Shown: one piece after another, positions 1 to 64,000 of the stretch
Layout: each line of letters opens with the position of its first letter
How positions within the stretch are numbered: position 1 is the stretch's first letter
Origin: Beroe forskalii
Lineage: Eukaryota; Ctenophora; Nuda; Beroida; Beroidae
Reading direction: 5' to 3'
Assembly (NCBI GenBank): GCA_011033025.1
Contig: WFMF01000035.1
Location: 558,001-622,000, forward strand
Length of the DNA stretch: 64,000 nucleotides
Program-made: the position numbers and the translations under genes
The notes under the pieces: generated by a model
Told to the model about the DNA's origin: nothing
Databases searched by the model: none
Seen by the model: only the letters and a program-made list of their open reading frames with translations

Positions 1-3000
1 TGCACTCTGCACATGGGGGACTGTGGGTGGGAAGGAGCCCCGCACTCTGCACATGGGGGACTGTGGGTGGGAAGGAGCCCCGTACTCTGCACATGGGGGA
101 CTGTGGGTGGGAAGGAGCCCCGTACCGCTGCACATGGGGGACTGTGGGTGGGAAGGAGCCCGTACCTGCACATGGGGACTGTGGGTGGGAAGGGCCCTGT
201 ACCTGCACATGGGGACTGTGGTGGGAAGGAGCCCCTGTACTCTGCACATGGGGGACTGTGGGTGGGAAGGAGCCCCGTACGCTGCACATGGGGGACTGTG
301 GGTGGGAAGGAGCCCCGTACGCTGCACATGGGGGACTGTGGGTGGGAAGGAGCCCCGTACTCTGCACATGGGGGACTGTGGTGGGAAGGAGCCCGTACAC
401 TGCACATGGGGGACTGTGGGTGGGAAGGGTACGCTGCACATGGGGACTGTGGGTGGGAAGGAGCCCTGCACATGGGGGACTGTGGGTGGGGACTGCACAT
501 GGGGGACTGTGGGTGGGAAGGAGTCCCGTACGCTGCACATGGGGACTGTGGGTGGGAAGGAGCCCCGTACGCTGCACATGGGGGACTGTGGGATCAAAGG
601 AGCCCATTATACACTGCACATGGGGACTGGGGGTGGGAAGGAGCCCAGCACTGCACATGGGGACTGTGGGTGGGAAGGGAGCCCCGTACGCTGCACATGG
701 GGGGACTGTGGGTGGAAGGAGCCCCGCATCGCTGCACATGGGGGACTGTGGGTGGGAAGGAGCCCCGTACACTCGCACATGGGGGACTGTGGTGGGAAGG
801 AGCCCGCACACTCTGCACATGGGGGACTGTGGGTGGGAAGGAGCCCCGTACACTCTGCACATGGGGGACTGTGGGTGGGAAGGAGCCCGTACACTGCACA
901 TGGGGGACTGTGGGTGGGAAGGAGCCCCGCGTACACTGCACATGGGGGACTGTGGGTGGGAAGGAGCCCGTACGCTGCACATGGGGGACTGTGGGTGGGA
1001 AGGAGCCCAGTACACTGCACATGGGGGACTGTGGTGGGAAGGCCCCGTACGCTGCACATGGGGGACTGTGGGTGGGAAGGAGCCCCGTACGCTGCACATG
1101 GGGGGACTGCACATGGGGGGTGGGGGAAGGAGCCCCGTACTCTGCACATGGGGGACTGTGGGTGGGAAGGAGCCCCGTACTCTGCACATGGGGGACTGTG
1201 GGTGGGAAGGAGCCCCGCACGCTGCACATGGGGACTGTGGGTGGGAAGGAGCCCCGTACGCTGCACATGGGGGACTGTGGGTGGGAAGGAGCCCCGTACG
1301 CTGCACATGGGGGACTGTGGGTGGGAAGGAGCCCGTACTCTGCACATGGGGACTGTGGGTGGGAAGGAGCCCCGTACGCTGCACATGGGGGACTGTGGGT
1401 GGGACTGTGGGTGGGAAGGCCGCTGCACATGGGGGGGACTGTGGGTGGGAAGGAGCCCCGTACGCTGCACATGGGGGACTGTGGGTGGGAAGGCCCTGAG
1501 CCCCGCACATGGGGATGGGGGACTGCACATGGGGGACTGTGGGTGGGGAAGCCCCGTACTCTGCACATGGGGGACTGTGGGTGGGAAGGAGCCCCGTACG
1601 CTGCACATGGGGGACTGTGGGTGGGAAGGAGCCCCGTACCTGCACATGGGGGGACTGTGGGTGGGAAGGAGCCCCGTACCTGCACATGGGGGACTGTGGG
1701 TGGGAAGGAGCCCCGTACCCTGCACATGGGGGGACTGTGTGGGTGGGAAGGAGCCCCGTACGCTGCATGGGGGATGGGGGACTGTGGGTGGGGGGTGGGA
1801 AGGAGCCCCGTACTCTGCACATGGGGGACTGTGGGTGGGAAGGAGCCCCGTACACGCTGCACATGGGGGACTGTGGGTGGGAAGGAGCCCCGTACGCTGC
1901 ACATGGGGGACTGTGGGTGGGAAGGAGCCCCGTACGCTGCACATGGGGGACTGTGGGTGGGAAGGAGCCCTGCACTCTGCACATGGGGACTGTGGGTGGG
2001 AGGGCCCCCCGTACTCTGCACATGGGGGAAGGGACTGTGGGTGGGTGGGAAGCCCCGGTACTCTGCACATGGGGGACTGTGGGTGGGAAGGAGCCCCGTA
2101 CGCTGCACATGGGGGGACTGTGGGTGGGAAGGAGCCCCGTACCGCTGCACATGGGGGACTGTGGGTGGGAAGGAGCCCCGTACGCTGCACATGGGGGACT
2201 GTGGGTGGGAAGGAGCCCCACTGCACATGGGGGACTGTGGGTGGAAGGAGCCCCACCGCTGCACATGGGGGACTGTGGGTGGGAAGGAGCCCATACTCTG
2301 CACATGGGGACTGTGGGTGGGAAGGAGCCCGTACTCTGCACATGGGGGACTGTGGGTGGGAAGGAGCCCCGTACGCTGCACATGGGGGACTGTGGGTGGG
2401 AAGGAGCCCCGTACTCGCACATGGGGGACTGTGGGTGGGAAGGAATTTCTGCACATGGGGGACTGTGGGTGGGAAGGAGCCCCGCCTCGCTGCACATGGG
2501 GACTGTGGGTGGGAAGGAGCCCCGTACCCTGCACATGGGGACTGTGGGTGGAAGGAGCCCCGTACTCTGCACATGGGGACTGTGGGTGGGAAGGAGCCCC
2601 GTACCGCTGCACATGGGGACTGTGGGTGGGAAGGAGCCCCGTACGCATGGGGCACATGGGGGGGGACTGTGTGGGTGGGAAGGAGCCCCGTACTCTGCAC
2701 ATGGGGGGACTGTGGGTGGGAAGGGAGCCCCGTACGCTGCACATGGGGGACTGTGGGTGGGAAGGAGCCCCGTACGCTGCACATGGGGGACTGTGGGTGG
2801 GAAGGAGCCCCGTACGCTGCACATGGGGGACTGTGGGTGGGAAGGAGCCGCTGCACATGGGGGACTGTGGGTGGGAAGGAGCCCCGTACTCTGCACATGG
2901 GGGACTGTGGGTGGGAAGGAGCCCCGTACGCTGCACATGGGGGACTGTGGGTGGGAAGGAGCCCCGTACGCTGCACAATGGGGACTGTGGGTGGGAAGGA

Positions 3001-6000
3001 GCCCCGTACTCTGCACATGGGGGACTGTGGGTGGGAAGGAGCCCCGTACGCTGCACATGGGGGACTGTGGGTGGGAAGGAGCCCCGTACGCTGCACATGG
3101 GGGACTGTGGGTGGGAAGGAGCCCCGTACTCTGCACATGGGGGACTGTGGGTGGGAAGGAGCCCCGTACTCTGCACATGGGGGACTGTGGGTGGGAAGGA
3201 GCCCGTACGCTGCACATGGGGGACTGTGGGTGGGAAGGAGCCCCGTACTCTGCACATGGGGACTGTGGGTGGGAAGGAGCCCTGCACGCTGCATGGGGGA
3301 CTGTGGGTGGGAAGGAGCCCCGTACGCTGCACATGGGGGACTGTGGGTGGGAAGGAGCCCCGTACTCTGCACATGGGGGACTGTGGGTGGAAGGAGCCCA
3401 GTACGCTGCACATGGGGGACTGTGGGTGGGAAGGCCCCAGTACACTGCACATGGGGACATGGGAAGGGCCCCGTACTCTGCACATGGGGGACTGTGGGTG
3501 GGAAGGAGCCCCGTACGCTGCACATGGGGGACTGTGGGTGGGAAGGAGCCCGTACTAACTGCACATGGGGGACTGTGGGTGGGAAGGAGCCCTGTACGCT
3601 GCACATGGGGACTGTGGGTGGGAAGGAGCCCCGTACTCTGCACATGGGGACTGTGGGTGGGAAGGAGCCCTGTACGCTGCACATGGGGACTGTGGGTGGG
3701 AAGGAGCCCCGTACTCTGCACATGGGGGACTGTGGGTGGGAAGGAGCCCCGTACACTGCACATGGGGGACTGTGGGTGGGAAGGCCCCGTACGCTGCACA
3801 TGGGGGACTGTGGGTGGGAAGGAGCCCCGTACGCTGCACATGGGGGACTGTGGGTGGGAAGGAGCCCCACTCTGCACATGGGGGACTGAAGGAGCCCCGT
3901 ACGCTGCACATGGGGGACTGTGGGTGGGAAGGAGCCCCGTACTCTGCACATGGGGGACTGTGGGTGGGAAGGAGCCCCGTACGCTGCACATGGGGGACTG
4001 TGGGTGGGAAAGGAGCCCTCTACACTGGGGTACATGGGGGACTGTGGGTGGGGAAGGAGCCCCGTACTCTGCACATGGGGGGGACTGTGGGTGGGAAGGA
4101 GCCCGTACTCTGCACATGGGGGACTGTGGGTGGGAAGGAGCCCCATGCACGCTGCACATGGGGGACTGTGGGTGGGAAGGCCCCTGCACATGGGGGACTG
4201 TGGGTGGGAAGGAGCCCCGTACGCTGCACATGGGGGACTGTGGGTGGGAAGGAGCCCCGTACGCTGCACATGGGGGACTGTGGGTGGGAAGGAGCCCCGT
4301 ACTCTGCACATGGGGGACTGTGGGTGGGAAGGAGCCCCGTACGCTGCACATGGGGGACTGTGGGTGGGAAGGAGCTGTACTACGCTGCACATGGGGGGAC
4401 CCGTACCCTGCACATGGGGGACTGTGGGTGGGAAGGAGCCCGTACGCTGCACATGGGGGACTGTGGGTGGGAAGGAGCCCCGTACTCTGCACATGGGGGA
4501 CTGTGTGTGGGAAGGAGCCCCAACGCTGCACATGGGGGACTGTGGGTGGGAAGGAGCCCCGTACCCTGCACATGGGGGACTGTGGGTGGGAAGGAGCCCC
4601 GTACGCTGCACATGGGGGACTGTGGGTGGGAAGGAGCCCCGTACGCTGCACATGGGGGACTGTGGGTGGGAAGGAGCCCCGTACCCTGCACATGGGGGAC
4701 TGTGGGTGGGAAGGAGCCCCGTTCTCTGCACATGGGGGACTGTGGGTGGGAAGGAGCCCCGTACGCTGCACATGGGGGACTGTGGGTGGGAAGGAGCCCC
4801 GTACTATGCACAATGGGGACTGTGGGTGGGAGGGAGCCCCGTACCCTGCACATGGGGGACTGTGGGTGGGAAGGAGTCCCGTACACTGCACATGGGGGAC
4901 TGTGGGTGGGAAGGAGCCCCGTTCTCTGCACATGGGGGACTGTGGGTGGGAAGGAGCCCCGTACGCTGCACATGGGGGACTGTGGGTGGGAAGGAGCCCC
5001 GTACCCTGCACATGGGGGACTGTGGGTGGGAAGGAGCCCCGTACGCTGCACATGGGGGACTGTGGGTGGGAAGGAGCCCCGTACTCTGCACATGGGGGAC
5101 TGTGGGTGGGAAGGAGCCCCGTACTCTGCACATGGGGGACTGTGGGTGGGAAGGAGCCCCGTACTCTGCACATGGGGGACTGTGGGTGGGAAGGAGCCCC
5201 GTACCCTGCACATGGGGGACTGTGGGTGGGAAGGAGCCCCGTACCCTGCACATGGGGGACTGTGGGTGGGAAGGAGCCCCGTACTCTGCACATGGGGGAC
5301 TGTGGGTGGGAAGGAGCCCCGTACTCTGCACATGGGGGACTGTGGGTGGGAAGGAGCCCCGTACTCTGCACATGGGGGACTGTGGGTGGGAAGGAGCCCC
5401 GTACGCTGCACATGGGGGACTTTGGGTGGGAAGGAGCCCCGTACTCTGCACATGGGGGACTGTGGGTGGGAAGGAGCCCCGTACGCTGCACATGGGGGAC
5501 TGTGGGTGGGAAGGAGCACGGTACCCTGCACATGGGGGACTGTGGGTGGGAAGGAGCCCCGTACTCTGCACATGGGGGACTGTGGGTGGGAAGAAGCCCC
5601 CTACGCTGCACATATGGGACTGTGGGTGGGAAGGACCCCCTTACGCTGCACATGGGGGACTGTGGGTGGGAAGGAGCCCCGTACTCTGCACATGGGGGAC
5701 TGTGTGTGGGAGCCCCAACGCTGCACATGGGGATGGGGATGGGCCCCGTACCCTGCACATGGGGGACTGTGGGTGGGAAGGAGCCCCGTACGCTGCACAT
5801 GGGGGACTGTGGATGGGAAGGAGCACGGTACCCTGTACATGGGGGACTGTGGGTGGGAGGGAGCCCCGTACGCTGCACATGAAGGACTGTGGATGGGAAG
5901 GAGCCCCGTACTCTGCACATGGGGGACTGTGGGTGGGAAGGAGCCCAGTACGCTGCACATGGGGGACTGTGGGTGGGAAGGAGCCCCGTACTCTGCACAT

Positions 6001-7305
6001 GGGGGACTGTGGGTGGGAAGGAGCCCAGTACACTGCACATGGGGGAACTGTGGGTGGGAGGGAGCCCCGTACGCTGCACATGGGGGACTGTGGGTGGAAA
6101 GGAGCCCCGTACCCTGCACATGGGGGACTGTGGGTGGGAAGGAGCCCCGTACTCTGCACATGGGGGACTGTGGGTGGGAAGGAGTCCCATACGCTGCACA
6201 TGGGGGACTGTGGGTGGGAAGGAGCCCCGTACTCTGCACATGGGGGACTGTGGGTGGGAAGGAGCCCCATACGCTGCACATGGGGGACTGTGGGTGGGAA
6301 GGAGCCCCGTTCTCTGCTCATGGGGGACTGTGGGTGGGAAGGAGCCCCGCATGCACATGGGGGACTGTGGGTGGGAAGGGCCCTGTACCTGGCACATGGG
6401 GGACTGTGGGTGGGAAGGAGCCCCGTACGCTGCACATGGGGGACTGTGGGTGGGAAGGAGCACGGTACCCTGTACATGGGGGACTGTGGGTGGGAAGGAG
6501 CCCCGTACTCTGCACATGGGGGACTGTGGGTGGGAAGGAGCCCCGTACGCTGCACATGGGGGACTGTGGGTGGGAAGGAGCCCCGTACGCTGCACATGGG
6601 GGACTGTGGGTGGGGAAGGAGCCCCGTACTCTGCACATGGGGGACTGTGGATGGGAAGGAGCCCCGTACGCTGCACATGGGGGACTGTGGGTGGGAAGGA
6701 GCCCCGTACTCTGCACATGGGGGACTGTGGGTGGGAAGGAGCCCCGTACGCTGCACATGGGGGACTGTGGGTGGGAAGGAGCCCCGTACTCTGCACATGG
6801 GGGACTGTGGGTGGAAAGGAGCCCCGTACGCTGCACATGGGGGACTGTGGGTGGGAAGGAGCCCCGTACTCTGCACATGGGGGACTGTGGGTGGGAAGGA
6901 GCCCCGTACTCTGCACATGGGGGACTGTGGGTGGGAAGGAGCCCCGTACGCTGCACATGGGGGACTGTGGGTGGGAAGGAGCCCCGTACGCTACACATGG
7001 GGGACTGTGGGTGGGAAGGAGTCCCGTACGCTGCTTATGGGGGACTGTGGGTAAGAAGGAGCCCCGTACTCTGCACATGGGGGACTGTGGGTGGGAAAGA
7101 GCCCCGTACGCTGCACATGGGGGACTGTGGGTGGGAAGGAGCCCCGTACGCTGCACATGGGGGACTGTGGGTGGGAAGGAGCCCCGTTCTCTGCACATGG
7201 GGGACTGTGGGTGGGAAGGAGCCCCGTACCCTGCACATGGGGGACTGCTGGTGGGAAGGAGCCCCGAACGCTACACATGGGGATTGTGGGTGGGAAGGAG
7301 CCCCG
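1..7305. repeat. 40-bp minisatellite array, about 180 copies
   Basis: The whole stretch is a head-to-tail array of a 40-bp unit that begins CACATGGGGGACTGTGGGTG, continues GGAAGGAGCCCCGTAC and closes with a variable dinucleotide plus CTG (GCTG, TCTG, CCTG or ACTG). The array runs off the left edge of the window, so its true length is unknown. From about 4440 to 7290 nearly every unit is exactly 40 bp. Left of that, units are often shortened or lengthened, mostly inside G or C runs. The unit has no stop codon in several frames on either strand, and 40 is not a multiple of 3, so every frame cycles with a 40-residue period and very long open frames appear by chance. The G-rich strand has closely spaced G runs and could form G-quadruplexes. 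No gene is supported here. Confidence 0.97.
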
Positions 7306-7633
7306 AACCTCCCCAGAAACTGGTTATCTCAGATGCTGACAAGTACTTTGTTATTGGCTGCCAAGCGCCATTATCCGTTATATGCAGCTGTGGCAACGTG
7401 GCTCTTTTTAACCAGTTGCAACTTACACTGCATGGTGTTACCACCAACAGGTGTCTCAATCATTACACATTGGGAGCGGATAAAGTATCTCAACGATTTG
7501 CAGCACATCGAGGGAGAGTCTAAAGCAGCTCTCTAAATCTTTCCTTAAAATATGGGTGAAATCAGCACTACTGCACCACTGTCAGTAGGACTATCATCCC
7601 CTGAATTTAAACTTTGTAGAATTATCCAGATCA
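7306..7633. other. unique DNA flanking the minisatellite, no gene recognised
   Basis: The 40-bp array ends near 7305 and gives way to non-repetitive DNA. Two plus-strand frames that run out of the array stay open to stops at about 7523 and 7536. I could not match either translation to a family, and neither has a convincing splice site or start of its own. This could hide a host exon, but nothing seen proves it. Confidence 0.4.
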
Positions 7634-8496
7634 TCTTATATATAATTTGGAGATGGCACGTGAATTTTGTCTGTTTGTGCGGGCGCACAGTTTAAATTTG
7701 AGCTTGCCAAGAAAATATCAAGAGAAACGAAGGCTAAGCTGGGCTAAGTCGCGCTGTTGCTATGGATACAGATATTTTGCACGTGCAGATTATGATCAGT
7801 TCTGTGCGAGTGCTTTCTGATACGTTGTTGACTGCTGCATTGTAGCGTTTGAAAGAACAGTGTGTTTACTGTTTTTCATTTGAAATTCAAGATCTGAAGA
7901 TAGAGGACGGGTATGGCTGGCATCGTGGAGGCTATTTCCGATAGCATCTCTTCATAAATCTGTGGCAGACGTCGGTCGATTTAAATCAATGCTGAGTTGA
8001 TGATAACGGAAAAATGTGAATTTAGAGCAATTTACGATTGACCAAAAGGAAAATCAAGTTGAATCGAATTTGGGCATAGCACATTGCGAATTTAGAAGAG
8101 TAGAAGACTGCTCTTGGCATGAATCACTGCTTTGATTCAACGTTCAGTATTATTACGATACTCGGTTTCAATTTTCAGATTTTACTTCATCATACAGGAA
8201 CAAATTATAATAATCAAAACTTGCCCGGTTCAGCATTACTAAAAGTAACCAACGGATAATGGTAATTTCTGCTTCTTCATAAACTTTTTGAGAGCTTATT
8301 ATTTGTATTGCCGCATTCATTTCTGTTTAATGCTGTTTTAATTTCGATGCTCCGTATCTTTTGACTTGATTGGAGTTCTTCGATGCGGTAAAAAGTATTC
8401 AATAAACTTGAGTTGCATTGTTTCAATTTTGCGAACGAGGTGCTGCGTAGCAGCGCCGAGTGATCTTTGTATTTGCAGGCCCTACGGGCCTGCTAG
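7634..8496 (+). mobile_element. short non-autonomous Helitron-like element (copy A)
   Basis: The right end has a GC-rich hairpin (GCAGGCCC, loop TAC, GGGCCTGC, 8476-8493) running straight into CTAG, and the next base is T. The left end starts TCTTATATATAA after an A. TC at the 5' end, hairpin plus CTRR at the 3' end and insertion between A and T are the known hallmarks of Helitrons. A second hairpin (GCTGC-GTA-GCAGC) lies about 40 bp inside the 3' end. Much of the interior, from the start to about 8280, recurs at 29207-29880, and the 3' end recurs inverted at 28411-28480. There is no Rep/helicase frame, so it would be non-autonomous. The hairpin touches CTAG directly instead of sitting about 10 bp away, so the class is an inference. 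Confidence 0.5.
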
Positions 8497-8767
8497 TGAG
8501 ATTTATAAAATGGATCAACAGTCGTAGATAGTATCCCAGAAATATCATAGAATATTCAAACGTCCCTTTTAACGTGTTAAACGGCCAAATCAAAAGAAGC
8601 AGTAGTTCCACAATCCACATTCCACAAACCTTAAACAGTGGGAAGCACCCTGCTGCTTCATTATACTTTCACGATTCTTTTCTTCTTTTCTTTCGATATT
8701 ACCAGCATTGCCCGATTAAATTTGAAATGATCATAACAAGAAGTTTGCAAGCAGGTCAGTAGAAAAT
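8497..8767. other. spacer between Helitron-like element and Penelope-like frame
   Basis: This stretch is AT-rich with no recognisable motif. It could be the degraded 5' part of the Penelope-like element that follows, but no RT motif is visible in it. Confidence 0.3.
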
Positions 8768-10774
8768 TTGCACAAAGAGCTCATAAACCTTTGGCTTGAA
8801 GGCAAAAAACAAAGCCATGTCACAGCCAGGACTGCTTATGACATTATGGGTATATCAGATAACACCAAGGCTGATGGAACAGGGCCAACTAACTCCCAAA
8901 GCACACTGCCCCACTTCAAGCCTGGCAAACCTTATTTCTACCCAGCACTGAAGATACACAAACTCAGAAGAGAAATGCTGGTACCTGGCGTTGAGCCACC
9001 AATAAGGCTCATCACAGCTCTCCAAGAGGGAGTCACTAGGAGATCAGACGTCTATTTGGCAGACACATACCTGCGAAAATTAGAAAGAGATTTCTGTGAA
9101 GACCTCCTAATAGATAGCACTGATGCCCTAAACTGGCTTGATACAACAAATCGCACCTTAGACAGCAACCTTAAACGCCGACTCAAAGCATTCTCATTTG
9201 ATTTTGAAGCGTTATATGATTCTATAAAGCCTGAGCTAGCAATGGAAGCTCTCAAAATTGCCATTGATGAATGTAGACCTTATTGGACAGACGAGTTCAA
9301 AACATGGATCATTGACCTTGTTAAACTCAGTTTCAAGTCCTCTGTCGGACAGTTTGAAGGTTGCTGGTACAAACAAAGAAAAGGTGTACCAACTGGTGGA
9401 AGTTTGTGTGTTCAAATTGCTAATATAGCAGTATATTACTGTTTGAGAGAAGTAGTTTACTCTGATCTAACACTCATGAAAAATGTCATCACTACTAAAA
9501 GATTTATTGATGACGGAGCTGGCGTATTTGATGGAACGAAAAGACAATTCACTGATTTCATACAAAACATTAATGATAAATTGAGTCAGTTTTCGTTACA
9601 CATTGATGAACACACAGTCTGCAGCCCTAATGAGTTCATTTCATTTCTGGACATTCAATATTGTTTTGATCAGAATGGAGACCTACAGACAGACCTGTAT
9701 ACTAAGGAGACTGATTCTCGCTCCTACTTATACTATGGCAGCTGTCATCCCAATCATGTATATAGCAGCATCGTTTATTCACAATGCCTGCGTCTCAGAA
9801 GAATTATAAATGATGACGAAAGGCTTTGTAGAAGAATTGATGAACTGAAAACATGTTTCTACAATTCATGCTACCCAGAAAAAATGGTGGAGAACATTTC
9901 TTCTAAGGTGAAAAGTATGGAAAGGGTTCTTCCTGACCCCAAAAATACATCAAACAGCTCCATTCTGATCCCAAACCCTCCTACTCCCAGCCCTACTATA
10001 AGGGTTATTTCAACTTTCGGAAGTGACTCAGATCTTGTAGATGTTGTGCAGACTTTTGAACCAGCACTTGTGAAAACAAGGAGTTTTTCTAGCAATAGCA
10101 GTAATTCCTCTGTGAGTGGAGCAAGTACTGAGAGCACAAACACAAGAAGCACAAACACTGAGCAGTCCGAAAAAGATGGCAAAATCTTCAAGTTTGTGAA
10201 ACGTACGGGTCATTCCCTCCGTAAGAAACTTGTGAAAAATAGACAGCACTCCTTAAGTAAAGCATTGACACAAACAGAACCTTGTGGACACCGAAACTGC
10301 AAGTGTTGTAAAATGATCGATGATAAGGAGCAACATGTAATCAATGGGGTTAAGATAAAGCCAGCGCTTGGTACTTGTTCTACTTATAATATAGTGTATT
10401 GCTTTGTGTGTAGCAAATGTCCTAAATATTATGTAGGTAGATCAGTGAGACCTTTGCGCGACCGAACCACTGAACACAGGACTAAATTTTACAAGCTTCT
10501 AGATAATCCTAGTATCAAACTTACTAATGAATATAAGGATGATGAATCTGATACTTATAGTTTGGGTGAGCACCTGATTGAGGATCACCAATTGTGTAAC
10601 AAATCTGATTTTAATGATACATATTCAATTTTTATTTTGATGAATTCGAGCACTACTACACTTGAAGAAAATGAACACAAGTTCATACATAAATTAAGAA
10701 CTGTCAAGCCATTTGGTATAAATTCCAATGATCCTTTTGGCCTTCCAATTCTTAATGTTAATTTTCAAGATTAA
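8768..10774 (+). CDS. Penelope-like retroelement: reverse transcriptase plus GIY-YIG endonuclease
   Basis: One open frame of about 668 codons. Residues 1-300 carry reverse-transcriptase motifs: motif A near 142-153 (SFDFEALYDSI), motif B near 203-222 (RKGVPTGGSLCVQIANI), motif C at 245-250 (RFIDDG, with the DD pair kept) and FLDI at 293-296. A low-complexity Ser/Thr/Asn linker follows at about 395-470, then a Cys/His knot (CGHRNCKCC). The C-terminal GIY-YIG nuclease has its first tyrosine motif at about 539 (YNIVYCF), then YYVGRS near 553, an Arg helix (RDRTTEHR), GEHLIEDH near 598 and a Glu near 633 (LEENEHKF). RT followed by C-terminal GIY-YIG is diagnostic of Penelope-like elements. No conventional ATG opens the frame, so the copy looks 5'-truncated, but every catalytic motif is present. 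Neither end was delimited. Confidence 0.9.
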   Translation: MHKELINLWLEGKKQSHVTARTAYDIMGISDNTKADGTGPTNSQSTLPHFKPGKPYFYPALKIHKLRREMLVPGVEPPIRLITALQEGVTRRSDVYLADTYLRKLERDFCEDLLIDSTDALNWLDTTNRTLDSNLKRRLKAFSFDFEALYDSIKPELAMEALKIAIDECRPYWTDEFKTWIIDLVKLSFKSSVGQFEGCWYKQRKGVPTGGSLCVQIANIAVYYCLREVVYSDLTLMKNVITTKRFIDDGAGVFDGTKRQFTDFIQNINDKLSQFSLHIDEHTVCSPNEFISFLDIQYCFDQNGDLQTDLYTKETDSRSYLYYGSCHPNHVYSSIVYSQCLRLRRIINDDERLCRRIDELKTCFYNSCYPEKMVENISSKVKSMERVLPDPKNTSNSSILIPNPPTPSPTIRVISTFGSDSDLVDVVQTFEPALVKTRSFSSNSSNSSVSGASTESTNTRSTNTEQSEKDGKIFKFVKRTGHSLRKKLVKNRQHSLSKALTQTEPCGHRNCKCCKMIDDKEQHVINGVKIKPALGTCSTYNIVYCFVCSKCPKYYVGRSVRPLRDRTTEHRTKFYKLLDNPSIKLTNEYKDDESDTYSLGEHLIEDHQLCNKSDFNDTYSIFILMNSSTTTLEENEHKFIHKLRTVKPFGINSNDPFGLPILNVNFQD

Positions 10775-12088
10775 TTCTATAATTTTCTCTTTCAGGGTTA
10801 TGCATTTCTTTTTTTACTGGATTTGACACTGACTTTATCCCCATTTATATAGGTACTGATGATGTAATGAAAATATTCTACCTGGATTGTAAATGGAGAT
10901 GTTAAAATGATCTGTTTTAAACTCATTGTTCGTCTGATTGTGGGATACATCTTATTATCAGTAGAAAATTGTTTTTTCTTTCGCATTAAGGTGACAAGCC
11001 AGGGATGGTAACAGTACAGCGAATGATGTGAATACTGAGATACTGAATTAGCATGTACAATTTGTACTATACATCAAATGCCGCAATGCTCAAAAACAAT
11101 AAGAACATGGACTTCAAAAGCAACAACATGCAATTATTGCAATTCAGTAAATTGTGCGGTTCAGATCTGAGCTGCATCACTCATTAGACTCTTATTGAGT
11201 TATTGGAGTACATTAGATGTGTACAATTAATGGTAATCTAGTAGGGTAGTCAACACACCATCATTACTAAATTAATGTCAAAATAACAGCTATTTTAAAG
11301 CTACTATGATAGTTATGATACTGATAGGGATGTCTTAACAAATGTAGTGAAACGAGAAATAATTTCCCGAATTCTGCTTTGCACCCCCTGGGAAGCTATT
11401 CCAATCGTCGATTAGAAAATCGGATCAATTTCTAAATCTTAACAGTTCAAAATCTGAAATTGAATTATTTTTCAGTTGATTGTGGTTCTCATATACCTTC
11501 CAGACCTTTAATAGTACATTGGAAATCTACTTTATCCGCCCATGTTTACTTATTTAAGAGGCCCTGGTTATTAAAATATTAACTTATTAGGGGCCGGCAA
11601 ACTTTCACCTCCACGTGATGATAAATAAGGTTAAATGATTTTTATATGATATAAAAACTACTTAAGTAAATATTATATAAGTACAGTATATAATGATATG
11701 CTTACATGCAAAGATTATGTCGAAAACGTCTTATCAAGAAATTATAGAAAGTGATTTACTTATTACAATGATTGTGAAATGAAATACCATTATCTATTAG
11801 ATTGCACGCAGTACACACGATTTATGAGATAATTACAACAGGTGATGGTCGTTGTATGCCACATAGAATGACATGCAACAGACGAAAAGAAAAACGTCGA
11901 TCCATGAAGTGAATTGTACCTAAGTAACATAAACAGAATACAATTGATACATAACAGAATACAATTCATATTATATATAAACAGAATACAATAATTGATG
12001 ATATATTTTAGAAATAATTTTAGATACAAACAACAATTAGAGAATCAGGAGAAAGCATTCAATGAAATATGAATGGTGCTGTAATTAC
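10775..12088. other. AT-rich DNA, no gene recognised; last exon of the TMEM272-like gene expected here or further left
   Basis: There is no coding signal I can name. The minus-strand TMEM272-like gene leaves a splice donor at 12088, so at least one more exon should lie at lower coordinates. I looked for the family's fourth membrane segment on the minus strand here and did not find it. The 11930-12010 part is a run of ACAGAATACAAT-type repeats. Confidence 0.4.
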
Positions 12089-15000
12089 CGTATTTTACTT
12101 CGTTGATTATCTTGTAGACCCACACGTTACCACAGATGAACCACCCGAGGAGGAACATGTTGATAATGTTCGTAAGGAACTTCAGACACGAATTACCTGA
12201 ATGGTTCGAGCGTGGGTTGTTTTAATAACCATTATTGAATGTTTTACCAAGCATCAGGTAATGATTAGAAAATGATGGAGTAATAAAAAGTACATAATTT
12301 TGATACACAGAATACATAACATCCAACAGGAAATGTAAACTGGTACCTACAAAGGATTTTCTGAAGTGGGATATACAGTGTATATCCCACTTCAGAAAAT
12401 CCTTTGTAGGTATACATTACACGGGTATACATTACACGGGTTTGCTTCTATGAACATGGAACTTGGATGTATGGACTCATGGAGTTAGTGACACTATACC
12501 CACAGAAGCATACAAACATACAAATAAAGCGATAGGTAGGTACCTAATTTGCGTATCGTTTTACACTAGATTACATCAAATTTTTAAACAAGATTCTTAG
12601 TCTTCAACATCTTGTAACAAACAGGTGAAAGATCTGTTTTCAATATGAACTTATATTATGAAGGAATAGATTGCTGGTGTCATTCCACCTATAATCTAAG
12701 ACTTTCAAAACTATGCAACAGATGTTCGAGAAAGACGAACACGTAATTTATGCATTTCTCAATTTTTACATATTTCTATTACTTTTCAGTTATTTGTTAG
12801 GCTTTTCAATAGTGAGATCAATGACTTGTCAACAAGTTTAATTCAACATACTGCTTTACTACAGCAAACATATTACTATATTATGTTGCCTGCTATGACA
12901 GAGCTGAAGTGACTAAAAGACTCTTATGTCGATACATTCCCACATTTTACATTGTTACAATCGATGTTGAACAATGTAATATATGATTATTGATTACGTA
13001 GAGAATTGAGATGAAATAGTTCTCATGAGTAGTATTTGTACGTAACACGATACCAATTTCCGCGATAAGAGCAAAAAGTCGGCTTACATTTTTAAGCCCA
13101 CTTTCCTAAACCACTTTCTATCTTCAACACAGCAATGAAAATAGGCATTTCAATATTCAAAACGTACATTGTACCTACGCATAATATAGATTCAGCACAA
13201 TTGATAATACAAATTTTACAATATTTACAATCAAGTATACATCCAAACAATTCGTGACTACAGTAGGTTAGTACTGATGATTTCATTTAACATATTGTTA
13301 AAATTTTAGCGTTCAAAAATTTCTACAGTAACTTACCATCATAGTCGCCGTCTTCCCCTTTCCTACAACAGAGCTGGTCCAGGATGGTCATGATACCCAC
13401 CACAATCCCTAACGCCCCACTCACAGTAAGGAAGAGCGGTATCTTGTCGTTAATAGTGCACATATCCTTCCTCTGGACTCCAATGACGAGCTGAGCGATG
13501 GGCAGCGCCAGCAGGGCCCCCATCATAACAATGCAGATAAGTCCTGACATGGAACAGGCGTCAAAAGGGACAGCATCGACAGCAATGGTTGTGTCAAGAG
13601 GGGGATTTATTGGTGTCAAAAGGGGCAGCTTTTGGTGGTGTCAAGAGGGACAGCTTTTAGTGGGGTCAAATTTGGAAATTTTCAGTTTCTAATGCTGCGC
13701 CCTAGCAAAAGTTCAATTTATGAAAAATGTATAATTGCCATCAAGAAACTTTTGAGGCATAACTTCGAATCATATTAGCATATTGGCGTAACAAGTAGAA
13801 TGGTATCAGTGATAAGTTTTGCAAAGAATTTTCAGTACAGTTTCAAAATAGCCGTGCAGTGGGTAGGAATTCATGCAACACTCAACACTGTACCTCCTTT
13901 TGCAGCAAAACCTACCTCCTATTGCTGCTGCTAAGATTTTGGCGAGGGCTTTGAGGAAACTGAAGCTGTTGCCATGCTCTGTCCTAGCTGTCTTGATCTG
14001 TCCAAAGATTGACTCGTAGGTTGGTGGAGCATCAGCAGGAGAACTTATCTGGTGAGGGGAACGTTACAAATGGAAAACCTTCTTACATATCACGTAATTA
14101 TCAAAATCTAATAAGTTACATGTAATAAAGTTGGTTTGTACAATTGAGTTTCATTCTTGCATATCATGAACTTGTGAATTAACCAACCAAATTGTATGAA
14201 AATTTTACTATAAAGAGAGAATAGCAGAGAAAAACAACTTTATAACTTAGAAATAATGAGTTCTCTAGCATAGTTTGGCATTCAACCTTGTTTGTTACTT
14301 GTATATAAACAGCAATATTCATACAATCATTAACTCTTAACTGATGTCGTTTACTGAATTGCTCTACTGGCATGTTGCAGAGATGAATAGCTTAAATAAA
14401 TACCTACTGAACATATTAATTAAGTTCATAATGAAGAGGTTAGAGGATGAAGTATGAAATGTTGCAATATGCAGGTACCTAAGTTGTGAGTGTGAGAACC
14501 CTGCTACCTATATGATTATGACAAAGCTGGTTGTAGCTTACATGCACTGACGGGAACACATCTACACCACGCAAAGCACATTCCACATGCAGAAAAAGAA
14601 ATAACAATTGAATTGGAAATTGAATAGGTATGGGGTTGATGGATTATTTTTATTGTCGACCAGAATTCAGAATGATTTTTCAAGAGAAGTACCTAAATAC
14701 TTGCAACTTTGCAATAAATGGGTATCAGAAACATGGAATGAAATGATTAATCGGTGATAAAAACATCATTTATCTTGACCAGTGATGGTAATTATGAAAT
14801 TTTCATGCTTACAAATGAAGAAATGATATAGTTTTTTCCGTATAAATACTCGACTGAGTTACAAAAGTACAAATGAGGAAATGAATCATGACATACATTT
14901 AAACGATGCAATCGCCCACAAGCACAAATGTTTACTTACTACCTAGATGATGAACACAGTATCAATTGGAATTATACCTGATCGTTCTGAAACTAACAAT

Positions 15001-15951
15001 TCATTTTCAATATTTAATTTCTTAATAGTGATCCCTTTTATTGCCTTTTTTATTGCCTTTACATTTCACCCTAATGCCCTGATAATGAATACGCCATATC
15101 ATATTTGAATCCGAATAATCTAACAGCTTTGATATTTTTTCTATAGCCTGTTCTATGTTTCCTCACTTGATAAGCTCTCAATTTTACTCATTTATAAGTA
15201 AAATTAATGGCCACAAAGCTTAGTGTATGCATTGATAAGTAATGAATTAATCTGTTACATGGTGGATCATGAATATTAAGTTACTGCAGTATCCAATGCC
15301 CACAGCCTCGCCTTAAAATTGCTATTAATAAATCAATGTAGTTATCACCACTCCCTAATTGATAACAAACCTAAATTACCTATTCTTTTGTAGTAGATAT
15401 GTAATAGTGTGCAAATTTACCTAGTGTATGCAAACACTAAATATAGTATGCAAACACTAAACAAAGTTTGATACAACTTTACACACCATCGCATGCTATA
15501 ACACTCAATGTAGGCATGATCATATGTACTGTAACTGAAAATCACGGAATCACAAATACATATGAACATAAATATGAACATAAATGCTTAGATTGTACCT
15601 GTTACTATTAATTTATAAACAATGTGAGGCAGGATATTTAGCTTCAAGCATCAATCTTGATACCTTGATCACAAGTTTATTATAGAAAAGCACTCCCGAA
15701 ATATTAAATCTACAATTAATATTGAATTGGATTCTTACTTTACTGTACTTATTTTCATTACAACAATATTTTATTGAATTTTGTAGCACTACAGCAATGA
15801 TATTAACCCTCATCATCTCATTAGTAAAAACTAAAATGATTTCTGTACTTACAGGTCGTGCTTCTTCAGCAGCCACATCAGCAGGATAAGTAGGTGGGGA
15901 AGCTTCATCTATTTCTTTATAAGTTGGGAGAGTTTCTTCCTTGTCCTCCAT
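12089..15951 (-). CDS. TMEM272-like multi-pass membrane protein, 3' end missing
   Basis: Four exons fit with GT-AG sites and matching phases: 15951-15853 (ATG, 33 codons), 14048-13916, 13543-13337 and 12196-12089, giving about 182 residues. The N-terminal tail has three (L/P)PxY motifs, LPTY at 8-11, PPTY at 19-22 and PPTY at 41-44, which are the kind bound by WW domains of Nedd4-type ligases. Membrane segments lie at about 77-99 (GLICIVMMGALLALPIAQLV), 112-132 and 155-174 (MFLLGWFICGNVWVYK), with Cys106 in the loop. The order PPTYESIFG, then ALPIAQLVIG, then GWFICGNVW is characteristic of invertebrate TMEM272-like proteins, whose function is unknown. A fourth membrane segment should follow the donor at 12088 but was not found. 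An AG lies just before the ATG (CTCTAG then GATGG), so the first exon may begin with a spliced 5' UTR. Family assignment is from motif memory. Confidence 0.78.
12344..12412. repeat. 69-bp near-perfect palindrome in TMEM272-like intron 3
   Basis: Two 33-bp arms (starting TACCTACAAAGG and ending CCTTTGTAGGTA) flank a 3-bp centre, with no mismatch that I can see. Immediately right of it, a 17-bp unit ending TTACACGGG occurs twice. As RNA it would form a very stable hairpin. Confidence 0.93.
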
Positions 15952-17133
15952 CCTAGAGGATAAGTGAAGTAATGATTTAGAAGCTCACCTCAATTCTCAA
16001 TCAATTGGTATGCCCTTTGACTGCTCAGCTCAGACCATAAATTACCTCAATACCTGATATATACTGATGAACACCAAACCCTTTTATTCTTCTACTACAT
16101 CAAGAGTGCAGGAAACATATTACTCTAAAAATTGAAAAGTAAAAAAGAGTCATTATAGGTAGCTTCTTAATATTCCTCGAGAAAATAATAGTGAATAACT
16201 TAACTGAATTAATTTTCAGAAACTAAAACGTATCATGTGTTCTCACTTTTCATATTCATTGGCTGAAAACAAAACATCAAAAGGTATCATGTCCCAGTAA
16301 CTGTCCTTAAATAACTCCTTAACAAAATAACAAGGGCCAAATTAGAAAAATTATGCACTTCTAAATAAAGTGGGGAGTATAGGGCTGGTCAAAATGCATC
16401 TGGTTATCAAATTGCGAGACTTTAATGGAGTTCAACAAAAATCATCTCAGAGTCCAGGAAAAGTCACCAAAAAACGAATCAAAGTGAATGCATGTTCAAT
16501 CAAATGGGTGAACTAGTTCAACTGTTCATTATGAATTCACTGTGAATTATCTGAATTCAGTATACTTCATAAGATGTGTAATTCATACTTTATATGTGAT
16601 ATGTATTCAAATGGGGATCAACTTGAAATTCACTGGAAAAATATTCATTGGTAAAAGAATGTAAGAATTTGTGACATGTATTCATATTGGATTCATCAAA
16701 ATCTACAGTCTACACTTATTAGTAAATTGATGAGAATCCAAATGGACTAATTAGTCAAACCATTTGCCACAAAAAACACTGCAACAGTTAAAGAACTAAA
16801 TTAATAATTATTAATTATAAGGAAAGAGTCGTTTAAATCATAAAAGAAATAAAAGAACAGGTTTGCAATAAATGCAAATTGTTGTTGGATTTCACTTCTC
16901 CCTGCTAAATTGCAACAATTTGTTCAATTAAAAAAAAAGGCTCGCACACATATTAATGTAACACAATGGTAATGAGTTGTTTGATGTGATTGATCATTGA
17001 TGCAGTGAAACAAAAAACTTTCAATAAAGTAATCTAACCCACACACTATACTCCACTATTCTACTGACAGTTTCAAGATTATAAAAATCTCTTCTTCAGG
17101 AACTCCATATATAATAAGGTCATAATAGAGTTG
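15952..17133. other. AT-rich DNA upstream of the TMEM272-like gene
   Basis: Non-repetitive AT-rich DNA with scattered short inverted motifs. It must hold the promoter and any 5' UTR exon of the minus-strand TMEM272-like gene, but no core promoter element can be singled out. No coding signal is seen. Confidence 0.4.
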
Positions 17134-18552
17134 AACCGGGAAAAAATTGATACAAGCATGAAACCTTCACCAAGAGTTAGTTTTAGGTCTAATAAACATA
17201 TCCTGAAAGTTCTCAAACTCAGTACCTTGAGAACATTTTTTTATGGGCCACGCCCTTTTTGACTGCCCCCAAATTCCCCCAAATTGCTAAAATAATTTCA
17301 TCCCTGACTAGGCATGCTTGGGGTGTCTAGGATATTGTTTTTGATGATGCTGAATCGATTCCCGATGTCAGTTTTTCATACTGACCTTCAGAGGGCCCTA
17401 CGTAAATCCACGCCCATTTTGAGGCCACATATAAGTCTTCAAATTATCAATAACCATATACTTTGATCAATACCATACATATAGGTAGTCAAAATTATGG
17501 TTTTTGAGGACGCTTGAGTCGATTCCCGATGTTTGTTTTGCACTCAGACGTTTCTATGGCCCTTGACCATGCTTCCATTTTCACCAAAAGGCGCCAAATT
17601 ACACAATTGTCTTCTTTACAGTCAGATATAATGCATGTGGGGTGTCTAGGATATGGTTTTTGATGGCGCTGAGTCGATTCCCGCTGGCAGTTTTTCTGCC
17701 GACAACTTCCTGTGAGGCTCTTCCATGCGACCACGCCCACTTTTGAGGCCGCATAAGCCTCAAAATACCATTAACCACAATTCGATCAAATGCATGGAAT
17801 GTGGACACAATCAAAACTTTGGTTTTTGATGTCGCTGAGACGACTCTCGATGTTTGTTGTGGCCTCGGAACTTCCTATCAGGCCCCAGCCAGCCTTGACC
17901 ACGAGTGAGGCCGACAGTCAACATAATTTATGTTAGGGTGCGCCCTTTTTTCAAAGTTTTTTAGGCTCTTTGACTCGATTGTAGATCTCAGTGAGCTGAT
18001 CACGATGATATCAAGTTTTTTGAAAATGGACAATGTCTTCCTTTTGCCTCTGGGCGTTTTTCTGTTTCGTGACGTCACATCCGTGACCTGTCACGTGATC
18101 CTGCTAGTACTTTGTGCGCGCTCTGATTCGCGCGCGCAATTGCTATTCTATGCGCGTTCGCGGATTTGAGTTGTCCGTGTCAATTCTGTGCTATCTATGG
18201 CATTGGTAAGACTTATCTTTATTGAATAATGGAATTTTCTGATAGTTGATACCAATCTATGATAAGACGCAGATAGCAAAATAATTGGGATCAGCTTATC
18301 TTGCCAGTGACATTTTCAAGCTGATAATTGCGATAACTTGGAAAATGGAAGCTCAAGTTTATACATTGAGAGCTGAGAAGTACATTAGTACTATGGGGTT
18401 AAAAATTGTACATCCCTATCAGGAGTGTCCCCAGTCAGATCACATGATAAAGCAGAGGACACACCCTCAACCATTGATAGAGCAGAACAAGGTTCACGTG
18501 ACTGATAGAGGCCGAGGAAGCAAGCAGTATCTCTTTGACCATGAAGAAATCC
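17134..18552 (+). repeat. left outer arm of the 17-27 kb foldback, tandem modules of about 160 bp
   Basis: Four degenerate modules follow each other at 160-165 bp spacing. Each carries GTTTTTGATG, a stretch close to GAGTCGATTCCCGATG (near 17337, 17501, 17657 and 17821) and most have a CCACGCCCA-type block. From about 17937 the arm changes to a different sequence with GTGACGTCACAT, CACGTGA and a CG-rich GCGCGCTCTG block, then enters the 280-bp module ending near 18552. Confidence 0.8.
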
Positions 18553-18939
18553 AGTTAACAGTTTGTTATATTTTAACGAGTAGGCACTCTTGCTAATTCT
18601 ATTTCATCGTCCGGCAGTCTTGAAGCTTATTACGATCCCGAGATCTGTGAAATGTGAAACACAAAAAATCCGTTCTATTGTTTTGCATTTTTTGTCTGGC
18701 GTTGCTACACCCCCTGGGTCTGAAAAAGGCGGACAAAGCGGATTCAAAACGACGCGGAATGTCGCTCGGAATAATGGGAATCGAGGTCTAACCCCATAGT
18801 CAGGGATTAGACCTGCACTTCTGTTGTCTGAGATCGCGAATTCGTACTCTTCTGATTCAGATGATTAGGAAACGGCCAAGATAACGGTATACAAGTTCCT
18901 CAGGATTGTGAACCGTCGCTCAAAATCTGGGCTTCTCTG

Positions 18940-19065
18940 ACACCACCGGCTGGCCGGCCGGCTGGCCGACTTGCCAGACAGCCAGCTAGCCGGTTAGCCA
19001 GCCGGCCAGCAGGTCGGCTAGCCGGCCGGTCAGTTGGTCGGCTAGCCGTCAGCCGACCGTCTTGC
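18940..19065. repeat. GGCCGGCTAGCC-type low-complexity block
   Basis: A run of overlapping GCCGGC, GGCTAGCC and GCCAGC words forms a short GC-rich satellite at the mouth of the inner foldback. A shorter inverted counterpart lies at about 22705-22790. Confidence 0.8.
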
Positions 19066-19363
19066 CAGTGCAATTTTCGAGCTGATAATTGCGATTACTT
19101 GGATATGGAAGCTTTAGTTTGTACATTGGGAGCCAAGAAGTACATTAGTACTATACAAGGTTAAAATTGTACATCCCAATCAGGAGTCAGGGTGCATGTG
19201 AATGCCGAGTGTCCCCAGTCAGATCACATGACAAGGCAAGGGACACTCTCCCTCAACCAATGATCGAGCAGAAAAAGGTTCACGTGACCGATAGAGAAGG
19301 AGGAGGAGGAGGAAGCAAGTAGTATCTATTTGAGAATAAATTAAGATCGGGGAACAGACATTT

Positions 19364-21366
19364 CATCTCCGACACTTCATCTCAAAGTACGACATTTCAT
19401 CTCGTACTGTAAATTGATTTTATCCTGAAGTACGACATTTCATCTTCAGAGTGCGACATTTGACGTTTCATCTCAAAGGGTACGACAATTCATCTTTTAC
19501 TGTAACTTGATTGAACTGTAACTCTGTAAAGTACGACATTTGATCTCTAAGGGTGACACCTCTTATCAGGGTGGGAAACTTGATTTCAGGGCACGAAACT
19601 TCATCTCAACGTACGACACTTCATCTCAGTGTACGACCCTTCATCTCAGACTGCGACATTTCATCTCTCGGTGTGTCACTTCATCTCAAGGAACGACACA
19701 ACATCTCTGGCGGGTACGATACTTCATCTCCAGGTACGACACTTCGTCTCAGACTGCGATATTTCATCTCTGGGTACAACACTTCATCTCAGGATACGAC
19801 ACTTCATCTCAGACTGCGACACTTCATCTCAGACTGCGACACTTCATCTCAATGAAGGAAACTTCATCTCAGTGTACGGCACTTCATCTCAGGGTTCGAC
19901 AATTCAGCTCGGGTACGACACTTCATCTCCGACTGCGACATTTCATCTCAGGTACGAAACTTTGTCTCAGGGTAAGACACTTCATCTCTGGGTACGACAC
20001 TTCATATCAGGGTACGACACTTCATCTCAGACTGCGACATTTCATCTCTCGGTGTGTCACTTCATCTCAAGGAACGACACAACATCTCTGGCGGGTACGA
20101 TACTTCATCTCCAGGTACGACACTTCGTCTCAGACTGCGATATTTCATCTCAGGGTACGACATTTCATCTCAGGGTACAACACTTCATCTCAGACTGCGA
20201 CACTTCATCTCAAGGAAGGAAACTTCATCTCAGTGTACGGCACTTCATCTCAGGGTTCGACAATTCATCTCGGGGTACGACACTTCATCTCAGACAACGA
20301 CATATCATCTCAGGGTACGACATTTCATCTCAGGGTACAACACTTCATCTCAGACTGCGACATTTCATCTCAGGGTACGACACTTCATCTCAGGGTACGA
20401 CATTTCATCTTTTGGTACCACACTTCATCTCAAACTACGACATTTCATCTCAGGGTACGAAACTTCATCTCTGGGTACGACACTTCTGCATCGCTAGGTA
20501 CGACACTTCATCTCAGGGTACAACACTTCATCTCAGACAACGACATTTCATCTCAGGGTACGACATTTCATCTCAGTTACGACACTTCATCTCAGGGTAC
20601 AACACTTCATCTCAGGGTACGACACGTCTTCATCTCAAGGTACGACATCTCATCTCTGGGTACGACACTTCATCTCAAACTACGACATTTCATCTCAGGG
20701 TACGACACTTCATCTCTGGGTACGACACTTCATATCAGGGTACATTACTTCATCTCAGACAACGAAATTTCATCTCAGGGTACGACATTTCATCTCAGGT
20801 ACGACACTTCATCTCAGGGTACAACACTTCATCTCAGGGTACAACACTTCATCTCAGGGTACAACACTTCATCTCAGACAACGACATTTCATCTCAGGGT
20901 ACGACATTTCATCTCAGGTACGACACTTCATGTCAGGGTACAACACTTCATCTCAGACAACGACATTTCATTTCAGGGTACGACACTGCAACACAGGGTA
21001 CGAAACTTCACTCAGACTGCGACATTTCATCTCAGGGTACGACACTTCATCTCAGGGTACGACACTTCTGCATCTCTGGGTACGACACTTCATCTCAGAC
21101 AACGACATTTCATCTTTTGGTACCACACTTCATCTCAAACTACGACATTTCCATCTCAGGGTATGAAACTTCATCTCTGGGTACGACACTTCTGCATCTC
21201 TGGGTACGACACTTCATCTCAGGGTACAACACTTCATCTCAGACAACGACATTTCATCTTTTGGTGCCACACTTCATATCGGACTTCGGCACTTCATATC
21301 TGGCCCTTCATGTGGTACGATACTTCATCTATGAGTATGATCTGCGACATTTCATCTTCATCTCTG
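19364..21366 (+). repeat. 20-bp minisatellite, plus orientation
   Basis: About 100 degenerate copies of TCATCTCAGGGTACGACACT. Variants such as CAGACTGCGACATT, CAGACAACGACATT and TTTTGGTACCACACT recur in blocks, showing that multi-unit segments were duplicated (for example 19620-19860 repeats at about 20000-20240). Confidence 0.95.
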
Positions 21367-21369
21367 GAT

Positions 21370-22392
21370 ACGACACTTCCCAGAGATGAAGTGTTGCAGT
21401 CTGAGATGAAGTGTCGTACCTAGAGATGAAACGTCCCAGTCTGACTCCTGAGATGAAATGTCGCAGTCTGAGATGAATTGTCGTACCTGAGATGAACTTC
21501 GTCGTAACCAGAGATAAAGTGTCGTAATCTGAGATGAAGTGGCGTACTCTCTAGAGATGAAATGTCCCAGTCTGAGATGAAGTGTCGTACCCTGAGATGA
21601 AGTGTCGTACCTAAAGATGAAATGTCCCAGTCTGAGATGAAGTGTCGTACCCTGATATGAAGTGTCGTACCCAGAGATGAAGTGTCTTACCCTGAGACTA
21701 AGTGTCGTACCTGAGATGAAATGTCTTACCCTGAGATAAAGTTTCGTATCCAGAGATGAAATGTCGCAGTCGGAGATGAAGTGTCGTACCCCGAGATGAA
21801 TTGTCGAACCCTGAGATGAAGTGCCGTACACTGAGATGAAGTTTCCTTCCTTGAGATGAAGTGTCGCAGTCTGAGATGAAGTGTCGCAGTCTGAGATGAA
21901 GTGTCGTATCCTGAGATGAAGTGTTGTACCCAGAGATAGAATATCGCAGTCTGAGACGAAGTGTCGTACCTGGAGATGAAGTATCTTACCCGCCAGAGAT
22001 GTTGTGTCGTTCCTTGAGATGAAGTGACACACCGAGAGATGAAATGTCGCAGTCTGAGATGAAGGGTCGTACACTGAGATGAAGTGTCGTACGTTGAGAT
22101 GAAGTTTCGTGCCCTGAAATCAAGTTTCCCACCCTGATAAGATGTGTCACCCTTAGAGATGAAGTGTCGTAGCCTTGAGATCAAATGTCGTACTTTACAG
22201 AGTTACAGTTCAAATCAAGTTACAGTAAAAGATGAATTGTCGTACCCTTTGAGATGAAACGTCAAATGTCGCACTCTGAAGATGAAATGTCGTACTTCAG
22301 GATAAAATCAATTTACAGTACGAGATGAAATGTCGTACTTTGAGATGAAGTGTCAGAGATGAAATGTCGTGAGATGAGGTGTCGCGAGATGA
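21370..22392 (-). repeat. 20-bp minisatellite, inverted block
   Basis: The same 20-bp unit as at 19364-21366 read from the other strand (AGATGAAGTGTCGTACCCTG). It is about half as long. The switch point is at about 21367, where CTTCCCAGAGATGAAG marks the turn. The order of variants mirrors the distal part of the plus block, so the block is an inverted duplicate and not an independent array. Confidence 0.93.
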
Positions 22393-22875
22393 AATGTCCG
22401 TTCCCCGATCTTAATTCATTGTCAAAGAGATACTACTTGCTTCCTCCTCCTCCTCCTCCTTCTCTATCAGTCACGTGAACCTTTTTCTGCTCGATCATTG
22501 GTTGAGGGAGAGTGTCCCTTGCCTTGTCATGTGATCTGACTGGGGACACTCGGCATTCACATGCACCCTGACTCCTGATTGGGATGTACAATTTTAACCT
22601 TGTATAGTACTAATGTACTTCTTGGCTCCCAATGTACAAACTAAAGCTTCCATATCCAAGTAATCGCAATTATCAGCTCGAAAATTGCAGTGGCAACATG
22701 GTGTTGACGGCTAGCCGACCAGCTGAAATGACCGGCCAGCTAGCCGACCTGCTGGCCGGCTGGTTACAAGCTGGCTGTCTGGCGAGGTTTTGAGATGAAA
22801 CTTGATGCGAGCCAGGATATTTTTAGTGTCAGAAAAGCAACATTTCAGCGAAGTTTCACAATTTTTGAGGAACAG

Positions 22876-23958
22876 TATGCGACTTTTACCCCCGACTTTT
22901 ATCCTTGACCTTTTACCACTTTAAAAAGGATAAACATGCGGTTTTTTTGTCCCCCGTCTTTTTATCCCCCATTGGTATAGAAATGGAAAGTGTTTAATAA
23001 GTAATTTATCCTGAAATTGTCAGCTTGAGGCCCAAAAAACTCTGAGACCAGCTTCTGGATTGTGTTCGGCATCCTTTTCTGGTAGAGTGGTGAAGGAATT
23101 TCCTCTCTGGATATCGTGGATGGTAGCTGCTGTGTGTCTACTGCTTCTCCAAGGAGACTCCCAGGGAGTTTCAGAATGAGGGATGCTGATAGCTGATGGG
23201 GCTGTTCATGGAGTGATATGGAATGCTGTAAGGTAGTCCTGAGTGGATCCCTGAGCATCTCTGTCGTAGACATTCCACATCACGAGAGGGAATGTGCGTT
23301 TTATCCCTAAAGTGCCAGTGGAAGATGGGGGAGCGTCAGGAAGGAAAGAGGTTGGCAGACACTTGATAGACCAACAGTCCAGAGAAGAACGACGGAAAGA
23401 GCAGAGCTTGTGTCTTCTTCTCCCGAATCAGAGGTTTTACTGATGGGGAAGAGTTCCATGGCTGCTTGAACTGAAGGATCATGATACGATCCTTGGTAAG
23501 TTGGTACCTGACACCATTGCTCGAACCAGACAGAGGTTCAGAGGTTTACTTAGGGAAGAGTTCCTGCTGCTTGAACTGAAGGATCATGATACGATCCTTG
23601 GTAAGTTGGTACCTGAAGAGTACCATTGCTCGAACCAGACAGCGTAACGTATTCATTTCTCCTCAAATGTGATCCAGTGGGGGTAAAGGTCGCAGTTCTA
23701 TGGTTAGACTGTCGATTCCCCCATCGAAGAGCGACATTCCGGGATTTGAATCCAGTTCTTTGTCCGACTTTTTATCCCCCTGCTTCATTTGGGCTCGTTT
23801 TCAATAGGGACAAAAGTCGCAGTCTATATAGAAGTGCGCTTTTTTTATCCTCCTTAGAAAACAGTATAGATCAAAGGCAAGTAGGGGTAAAAAGGTCGCA
23901 CGATGAAATAGAATGGTAAAAGGTCGGGGGATAAAAAGTCGGGGGGTAAAAGGTCGCA
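22876..23958. mobile_element. 1.1-kb insert with its own inverted ends inside the foldback right arm
   Basis: The left end (ATGCGACTTTTACCCCCGAC) and the right end (the inverse, ending GGTCGCAT) are inverted copies built from CGACTTTTTATCCCCC-type words. The stretch has no partner in the left arm of the larger foldback, so it looks like a later insertion into the right arm. It holds a 110-bp tandem duplication and no recognised gene. Confidence 0.65.
23431..23643. repeat. 110-bp tandem duplication
   Basis: Two copies of a segment starting GAGGTTTTACT and ending GCTCGAACCAGACAG, at 23431 and 23541. They differ by a few short indels, which points to a fairly recent duplication. Confidence 0.9.
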
Positions 23959-24599
23959 TCACCGATTTCTTCATGGTCAAAGAGATACTGCTTGCTTCCT
24001 CGGCCTCTATCAGTCACGTGAACCTTGATCTGCTCTATCAATGGTTGAGGGAGTGTCCTCTGCTTTATCATGTGATCTGACTGGGGACACTCCTGATAGG
24101 GATGTACAATTTTAACCCTGTATAGTACTAATGTACTTCTCAGCTCTCAATGTATAAACTTGAGCTTCCATTTTCCAAGTAATCGCAATTATCAGCTTGA
24201 AAATGTCACTGGCAAGATAAGCTGATCCTTAAATTATTTGCTATCTGCGTCTATCATAGATTGGTATCAACTATCAGAAAATTCCATTATTCAATAAAGA
24301 TAAGTCTTACCAATGCCATAGATAGCACAGAATTGACACGGACAACTCAAATCCGCGAACGCGCAGAATAGCAATTGCGCGCGCGGAATCAGAGCGCGCA
24401 CAAAGTACTAGCAGGCAGATCACGTGACAGGTCACGTGATGTGACGTCACGAAACAGAAAAACGCCCAGAGGCAAAGGAAGACATTGTCCATTTTCAAAA
24501 AAATTGATATCATCGTGATCAGCTCACTGAGATCTACAATCGAGTCAAAGAGCCTAAAAAACTTTGAAAAAAGGGCGCACCATAATGTATGTAGACCAG

Positions 24600-26354
24600 T
24601 GTCGAAATATTATGGTTTTTGGTGGTTCCTGAATGGATTGCTAGTGCCAGTTTTGCCGTTTTGTATTCCAACCGCTTCTTGAGAATGAGGATCTATTGAC
24701 TACCGCATCTACTTTTGATTGCTGAGTAATTATAATGCATGTAGGTTGTTATGATTTTCTTGGTCACCGGACCAATTCCAGGTGTTAGTTTTGCAAATTG
24801 CACCCAGATCTCACCTTAAGGATTCAGCATCAAACATTCCCATTTCAAATTTTAGGTGTTCTGAATGGAGGCTTAGAAGTGCCAGCCTCAATTTAACTTA
24901 ACCTGCTAATCAGGGGATCCTCGTGGTTAATCTTCGGAACTATCCCAAATCCTTCTCGGGCTCTATTATTCATGCCTTCATGATCACTGATCAGTGGTCA
25001 TTCATTTCGAAGGTTTTTTCTTCTCTTCCACCAATGACAGGAATCGAAGGATTCAACTATATCAAGCTGCCAGTGACGGTTAAGTTAGTGTAATACTTGC
25101 CTTAGACCTCGCTACAACTCCTTATTTCTTTATTTAATCCTCCTGCAGTGCAGCTTTCCTGTATGCTTGGCCGAGTGAACCGTGTGGCTGCATAGGTGAG
25201 TACTCTCGGCCGGGAGTGTAATCCAGCATCTTTCTATTGCAAAGCAAAACACACTATGTTGCGATAGAACTATAGAAGTTTATTGTTATTTACTGTTACT
25301 TTCTTACTTTATGCTTTTATGATTACTAATGATACTGTTTAGATAGGTCCCTTAGTAGCTAACAAGAAGTTTCACTGAGTACGAACTTTGACCCGTTAGA
25401 CCTACCAATACACCAACTTTCAAATGACAACAGTGATAGTCATGAGTCTGAACCGGTTTGGGTACCAATGCCATTCGCACTAGGTATGCTGTTGTGCTAA
25501 GGAAGAAAGGATGACAGATTCTTTTCAACCGAAGCAGCCGCACAGTTCACTCAGGTGAGGAAACGGAGCAGCTGCTGGTTACATGAAGAATTGAAGAAAT
25601 ACTGATCAGTGATAAGTGTTTAAATGATTGGATGGGCCAATGACGTAGAATAAACTAGGCCGGGTGGCACACATGCCAAGCCCAGACTCATACTTACTGT
25701 TTCTTTGACAGAGGATGAAGGACGTGTAATCTTAAGTAGCTGTACTACTGAACAGTGAACATGTTGCTCCTATCCTTCCATCCATGTTCCAAGTTCAGAA
25801 ATCCAAACCAGTGCCTATGAAAACTTCTCGCCTTTCACCTGATTGTCGCCTGTGGATTAGCCCTCGGCATAAATTGCCGTCTGTTTTTTGTATTTGATGA
25901 TAGGTAAACATTAAAAGCGACAATTTTTCAGCATTGAGATATATGGATGAAGCTGCCGTTGATATTTTAGACTTTGGTGTAATGCAATATTAGTTTTAGT
26001 AGGTTGCTGTGTGCACTCTTATCTGAATCAAACAGGTTAGGTTTGGTGATTCAGAGTCGATGGCAAATGGAATGTAACTATCAGCACATAGAAATGGAGT
26101 GCAAAAGTAAAGACACTACTCAGACGTATAGCTCTTTTGGGCTAAGGGATGGTGCCTGGCTCTGAGCAGTGAGCAGAAGAGTTTGCAAGGGTGAGGGACG
26201 AGGGTGAAGGAGGACTGAGTTAAAGGGTGAGAACTGAGGGAGCACTCAAGGGTTACCTGATTATAAGGATGATACCGAATACCGATACCAATACTATAAA
26301 GTATAATAAATTTACTCCTCGTCAAGCCTGCGGCCTGATAGAAAGTTCTGAGTC
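24600..26354. other. unpaired spacer in the right half of the foldback
   Basis: Mixed unique DNA without a counterpart in the left half. It includes short frames only, none recognised. It is either an insertion into the right arm or DNA lost from the left arm. Confidence 0.5.
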
Positions 26355-27087
26355 CACAGCGGGCATCGAGAGTCGTCTCAGCGACATCAAAAACTAAAGT
26401 TTTGATTGTCCACATTCATGCATTTGATCGAATTGTGGTTAATGGTATTTTGAGGCTTATGCGGGCCTCAAAAGTGGGCGTGGTCGCATGAAGAACCTCA
26501 CAGGAAGGTTGGTATGAAAAACTGCCAGCGGGAATCGACTCAGCGCCATCAAAAACCATATCCTAGACACCCTACATGCATTATATCGACTGTAAAGTCA
26601 ATTGTGTTATTTTGGGCCCAACGCGCCTTGATGAAAAATGGGCGTGGTCAAGGCTAGGGCCATATAGGAACGTCTGAGTGCAAAACAAACATCGGGAATC
26701 GACTCAGTGTCCTCAAAAACCATATAATTTTGACTACCTATATGTATAGTATTGATCAAAGTATGGTTATTGATAATTTAGGCTTACGCGGGCCTCAAAA
26801 ATGGGCGTGGTCCCATGTAGAGCCTCACCTGAAGGTCAGTATGAAAAAATGACATCGGGAGTCGATTCAGCGTCATCAAAAACCCTATTCTAGACACCCT
26901 ACATGCCTAGTCGGGCTAAAATTAAATTTTTGGCAATTTTGGGGAATTTGGGGCAGTCCAAAAAAGGGCGTGGCCCATAAAAAATGTTCTCAAGGTATCT
27001 GAGTTTGAGAACTTTCAGGATATGTTTATTAGACCTAAAACTAACTCTTAGTGAAGGTTTCATGCTTGTATCAATTTTTTCCCGGTT

Positions 27088-28410
27088 ATGCAAAAAATTT
27101 ATCTAATATCACCTTACTATAGTGCAACACAACATTCTGAGATTAATGTGAAGTGATGTTTGAAAGTATGAAAATCAATATAAAATGTTAAAACACAAAA
27201 ACACAACAATATATAATTAATGAACCCATGGTGAAAACCTAAGAATGAACTCTCTAAAAAGCATCTTATAACTCAATGAAAAATAATGGTAATGAAACAT
27301 AATTAATACTCATCATGGAAAGATGGCATTTATGTATTCTGTCATTTCTTATTGTATTAAATACCAAGTAAAATTGCAGCAATGGCAGTAACTGGAATGT
27401 ATAGTGTAATAGTGTATACCTATAATTATTGCAATATTGCATGTGAAATACCAGATTTTTTATGCAATATAATCCAATAGTAACTAATTACTTACAAATA
27501 ACAAATCAGGCATCATGTAGTATAGCACCTGGATGTGAACATTACTGTGTACAGATGTATAAGTAGGTACTTTGAAACTGAAATGAAACTATAGATCTGA
27601 TGGTACTTAAGAGACGTCACTAGTTGTTCTTCTCTGGCTGTAATACCTGCTCAATCTCAACTGTCTAATATATCTCTAGAGCTCGAGAGATCGAGACATC
27701 ATGGGACTACAGAGCTCCCCTAAAGATTTTGTCCTTATTAATAATCCCCTTACATAGTATCATGAAAGATACACACATTTTACACACAAACTACTATAGC
27801 TGGCAAAGCCAATTAAAAAAACTTTAAAATCTGCCAAAAGCAAATAAAACCTGTGAAAGCCAGTGAAAACCCACAAAACTAAAATCCTGTGAAAGCCTGT
27901 AAAAATGCATGAAAGTCCATAAAGACATACAAAGGCCAGTAAAAACCCAAAAGGCCCATTAAAACCAGTGAAAGGCCAAAAACTAGAGAAAGCCTACACC
28001 AGTTCCCCCATTGGGGCGGCAGGAAGGAGAGCAGGCTACCTAGTTTTCAAAAGATCCTCTAGGAAAATCTTAGGGGCCTCTGTGCCTAAACTCAATCTAT
28101 GATTACATCCAAAATTTGAGAATCTTCAAAATAAAGCATTAAAATTGAATTTTAATTCAAAATAAAGCATTAAAATTGAATTTTAATTCAAATAAGCATA
28201 AAATAATAATAATAATAATATAATATAACAATTTTACTATAAAGTGACACTGTTCATTCTATAAAACTAGCTAAAAACTTCATCCTTCCTTTCCACACCT
28301 TATATCCAAAGTGTACAAAAATAGAATAAAAATTGGCAATCAAAATACTTCACTACTATTACATACCTTCACAAGGTACCCCCAATCTAAAGTCAAAATT
28401 ATAAAAATAC
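27088..28410. other. AT-rich DNA with degenerate small repeats
   Basis: No gene is seen. 27790-27990 contains a degenerate run of GTGAAAGCC / CCAGTAAAAACC words spaced about 15-20 bp. 28127-28190 holds two tandem copies of a 31-32 bp unit that includes the palindrome AAAATTGAATTTTAATT. An AAT microsatellite lies at about 28201-28222. Confidence 0.7.
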
Positions 28411-29206
28411 TAGCAGGCCCGTTGGGCCTGCAAGCACACAGCTCACTCGGCGCTGCTACGCAGCACATCGTTCGCAAATGTAAGACATGACCATTCAAAT
28501 TGATTGAATAAGTTTTTCTGCACCAAAAAAATTCCGATAAGTTCCAAAGTTATGACTTTATGAGCACGAAATTAAATATTCACTTTTATGAAGGAGCAGA
28601 GTGAAAAATAGTTTGTCGGTCAATCTTAGTCATGCTTAACTGTGTGACATTTGTTCCGTTTTGATTCCAAGATGATGTTAATTCTGACAAATGATTCTCA
28701 TTCTGACATCGAACAATTTTGTTTTGTTCCAGGCCAGGAACTGTCATCGTAATCTGCTTCACTTATATTCGACTCCATTAAATTGTACACTTTCGTATAC
28801 CTTAAATTGCTCTTACAACTGCCAATTTCAAACCTACAGTTCCTACCATTATAACCGATACAGCATTAATTATCGACTGACTTCTGCCACAGTTTTATGA
28901 AAACAATCCATCTGGAATAACCTCTGTTATTCAATTTATGCCCATTCTCCATCTCGAAATCTTGAATTTGAAATTAAGAAAACGTCAAATTTTCAAAAAC
29001 TACAGCACAGCACTTAACATCAGATGCATAATAAACAGTACTATCAATGAACTGACCATAAGCTGTATGTGCACAAAATTTAGTTTCCATAGCAACGGCA
29101 CCAATATGCGCCATTTAGCCTTCATTTCTCTTGATAATCTCTTGGCAAGGTCAAAAACATTTACAGCGATGGGGAAAAAACGCAAAACTTCAGCTTCACT
29201 TTATAT
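28411..29206 (-). mobile_element. Helitron-like element (copy B), minus strand
   Basis: Read on the minus strand it ends at 28411 with hairpin GCAGGCCC-AAC-GGGCCTGC and CTAG, followed by T, matching the 3' end of copy A at 7634-8496, including the inner GCTGCGTAGCAGC hairpin. Near 29080-29200 the minus strand keeps diverged versions of copy A 5' motifs (CTTGCCAAGAGATTATCAAG, TTGCTATGGAAAC). The match to copy A is weaker than that of the neighbouring copy C, so it is older. No coding capacity. Confidence 0.5.
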
Positions 29207-29916
29207 CTTAATTATAATTTCGTAAGAGCACGTGAATAATGTTTGTTTGTGCTTCCGCACCGAATTAAATTTGAGCTTGCCAAGAAAATATCAAGAGAAA
29301 CGAAGGCTAAGCTGGGCTAAGTCGCGCCATTGCTATGGATACAGATATTCTGCACGTGCACATTATAATCAGTTTTATGCGAGTGCTTTCTGATACATTA
29401 TTGATTGCTGCGCTTTAGCGTTTGCAAGAACGACATGTTTACTGTTTTTCATTTGAAAATCAAGATCTGGAAATAGAGAATGGCTATGGCTGGCATCATG
29501 GAGGCTATTTCCGATAGCATCTTTTCATAAATCCGAGGCAGACGTCATTCGATTTAAATCAATGCTGAGTTGATGGTAACGGAAAAATGTGAATTTAGAG
29601 CAATTTAAGATTGAACATAAAATCAAAATCAAATTGAATCGAATTTGGGCATAGAACATTGCGATTTTGGAATACTGCTATTGGCGTGAAGCAATGCTTT
29701 GATTCAACGTTCAGTATGAGTACGATACTCTGTTTTAATTTTCAGATTTAAATTCGTCATACAAGAGCAAATTATAATGAACAAAACTTGCACAGTCCAG
29801 CATTACTAAAAGTAACCAACGAAAAATGGTAAATTGTGCTCCTTCATAAACTTTTTGAGAGATTATTATTTATTATTTGGTCCTGTATTATCTAGCAGGC
29901 CAACGGGCTTTTCTAG
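29207..29916 (+). mobile_element. Helitron-like element (copy C), plus strand
   Basis: It begins TCTTAATTATAA after an A and is clearly similar to copy A (7634-8280) along most of its length: GAGCTTGCCAAGAAAATATC, GATTTAAATCAATGCTGAG and AGTAACCAACG are shared. It ends with an imperfect GGCC-AAC-GGGC hairpin and CTAG before T at 29916. The 3' third of copy A is missing. It lies head to head with copy B. Confidence 0.5.
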
Positions 29917-30238
29917 TATAAGATAATTTAAAATGAAACAAATACAGTGATGAAGCACAAAATAATGTTCAGTTGAACAGCAATTACCATGAAATTGGCC
30001 TACATCAGGCATCTGAATTTGAATAAACTAAAACAAGTTTAAAGTTGCATTTCTATGCTACAGATGTATTTGAAATAAGTTATTAAGTTGTCTGACGTCG
30101 TCAGACCCATCATTTCAAATTTTATTTTGCGGTTCGTGGCTTGCCCTGACCAGGCCCCTGGTTACGTGCACGCCCCTGGTTAGGGGAAGTTCGTGGCGCG
30201 CGCGAAGGGTGTGTATATTAATTACTTGTCAAAATCCT

Positions 30239-30691
30239 TTGCTAAACACGTATATCCCTGTCTGCGTTGCAATTGCGCGGCGCGCTTCCTCAGAACAGGG
30301 TGTCCCGAAGGGTAGCGCGGCGCGCGTACGCACACCTATGCGGGCTTAGGAACAAAATCCTAAATGCTAAAGATATGCAGCTGTCATTCATGGTCATGAT
30401 GATTCATGTATGCATTGCTATACATGCGTGTTGCGTATACTCCTGTTTATTGTTGCCCTAACCAGCGCTCTGTTCTGCACACACTGCACACGCGGCGACA
30501 AGGATTCATAGCATAGCATGTGGCAAGCGCCACCGCATATCGGCTTTTCTTAGGAAGAATGTCGGCGCACACGCGAGCAGAATTAGAATAGAGTGATGGA
30601 AACTGGAAAGGGCAATTCGAAGCTTTCCTACGCCTGCATAGGTGCGTGTGTGTACGCGCCGCGCGAGCCACACAGGGATATACGTGTTTAG
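30239..30691. repeat. GC-rich inverted pair ending in TGCTAAACACGTATATCCC
   Basis: 30239-30352 (plus) begins TTGCTAAACACGTATATCC, passes through GCGCGGCGCGC blocks and ends ACACCTATGCGGGCTTAGGA. 30625-30691 carries the same ends on the minus strand. The family recurs at 55147-55252 (minus) and 55298-55341 (plus). In the flanks, CCCTGGTTAGGGGAA occurs at about 30172 and a close variant at about 30789. No coding function; class unknown, perhaps a short palindromic transposon. Confidence 0.75.
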
Positions 30692-30829
30692 CAATTCGAA
30701 GCTGCAACAGTGCTTGCTCTAACCATGACCGGCTGATCCCTAGTTTTAAGCGCGTTTGGCGCCTTGCACTTGCTTGTTTCGTGACGACGCGACGCCCTTG
30801 GTTAGGGGAACAACAGTGCAACTGACAGT

Positions 30830-32158
30830 TTAGCGGTGTGACGTTCAGGTACGTCTCCCATGTAAATGGGAGCCTTCATTATCTATGACAATGACGTCAC
30901 TCAGAAAAATATAATTAAGCGCACCTAGCGCTTTAAGCATTAGGGTTAGGGTTCTGATTAGGGTCAGGATTTGTTAGGTTCTGTGAGGATACATATTTGA
31001 GATTGTTTGTGTTTCACTCAAGTAAAATACTTTACTTTACTGAAATAATCAATCACTTGATAGAAATTTAAATTTAATATTGCATTGGCACATTGCTTAA
31101 TTTTGTTATCACTTATTTTTATGATAATTCAATATGTTTTAACCCTAAAATTCAGGATGAAAGTGCTAAAGATGGAGCATTGGATATGGATGCATTTATT
31201 TATTTATTTACTTCTCATATATAACATGTGTCATTATATGCAAATAAATTAAAAATAACTTAAAACTTATATACAAATAGAATTAAAAACCTAAAACTTG
31301 TGACACACGCCCTCTACTTGCAGGGAAAAACGAAAAGTTTCAAATCAGAGTAAATGTAAAATGATCAAATTAAATGTTCAATTAAACCAATGACCAACAA
31401 GGTCCCTATAGCTAAATAGCTAAATAAATCAAAATTTGGTCTAGAAGTTTTAATGCTTTTAACTGAAGGTATGAAAAATTATCACCTGTAAAAAAACAAA
31501 ACTGCCTTACAACCTAATACAGTTAATAAATAGAAAAAAATGAATAAGATAACAACTTCAAATTAATAAGTTAACAACTGATCACCAAATTGAGATTGTG
31601 TATGGATTGGATATGGATGCATGTGTAATCCGAAGTCTTATCTTTAAAGGTGTATGAATGATGAATATATCACAAACATTTCAAAGTACTACATACCTAT
31701 TTTATACTTCATGGATCAGTACAGGAGGAGGAAGAGACCAAACTGTGAATCATCAGCCTTACAGATGTAAGTTTCTCCCTTGTTAACTGCAATGAGAATC
31801 TCTAAATCAGGTGGCAAGAGAAAACAGAGAGGTTAGGGAGCAAGTTAAAATGTTCAATGATACGATAAAGTTTAAATTAGGAGCTTTTGAAAATCATGTG
31901 ATTATTGTCGTCAGCTGAAAACGGATGGTGGTGGTGGTGCTTATAAATGATATGAGTGGTGTCAGGGGGTGGGAGGTGGTTGTGAGTGAGCAGGTGACGG
32001 GATAGTCAAATACAATATCACTAAATAACAAGAACAAAATCTGGCGTCAGTAGTTAGGAAGAGGATTCCTGAGTCAGTAGATTGTGGGAAGGTTGCCCTA
32101 ACCAGAACCCTGGTTTCACGCACTGAGTGCATGGCACAGCAAGTGCTATACCAGGGCC
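30830..32158. other. AT-rich intergenic DNA
   Basis: No gene recognised. TTAGGGTTAGGGTTCTGATTAGGG at about 30941-30964 contains a few telomere-like hexamers, too few to be more than a chance or relic patch. The rest is low-complexity AT-rich sequence. Confidence 0.4.
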
Positions 32159-32690
32159 CTATTTCTCACTAACAGTTGGTCGTTTTGACATGTCTATTTG
32201 ACACGTCAAAACAACCATCCAGAGGGGACTGCACTTTGGAGCGCTGTCTTTTCTGTTCATGGAGGGTTTCCTCATTGAGGTGGCAGCCTGTTCTGTCAGG
32301 TCGAGATGGGAGGGGGAGGGGAGGACCTTGAGGATGTGGATGTTATTCCAGATGATGTTAGTGTGATGAGCAGGAGTGTGCTTCACTCTGTTGTGTTGTC
32401 AACTGTGTTGTTCAGTTTGTAGCATCTCTCGTGTTCCTTCATTCTGTCAAGGAGGGGGTGGTAGGTCTGTCTGTTGAGGCAGCTGATATCATAGATGGTG
32501 TTGGGGGCCTGGGCGGAGGGAGGAGTAGTCTTTGTCTTGGTGAGGAGGTTCTGGAGGGAGGTGTTGGAGGATAAGGTTATGTCGATGTTGTGTTGGTCGA
32601 GGATCTTCTTGATGGGTTTGGAGAGGGATGGATGGAAGGGGAGGAAGGTCTTCAAGGAGGGTCGTGGTTGGATGTCTCTGTTGAAGAGAA
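32159..32690 (-). mobile_element. relic of a Penelope-type GIY-YIG endonuclease region
   Basis: Two minus-strand frames, about 90 and 75 codons, together show the C-terminal part of a retroelement GIY-YIG protein: PFHPSLSKPIKKIL, NTIYDISCLNRQ, then RMKEHERCY, then TPAHHTNIIWNNIHIL and LDLTEQAAT. The segment is broken, with no reverse transcriptase next to it. It is a different lineage from the frame at 8768-10774, since the linker and nuclease motifs differ. Confidence 0.6.
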
Positions 32691-33431
32691 ATGAAAAGGA
32701 GAGGTTTCAGCTCACTGTACCTCTCACAGCTTACAACTGCAAAGCTGGACCACCTGAAACTTCAAACTCCAGAATTCCAAGCATCACAGTTTAGAGAGGA
32801 AGTGGAGGAAAGAAATATATGATAGAATTCAAAAGAAGTGGAAGATTTATAGGAGAGTAAAATCTTGGTATCTTAAGTGACTAATGTTGGTAAAATAGAG
32901 AAGTATTGGTTTATTAAATTCACTTATGCTTAAATCTTTGGTGTTATAAGATGTTGAACTTGATTGCTTATAGCATTGACTGAGGGAGGCCCCATAGTGA
33001 AACACTGAAATGCAAAAATGGATTCAAATCAGATCTAATTTACACCACTTTTTTACTGCCAGTTTCAAGAATACAACATTGAAAATGATTATATCATTTT
33101 AAATCTTCAGAAAGCTGCATGCATATGGTGATAAGCACCCTCCCTCAAATTTGATTGTATAAAGTAGTGTCATAAAGTTTAAAGAAATAAACTATTAACA
33201 AATGAATAGAATATGGGATAGGATTAAAATAGAAAGAATAGGGTAGGCATCTGCCTCCTTCAGCCCCTATTCACACTTAGACCCATGTAAGCTATAACAA
33301 AAGCTGCCCCTAGTGAAGAGAAGAAGAGGACCAATGGATGGATGTGTATTTGTGACATTTTACAATGCACATTTAATTTGATAAACATGAGAGTGGCTTG
33401 CATTCTGATCCAATTTTCCATCTTGAGAGAG
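32691..33431. other. intergenic DNA, nothing recognised
   Basis: Mostly AT-rich single-copy-looking DNA. No open frame, RNA gene or repeat structure could be supported. Confidence 0.35.
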
Positions 33432-33912
33432 GGGGCCATCCATAAAGGACGTCCGCAAAATTTCGGCCATTTCAGACCCCTCCCTCCCCCTCAGCCACGT
33501 AGCTAGGATTTTTGACCAGGGGATGCATTCTGAAATGTAGGGGATGCTGAGCAACACATTTTGGCTAATTATCACAGAGGATGCAAGTTTTTCAGGGGAT
33601 GCAAGCCAACTTTCCAGGGGATGCACAGCATCCCCTCTGGCTACGTGGCTGCTCCCCCTTGTCCGCAAACGTCTGCAATCCAGAAACCCCTCCCTCCCCC
33701 CGGACGTCCGCATTTTTCTTCAAAATCTTTCTAGTCATCATTTTTGGCCCCGAAATTTCATGATTTTCTAGTGAAATAGCCTTCAAATCGCCCAAAATTT
33801 CCATGAATTGCAGACGTCCGCATTTGGCCAAACACCCCCTCCCCCTATGTCCGCAAATGTCCGCATTGGCCAGACTCCCCCCTCATTGCGGACGTCCTTT
33901 ATGGATGGCCCC
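33432..33912. mobile_element. 481-bp short inverted-repeat element (MITE-like)
   Basis: The ends are inverted copies starting GGGGCCATCCATAAAGG and reaching into ACGTCCGCA. The interior repeats GGACGTCCGCA-type words many times and is rich in CCCCTCCC. There is no coding capacity. No clear target duplication could be read next to the ends, so the superfamily stays open. Confidence 0.75.
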
Positions 33913-34231
33913 GAGGCTTTCTCCTGAAATTCAGGGTTAAAACATATTCAAATCATAAAGAGAAATTTCTCGTCAGTCTGAGCAGCTATTGTGTCAAATG
34001 TTGGTTTAAACAAGGGGTGTTTCTCAACACAAATCCATATTCAAGACATCAATCTGCAGGACTTTTCTCTTGCTAAACATGTCGACATATACTCAGAGCT
34101 TTAAAAAGCTTAGGAATGATGTTTTGGACATTTTTGAATGTTTTTTTGGGATTGAACTCATGATATAGGTCGTGGTTATGTGATAACTAGCCACTCAGAG
34201 CCATGAATATGTCAACTTTTTGTCCCCACAG

Positions 34232-34271
34232 TTGTTCCAAATTTGTTCCAAAATCAGCAAAACATCATATG
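34232..34271 (+). other. candidate first exon of CIP2A (40 bp)
   Basis: A good acceptor (TTTTTGTCCCCACAG) and a good donor (ATG then GTAAGG) enclose 40 bp. Spliced to 34561 it keeps an open frame ahead of the CIP2A ATG. It may be 5' UTR, a few N-terminal codons, or not an exon at all. Confidence 0.35.
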
Positions 34272-34560
34272 GTAAGGTTTCTTTATGATTTGAATGTGGA
34301 ATATACTAGATATTTCATTCCTAGGCTAAAGATTTTCTATCTAAAACACATCAGTCAATCAAACTTAGTTGATCCATCAACCAATTCCATTTGATCATCT
34401 GATATGTTATATATGCCCTTTAGTGTTTCTCGCCAGCAAGTGCACAAATTATAGTGTTTTAGTATTGATCCCTCTTTGTTTCAAAACCATGAGCAATTAT
34501 TACCAACATGAGGTGAACTATAACAGAGTTTTTTCAAATAAGTAATTCTTCTACATGCAG

Positions 34561-35958
34561 CATGAATGTAATTTACTTCAAAGAAGCTTGGGAAAAATTT
34601 AAGATATCTCACTGTGATATAGCTGTCAATGACCTCTGCAAATGCATACAGGTTTGTTCAATGTAATGTTTTAAACAATGCTTTTGATTTATTCAATTTA
34701 ATCATTTTAACTTAATACTGTGCACAGTGCTCACTACAAAATCTAAGCACCTAAGTACTTTGTGCCTTTTGTTGCTTGCCCTAAAATGTTTGGATAAATT
34801 TTAAATTACCAACGCAGACAAACTAGGACACTCACTTTTTCAATTGCATGAAAATCTAAAAATAGCAATCTCAGATCATTTCTATTAGAGTATTAGCTTT
34901 GGTTCTTAGCAAGGATTGATGATTTCTTCCCCAAAATTTATTTAAGGTATATTCTTTAGTCAGAATATCAACTTTCAAGAGTTTATTTGTAATTTTATGA
35001 TCAAATTCACCTCAACTTTTAGTATTATTATTTCATGCTTGAACTTCAGGAATTAACAGCAGAATTTGATGAATATTTTGATTATTCTCAAATATATGGG
35101 GTGCTGTATGAGCTACTTGGAGATATAACAATTCCCAGCCTCATCATATCACATACCTTGACTTTCCTTGATAAACTCAGTAAGTACCTGTAGAATGAAA
35201 AGGAAGTAATTGTGTGAAATCAAACTTGACTTGGTTTAAATTAAATGCTCTTATATTGTGAAAGTTTATAAGCTAATGCAATCTATGTATATCTCCACAA
35301 TTCAATTTTATAATGTCATATCCTAAATTATTCTTTGCAGCTCTTAATGAGAGGAACAGGCTTGATTTGATTGAACAGCTCTTACCTGCACTCTCATATC
35401 AGATAATCACAGATACAGGCACCAGCCATCAGACTCCATTGTTAGGCATGTGAGTTGGTGGATCTAAGAGTAAGATAAAGGATTTTACCTGATGGGCAAT
35501 AATTTCAGTTTTGGTAATCATTGTTGATAATTCTCCATAATCACAAGGTTATTAGTGATCATCCACATATTACATAATCACCTAAGAGGAGGGGGCCCGA
35601 TGATTACATTACATGCTGCTGTACAAATAAAACTACTGTAAACTAAATTATGAGGGGTAGGGAGGTTGAAATCAGCCAAAAATTGATTACGTAATATGTG
35701 AACGATCCCTTTATTCAATGAACAGTAAATTCTTGGTTTCAGTCTCATTTTTGGCAAACTTTGTAAGTTGGAAGCATAATAATGTTCACTAACTTATCAT
35801 GTGACATGTCACAGCATTTTATTAAGAAGCAGAATAGTATCCACCAATCTAGCATAATTCAGTGTCTCAAAAGTTTGATGAATGCTGCAAGGAGATACTG
35901 AGATAAACTTCCTATCCACATACAGTGAGGAGCTCATCCAGATGCTAATCAAGCTTTT
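34561..35958 (+). CDS. CIP2A: CIP2A N-terminal exons 1-4 (start of the armadillo-like fold)
   Basis: Exon 1 opens with ATG at 34562 (MNVIYFKEAWEKFKISH). Exon 2 gives QIYGVLYELLGDITIPS, exon 3 gives LNERNRLDLIEQLLPALS, and exon 4 gives IIQCLKSLMNAARRY and then, in another frame, EINFLSTYSEELIQMLIKL. Both halves of exon 4 resemble the human stretch CIQLLQKLTYNVKIF...DELITFLID, but they are not in one frame. Removing one base between about 35895 and 35915 would also restore the phase needed by exon 5 at 42048. Since all other exons are intact, an assembly or base-calling error is the simplest reading; a real allele or pseudogenisation is possible. Confidence 0.8.
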
Positions 35959-38900
35959 GTGAGCATCATCAAACTTAAACAGATATGTTATTGATTATCT
36001 TTTTGCCTATTCTAAGACTCCCAGATGAACTTGATCACTATTTGATTTACTATTTTGGAATCTAGAACAAAGAACAACATTGTTTCTATTGCACCTTTGT
36101 TATTTCTTCAGGATTTGTACCTTTACAATTGTAAAGTCCCCAACTCCCCACCTCATCTTTCAGGGGGAGGGGCAGACTGACAGTACCAACATTACCAGCA
36201 CAGGGGTAATGGGATACCACACTTATGGTGTTACAAGGGTGTTCTGAAAGCCTCCATCTTGGGTTTAGCTTTCCTGAAAAGAATAAAAGTTAAAAGAAAT
36301 TTTTCCTTGGAAGGCATGCGAATTCAATGATCTGGTTCCATTATGTTCGTTGACGTTTACTTTGCAACTTCAGTGAAGTTTACTGGACGTTAGACTCTGT
36401 AGCATCAGTGTGGGATACTGTGCCCACATTTAGTATTTTGGCATAGTGTTGGGTCTGGTTTCTAAGTGGCTAGAGGTGTGGTAGGTTATTTGATGTTCGA
36501 TTAAGGCTGAAATCGGGATTTAGGTAGGGGATAGTAGGGGGGAGTATTAAAGGCCCCCAACTGATAAATTTTAAATTTTAATTTTCCATTTTTTAGTGAA
36601 TGTGGTCCTATAGGTGAAATATCAACAATAACAGCGAAAAATATGGTTTCTATATGATGTTTTGACCGACTCACCAAAAAACTTTTAGTCAAAATTGATT
36701 GTTCAGAAGTTTATTTTATGAGGCACAAAGATTGCCGTTTTCAAGTTATGGTATGTAAACATGGGATTCCTCTGCTGCCTGACCTATTTTCAATCGCTCA
36801 TAGCTAAACACTTAGAGTTAGAGGGTGGACAAAGTACATTCTACCACGCCCTCAATATCTATAGAATTAGTCAAAGTCAAAAATTTTATGTTCAAATTTT
36901 TTAACTCACTTCCCACAGTGCCAAATAAATGGAGGGGAGTGGAGACGTTAGCAATTTTTGATTTTTTCCTGCTAAGAACTTATTTTCCCAGCTTAAACCT
37001 TAAAGAATTTCAAGAAGGTTCTTCCGGTTATTAGAAATTGAGTGTATACCATACCATGAACCTCAAAAACCATGACAACCATTACCTTCAACTGTGGATA
37101 TTATTGGGGTGTCACTGTCCTTTCGTCCGTAAACAGGTATTAATCAAGCTGTTGTCCGCTTTTTGAAAGCCAGTAACGCATGAAACGGATTTTTCCGTTT
37201 TTTTTCCTTTTCGTCTGCGTTTCAAAAGCAGGAAACAGCACAGGTCTGTTTTGTCTGTGATTGGCTCACCCTCAACTGTATGTTTCGGGACCTTGAGACG
37301 TCTTAAGAAGACTCTTCCAGGGTATCTGAGGAGTCTCGAGACGTATCTAAGATTCTAAGAAGACTTGTGGGTATCTGAGGAGTCTCAGAGTATTTATAAA
37401 AGTTTCAGGGGAGGGCACTGCCTATTCGTCGCTTGTTTGAGGAAGGAGAGCACAAAAACATAATTTCATTGAGTTTATGGTGTTCTAGGACTCTAAAAAA
37501 GGAGAGTGACAGTACCACACTCCTCGTGAGATCGAATTAGGGAGCGTGGCCGACTGGCTGCCACATTGTGTACCATTGCAGAAGTCTGGCAAAAAATAAT
37601 GAAATAGTGTTGCAGACTGTGATAATCTACCAAAGAGCCACATTGCATTTGACTGATAAGATTTGAGTGAACCACCTGGGTGATTCATGTTGAGTCCATG
37701 ATCGGCAGTGCCATAACAGATTTGAACTGCAACACACTAACATTTTCCTGATCTCTGTTCTCAAGCGGTCCAGATGATTCCCAGCAGGGGAAGAGGGGGT
37801 TGAGAAGCACCTAAGCGTGGTATTGTGGCATTGTCATAGTGCCCAAGCATCGCGCCCGCGCGGCGTGGAGAAGGTGTTCTAGCGTTTTTGTCGTCAAAAG
37901 TGTCAGGATTTTACAGGATTTTTACAAGAGGTTCCTCTCCATTCTTGTCATGGATTTACGGAATTTCCGCCAATTAAAGTATCAACAAAGAGCTCCATGT
38001 GGCTTTTGCATGAAGTACTATGTCTGCTCGATATCACGTTCTATGTTTAAGGCGGTTCGGCTGACGTAATTTTAATTGATAAGAGTGGATGCTTGATTAC
38101 GTAATATTGACTACTTGCTTGAATGAAACCTTATCCGTATCATGATATGGATTACAGATATTCTTAGAAATTCGTAGGAGCTTGTTCGTGTCCAGCTACG
38201 GAACGCGCCGCATGCTTTGTCGAGGATCAATAGGTACAACTCCTGTAAAATCATGACAATTTTGGGCTAGAACATCTACTGGCGGCGTGAGAATGCTACG
38301 TAACAACGTAGGGCGCACGGTTTACATATTGACAGCCGTGGCGCAACTAACTAATTAACTGAAATTAAATTAAATTAAATCACGCGCGAATTTTGAAAGG
38401 GTGAAGCAAGAGGATGCGGAAGGAAAGCCTCATTTCTGCCCTTATACTCTAGTAGCCAGCTGCAGATGTGTATGCATTTCATTGCCCAGAATTTTTGACC
38501 GTTCCAGGTTGTTTTTCAGGCAATTCTGGACCAGAATCATCTAGGTACATAAAATGTATCGCTATTCACATGCCTGTGGGGCCACGCCCATGCCACGCCC
38601 TTATGCGCGTATGAGTAAAATTCATATCTCGGCCCAGGAAGGTCGTAGAGACTTCGTTTTTTAGCTCAAACGAACCGCAATGGCCATGTTTATATTCGAC
38701 TTGTTGATAAACATATGCCCTTAAATGCTCAGAAAGAAAGTTATGGACGAAAAACTGGTTTTTGGACCATACGCGAGCCATGTATTTGATGATTAATGTA
38801 TCTCGGCCCAAGATGGTCGTACAGACTTTGTTTTTAGCTCAATAGAACCACAATGACCACGTTTATATACAATTTGTCAATCTAAATATGCTCAAAAGTT

Positions 38901-41900
38901 CCCAGAAGTACAGTAATGGGCCAAAAACTGGAATTTCAACCACGCGTGGGACATGTATCAGAGGATTTTTGTATGGATGTACCTGCTCAAAATTAGCTTA
39001 AGAGTATATGCGAAGACTGGGAATCATGTTTTTGTGCATGCAATCAAAGCCCATTCTGCTCACGCTCCACAGTGTAACAATGTAAATTGCACAATCTTCC
39101 TTGATGATTTGTATATTTTTATCTATATACTACAGTATGGAAGTGCTGAATTATGATAAGCAATCAACCGTGACCCAAAAGTTGGTAGGAAAACAGTAAA
39201 ATGCAAAAAATAAAATAAACTAAAAGACATAAATATAACCACACCCCTAAGTAAGCCGACCACACTCCTATGTAAGCCTATCACACCCCTAAGTAAGCCT
39301 ATCACACCCCTAAGTAAGCCTATCACACCCCAAAGTAAGCCTATCACACCCCTATTAAGTAAGGCTATCACACCCCTAAGTAAGCCTATCACACCCCAAA
39401 GTTAGCCTATCACACCAATTTTAAGTCAGGCTATGACACTCCTAAGTAAGTCTATCACACTACTAACTAAGCCTATCAGACCCCTAAGTAAGCCTATCAC
39501 ACCCCTAAGTTAGCCTATCACACCCCTAAGTAAGCCTATCACACCCCTAAGTAAGCTTATCACACCCCTAAGTAAGCCTATCACAACCCTAAGTTAACCT
39601 GTCACACCCCCAAAGTAAGCCTATCACACCTATATTAAGTCAGGCTATCACACTCCTAATTAAGTCTATCACACTACTAACTAAGCCTATCAGACCCCTA
39701 AGTTAGCCTATCACACCCCTAAGTAAGCCCATCACACCCTTCAGTTAGCCTTACACACCCCTAAGTAAGCTTATCACACCCCTAAGTAAGCCTATCACAA
39801 CCCTAAGTGAGCCTATCACACCCCAAAGTAAGCCTATCACACCCCTATTAAGTTAGCCTATCACACTCCTAAGTAAGCCTACCACTCTCCTAAGTAAGCT
39901 TATCACACCCCTAAGTAAGCCTATCACAACCCTAAGTGAGCCTATCACACCCCAAAGTAAGCCTATCACACCCCTATTAAGTTAGCCTATCACACTCCTA
40001 AGTAAGCCTACCACTCTCCTAAGTAAGCCTATCACACCCCTATTAAGTAAGGCTATCACATAGGCCCTAAAGTAAAGCCTACCACTCTCCTAAGTAAGCC
40101 TGTCACACCCCTATTAAGTTAGCCTATCACACTCCTAAGTAAGCCTACCACTCTCCTAAGTAAGCTTATCACACCCCTAAGTAAGCCTATCACAACCCTA
40201 AGTGAGCCTATCACACCCCAAAGTAAGCCTATCACACCCCTATTAAGTTAGCCTATCACACTCCTAAGTAAGCCTACCACTCTCCTAAGTAAGCCTATCA
40301 CACCCCTATTAAGTAAGGCTATCACACTCCTAAGTAAGCCTACCACTCTCCTAAGTAAGCCTGTCACACCCCTATTAAAGTATTAAGTAAGATTATCGCG
40401 CTCCTAAGTAGGCCTATCACACCCCTGGCCCTAAGTAAGCCTATCATATCTCTAAGTAAGCCTATCACACCCCTATTAAAGTATTAAGTAAGATTATCGC
40501 GCTCCTAAGTAAGCAATTCACACCCCTAAGTTAGCCTATCACACTCCACAGTTACCCTCCTAACCCGAAATGTATGGTCAATCCTAAGGGAAAGCATGGG
40601 GAATCCCTTAAAAATAAGTGGTTTTGCTGAGGGATCCCCAGCTCTATTTTTAAGGGTTTCCTTTTCTATTACAAAGGATTCCCTGATTTTTAAAAGCAAA
40701 TCCCCAAAAACACACTACGTTTTACTACATGTCTTCTTGACGCTCTACTTCGGTACAGCAAGCATATTTCTGATCTCGAGATGTCTTGTTCACACAAGCA
40801 TTGGTCTCTTGGTGCCAAGAAACCATAATTTTGAGTTCAAACACCCTAAATTCTCCAGGATTTGCTACCAGTTTCAAGGGAAAAGGTAATTTTTAAAGGG
40901 AAATCATTAACTTCTGCATATGGGCCATTAACTTTAAACTGCCCAGATATTCTCGATTTTGTTTTTAGAAGCTTTCAATCTCATCTCATGTAAGACAAAA
41001 CTTTGACCATCATGCTGACCAGAGTCACCAAATTTGAAAATGGAATATGACTATTCTGTCCTGATCCTTGTCACTTGATTGACGTTTGGTCAGTCTATGG
41101 TGGTATTTGCAACTTTTGTGAGTCAAGAACAACCATCAATAAAACTGATTATGTATCAAAATGTGTAACTGAAATTTGTCACTGAGTGTACTGACGAATT
41201 GCTGATTATGGAAGCCATGTAGAAATTTAGTTCTTTTGAACTATTAAAATAAGTAGTAAAAAAGTTGAATTATTTCAATATTATTAGTTCTACAGATTGC
41301 AGATGAAAAATCTATTGAAGTCCCCAACTGTTTCTAGCATCAAAACAGGTCAGTTTTAAATTTTTTGAATCTGTCAGAAATACCTACTAACCTAAAAACG
41401 TGTCCTTGTGGCAATTCAAATTCGATATATCCTTTGATACATGTCCCACGCATGGTTGAAATTCCAGTTTTTGGCCCATTACTGTACTTCTGGGAACTTT
41501 TGAGCATATTTCGATTGACAAATTGTATATAAACATGGCCATTGTGGTTCTATTGAGCTAAAAACAAAGTCTGTACGACCATCTTGGGCCGAGATACAAT
41601 AATCATCAAAAACATGGCTCGCGTATGGTACAAAAATCAGTTTTTCGTCCATAACTTTCTTTCTGAGCATTTTAGGGCATATGTTTATTAACAAGTTGAA
41701 TATAAACATGGCCATTGCGGTTCGTTTGAGCTAAAAACGAAGTCTCTACGACCTTCCTGGGCCGAGATATGAATTTTACTCATACACGCATAAGGGCGTG
41801 GCATGGGCGTGGCCCCACAGGCATGTGAATAGCGATACATTTTATGTACCTAGATGATTCTGGTCCAGAATTGCCTGAAAAACAACCTGGAACGGTCAAA

Positions 41901-44900
41901 AATTCTGGGCAATGAAATGCATATTGCATACACATCTGCAGCTGGCTACTCTAGTATTACCAGCAGTTTTTACTGTGCGTCAAGCTTTTTCAGGTTTTTG
42001 CAGCCAGGTTGGTGTTGGATTTAAATGGTTGACCTACTTTATTTCAGGTTGAAACGTAAAGGTACGTTCCTGCAGGAAGATGCCTTGGCCCTTCTTGCCA
42101 GCCTCAGCCGAAGCAACTTCCTGGTCCAAGGCATCATTAAGTCTCAGGTATGTGAACCTTTGAGTTCATTGCCGCAAAAACAGCATATTCTACTGTACCT
42201 TATTATGTGGATTGGCAATATGCGTTCAATCAGTTCATGAATTTAGAGTTTGAGAATTTTCTCTGCCAAATTGAGTACCCGTAGTATAGGCTATCTTTTC
42301 TACTTTAAAATGTGGAGATCCCTGTTGCATAATTCCCGACATAAATAGGATCTTTACAAAACAAAGATATTTTCTGGTTTTTTCTTGCACCGTTCACATC
42401 ATCATGATTCTTATAGCTTCCGATTTCAGGAGAACATCAGATCAGTTTACGCACTGCTGATGCAATTCATCAGCAGTGACAACAGTCGAGTAGTCGTGTA
42501 CTCCCTTTCCCTATTCACATCGCTTTGTTTGAACGAAGATCTCGGTGTAAATGTAAGTGTCTGCACTCTACCTTCTTAAATATCTCCGGAAGTCTGACAA
42601 TATCTTTACTTTTTCTTGATTTCTTGAGACCTATACTGAATATTATCTTCTGACCTAGATTAACTGTCTTGAATCGTGTTCTGCAACGCTTTTTCCAATT
42701 ATCACGATAAATAAAATCCACAAAAACGTTGTGTTTTACAAACTTACTGGGGGAGTGAACATCACAAGAAATGCGTGTCTTACTTACTAGCTAACACCAT
42801 CCCCTTTCATTTACCATTTAATCGATATCAGATCTACGGAGACAATGCAACAGAGACCATTACTTTGGTGAGAGACACGCTAAATTTTGTGGAGGACCAC
42901 GATGTGAAACTGTGCTGTCTCAACCTTCTCATCGACTTCACTAGGTCTCAGACAATGACATCTGCCCTTACCAAGTGAGTTGCCATCTCTGAACTTCAAG
43001 TTTCCCGAGAATAATTATTGACCAATTTGCTGTGCAGTTTAGAAATTTACAAATTATTATTCTGTACATCTATTGGCAAAGAATTATGGCTTGAAACAAA
43101 TTATAGGATCATGTTATGTATACCTATCAAATAGGCCATCGTTTCGTTGCATATTTTGCATCATATAACTCTACGACTCGGCCACCTCTCTCCAATAACC
43201 TCTGAACGCTGGCCTATTAGTAAGGGATGTATCTGCCCCTAGCTGTAACCCCTGTGAGGTAAATCCTGCCATAGATGATAGAACGGATTTTGGTAGTCCA
43301 TAGGGTTAAGAACCACCAAAAAGTTGTCCAAAAATTCCTTTTACCCTATGTGCGGGTAAAAAAGGGGGTGAAAAATCGAGGTTCCCCAAGGTGTTTTTGG
43401 ACAATTTTTTGGTGGTTCTTGACCCTATGGACTACCAAAATCCGTTCTAATGTATATGGGAGGATTTACTTCACTGGGGGTTATGGATCCATCCCTTACT
43501 TTATCTGTATTTCATTTGCAGCTCTCAGCTCCTGAAGGATCTAATTAGTAACCACTTCATAGAGGCGCCACCAGATGTCCGAAATAAGGTACTCCTCTTG
43601 ACAGTTGACACCATCATAAATTATCACCACCATCATATTTATCTTGAGTATACTTGGAAATTATCATAGTGATTAGATTCTTCTCGAAAATGTTTTATTT
43701 TTACCGCCCTGATAAGGCGGGTGGAGCCATCTCTCATTAAATCAATGACAATGACGTCCGTCTCTAACACAACCTCTTACTTTTCTACAGGTGTGCTTGC
43801 TGTTACACTGCCTCTCATTTAGAGGGCCGGGTTTTCAAACCCAAGCACTGCAACTTATTTCCCCTGACATAGCACATTCTCTCTTCGAACTGGTGTCAAA
43901 TGGTGGAGTGGTGTCAAATGGTGGAGTGGTGTCAAATGATGGAGTGGTGTCAAATGATGGAGTGGTGTCAGATGGTGAAGTGGTGTCAGATGGTGGAGTG
44001 GTGTCAGATGGTGGAGTGGTGTCGCACAGCGACAGAGTTGTGTCACCATCATCCTCTGTCCCAGTTCTCCGGTTACTCAGTGTATTGCTGCCTGGTGTCC
44101 TACCTGGGTCTGACGGGGATAGATTCGTTCAGCAGCTCACTGTTAACATAGGTAAATTGTTTATCTCTGTCTATGTGGTCAAATGTGGCGTTATTGCAAA
44201 TCTTGTTTTCTACTATTTGAAATTCTTGTTCACCATTAGCAAACTCCAAGGATAAGTTCGAACACATGTTACGTCAATGATGGCGGGCCGCGGGATATGC
44301 TCTACTAAATTGCTTCTTATTTAAATTTTCATCCAATTTGTGAGATTTGACATTTCAGAGCGAATCCAGGGTGACCAGAATACATTAGAAGACTTCACAG
44401 TAGCTGCACTATCTAGCGTGTGTCTGCAGGTGCTGCTCAGTTCACCAGAGCATCAGGAAACGGTGTGTAGTCACATTCCACAGTCTCTGTGGGACATCAT
44501 CAAGCTCCTTCTCAATAAAGTGTCTTACCATCACGCCGCAAAGTTAGTAGTCACACACCACCGGACGCCAATATTCTTGCGTGCGATGTGTCATAAGTCA
44601 TAGCACAGATGTCAAGAGATCGAGAATGAATATTATTCTTTGTTTTTACTTTCTTAAATTGTCAAGACACGCGCACTGTGTATGTGAGTATACTCTCATA
44701 CTGTTACATCATTCTATGAGCAAATGGCGCTCGCATGGACCTTTCAGACTCCTGAATCATTCTCAAATGTCGCGACGTCTCTTTAAATACAGGTAACCAC
44801 GCTTTATCTTAGCTAGGGATTATTTAAACTGATAAATCGTCTTCCATATTATATACGGCTCTGATTGACGTCACGGACCTAAACCTAAATCTTTCTTACC

Positions 44901-47900
44901 CCGTGTGGCCCTTGTCCAACCCTTACCTCAACCCAAAAAGGGCTAGAAGCAGCCAAACATATTGTTATGCTATGACGCTATCATCATAGAATAAAACGTA
45001 GACTTTCCATTGTACGGTAGAAGAGACACAGCAGTATCGCACGAAATAACCCCTATACAGTTTACTCTTATAATATAACCCTTATATAACCCCCAGGATG
45101 AGGATTGAGTACATGCGGGCGGTGTTAGAACTGGTAACCTTAGCAAATGATATCGATCCTGAAGATGCATTGCGAGCCCTCTCACACCCACATCTTCCTC
45201 TGCTTCTCGGTAAATTCACTGCTTTATTAGATTCAAAATGAAGATGATATAATTTTCGATATTCTTGTCCTCTGAACTTGTTTTTAATTTTCTTTGCGAT
45301 TAATTCGTTCTCTTCAGGGCAGGCTATGGTATGTGGGGATGCCAGTATAACGTCATCAGCTCTCACAATTCTATCTGCAATGGGTTCACAGGAATCTGCT
45401 AGAATTCAAAGGTTTACAGCTAGTTATAACCAGCATATTAATGAAACTGCAGGATTAATTCGTAGAATTGATATTTTGTGCACTATTCTTTGATTAAATT
45501 GTGGCTATTTGTCCAATGCCCACACATGATCCCATTCCATCTTTCAGTCGAATCATGAAGTCAGATGGCATATTAAAACCAGTTGACATCTTACAAGACT
45601 TAACCAATAACTCAATACTCAGCTGTTTAAAATGCCCATTATTATAAACGAATACCATGATGGATTGAAGTGGTAGTTAGCCCGCAGATTTTAATATCCC
45701 AATCAATGACTCAATGAAACCATTTCTTAGGCTAAGTGAGACCGTCTCTCATCATTGGAAAGCCATGAAGATTAGTTCGCAAAAACTGGAGCAAGAAAAC
45801 AAGGATCTTCTGCTGAAGTGCCAAGGTATCAACATTTAACTCAAGAGGTAGAAGTTTAAGCGTTAAACTCATACGAAGATTTAATATCCGAAGCTTTCTA
45901 AAATCACGAGATTACCTTCGTGAGAATGTTATATCACTTTTAGTTCTACCCGGGCCTGAGTCAATTGCAATGCATTCACTAATGAACTATAGTCTGTTTA
46001 TAGTCTGAACTATAGTGCTATTTATCAGTTTTCATTGCTATTTATCAGTTTTCTTGTGCGTGTTAATTCAGCAGCTCTCTTATCAGTAAACTGCAACTTG
46101 TTGCACGTACTCAGCACAGGCTAGTGTACACGGTGGTGTACACTGTGTACATCGAATGGAATTTTCCTTAGAAAAGCTGTACGATGTGGAAAAAGATCTG
46201 GATACGGTTTTCAGCGAAGCGTTTGGTCCTAAGTGGGGAGAGGTTAACAAGACAACGGTGATGAAGTGTGATAAAGGGACATTATCAAATTTGTTGCTTT
46301 CAGCAGTCCGTATTCTTGTTAGGAGTAAAGACACTTTGCGGTCAGCAGCTGTACATGTTGACCAGTTAAAACAGGATCAGATACAGAACCAGAAGAAAAT
46401 GCTCAAGCTCCAGGCTGATCTGCTACGGAGCAAAAGCGAACAAGTTGAAGCAGTTCAGACTACGGTAAAAAGTGAGGTCAGGAGTTTTAGCGATGTTGTG
46501 AAGCAGGGATGCGAGGAGAGGATCACAACGAAGGAGCTGAAAGCTGCTGTTAAGTCTGCAGTGAACGAGGATGACCGCAAGAAGGGAGTGATTGTTTTCG
46601 GACTGGAGGAGACAACTGGCGAAGTGCTGAAGGACAGGGTGAAAGAAATGCTTGGGGTCTGCAATGTGACAGGAAACCCCACAGCGAGTGACTGCTGCCG
46701 TGTCAGAGCCATCAGGGAAGGAGCTGTGAGACCAGTCAAAGTGCTGCTCCACAGCTGTGAAGCAGCAACGATGGTGTTGAGGAGCGCTTCGGCACTGCGA
46801 GGGTCACGATTCAGCCAGGCTTACATCTCTCCTGACAGGACCCGCGAAGAACGTGAGGAAAGGAAAGGACTCGTAGCTCAGCTGAAAGAGAAGATCAGAA
46901 GAGAACCGCAGTGGTACCACTACATCAGGAACGGTGCCGTGTGCAGCAGAGAAAAAGAGGTGGAAACCAAATCTTCGCTAGCGACACTTCCTGTGACAAC
47001 ACCTCCAGCAGCCACCTCAGTTAGTACACCAGCAGATCCCGTTACCGAACACGCAGCAGCCACACCACTGGTTCGAGCGGCAGCCACTCCGAGGTTTAAC
47101 AGTAAATGGCCCAGCAACGCATACGATAGTGATAGCAGACCAAGGACTGAACTGGCGGGAGATGTGCCACAAACTCCAAGTCTGTCGAGGAAAGTCCATA
47201 GGAGATGAGTGATTCATCATAATACAGTCAAAATTGAATTTAAAAGTGGACAAATTCTACACCAAGCGATTTTGCATGGATTCTATAGTTTTTGCATGAA
47301 AAATCGATCTAACAACTTTCCACACCCCTCCGGAGTGTGGAAAGTGCCGAAAAATCGATTTTTAGCTGAGGCGCAGCCGACTGATATGTAAAAAATCGTA
47401 TCTCGGCTCAGGAAGGTCGTAGAGACTTCATCTTGGGCGGAAAATGTGCGCAATGAGCATGTTTATATACAATTGTAACAAAAATATGCCCTCAAATGCT
47501 CAGGAACGGAGTTACGGGCGAAAAACAGATTTTTTGGGCAGGCGCAAGACGTGCATAAGGCGATTTTTTTATCTCAGTCCAGGAAGGTCGTAGAGACTTC
47601 ATCTTGGGCGGAAAATGTGCGCAATGGCCATTTTTATATACAATTGTTCACAAAAATATGCCCTAAAATGCTAAGGAATGGAGTAACGGGTGAAAAACGG
47701 TTTTTTCGGGTAGACGCAAGACCTGATTTAGGCGAATTTTTTTTATCTCAGTCCAGGAAGGTCGTAGAGACTTCATCTTGGGCGGAAAATGTGCGCAATG
47801 GCCATGTTTATATACAATTGTCAACAAAAATATGCCCTAAAATGCTCAGGAATGGAGTTACCGGTGAAAAACAGATTTTTTGGGCAGGCGCAAGACCTGC

Positions 47901-50900
47901 TTAAGGAGAATTTTGTATCTCAGTCCAGGAAGGTCGTAAAAACTTCATCTTAGGCGGAAAATGTGCGCAATGGCCATGTTTATATACAATTGTTGACAAA
48001 AATATGCCCTAAAATGCTCAGGAACGGAGTAACGGGCGAAAAACTAATTTTTTGGCAGCTAACAGGCCTGATATAGAAGATTTTTCTATCTTGGTCCAGA
48101 CATTTATTCCAGTTCTGTATGGTCTTAGTCTTAGTAAAACGGCCAGGGTCGATTTAATCGGCCAGGCCGGTGGCAGCCATGCTCAGCATGGAGACTATCC
48201 CTAATACGCTAGGCTAAGGGTGTGAACTCCTGGGTGGTTTTTTAGGCCACCCTACTGCCAGGGATATCCTCAGCTGAGAGCAGCCAGCCGTTCCTGGACC
48301 CCTCTGGACCGGCGGGCTGCCAACGCCCGTGGCAACAATCAGACTGCAAAGCAAGACAAAGCTTGCCTGCAGATTAAGTCAGAGATCTGCCAAAGGCGGC
48401 TATAATGCACCACCTCTCTTTGTCTAGATGATTCACTGGGAGGTCTGACCCAGCCAGACTGTATAAATATTATTCCCACCGATTGGGATTTAACTGGGCT
48501 CAATGGGCAAAGCCCAGTCCTTTATGGTGGTTAATCGTTACCTCGTTTTAGACACATTTCTGTACTCTCTTCCTACTTCCTGAGTTGACCATTCCAATTA
48601 TTTTCTGCTCAGCCGGAAGTCTCTATGGGTGTACGAAATTTCATGTCAGGATACTTCATCTCCCTGTCCTGACCCTAAACATCACCCTATAACCTTCCTT
48701 ACCCCGAATCCTAACTCTTACCCATACGCTAACCATTACCCTAACCCAGATCCTTACCTTTGCGTGGGGTTGAAATATTACAAGATAAAGTGCCGTGAGA
48801 TGAAATGTCATGAGATCAAATGTCCGTTACCCGTCTCTTTTACTGGACAGTGATTATATGAAAATCGTCTCAAACCATCGCCAAATTTCATTTTTCGCCT
48901 ATAACTTTCTTCCTGAGAATTTCAGGGCACATGTTTATCCTTTTACTCTTTTATCAGCAAGTCGTACAGAATAAACATGGCCATTGCGCGCATTTTCCGC
49001 CCAAGATGGACTCTCTACGACCTTCCTGGACTGAGATACAAAATTGGCCTAAATCAGGTCTTGTGTTGGCCCAAAAATCAGTTTTTCGCCCGTTACTCCG
49101 TTCCTTAGCATTTAAGGGCATATTTTTGTGAACAATTGTATATAAACATGGCCATTGCGCACATTTTCCGCCCAAGATGAAGTCTCTACGACCTTCCTGG
49201 ACTGAGATACAAAATTCGCCTAAATCTGGTCTTGCGTTGGCCCAAAAAATCAGTTTTTCGCCCGTTACTCCGTTCCTTAGCATTTTAGGGCATATTTTTG
49301 TCAACAATTGTATATAAACATGGCCATTGCGCAGTTGCGCACATTTTTCGCCCAAGATGAAGTCTTTACGACCTTCCTGGACTGAGATACAAAATTCGCC
49401 TTATGCAGGTCTTGCGTCGCCCAAAAAATCTGTTTTTCGCCTGTAACTCCGTTCCTGAGCATTTTAGGACATATTTTTGTTGACAATTGTAATAAACATG
49501 CTCATTGCGCACATTTTCCGCCCAAGATGAAGTCTCTACGACCTTCCTGAGCCGAGATACGATTTTTTTACATATCAGTCGGCTGCGCCTCAGCTAAAAA
49601 TCGATTTTTCGGCACTTTCCACACTCCGGAGAGGTGTGGAAAGTTGTTAGATCGATTTTTCATGCAAAAAACTATAGAATCCATGCAAAATCGCTTGGTG
49701 TAGAATTTGTCCACTTTTTACCCCTTTTTGAGGCAGATTTGACTGTATTATCATGTTTTGTTTTTGTTTGTTATGTTAAGAGTGCTGTTAAGAGTGCTGT
49801 TTGAGATTTTGTGTGAAGTCAGGATGCAGTGGCAATGGAACGACAAAGTCGTAAGGACACATGATTTCGTGGTTTGAACTTCCAAATTTTATGTAACTTA
49901 TTACTTAATGATTTTCAAACTTTCAAAGCCCTTATGACTTTATGGGTACCCCAACGTGGGGTTTTACACATATACCTACATTTTATGAACACGGGACGGC
50001 AGAAGCATCTGGTGGCTTATAAGTTTTTCCTTGAATTTTCTCTCAACTTGTGCCACTTGGCATGTCGTGAAAATTTATGAAATAAAATTAGAATTGTTTA
50101 AATTGTTTGCGTTTATCATGGCAAATTTGAGAGCGCTAACGCAGGGACAAGGTATTAGTTTTGATGTCGACAGATATCGCCCTAATTGAGCTAATAGATG
50201 AACATCAGATGATCTGAAGTTCATTTTATGAATTTCAAATTGGTGTGAAGATTTTAATTTTAGGTCGGAAAAAGGGGTTCTAAGTGAGGTTCTTATACCA
50301 TATTCCCTGATAGCAGTAATTTTTTTCAGATCTACAAATGAAGTGTTACAACTCTGGGCCTACTGACACGCCGAACTCCTCCCAAGTATCGGAACTAGTA
50401 GTAGAGCTCCGGGACGGTCTCAATATCGCGGACCTCAAGACTTCTCACCTAATCGAGATCTTCCAGGAAAAGGTCCGTTTAGAGGCTCCAGTTTGCATTC
50501 CAATGCAATACCGGTTGCTACAGATTGATGTACAGAATTGATTTTAAATGGTGGCAACGGGAACGGAATTTTCACCCACGACAATTTACCTTACGACATT
50601 TATCTCTCAATAGTTCACAATTCCTAGGAATTAGGATTTGGGTTTGAACTTGGATAAGGGCTTGGATAATGGAACATGTCATCATGATTTGCTGATTGCT
50701 CTATTCACAGATTTGCATCATGGCTGCAAAGGAAGAACAGCTGATGGAGCTCGTGGAAACAAAGAATGCAGCCCTACAGCAGAGTGACAGAATGTTCACA
50801 CAGTTCAAAAACCGGTAATAATATTGATAAGTCATTCGTCCCCTCAGCTCTTTATTCCTCTTTCCGTCATGAGTAAACCACCACTTTTACTTTTAGATAT

Positions 50901-53874
50901 TATCTCTCAGGCATAGCCTCTCTTCTATTCACAACTCCCTGTTTACTCGCCTTTCCCCATCCCAGTAGCTCTTCTCTTTACTCTGAAGACTCCCTTTTAA
51001 TGTATACTCATCACTCCCTTTTCACCGTCACACATCTTGACCCCTCCTCCTCCCCCTCTCCTCTTCCTTCCTCCTCTTCTTCCTTTCCTTCCTCCTCCTC
51101 CTCCTCTTCCCCCATCCTCCTGCCTCTCCCTCCTCCTCCCCTATTCCTCCTCTTCCTCCTCCTCCTCCTCCTCCCTCCTCTTCATCCTCCTCCTCCCCTC
51201 CTCCTCCTCCCCTCTTCCTCCTCCCCTCTTCCTCCTCCTCCTCCTCCTTCTCCTCCTCCCCTCCTCCTACTCCTCTCCTCCCCCCTCTCCCTACGCCTCC
51301 TCCCCTCCCCCCTCTCCCTACTCCTCCTCCCCTCCTCTTCCTCCCTCTTCCTCCCTCCCCACCTCCTCCTCATCCTCCTCTTCCCTCTCCCTCCTCCTCT
51401 CCCTCTCCCTCCTCCTCCCTCTCCTCCTCCTCCTCCCCCTCCTCCCTCCCTCCTCCTCCCCTCCTCCCTCCTCCTCCTCCTGCCTCTTCCTCCTTTTCCT
51501 CCTCCTCCTCCTCCCCTCCCCTCTTCCTCCTCCCCTCTTTCTCCTCCCCTCTCCCTCCTCCTCCCCTATTCCTCCTCATCCTCTTCATCCTCCTCCTCCC
51601 CTCCTCCTCCTCCTCCTCCTCCTCCTCCTCCCTTCTTCTTCTTCTTCTCTCCCCTCCTCCTCCCCTCCCCCCTCTCCCTACTCCTCCTCCCCTCTCTTCC
51701 TCCTCCCCACCTCCTCCTCCCCTCCCCCCTCTCCCTACTCCTCCTCCTCTTCCTCCCACCTCCCTCCTCCTCCTCCCCTCCTCCTCCTCCTCCTCCTCCT
51801 CCTCCTCCTCCCCTCCTCCTACTCCTCCTCCTCCTTCCCATCTTCCTTCTCCTCCTCCACCTTCTCCTTTTCCTCCTCCTCCTCCCCTCCCCCTCCTCTA
51901 ACCGTGTGATCCCGGCAGGATCCAGTTAGCTGAGAAGGAGTGCAGCAAGTATCGGACACTTCTCCAGGAGGCGGAGTCAGAGGCTGAGTCAACCCGGGAG
52001 GAAATGGGCTCTCTCAACAGTGATAGGAATCTCCTGCTAGAAGAGGTAATAATCTCCAACTCAGATGGAGCGAGAAGATAGGAACTGATCTTGTTAAAAT
52101 GACATTCACGTAGGGAATATTTTAATTCTTTTTCATTACAATTCTGCCTCTTCATTTTATCGCAGTGACTATAAACAGCATTATACTCAGTATCGGTTAT
52201 GTGACTATAACAAACAGTGATCGTATCATTCAGTCAAGATTCTCTGTCCAGGTAGAGCGTTTGAAGGGTGAGGTGGCAGATGGCAGCAAGTATCAGAAGA
52301 AATACACGGCCACTAAGGACGAAGTGCAGTCGTTGTCTGATAAACTAGTGACTGCTAATAGTCTTAACAGGTGCTCACTGTTAATGATCACTTACTCTCA
52401 TCAAATAAAGGCTAGGGTATATATTTCAATTTGTTGTGGTGTCTCGACTCTTTCTAGCGGGGCGTTTATTTATATCATGACGCGCTTTGTAATGTTTGCA
52501 CTTTGCTGCGCGCCAATGTGCTTTTTTTGCGGCGAGTGATAGCGTACAAAATATGTACTTCCATTGCAAGAATCAAGTACAAGTACTTGCACGCCGTAAA
52601 AAGCACAGCGCATGTCGTAGTACGCCGCGCACGAAAGATTCGGAACGCCACGGTTAGTCAGTAAATAAGTTGAGGAACTCTCCTATTGTCATCTAATTTC
52701 GTCACAAGTGATTGCACTGAGAATTCAATTAAGGATTTCTTATATTTTTTGACATAGAATATATTTCACACGAATATATCTTATCTTTATCTTTCAGTGA
52801 GTTGACGGATAAGTTGGAAGGCTTGAAAGAAGAAATTGAAATCCTCAAGGTTCACAACGATACGCTCAAAAAGTCAACACGAAAGGTACAGATTAAAATT
52901 TTGAATTTTCATTTTTCGTGACATTTTATTTCATCCACACTGTCGAATGTTTTCTTAAATAATTTCCATACGCCAAATACTAATACTATGTACTGAATCC
53001 TTTTGTTATCAAACAAGTTACCATTGAATTACAAATGCTATTTCCCAATTCAGTGACATGGCGCAAATTCAAGTGCTGCAGAAAGAAAAACAGAAAGTGG
53101 TGACGAAGCTCGAGGAAAAAGACAGCCTTTACTTGAGTGAGTGATATCACCAAATTGTAATTCACATGAGCATATTTCTAATCGCTTTATATTATTCAGG
53201 GCCTGAGATCAAGGGTAAGAGAGGATAAGGAATAGGCCTTTATGATTTGATATCTTTCGTTGAATTCATCAGCATTTTCATTTAACAACTTATTATCTAA
53301 TTCTAAGTAAAAATCCCAGAAACGAAGCAAGCAATGAGGCAGTCCGAGAGAAGAACCGGAAGAAGGACAAAGAGAAGGTAGAACTGGAGGCCCAGCTTTT
53401 TAAAGATGAGGGCGAACTGTCGAAAACGGAGTCCAAATACAAAGAAATTCTGGAGAAGGTATAATTTGATTTGATAAAAGTGCGAATCTTATCCGTTACC
53501 AGTTAGCTGAAGGTCATTAATAGCATAATGTCCAAATTTTCATGATGTGCCTATTGGACGTCCATTCGACCTCCATCAGTGGATTTCTTTCTTATATTGG
53601 ACCAGGTGGATTTAATGGATAATAAGTTGAATATGAAACGGGTAAAATTTTGTGGAATTAATTAAAGAACTTAATTAGACGCCATAATTTAATTCTGATC
53701 ACTGTTTCTCAGGAAAAATCACTGGAAAGTAAAGTGATGGATAAAGATAAGCTGATAGAAGCTCAGAAGACTGAATTAGCTGGGAAGAACGAAGAAATTG
53801 ACAAGTACACTAATCTCATGGCTATGTTCCACAATCTCAGCAGCGGAAAAGCGCCTCCTGCAATTCAGAGATGA
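34562..53874 (+). CDS. CIP2A: CIP2A orthologue (cancerous inhibitor of PP2A), 22 exons
   Basis: CIP2A is a dimeric scaffold that binds PP2A-B56 and, in vertebrate mitosis, TOPBP1. Exons: 34561-34651, 35050-35179, 35341-35449, 35853-35958, 42048-42147, 42430-42552, 42832-42974, 43522-43588, 43791-44151, 44359-44542, 45097-45209, 45318-45411, 45731-45825, 50330-50472, 50711-50814, 51919-52045, 52252-52370, 52798-52885, 53082-53140, 53320-53458, 53606-53641, 53713-53874. All junctions are GT-AG and phases agree, except for one base too many in the fourth exon. The total is about 896 codons against about 905 in human. Landmarks matched from memory: YELLGDITIPSLIISHTL (human VELLEDPNISASLILSI), SLSLFTSLCLNEDLG (human ALSILSSLTLNEEVG), LNIADLK, QLMELVETKNAALQQSDR, and the C-terminus TNLMAMFHNLSSGK (human SHMIAMIHSLSGGK). 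The start at 34562 aligns with the human N-terminus from about residue 6. Not checked by alignment. Confidence 0.88.
35555..35711. mobile_element. 157-bp short inverted-repeat element in a CIP2A intron
   Basis: The ends are inverted: GTGATCATCCACATATTAC at the left and, read inverted from the right, GGGATCGTTCACATATTACG. The interior has no frame. It lies wholly in the intron between 35449 and 35853. Confidence 0.7.
35959..38446. other. CIP2A intron 4, proximal part
   Basis: Mostly unique intronic DNA. 37285-37390 holds two degenerate copies of a segment with GGGTATCTGAGGAGTCTC, about 63 bp apart. A CG-rich block with a short open frame (37839-38069) was not recognised. 38361-38380 is an AAATT microsatellite. 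Confidence 0.5.
38453..41948. mobile_element. foldback element with 21-bp satellite loop, in CIP2A intron 4
   Basis: The left arm begins TAGCCAGCTGCAGATGTG at 38453 and the right arm ends with the inverse at 41948. The 6-bp CTCTAG stands directly outside both ends (38447-38452 and 41949-41954), a credible target-site duplication. Arms of about 510-520 bp (38453-38965 and about 41430-41948) are very similar. Each holds GGGGCCACGCCCATGCC followed by two tandem modules of about 170 bp with CAGGAAGGTCGTAGAGAC or the variant AAGATGGTCGTACAGAC. The loop holds the 21-bp array and about 850 bp of unrelated DNA. No transposase frame is seen. Confidence 0.88.
39236..40555. repeat. 21-bp satellite with higher-order repeats
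   Basis: About 60 copies of CCTATCACACCCCTAAGTAAG. From about 39840 a six-monomer block with CCCCTATTAAGTTAGCC and ACCACTCTCCTAAG recurs at 129-137 bp spacing (markers at 39842, 39971, 40108 and 40237), so whole blocks were amplified. Confidence 0.95.
42048..45825 (+). CDS. CIP2A: CIP2A central exons 5-13 (rest of the armadillo-like half)
   Basis: Nine exons, all phase-consistent. Recognisable stretches: DALALLASLSRSNFLVQG (42048-42147), VVVYSLSLFTSLCLNEDL (42430-42552), DVKLCCLNLLIDFTRSQ (42832-42974), DGDRFVQQLTVNI at the end of 43791-44151 (human SADRFVTLLLPTI), and LRALSHPHLPLLL (45097-45209; human KILQDPRLITPLAF). The block ends near residue 571, where the human armadillo-like domain gives way to the linker and coiled coil. 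The last exon, 45731-45825 (SHHWKAMKISSQKLEQ), has no clear human counterpart. Confidence 0.87.
43221..43498. mobile_element. 280-bp hairpin MITE in a CIP2A intron, TA-flanked
   Basis: The ends are inverted (TAAGGGATGTATC against the inverse of CATCCCTTA) with TA at both edges, as in Tc1/mariner-type elements. The symmetry reaches almost to the centre: AACGGATTTTGGTAGTCC and AAGAACCACCAAAAA recur inverted. It is close to a perfect hairpin around a loop near 43350-43380. Confidence 0.85.
43893..44018 (+). repeat. CIP2A: coding 18-bp minisatellite in a CIP2A exon (VSNGGV x 7)
   Basis: Seven tandem in-frame copies of GTGTCAAATGGTGGAGTG, with an eighth decayed copy, lie inside exon 43791-44151. 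They encode VSNGGV, drifting to VSNDGV, VSDGEV and VSDGGV. The array replaces a loop between helices of the armadillo-like domain, and reading continues correctly into DGDRFVQQL. Confidence 0.93.
46156..47208 (+). CDS. LINE ORF1-like protein, intact frame in a CIP2A intron
   Basis: A 350-codon frame with ATG and TGA, on the same strand as CIP2A. Residues about 62-100 are a likely coiled coil (HVDQLKQDQIQNQKKMLK). Residues about 142-265 look like the RRM-like and C-terminal region of CR1/L1-type ORF1 proteins: KKGVIVFGLEE, CRVRAIREGAVRPVKVLL, AYISPDRTREEREERKG and YHYIRNGAVC. The tail is Ala/Pro/Thr-rich. No endonuclease or reverse transcriptase follows; a foldback element begins 16 bp after the stop. 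It could be a LINE copy that lost ORF2, or a stand-alone gene derived from ORF1. The family call rests on motif order only. Confidence 0.65.
   Translation: MEFSLEKLYDVEKDLDTVFSEAFGPKWGEVNKTTVMKCDKGTLSNLLLSAVRILVRSKDTLRSAAVHVDQLKQDQIQNQKKMLKLQADLLRSKSEQVEAVQTTVKSEVRSFSDVVKQGCEERITTKELKAAVKSAVNEDDRKKGVIVFGLEETTGEVLKDRVKEMLGVCNVTGNPTASDCCRVRAIREGAVRPVKVLLHSCEAATMVLRSASALRGSRFSQAYISPDRTREEREERKGLVAQLKEKIRREPQWYHYIRNGAVCSREKEVETKSSLATLPVTTPPAATSVSTPADPVTEHAAATPLVRAAATPRFNSKWPSNAYDSDSRPRTELAGDVPQTPSLSRKVHRR
47225..49745. mobile_element. foldback element, TA-flanked, arms of four tandem 172-bp modules
   Basis: The ends are inverted (CAGTCAAA at 47225; TTTGACTG ending 49745) with TA on both sides, like a Tc1/mariner-type target. 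Each arm has a terminal block with AAGTGGACAAATTCTACACC and TTTCCACACC, then four tandem modules of about 172-174 bp (left near 47398, 47571, 47745 and 47920; right between about 48888 and 49561), each with CAGGAAGGTCGTAGAGAC, GGCCATGTTTATATACAA and ATGCCCTAAAATGCTCAGG. The loop (about 48100-48880) contains a GC-rich unknown block and, at 48780-48830, GAGATGAAATGTC words like those of the 17-27 kb complex. No transposase frame. Confidence 0.87.
50330..53874 (+). CDS. CIP2A: CIP2A C-terminal exons 14-22 (coiled coil and stop)
   Basis: Exons 50330-50472 and 50711-50814 give SELVVELRDGLNIADLK and EEQLMELVETKNAALQQSDR, matching the human start of the coiled coil. Later exons are Lys/Glu-rich heptad sequence, for example DKLEGLKEEIEILKVHN. 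The acceptor of the nineteenth exon is ambiguous: 53082 keeps phase with the donor at 52885, whereas 53054 would need a different upstream donor. 53606-53641 is a 36-bp exon (VDLMDNKLNMKR), in frame whether included or skipped. The last exon ends TNLMAMFHNLSSGKAP and TGA at 53874. No AATAAA is obvious just downstream. Confidence 0.87.
51041..51899 (+). repeat. 860-bp polypyrimidine tract (CTCCTCC) before a CIP2A acceptor
   Basis: Almost every base is C or T, built from CTCCTC triplets with CCCTC and CCTCTTCC variants and very few purines. It ends 19 bp before the exon at 51919. A mirror-like homopurine-homopyrimidine tract of this size can form triplex DNA. The long frames in it follow from base composition. 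Confidence 0.95.
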
Positions 53875-54226
53875 CCGAACTAAAATTCATATCTATTGAA
53901 GTTAATCGTTATTGAATTATTTTGTCGTTCAAATACTTATACACAAAAAGCAAATGCAACAAAAATGAGTTGAACTTAAAGGACGGCAAACTAAGAAACT
54001 TTGAGCAACAAATCGAGGGCACAATGTTTTGATTGGGGTTATTTAATTTTGGTCGCAATTAGATTATTTTTTGAATCTTGCTTAAATCTATATTATTTGA
54101 TATATTTGCAAATGCACTGAGGGTGGACAATCTTTGACCTTGAGTAAGTCTTATCAACAGTTTTACGTCATAGGTGCAGATAATATTTTTTTGCAGTTCC
54201 CGAGAAATTTCTTGCAGTTTGGTTTC
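53875..54226. other. CIP2A 3' UTR and flank
   Basis: AT-rich DNA directly after the CIP2A stop. It must hold the 3' UTR, but the polyadenylation site cannot be fixed from the sequence. Confidence 0.5.
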
Positions 54227-54640
54227 ATTGTAGCTCACTCGGCGGCGCTTCGCGCCACCTCATTCGCAAAAGCTAGCAGCAGGTTAATAGGTTGGAAATT
54301 TCCTACAGGGCAGGGGTCTTAATGCACAGTCCCCAGAAGCCAGAGGTCCCAAACTTGGCGTGGAAGTGATATTTTGCAAGAGAACTCTTTCATTGTTCAG
54401 TTTATATTTGAAATTCATATTGGTACTGAATTAAAGTCGGGGGTCTGGGGGCGCAGCCCCCAGGAGCCAGAGGTTCCGAACATGAATCGATTGATTGGAA
54501 CCATAATTTCTACAACAAAACCAAAGACCCCAGAAATGCCTGAAAAAGCCGATTTTCTTGTGAAGATGAAGAAACAAACTGCAGTTTGGACCATAACTTC
54601 AACCAAAGGCTCGTCTTGAATGTTATGACACTCAAACAAA
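54227..54640. repeat. dispersed-repeat relic with Helitron-like end motif
   Basis: AGCTCACTCGGCGGCGCTTCG resembles the inverted inner end of the Helitron-like copies at 8432 and 28433, but the terminal GC hairpin is absent. Further right, CCCCAGAAGCCAGAGGTCCC and CCCCCAGGAGCCAGAGGTTCC repeat about 130 bp apart. A short open frame (54374-54619) was not recognised. Confidence 0.4.
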
Positions 54641-54949
54641 CTGCACATTTTTCGATTTAGTTCAACATCCATGAAATTTGCTCTGCAATCTGAGAAATTT
54701 TGCAGTTTGCTCAGGGAATTTGCAGTTCCTGTCAGGACCTCCAGTCACCTTATCCGAGTGCTGTTTTACGTTGTTATAATTATAATATTTAAAGATTGTT
54801 ATTGTACAAATGAGCAATATAAATTGTAGTTGTACAAATTCAACATTGAAATTCTTCAATAACTTATTAAAATCTTATTTGATTTTTCTTCATCATTCAT
54901 GTACCAGTTACCACGTTGGCACAATATTTCAACTTGCGCCACTGTGACC

Positions 54950-55345
54950 CTTTGCCAGGCGTTGCCTGGCCCCCTCGCGCGCGCGAAGCGCGCGCCCCGA
55001 CTCGCAGAGTTGAAAAAAATATGGGGCAGGCAACGTCTGGCAAGTGACCCTGGTGTCTCAAGCTTTTGAGGCTCAGCGTATTTGGTGGTTGGTTTTTGCG
55101 GCGAGTGACAGCAACTATATCTAAAGCGCGTAAATGTGTTTCTATGAGTATGATCATAGTTTCCTAAGCCCGCATAGGTGTGTGTAAGCGCCGCGCGCTT
55201 CCCTACGGGGAAGCGCGCCGCGCGAGCCACACAGGGATATACGTGTTTAGCAAGATCATAGTGTTGCGCTATGAATCATAGCAGTGCGCTATGAATCGGA
55301 AGCGCGCGGCGCTTACACACACCTATGCGGGCTTAGGAACGCTAG
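54950..55345. repeat. GC-rich palindromic repeat cluster
   Basis: GCGCGCGAAGCGCGCGC near 54978 is a hairpin. 55147-55252 carries, on the minus strand, the same ends as the 30239-30352 repeat (TTCCTAAGCCCGCATAGGTG ... ATATACGTGTTTAGCA), and 55298-55341 repeats one end in plus orientation. GAATCATAGCAGTGCGCTATG-type words occur twice between them. Confidence 0.75.
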
Positions 55346-55845
55346 CTGCGCTTCGGATTGATGGATTTCTCCCATCCCTGCCCTGCGCGCAACACTCGGA
55401 GGTTTGGAGGGTCGTGTTGCTCGACGGGCGATGTCCGTCCCTTTCTTCTGACTTGTTGTTGGACAAGGGACGGAGGAAATACGACAATTCCCGCGCAAAA
55501 CTTTTCTGCGCGTCATCGTACGTGAACATGGTACTTTGTCAGCGCATTTGGATTCGCGTCGTACTGAAAGTACGACGTAATGTTACACCCATGCCAGAGT
55601 CCGAAATAGACGGCAACGACCGTCAGAGTGTCGACAATGGCCAGACAGGTCTTGCTTGCATAGAGATCAATAAGAATATGAAATATATTTTTAAAACCTG
55701 AGAAGAATAGTACACATGTGCAATCTGGCAATTTAACGCTTTGAACTGTACTATTATCAAACATGAACAAGATTGACAATTTAAAGCTGATTACCTACGT
55801 GATCAAAATTTTAAAGAACAAATTGTCAAAATTTCATAATTCAAT

Positions 55846-55945
55846 NNNNNNNNNNNNNNNNNNNNNNNNNNNNNNNNNNNNNNNNNNNNNNNNNNNNNNN
55901 NNNNNNNNNNNNNNNNNNNNNNNNNNNNNNNNNNNNNNNNNNNNN
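55846..55945. other. assembly gap (100 N)
   Basis: Exactly 100 N, the usual placeholder for a gap of unknown size. Distances across it cannot be trusted. Confidence 0.99.
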
Positions 55946-58690
55946 GAACACAATTCGAGCATTGAAACATTAGCCCATCAGTATTTAGTCAACTGATGAT
56001 TGGTGCATAAACCAATTAGATTGAGCAATATGAGTGTATTTCTTCTCCGTAGCGTACTATATTATGAGCATAATATTTCGATTCAATGCATGTAAAGTTG
56101 GTCTTATCTTCATTCCGCTTCACCAAGACACAGTACAGTAAAATTTCAGCAGTGCAGCCTTAATGAACTTATGAAGGGTAAAGTATACAATGCCAACGCC
56201 CAAAGAAGCAGTAAACTGGGATGTACTTTGTCAGAAGTGAAAATCGCGTGGCCTGGGCCCCTACTCTGCATATATTCCAAAATCAAATTTCATCAAAAAG
56301 GGAACTGTTCTGTCATGGATCGGCAAGATTCTTGAATGCACCCGCACCTTTCTGCCACTGCAATACACATCTGTTGCGGAGGGTGAACACGTTTGCAACG
56401 TACCTGCATGCCTTCACAGCTAACCCTGTGGGCCGGGGCTGTACATTGCACTTATAGGTATCTTCTTGGCCTTAAAGAGTCTTGAACAAGGCAAACGGTT
56501 ACATCATTACCATCTGCAGCGGCTTTTGTTATGATGTGCGTCTGTGTGCAGACTCTACCTACAGGTACCTACAAAGTCTGTGTACGCCTTAACTCGGCTT
56601 TTACCGATTCCCGTCAAAGCCCTCTTGTTCTAAAGTTATAATCCTAAACCTTAACCCGGAGCCCAACTACGCTAGTCCTTATTCTACTTAACTCTAACCC
56701 TAACCTCAACCCCTAACTTAATGTTTGAGCCTGACCTAATCACTGATTTTAGAGGAGGCCGTTAAAACACCGTAGATTTAAAAGGGACAGATTTGTCAGA
56801 GAAATTTTTTGCTCACTCACTATGTAACCTTCACCGAATGAGCGAATGGGGTATGTACCAACCATTGAATAATGACTGTAGGTAGGTTTCTCAATGAGGC
56901 TCAAATTGCCGATTCCACCGCTCCACGGCCGTCGGTAATGATTACGGTAATGATGTAGTCAATGCCACAATTCAGATTTTATGGCTTAAAAAATTACATG
57001 ACTGTCAGTGTTCACTGTTCTGTATAAGGCTTTTAATCAATGTTTAAGGTCAGTGAGATTTAAAGTAGCCTGACAAAGTGTCAGAGGCCAAAATAATAAA
57101 TGACTTGATTAAATTTGATTGGGTACGATCTCCCATTGGTCAGTACTGGCCTCATTAGCCTGATCAAGGCCTCATTAGCAGTTTCTCCGTGGCTGTGGCT
57201 CACAAACATGGCATGACCCATACAATGACATAAATATGATTTGATTGTTTTTATTCAATGCATTTAAATTTTTAATTTCATATTCCCAATTGCAAAAATC
57301 AAGAGTTTTTATTTCCTCGATCCGCCTCGATCAAGGTCAATGGTGAACGAGCTCGAGCTCGGTTGTAGAATAGAGTGTAGAATGTAAACAATTACCTCAT
57401 TAACACACAGAATACCTGGGCACATGTCAAAATTCAATTAAGCGTATCAATTAGAACGCGATCTAGGTGCCCGCTACCCATATATATGAGTAAAAAAATT
57501 TAATATGTGCTGCTCGCACATATTTTTTCGACCGAATTATATCAGTAAAATCGTAAAAAATATGGGTAAAAAATATCAGAAAATAAATCTCACTGATATA
57601 TATGGGTGAAAATATGGCCATGGAACATAGGGGTTAGTGAATTATCACTATCAGCCTGCGAGATGGTAAAAATCTGGAGATGTGCAATAATTGGTTCTAA
57701 ATGATACTCGATATGAGGTCACTTTCTTCCATTCATTTCCTCGAAGTAAGCGTTACATGCAATGTGTACAATGTACAGGTCATGTTTGTATTTGTAAAAT
57801 GATATGGCATTAAAACAACAATAGGTAGTAGTCTACAAATGTGTTTACAGAATGTTAGCAAATCGATAAATTCATTAAAAAACGTGTTTCTTCATAAGTT
57901 TTCATTTTTGGTCCCAGTCGGGGTGCGTACAGTGTGTACGCACGGCCTCCGGGGTGTAGGTTTCTTGGGTTAGGAGGCCGAAAAACCGAGTGCCGTACAC
58001 TTTGTACTGCATAATCACCCTTACCCAACTGACGACCCGTTTAAACCCATGAGCACCTGATGTTTTTAGGCCTTATTAATTTAAATTATTAGTAGTACCA
58101 TTTATTCCTTCCGTGTTCATTAGTAACTAATGTTTCTTGAACCGTAGCATGAGCTCTTGTTCTTTTATAACTTCTTGTTCGTTACTTACTTCTTAAACCG
58201 TAGCATGAACTTTATTATACTTTATTAACCTCATTGACATGGCTGAACGGACTACAGCAATTCTGTACTGTAGTTTGTAGATAAAAATACAACGAAGGTA
58301 TAAATGTACCGGCAATGATGTGATACATCATACAAAACGTAATACCTAAATGAAACGTATTACAAAAACTTTGTTAGGTCATAGGTGAGGGCATTTACAT
58401 TTTTAATGTACCCAAATCACTTGGTTATAGCCTTATAGACTTTGCACTGTGTATGTCTAGAGGCATCAGGTATCTATCGAAGTATGAATTTGGATACTCA
58501 GTATGAAAACCAGGAAGTTTTAAACTAGGCCATATAATCATGACATAACCTAAAACTTTATTTTTCCATAAACCAGCCATAATTTAAGCGCGATCTTTGC
58601 GATCTCTGCCCGCCAACATCTTTAGAGTCTACCTTGATGCAGCGCATCTTATACCATCTAAAAACTACATCAGCTGAAAAACAAGCGTTG
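55946..58690. other. AT-rich intergenic DNA, no gene recognised
   Basis: No frame here shows a recognisable protein. 57480-57600 has a hairpin around ATGTGCTGCTCGCACAT and repeated ATATGGGT words. 57917-57935 holds the palindrome GTGCGTACAGTGTGTACGCAC. Confidence 0.4.
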
Positions 58691-58725
58691 TGACTTCATC
58701 AATTCACCATTCTAACCCCTGATAA

Positions 58726-61700
58726 TGACGTCACTATCACCACGCCATTCTGTCAGACAGGACCTCTGTGTTGTGCCCTCACTTGGCTGAGGATGTTGGG
58801 ATGGTTACAAAGGTTGGTGAGGCGGAACTATCCAATCCCTGACCAGGTTCAAATACACACTGTATAGAAATATAACTACACGCTCTGTATAGAGGTTTTA
58901 TCGGAAGGATGGACAGTAGAGTAGCCATGTTTTTCACAGTTCACAGGTAAATTAAGCCCCATCTGCTATTGTTGGATATTTTCTCAAAATTTCAGACTAT
59001 ATGCAAGGGAATCTTTCAGGGTATGCAATATTGCATTATTGCAATGCATAGTTTGCATAATGCATGTACCCTCCGGCGGAACTATCCAATCCTCGACCAG
59101 CTTCATTTTATACACATACTGTGTAGCATACACAGCTTGGTGGAGCAATAACTTGGCCAGGGATGAGAAATAAGCAGATTTTCAAAATTGACAGGCGAAT
59201 TTGAATGTCAAATCAGTATTCAGTAATAATTAGATTTTTTCTTAAAATTTGAGACTGTTGAAAATATTTCTGTGCTGATTTCAAAGCCCTCTTGGGCACC
59301 GTGCTCACACAAAATGATGGCGTTGATGAGTTCATTGTTGATAGTGATTGTTAGGCTCTGCTGAGTGGTGGGTGATGACGTAACTTTTAACCTTCGGAGA
59401 AGTTCTTTTTGTCCAATATTCTTAATTCAATCATAAAAATTTTTATTGTTTTCGACACAGTTCAAAACCAATCATATCCTTCGTAGACAAAAAGTAATTG
59501 GCAAGAACTTTTTGGCGGGAAATTTCTGGTTCCAGCCACGGAACAAACAAGATCATGTGACAACCTTTAACTAGTAATGACGTCATGAATTCACCATGAT
59601 TAATGATTATGATATCATCAGTTCACCATATCAAGCCATGAAAATGACGTTATTTTACTCGTTCACTGTAACCACTGGCAGTTTACACGTGACATACATT
59701 CCATGACACATCAATGACACTGTGTAAACTATATATTATATGCACTCAGAATAAATAGGCGGTCGTAATGACGTCATTTACACTGTGCGCGCTGCCAAAT
59801 TGTTGAAAATAACCGCTATTATTCTTGCGCGATGTAAACTAGATGCTTTAGGGTAAATATTGTTATTGATACACAATGTAAGCTAACAAGGTCCTTTATT
59901 TACTTCAATCACGTGACCTGAAGCCAGCATTTTGATTGGCTCCCGCTCATGAATTCTCTGCTGTGATTGGATGTATCTTAGAGTAAATTGGGCAGTGATC
60001 CAGGAGAACAAGTGCTACTTGTAGAACAAGACTTTTGTGAAAACTACGTGAAAATTACTATTGTGGCACTAATTATAAGCGACGTGTAATAGAAACAATT
60101 AGTTTTCTCAAGTCGTATTAAGTCCTTTTTCAACAGAAACTGTTTTTACCAAATCCTGGAGAAAGAAGAGTTCTGAGTAAGATGATTTTGGGACCTCAAG
60201 CCATTGAGCACATATCCCAACCCCATTACAAGCTGCAGAGCTTCAGAGCTACTAATTGCTTGTGTTCGGTTGACATGTCCCCAAGAATCTTATATAAAAT
60301 CTACACAGTACAACTTCATCAATTCACCATTTTAACCCATGATAATAACGTCACTTTCAACCAATGAGAAAGTGTTTGGTGTAGAATGCTTGAGGATCGT
60401 GTAGTAATATTCTTGCCAAGCAGTAGTATTATACATGCTAATATATGATAATTCTCTTACCATGCTAATAGATCCAGGATATTACCAAAAGTGTAAGTAA
60501 ACAGTGACGCTATTGTTTACCATATATGGACCTGTGACGTCATTAGTTACCATATATGGCCAATAAGTTCAGAGGGAGTACAATGTAGTAATCTACACAC
60601 ATTCCAATGACCTATACATGCTATTAGGACTGTCAAAAGTTCAGGGATGAACGTTGGTCGTTGGTTGTGGGGAGTGGTCCTTCACATCCTAAATTTCCAG
60701 TCAAACTACAAGATATCAGTTTTGGATCTTTGATCTCAGAGTACTTCACTATTCTACTATGAGTGGAAATCTATTATTCTACAACTTTAAAATTTATTTC
60801 ATTGACTACTGTATCAGCCAAATTCCCGAAAGTAACTCATTCACCATGAATTTTTCTTGACTTTCGTCAAACGTTCAGCGAACGATAATTCTTTAGACAG
60901 CAGCCCTCTTAAGAACAGTAATTGAGGGTGACGTCATTACCCTTACGATGTGATGACCAATTAAACCAATTAAATGGCTTAATTGGCTAATTGAAACCGC
61001 CTATTTCCCTGATTTGGTTCGTGGTACTGTAAATAGGATGATCATATGGTTCGAACATTAGACCCTAATCTATTGTAGTGCGTAGTTAAATAGACAGTTA
61101 AACGTCATCAACTGATAGCTTTAAACTCAGATAATGACGTCACACCCAGTACCATGCACGTGGCAAAGAGAGACTAATTACACTCACTACCACAATCCCT
61201 TACTAATCGCCCCGTTGCCATGGAAACACCTGGGATTTGTGCTAATCACCTACTGAAGATGACGTCACTATCATGGGTTAACGTGGTTACTTGATGACGT
61301 GTTAGCCCGTGTGTTCTCCCACAAACGACATGTCAGGCATATAATGTAGGTAGAATTTGTTCATCATCCAGGCGATATATAATAGTACTTAATTACCGGT
61401 TAATTAGAGGTAATTAATGGGACAATTAACCAGTCATTATCCCGTGGCTACAGCTAGTTAACGATGGGGTATGATAGTAATGGCTGGGAAAATATCTCGT
61501 ACGTTTGATAATACGTGATATCACAGACATATATCTACGTTAACATGTTGTCATGTTGATTGTTAGCATTACATTTTCAAGTGAACATGATGTTATTATA
61601 GCACGTACTATAATGCGTGTTTAATTAACATGAACCCAGCAGATCAAGCTGCCATCCTAACGTGCTCTTCAAAGAAAACAGAGGGAGGAGGAGCTACGAT

Positions 61701-61746
61701 ATTCTCCGTCATCAGTTGCTTATTAGAAATTATAATGATGACGTCA
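58726..61746. promoter_or_regulatory. cluster of eight perfect CRE octamers (TGACGTCA)
   Basis: Perfect TGACGTCA lies at 58726, 59578, 59769, 60535, 60929, 61135, 61260 and 61739, with further one-base variants (for example near 59375, 59645, 60350 and 62216). The octamer is the consensus site for CREB/ATF-type bZIP factors. Several sites sit in a degenerate shared context, ATTCACCAT, then TAACCC, then TGATAATGACGTCAC, so part of the cluster may come from an old repeat. Regulatory function is inference. Confidence 0.5.
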
Positions 61747-61749
61747 TCA

Positions 61750-63454
61750 CATCACTCAACTCCACTAACTGTTTAACAGCGTTTTGGAGCACGTTATTAT
61801 TAAATCAAGAGGAGCATATGACACGCAGGCAGACATCTTATTACCATGCAATTATTAGTGATATCACACTCTGTATAAACAATGGAAGAGTGGTGGCCAC
61901 ACGCTAACTGGTCATCAGGGCACTGCCCAACGGATAGTTATCATATCATCGGTCGAAAAAATTAACAGCAAGGCATTTTACTGAGTGTTTGATAATTGTA
62001 ATGTACTGGGCTCAAAATTAGTTCATGTTTGGAAAATGCACCCACATGGCAATGTCATTTAACTTAATTCACACTTCAATGCAATTAGTGTATATAGTTA
62101 ATTAACTTGTGTAATATTTTAATATGGTTCGGCTTGACAAAACCAGAAAATATTATGGAAGCACACACTTTAATAAAGTGAGTTTATAGCTTGCGCAAAC
62201 CTGAAAATATGACGACCAGAATGACGTAACTTTCATGGATTATAACAGTGACCTTATGGCGATAAACCGCCAAATTTTGGTTGCCGGTAAATATAATTAC
62301 AGAGTCATTCTCCTCTTGGTTTGATGCGAGGTCGTTGGTTCGCTTTAACAAGTGGAAAGGAGTTCTTGTGAACTTCAGTACTGTCTTTAGTAATTATTAG
62401 TACTTATGTGATGTGAGGAGGTGTGATGGTTAATAAATGGAGAGGAAGGTCAAAATATTAGTTTTTAGAAAAAATGGTGGGCTTAACACTGAGTTGTAAA
62501 CGAATCATCAGATCTCCATCATATTTAAAGTGAATTGAATAAATTTGTGTTGAATCCAAAGCATCCCAAAAAGCAAGTTAGCAACCACCAAACAAGCCAT
62601 TGCTTATCCAATCAATTGATTTTACTAATTAATGGAGAGGTTCCTACGTTTCGAAACTTTGAAGAAGCATATTTTAAGTTACTAAACAGTTTTCTTATAA
62701 TGAGAAACTTAAAGCTACCAAGCGATTTTACCTTATAAGGCTAAACAGCCTTTAGATGAAGCTACATTCTGATGTGCCTAGACTTTTACCATTTGTCAAA
62801 GTTATGAAATGTTACATTCAATACTTATTAAGCATGCCACGACAAATCTTATATAGTCTAGGTAGTGGCACTATGAAACATATATAATTTGAATTTGTGC
62901 ATGAAATTCTCTCAGACATATTATGTCTGAAATAATATTATTACCTGAAGTAGATATTAACAGAGTCAAATCATTTTTCTTCCTTCTTTCTCATGAATGG
63001 CGTTCAAAATAAACACAAGGCTATGCTGTAAAGTGTACGCTGTATATATAATGTCCCCTCCTATGACTGACAACCATTAACATAGACAGTTCCTTGTAAC
63101 AGTGTAACTTAAGTGGCAAAACATGCCATTATTATTGAAATCATCACCAGTCAATTAACTCAGACATAAGAATTCTATGTATTTAACACAGAACTAGTTA
63201 TGACCAATAAAATACCCGAGTGATAAGCTCAATAAGTTTGAGGGAAATTGAAAATGTGTCAACTCTGTTCAGTCTCAAGAAGATTATACAAACATCTTGG
63301 ATTCTTGCCATTATCCTCCATCAATTGTATTGATCATGATGTGGCTGTCATATTTATACACCAATGTCTAAATTTTCACTAGAACAGTTACCCTCTTAAC
63401 CCTGAAATGTAGATTTTACAGGTTATCAAAAGTATTCACGGGTAAAGTACTCAC
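61750..63454. other. AT-rich DNA downstream of the chitin-binding exon
   Basis: Later exons of the minus-strand chitin-binding gene may lie here, but I could not identify one. No repeats or other genes stand out. Confidence 0.35.
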
Positions 63455-63913
63455 GGGTAAAGCTGCAAGTTTTCACAAGCTCAGCATTCCTGCACGTCTT
63501 GAAAGTAACATCAAACACATACTGTTCCTCACACTGCTGAGACGCAGCCACTCCATTAACACAGTCATAGTATTTCCTGCAACTCATGGGATCTGCTTCC
63601 TTGAATCTCCCTCCAGATGAGAGGCATTGGAATGCTGAAACAGAGGATAATAAACAGAGTTTACATGCAACGTTTGATATCAAGGTGTTTTAATTTGTAT
63701 TTGATTAACATGTTACTACAGCATATTTGAATTAAAGGGAAATCTTTCTTTAAGACATCAAATTAGCTTTGATATTGAAAAGGATACCACAACAATTTTT
63801 CAATGAATTGTATTTGAAACTAAGATCCAAGTGAAGCTACATTACAAGATTATACTTTTACCTGTTGTGATATAGGGAAACAGGAGTAGGTTAACCAAAT
63901 AGTTCCAAAGCAT
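63455..63913 (-). CDS. secreted chitin-binding type-2 (CBM14) protein, first two exons
   Basis: Exon 1, 63913-63862, encodes a signal-peptide-like MLWNYLVNLLLFPYITT. Exon 2, 63634-63455, joins it in phase 1 and encodes one peritrophin-A / CBM14 domain with six cysteines in family order: FQC, then SCRKYYDC, then QQC, FKTC and VKTC, with the usual aromatic YY before the third Cys. Such domains bind chitin and act outside the cell in cuticle, gut lining or immune proteins. The donor at 63454 (CCC then GTGAGT) shows the gene goes on to lower coordinates; those exons were not found. A 15-bp tandem duplication spans this donor, giving a second, weaker donor copy (CCC then GTGAAT). Confidence 0.82.
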
Positions 63914-64000
63914 GTTCTCTCTTAAAATTTTGATGCTAAACAGAAACTTTTGTTATTTTTATTTTCTCTTTAAACATTGCACAGCATTATTGTACTGTGC

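Follow-up and report, generated by a model that had tools for sequence, protein, structure and literature searches.

A window of 64,000 nucleotides, the whole stretch of DNA that was analysed, contains some ten kilobases of inverted repeats stacked inside one another, and raises the question of how such a nested palindrome came to be built. These repeats span positions 17112–27119 and score far above shuffled sequence: the best of them reaches 1778 bits, and 20 dinucleotide-preserving shuffles of 17000–27200 never exceed 33.7 bits. Self-comparison resolves outermost arms (17134–17888 and 26328–27087, 87%), middle arms (17933–18551 and 23964–24585, 96.5%) and an inner foldback (18970–20315 and 21379–22786, 87.6%), and locates four copies of a 280-bp module, two in each orientation. 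The centre is a minisatellite of about 20-bp units whose orientation flips at 21379. The mirror-image structure, the four modules and the separate 1.1-kb insert with inverted ends reported in a preliminary description of this DNA are thus confirmed, as is the minisatellite centre, except that its turn had been placed at about 21367; the ends of the elements were also roughly right, their exact limits shifting to those given below.

The locus is very probably a three-level nest of DNA transposons, in which the inner and middle palindromes of the middle element form one compound pair of arms that moves as a unit. The nesting and the ends are directly visible in the following features.

17112–27119, unstranded: outer foldback with everything nested inside, ends TAATAAGGTCATAATAGAGTTG ... 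CACCTTACTA, seen in 10 other copies
17134–17888, + strand: outer left arm, made of direct repeats of about 320 bp (self-comparison, genome search)
17926–17933, + strand: left 8-bp target duplication of the inner foldback, ATTTATGT
17934–24584, unstranded: inner foldback of 6,651 bp (TAGGGTGCGCC family), lying within the outer element as an insertion (termini, target duplication, empty site in L016)
17934–18551, + strand: outer part of its left arm (TIR5), holding module B1 (18298–18545)
18552–18932, + strand: arm spacer (SP), in this copy present in the left arm only
18953–19047, + strand: GC-rich 24-bp tandem repeats, left arm
19060–19333, + strand: module B2, left arm
19347–21378, + strand: minisatellite, 15/20-bp units, forward
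21379–22408, − strand: minisatellite, reverse; turn sequence common to 15 of 25 loci examined
22415–22699, − strand: module B2, right arm
22705–22786, − strand: remnant of the GC-rich repeats, right arm; the spacer expected next is missing
22873–23963, + strand: 1.1-kb Mutator-derived non-autonomous element, third level of the nest, ends approximately CAGTATGCGAC ... GTCGCATCACC
23964–24584, − strand: outer part of the right arm, holding module B1 (23977–24217)
24585–24592, + strand: right 8-bp target duplication, ATGTATGT, matching the left copy at 7 of 8 positions
24590–26327, + strand: outer core; 12 other loci have matches to it enclosed by such arms, and L016 has a copy (C192:956104–959387)
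26328–27087, − strand: outer right arm (self-comparison, genome search)

The outer element belongs to the AACCGGG family of 3.3-kb foldbacks, with ends TAGTAAGGT, for which the genome searches scored the best 40 of 43 (arm) and the best 40 of 653 (core) candidates, so that copy numbers are lower bounds. Target duplications of 3–4 bp flank 8 of the 10 other copies (cross control 0 of 90), and no 3-bp target duplication is visible around the copy in the window. The insertion of the middle element into it can be read from the flanking target duplication and from the empty site in L016, a relative of the outer element, which reads ATGTATGT. There is indeed a foldback inside a foldback, as had been proposed, but the boundary runs between the AACCGGG and TAGGGTGCGCC families, for which the self-comparison lists no common repeat. 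Ends and modules were also sought elsewhere in the genome and are present there, so the locus does not fall for want of them. The TAGGGTGCGCC ends have 211 matches in this one genome, of which 100 were listed, down to contig C447; copy numbers of this family are therefore lower bounds. The mitochondrial COX1 of the same genome, very divergent and located on a 13,339-bp contig, reads with code 4, judging by conserved Arg and Ile positions; taken with the description of ctenophore mitochondria in PMC6991124, this suggests that the host is probably a ctenophore.

The arm of the middle element consists, in order, of the end, module B1, the spacer, the GC-rich repeats, module B2 and the minisatellite. 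This shared order (TIR5-SP-GCR-MODI) was directly observed in at least one arm at all of 20 other loci, chosen from arm or module matches and not by ends, 12 of which show it in both arms; the arm and module searches scored the best 40 of 390 and the best 40 of 244 candidates. Among seven element pairs chosen by their ends alone, one (L066) carries the full order, two (L061 and L064) carry it without the GC-rich part, and four (L058, L059, L060 and L065) have only the terminal 236 bp in common.

The modules give an age to this arrangement. Across the window, L018, L022 and L031, B1 copies are 95–99% alike and B2 copies 95–98%, whereas B1 and B2 are 87–93% alike (gap columns omitted). As like modules are closer between elements than B1 is to B2, the duplication predates the spread of these four elements; judged from these similarities, it also preceded the dispersal of most of the copies under comparison, the exception being L061, in which B1 and B2 are 96–97% alike, unlike in the four others. 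The "inner" and "middle" palindromes are thus parts of one element, since B1 and B2 are an old direct duplication inside its arm.

The preliminary description rightly held that simple insertion does not account for the shared module, but it had taken 19066–22695 as an inner foldback distinct from the element with arms at 17933 and 24585, the two perhaps sharing the module by self-insertion, and this gives way to the single compound arm found at the 20 loci. An independent foldback (19060–22699) that had landed in another member of its family would agree with the module common to both palindromes and with the frequency of nested inserts in the family; it is nevertheless very unlikely, because a single self-insertion here cannot produce the same order of both modules at all 20 arm- or module-chosen loci, and because in 4 of the 5 elements compared B1 and B2 form two separate sequence types, both old. 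A recent self-insertion was rejected, as the compound arm recurs at other loci; an ancient one may have taken place in the ancestor of the inner family.

Repeated replication slippage over the hairpin, giving the palindrome a separate origin here, would fit the two minisatellite arrays, which are of unequal length in the window (about 2.0 and 1.0 kb) and vary in length among copies. However, the same 30-bp turn junction, with at most 4 substitutions, occurs in 15 of 25 loci (the other 10 are without the exact junction), so that the palindrome of these 15 loci has a single origin and spread by copying. Slippage is thus highly improbable as a separate origin, and of the earlier suggestion what stands is that it could still explain the array lengths and the module duplications. 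As inverted repeats are easily misassembled, an assembly artefact must also be considered. It is extremely unlikely, since 20 other loci are assembled with the same inner-arm order, with differing flanks and target duplications at many loci of the inner foldback, since two inverted outer arms enclose the outer core at 12 others, and since the empty site is present in a relative of the outer element.

For the three-level nest, the history is very probably as follows. An outer 3.3-kb foldback received a 6.65-kb foldback of another family, which also carries, in its right arm where the spacer was lost, the 1.1-kb Mutator-derived element. B1 and B2 go back to an old direct duplication within the middle element's arm. 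We infer that its arms grow and are homogenised within the element: direct repeats may let them lengthen, by slippage or unequal exchange, and exchange or conversion may keep the pair partly alike. In L061, the left arm holds an extra B1 and an extra B2, each 100% identical to the first copy, so that its growth appears recent. Left and right arms of the same element are more similar (mean 0.983) than random partners (0.969) among 13 two-armed elements, and none of 20,000 shuffles reaches the own-arm mean. In 5 of the 13 the closest right arm is the element's own, in L031 the own one comes eleventh, and in the window each arm is closer to L025 (0.984 and 0.994) than to its partner (0.979). The excess of own-arm similarity is small, and subfamily descent is another possible cause of it.

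The target duplications bear on the system that mobilises the middle element. The comparison was confined to the 16 elements with both ends located: 7 have an exact 8-bp duplication, 7 an exact 9-bp one, and the remaining two (the window and L032) an 8-bp duplication with one mismatch; of 240 control pairs that combine the left flank of one element with the right flank of another, none agrees at either length. Three more elements, read by eye, have duplications of 9, 9 and 8 bp. These lengths fall within the 8–11 bp given for Mutator (MULE) elements in the part of the source on which we draw (PMC6446971), and they suggest mobilisation by a Mutator-type transposase, a reading that we favour with some reserve; a MULE transposase acting in trans on the TAGGGTGCGCC ends, and making the 8–9-bp duplications, would be the most likely mover.

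No transposase was found between any of the TAGGGTGCGCC end pairs examined, which cover a minority of the 211 ends, in keeping with the earlier statement that none is visible for the foldbacks. Indeed, screens of unspliced open frames of at least 90 and at least 130 aa, one of which excluded minisatellite-rich frames, led to no recognised transposase frame in the larger end pairs (L061, L064, L065 and L066) or in the short ones (L058–L060). A Pfam scan covered 21 frames (4 + 10 + 7), namely 20 selected from fetched foldback loci, none of which passed the cut-off, and one from C99, a relative of the 1.1-kb insert, the only one that did. One foldback-locus frame, located in a nested insert, reaches 20.5 bits for MULE, below the cut-off of 27.6, and the matches of a 159-aa frame of L065, in part to coiled-coil families, are weak and stay below the cut-offs. 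Two of the 46 genome matches to PF10551 fall inside fetched foldbacks, both in inserted stretches. A frame of L020 (4127–4597), considered as a Merlin/ISXO2-type transposase, was rejected in the absence of a supporting Pfam match.

Mobilisation by a hAT transposase is rather unlikely. It would accommodate the 8-bp duplications of 8 of the 19 inner-family elements, and the TAGGG end of the middle element resembles hAT ends. The target duplication of hAT elements is held to be strictly 8 bp, against which stand the 9-bp duplications of 9 of the 19; furthermore, none of 23 hAT dimerisation-domain matches in the genome lies inside the listed foldback intervals (compared by eye). Both points weaken a hAT origin.

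Unusual as it seems, the structure belongs to a known foldback kind, the closest systems being Tetris, Galileo, Tm1 and MULEs with tandem TIRs. Sea urchin TU elements, whose long inverted repeats are modular and contain 15-bp tandem repeats, are alike in described structure. The comparisons below hold for the passages of the cited papers on which we draw. Tetris, a foldback of Drosophila virilis, has compound TIRs of up to 1,735 bp and 8–10-bp target duplications, and its authors, who found no transposase, place it with Mutator (PMC4079207). Like the present element, it has long TIRs made up of an end domain and an internal domain of tandem repeats, part of which also occurs in the end domain; unlike it, the arms described here add a long inverting minisatellite and GC-rich repeats, and the likeness drawn is one of structure. 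In Galileo, a Drosophila element of the P superfamily, the TIRs are foldback-like and also grow by internal tandem repeats and recruited internal sequence, and left and right TIRs vary independently, which we count as a further likeness (PMC3573991); Galileo has a P-type transposase, whereas none was found here, where the genome was searched with MULE and hAT models. Tm1, a Mutator/Foldback element of root-knot nematodes, likewise has composite TIRs that vary in length and 9-bp duplications, as well as non-autonomous groups and, in some copies, nested inserts (PMC3169594), but one of its members encodes a MULE-like transposase and none was found in the TAGGGTGCGCC family. In plant MULEs with multiple long tandem TIRs, the TIR unit has undergone head-to-tail duplication, which in some families affects both ends, and the elements have multiplied in this form; slippage, recombination, acquisition and nested insertion are discussed as causes (PMC3310237). 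Unlike these, which duplicate the whole or nearly whole TIR, the present element duplicates an internal module, and a minisatellite palindrome joins its arms.

How foldback arms lengthen and keep their symmetry is unsettled in those passages, and the many copies found here offer material for testing it. The TAGGGTGCGCC family, with its 211 end matches, lets arm growth be read stepwise, in the old internal duplication, the fresh one of L061, the common minisatellite turn and the other centres found behind related ends. Globally, a palindrome that looks nested is not necessarily a nested insertion.

The 1.1-kb insert sits where the right-arm spacer of the middle element is missing, and no target duplication is visible around it. 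Its C99 relative has a 331-aa frame with a Pfam MULE domain (42 bits; PF10551 at 44.5 bits in the genome search, over the cut-off), and the insert matches that copy at the ends and in several parts (74–94%). By eye, 8-bp target duplications flank inserts in L019, L020 and L021, two of the three inside minisatellite, where chance matches are easier; no 8-bp duplication is readable for the copies in L033 and L023. With the transposase frame of C99 and these duplications, the insert belongs, judging by its sequence, to the Mutator (MULE) superfamily.

Mutator-type inserts recur inside the foldbacks, on a rough comparison of 40 insert loci with 89 foldback intervals, many of the latter being single 22-bp ends; the insert search scored the best 40 of 131 candidates, and the inserts of L019 and L020 are absent from those listed. 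As a tentative and rather doubtful idea, non-autonomous MULEs with TGCGAC-CCCCC ends might home to the TGCGAC-rich minisatellite arms of TAGGGTGCGCC foldbacks, which would serve as landing pads, sparing the host and giving the guest shelter, with arm conversion keeping them symmetrical. Nested inserts are common in the inner foldback family, on a survey that took in 24 of 28 foldback loci, the window among them, and omitted L025, L026, L035 and L036, for which one end was not located. The minisatellite unit and the ends of the Mutator insert both display, by eye only, a CGAC rhythm of about 15 bp, an observation on which nothing here relies.

Self-comparison of the window recovered all the repeats named in the preliminary description, with a top inverted-repeat score of 1778 bits; when the 17.0–27.2 kb region was shuffled 20 times by dinucleotides, no score exceeded 33.7 bits. 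The inverted arms are thus far above chance level. The search for ends and modules proposed in that description was run, like all family searches, over the whole assembly (216 Mb, 1,134 contigs), and both recur at many loci. The locus can be described as follows:

17112 and 27119: ends of the outer element (AACCGGG family)
17934–24584: inner element, 6,651 bp
ATTTATGT/ATGTATGT: copies of the target duplication of the inner element
22873–23963: 1.1-kb insert

The outer arm (17134–17888) matches at least 45 places in the assembly, and at least 12 other loci carry core matches enclosed by two inverted outer arms. The copy found at locus L016 measures 3,284 bp from AACCGGG end to AACCGGG end and is without the last few bases of the true end; the flanks of ten other copies place the true ends, TAGTAAGGT...ACCTTACTA, beyond the AACCGGG repeats. 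With up to 2 mismatches, the outer end AACCGGGAAAAAATTGATAC occurs 30 times in the assembly (reversed control, 1 match). The target duplication is 3 bp in five of ten copies and 4 bp in three, against none of 90 cross-element pairs at 3 or 4 bp; no 3-bp duplication was seen at the window copy. A stretch of about 200 bp in the outer core (25001–25207) also matches, at about 75%, more than 20 sites outside the outer family; it is a dispersed repeat in its own right.

The inner foldback (19066–22695) and the arms 17933–18551/23964–24585 had been regarded as separate elements. However, at all twenty loci chosen from arm or module matches, at least one arm shows the order TIR5, spacer, GC-rich repeats and module B2 (MODI), and both arms do so at 12; because this compound order recurs, the supposed two elements form a single arm pair. 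TIR5 is 620 bp long with module B1 at its end, and an extra partial copy of this end lies in the spacer/GC-rich interval of many inner-family copies. The inner end TAGGGTGCGCCCTTTTTTCAAA gives 211 matches at up to 2 mismatches, and its reversed control none. Seven further elements were chosen from the end list alone: L066 shows the full compound order; TIR5, spacer and B2 are present in L061 and L064, with no GC-rich match; in L058, L059, L060 and L065 the likeness stops at the terminal 236 bp (about 80%), and the minisatellite is a different one. The compound arm is therefore the mark of a single large branch within a broader family whose ends are related. Almost all of the 2.4–3.1 kb of L058–L060 is a single palindrome, with inner-family ends and another central minisatellite.

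Among 16 inner-family elements with both ends located, the target duplication is exactly 8 bp in seven and exactly 9 bp in seven, while in the window and in L032 it is 8 bp, mismatched at one position; none of 240 cross-element pairs matched at 8 or 9 bp. Three additional elements have duplications of 9, 9 and 8 bp, by eye. The duplication and limits of the window copy rest on the empty site in L016, ...CAACATAATGTATGTAGACC....

The module was compared among 19 copies from five elements (window, L018, L022, L031 and L061). Across the first four, B1 is 95–99% alike between elements and B2 95–98%, whereas B1 and B2 are 87–93% alike with gap columns excluded (about 76–80% in BLAST, gaps counted). 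Since each is more alike across elements than the two are to each other, their duplication predates the spread of these four elements. L061 is an exception, its own B1 and B2 being 96–97% alike; its left arm carries an additional partial B1 and a B2, 100% identical to the first ones, a sign of recent arm growth.

A 30-bp turn sequence of the minisatellite (up to 4 substitutions) is found in 15 of the 25 loci examined. It is absent from L058–L060, which have the other minisatellite type, from L025, L026, L035 and L036, where one arm or the centre was not seen, and from L020, L021 and L033, whose arrays are joined otherwise or carry an insert. The palindrome of the 15 loci thus arose once and was later copied; minisatellite array lengths differ among copies. 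Alternatively, the inner palindrome could derive from self-insertion, for example an ancient one, of a foldback into its own family. Because only one of the seven end-picked loci has the full compound arm, and an ancient event is conceivable, this origin keeps a slight chance, and a three-level nest of transposons, with the module shared through an old duplication inside the arm, is held to be highly probable rather than certain.

Left and right arms of the same inner-family element have a mean identity of 0.983 (13 two-armed elements), a value reached by none of 20,000 shuffles, against 0.969 for shuffled partners. The own right arm is the best match in only five of the 13; seven own pairs are sisters in the arm tree, two of them (L061, L021) with strong support. 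These data support some homogenisation of arms within elements but do not prove it, because subfamily descent likewise raises own-pair identity.

The 1.1-kb insert has at least 130 matches in the assembly. Its ends and several parts match, at 74–94%, an element on contig C99 whose 331-aa open frame carries the Pfam MULE domain (44.5 bits in the genome search, 42 bits in the frame scan), and it is therefore a Mutator derivative. Target duplications of 8 bp (by eye) flank the copies nested in L019, L020 and L021. None was seen at the window copy, and the right-arm spacer of the window inner element is absent, so a deletion came with the insertion or later. L017 holds a second insert, flanked by the 8-bp repeat GTGTCACT (by eye); its 157-aa frame resembles MULE weakly (20.5 bits, below the cut-off of 27.6). 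Of 24 foldback loci, 10 contain the Mutator-end motif (55 matches over 138,107 bp, including symmetrical ones in both arms of L060 that may be part of the arm), in a sample for which the window was chosen, and L033 partly so, for the insert; no match was found in 83,801 bp outside foldbacks, mostly window sequence. As a rough figure, the foldback intervals listed make up 0.10% of the genome and contain six of 40 listed insert loci, counting the window. Either targeted insertion or a survival advantage of nested copies could account for this.

The absence of a visible transposase, already stated in the preliminary description, extends to the loci examined, where none was recognised between inner-family ends; no Pfam cut-off was passed by any of 20 frames taken from foldback loci. 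The genome has 46 MULE matches, two of which lie within examined foldbacks (L021, L023) in what resemble nested inserts, and 23 hAT matches, none of them within the foldback intervals listed. In the available parts of the sources, MULE target duplications are 8–11 bp (PMC6446971) and Tetris is placed among MULEs by its 8–10 bp duplications (PMC4079207); the 8–9 bp of the inner family fit both ranges. As far as the portions available describe them, likenesses also exist with Tetris in its compound arms, inside which a stretch is duplicated, its variable tandem arrays and its missing transposase (PMC4079207), with Galileo in TIR growth (PMC3573991), with Tm1 in composite TIRs (PMC3169594) and with plant MULEs in tandem TIRs (PMC3310237). 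A literature search by titles and abstract openings found no paper on ctenophore foldback elements.

Other repeats occur in the window. At 38444–41957 lies a foldback whose arms (523 and 529 bp) are 95.7% alike; it ends in ATACTCTAGTAGCC/ATACTAGAGTAGCC and has a central 21-bp minisatellite. Its arm repeats are related (about 68–80%) to the 172-bp tandem repeats of another foldback, at 47242–49718, with ends AAAAGTGGACAAATTC. A G-rich minisatellite with 40-bp units extends over 7.3 kb up to the left edge (1–7308), and an 856-bp CCT-rich array (51043–51898) shows strong strand skew. Elsewhere in the assembly, contig C1134 (13,339 bp; locus L057) carries a very divergent mitochondrial COX1, with TGA read as Trp.
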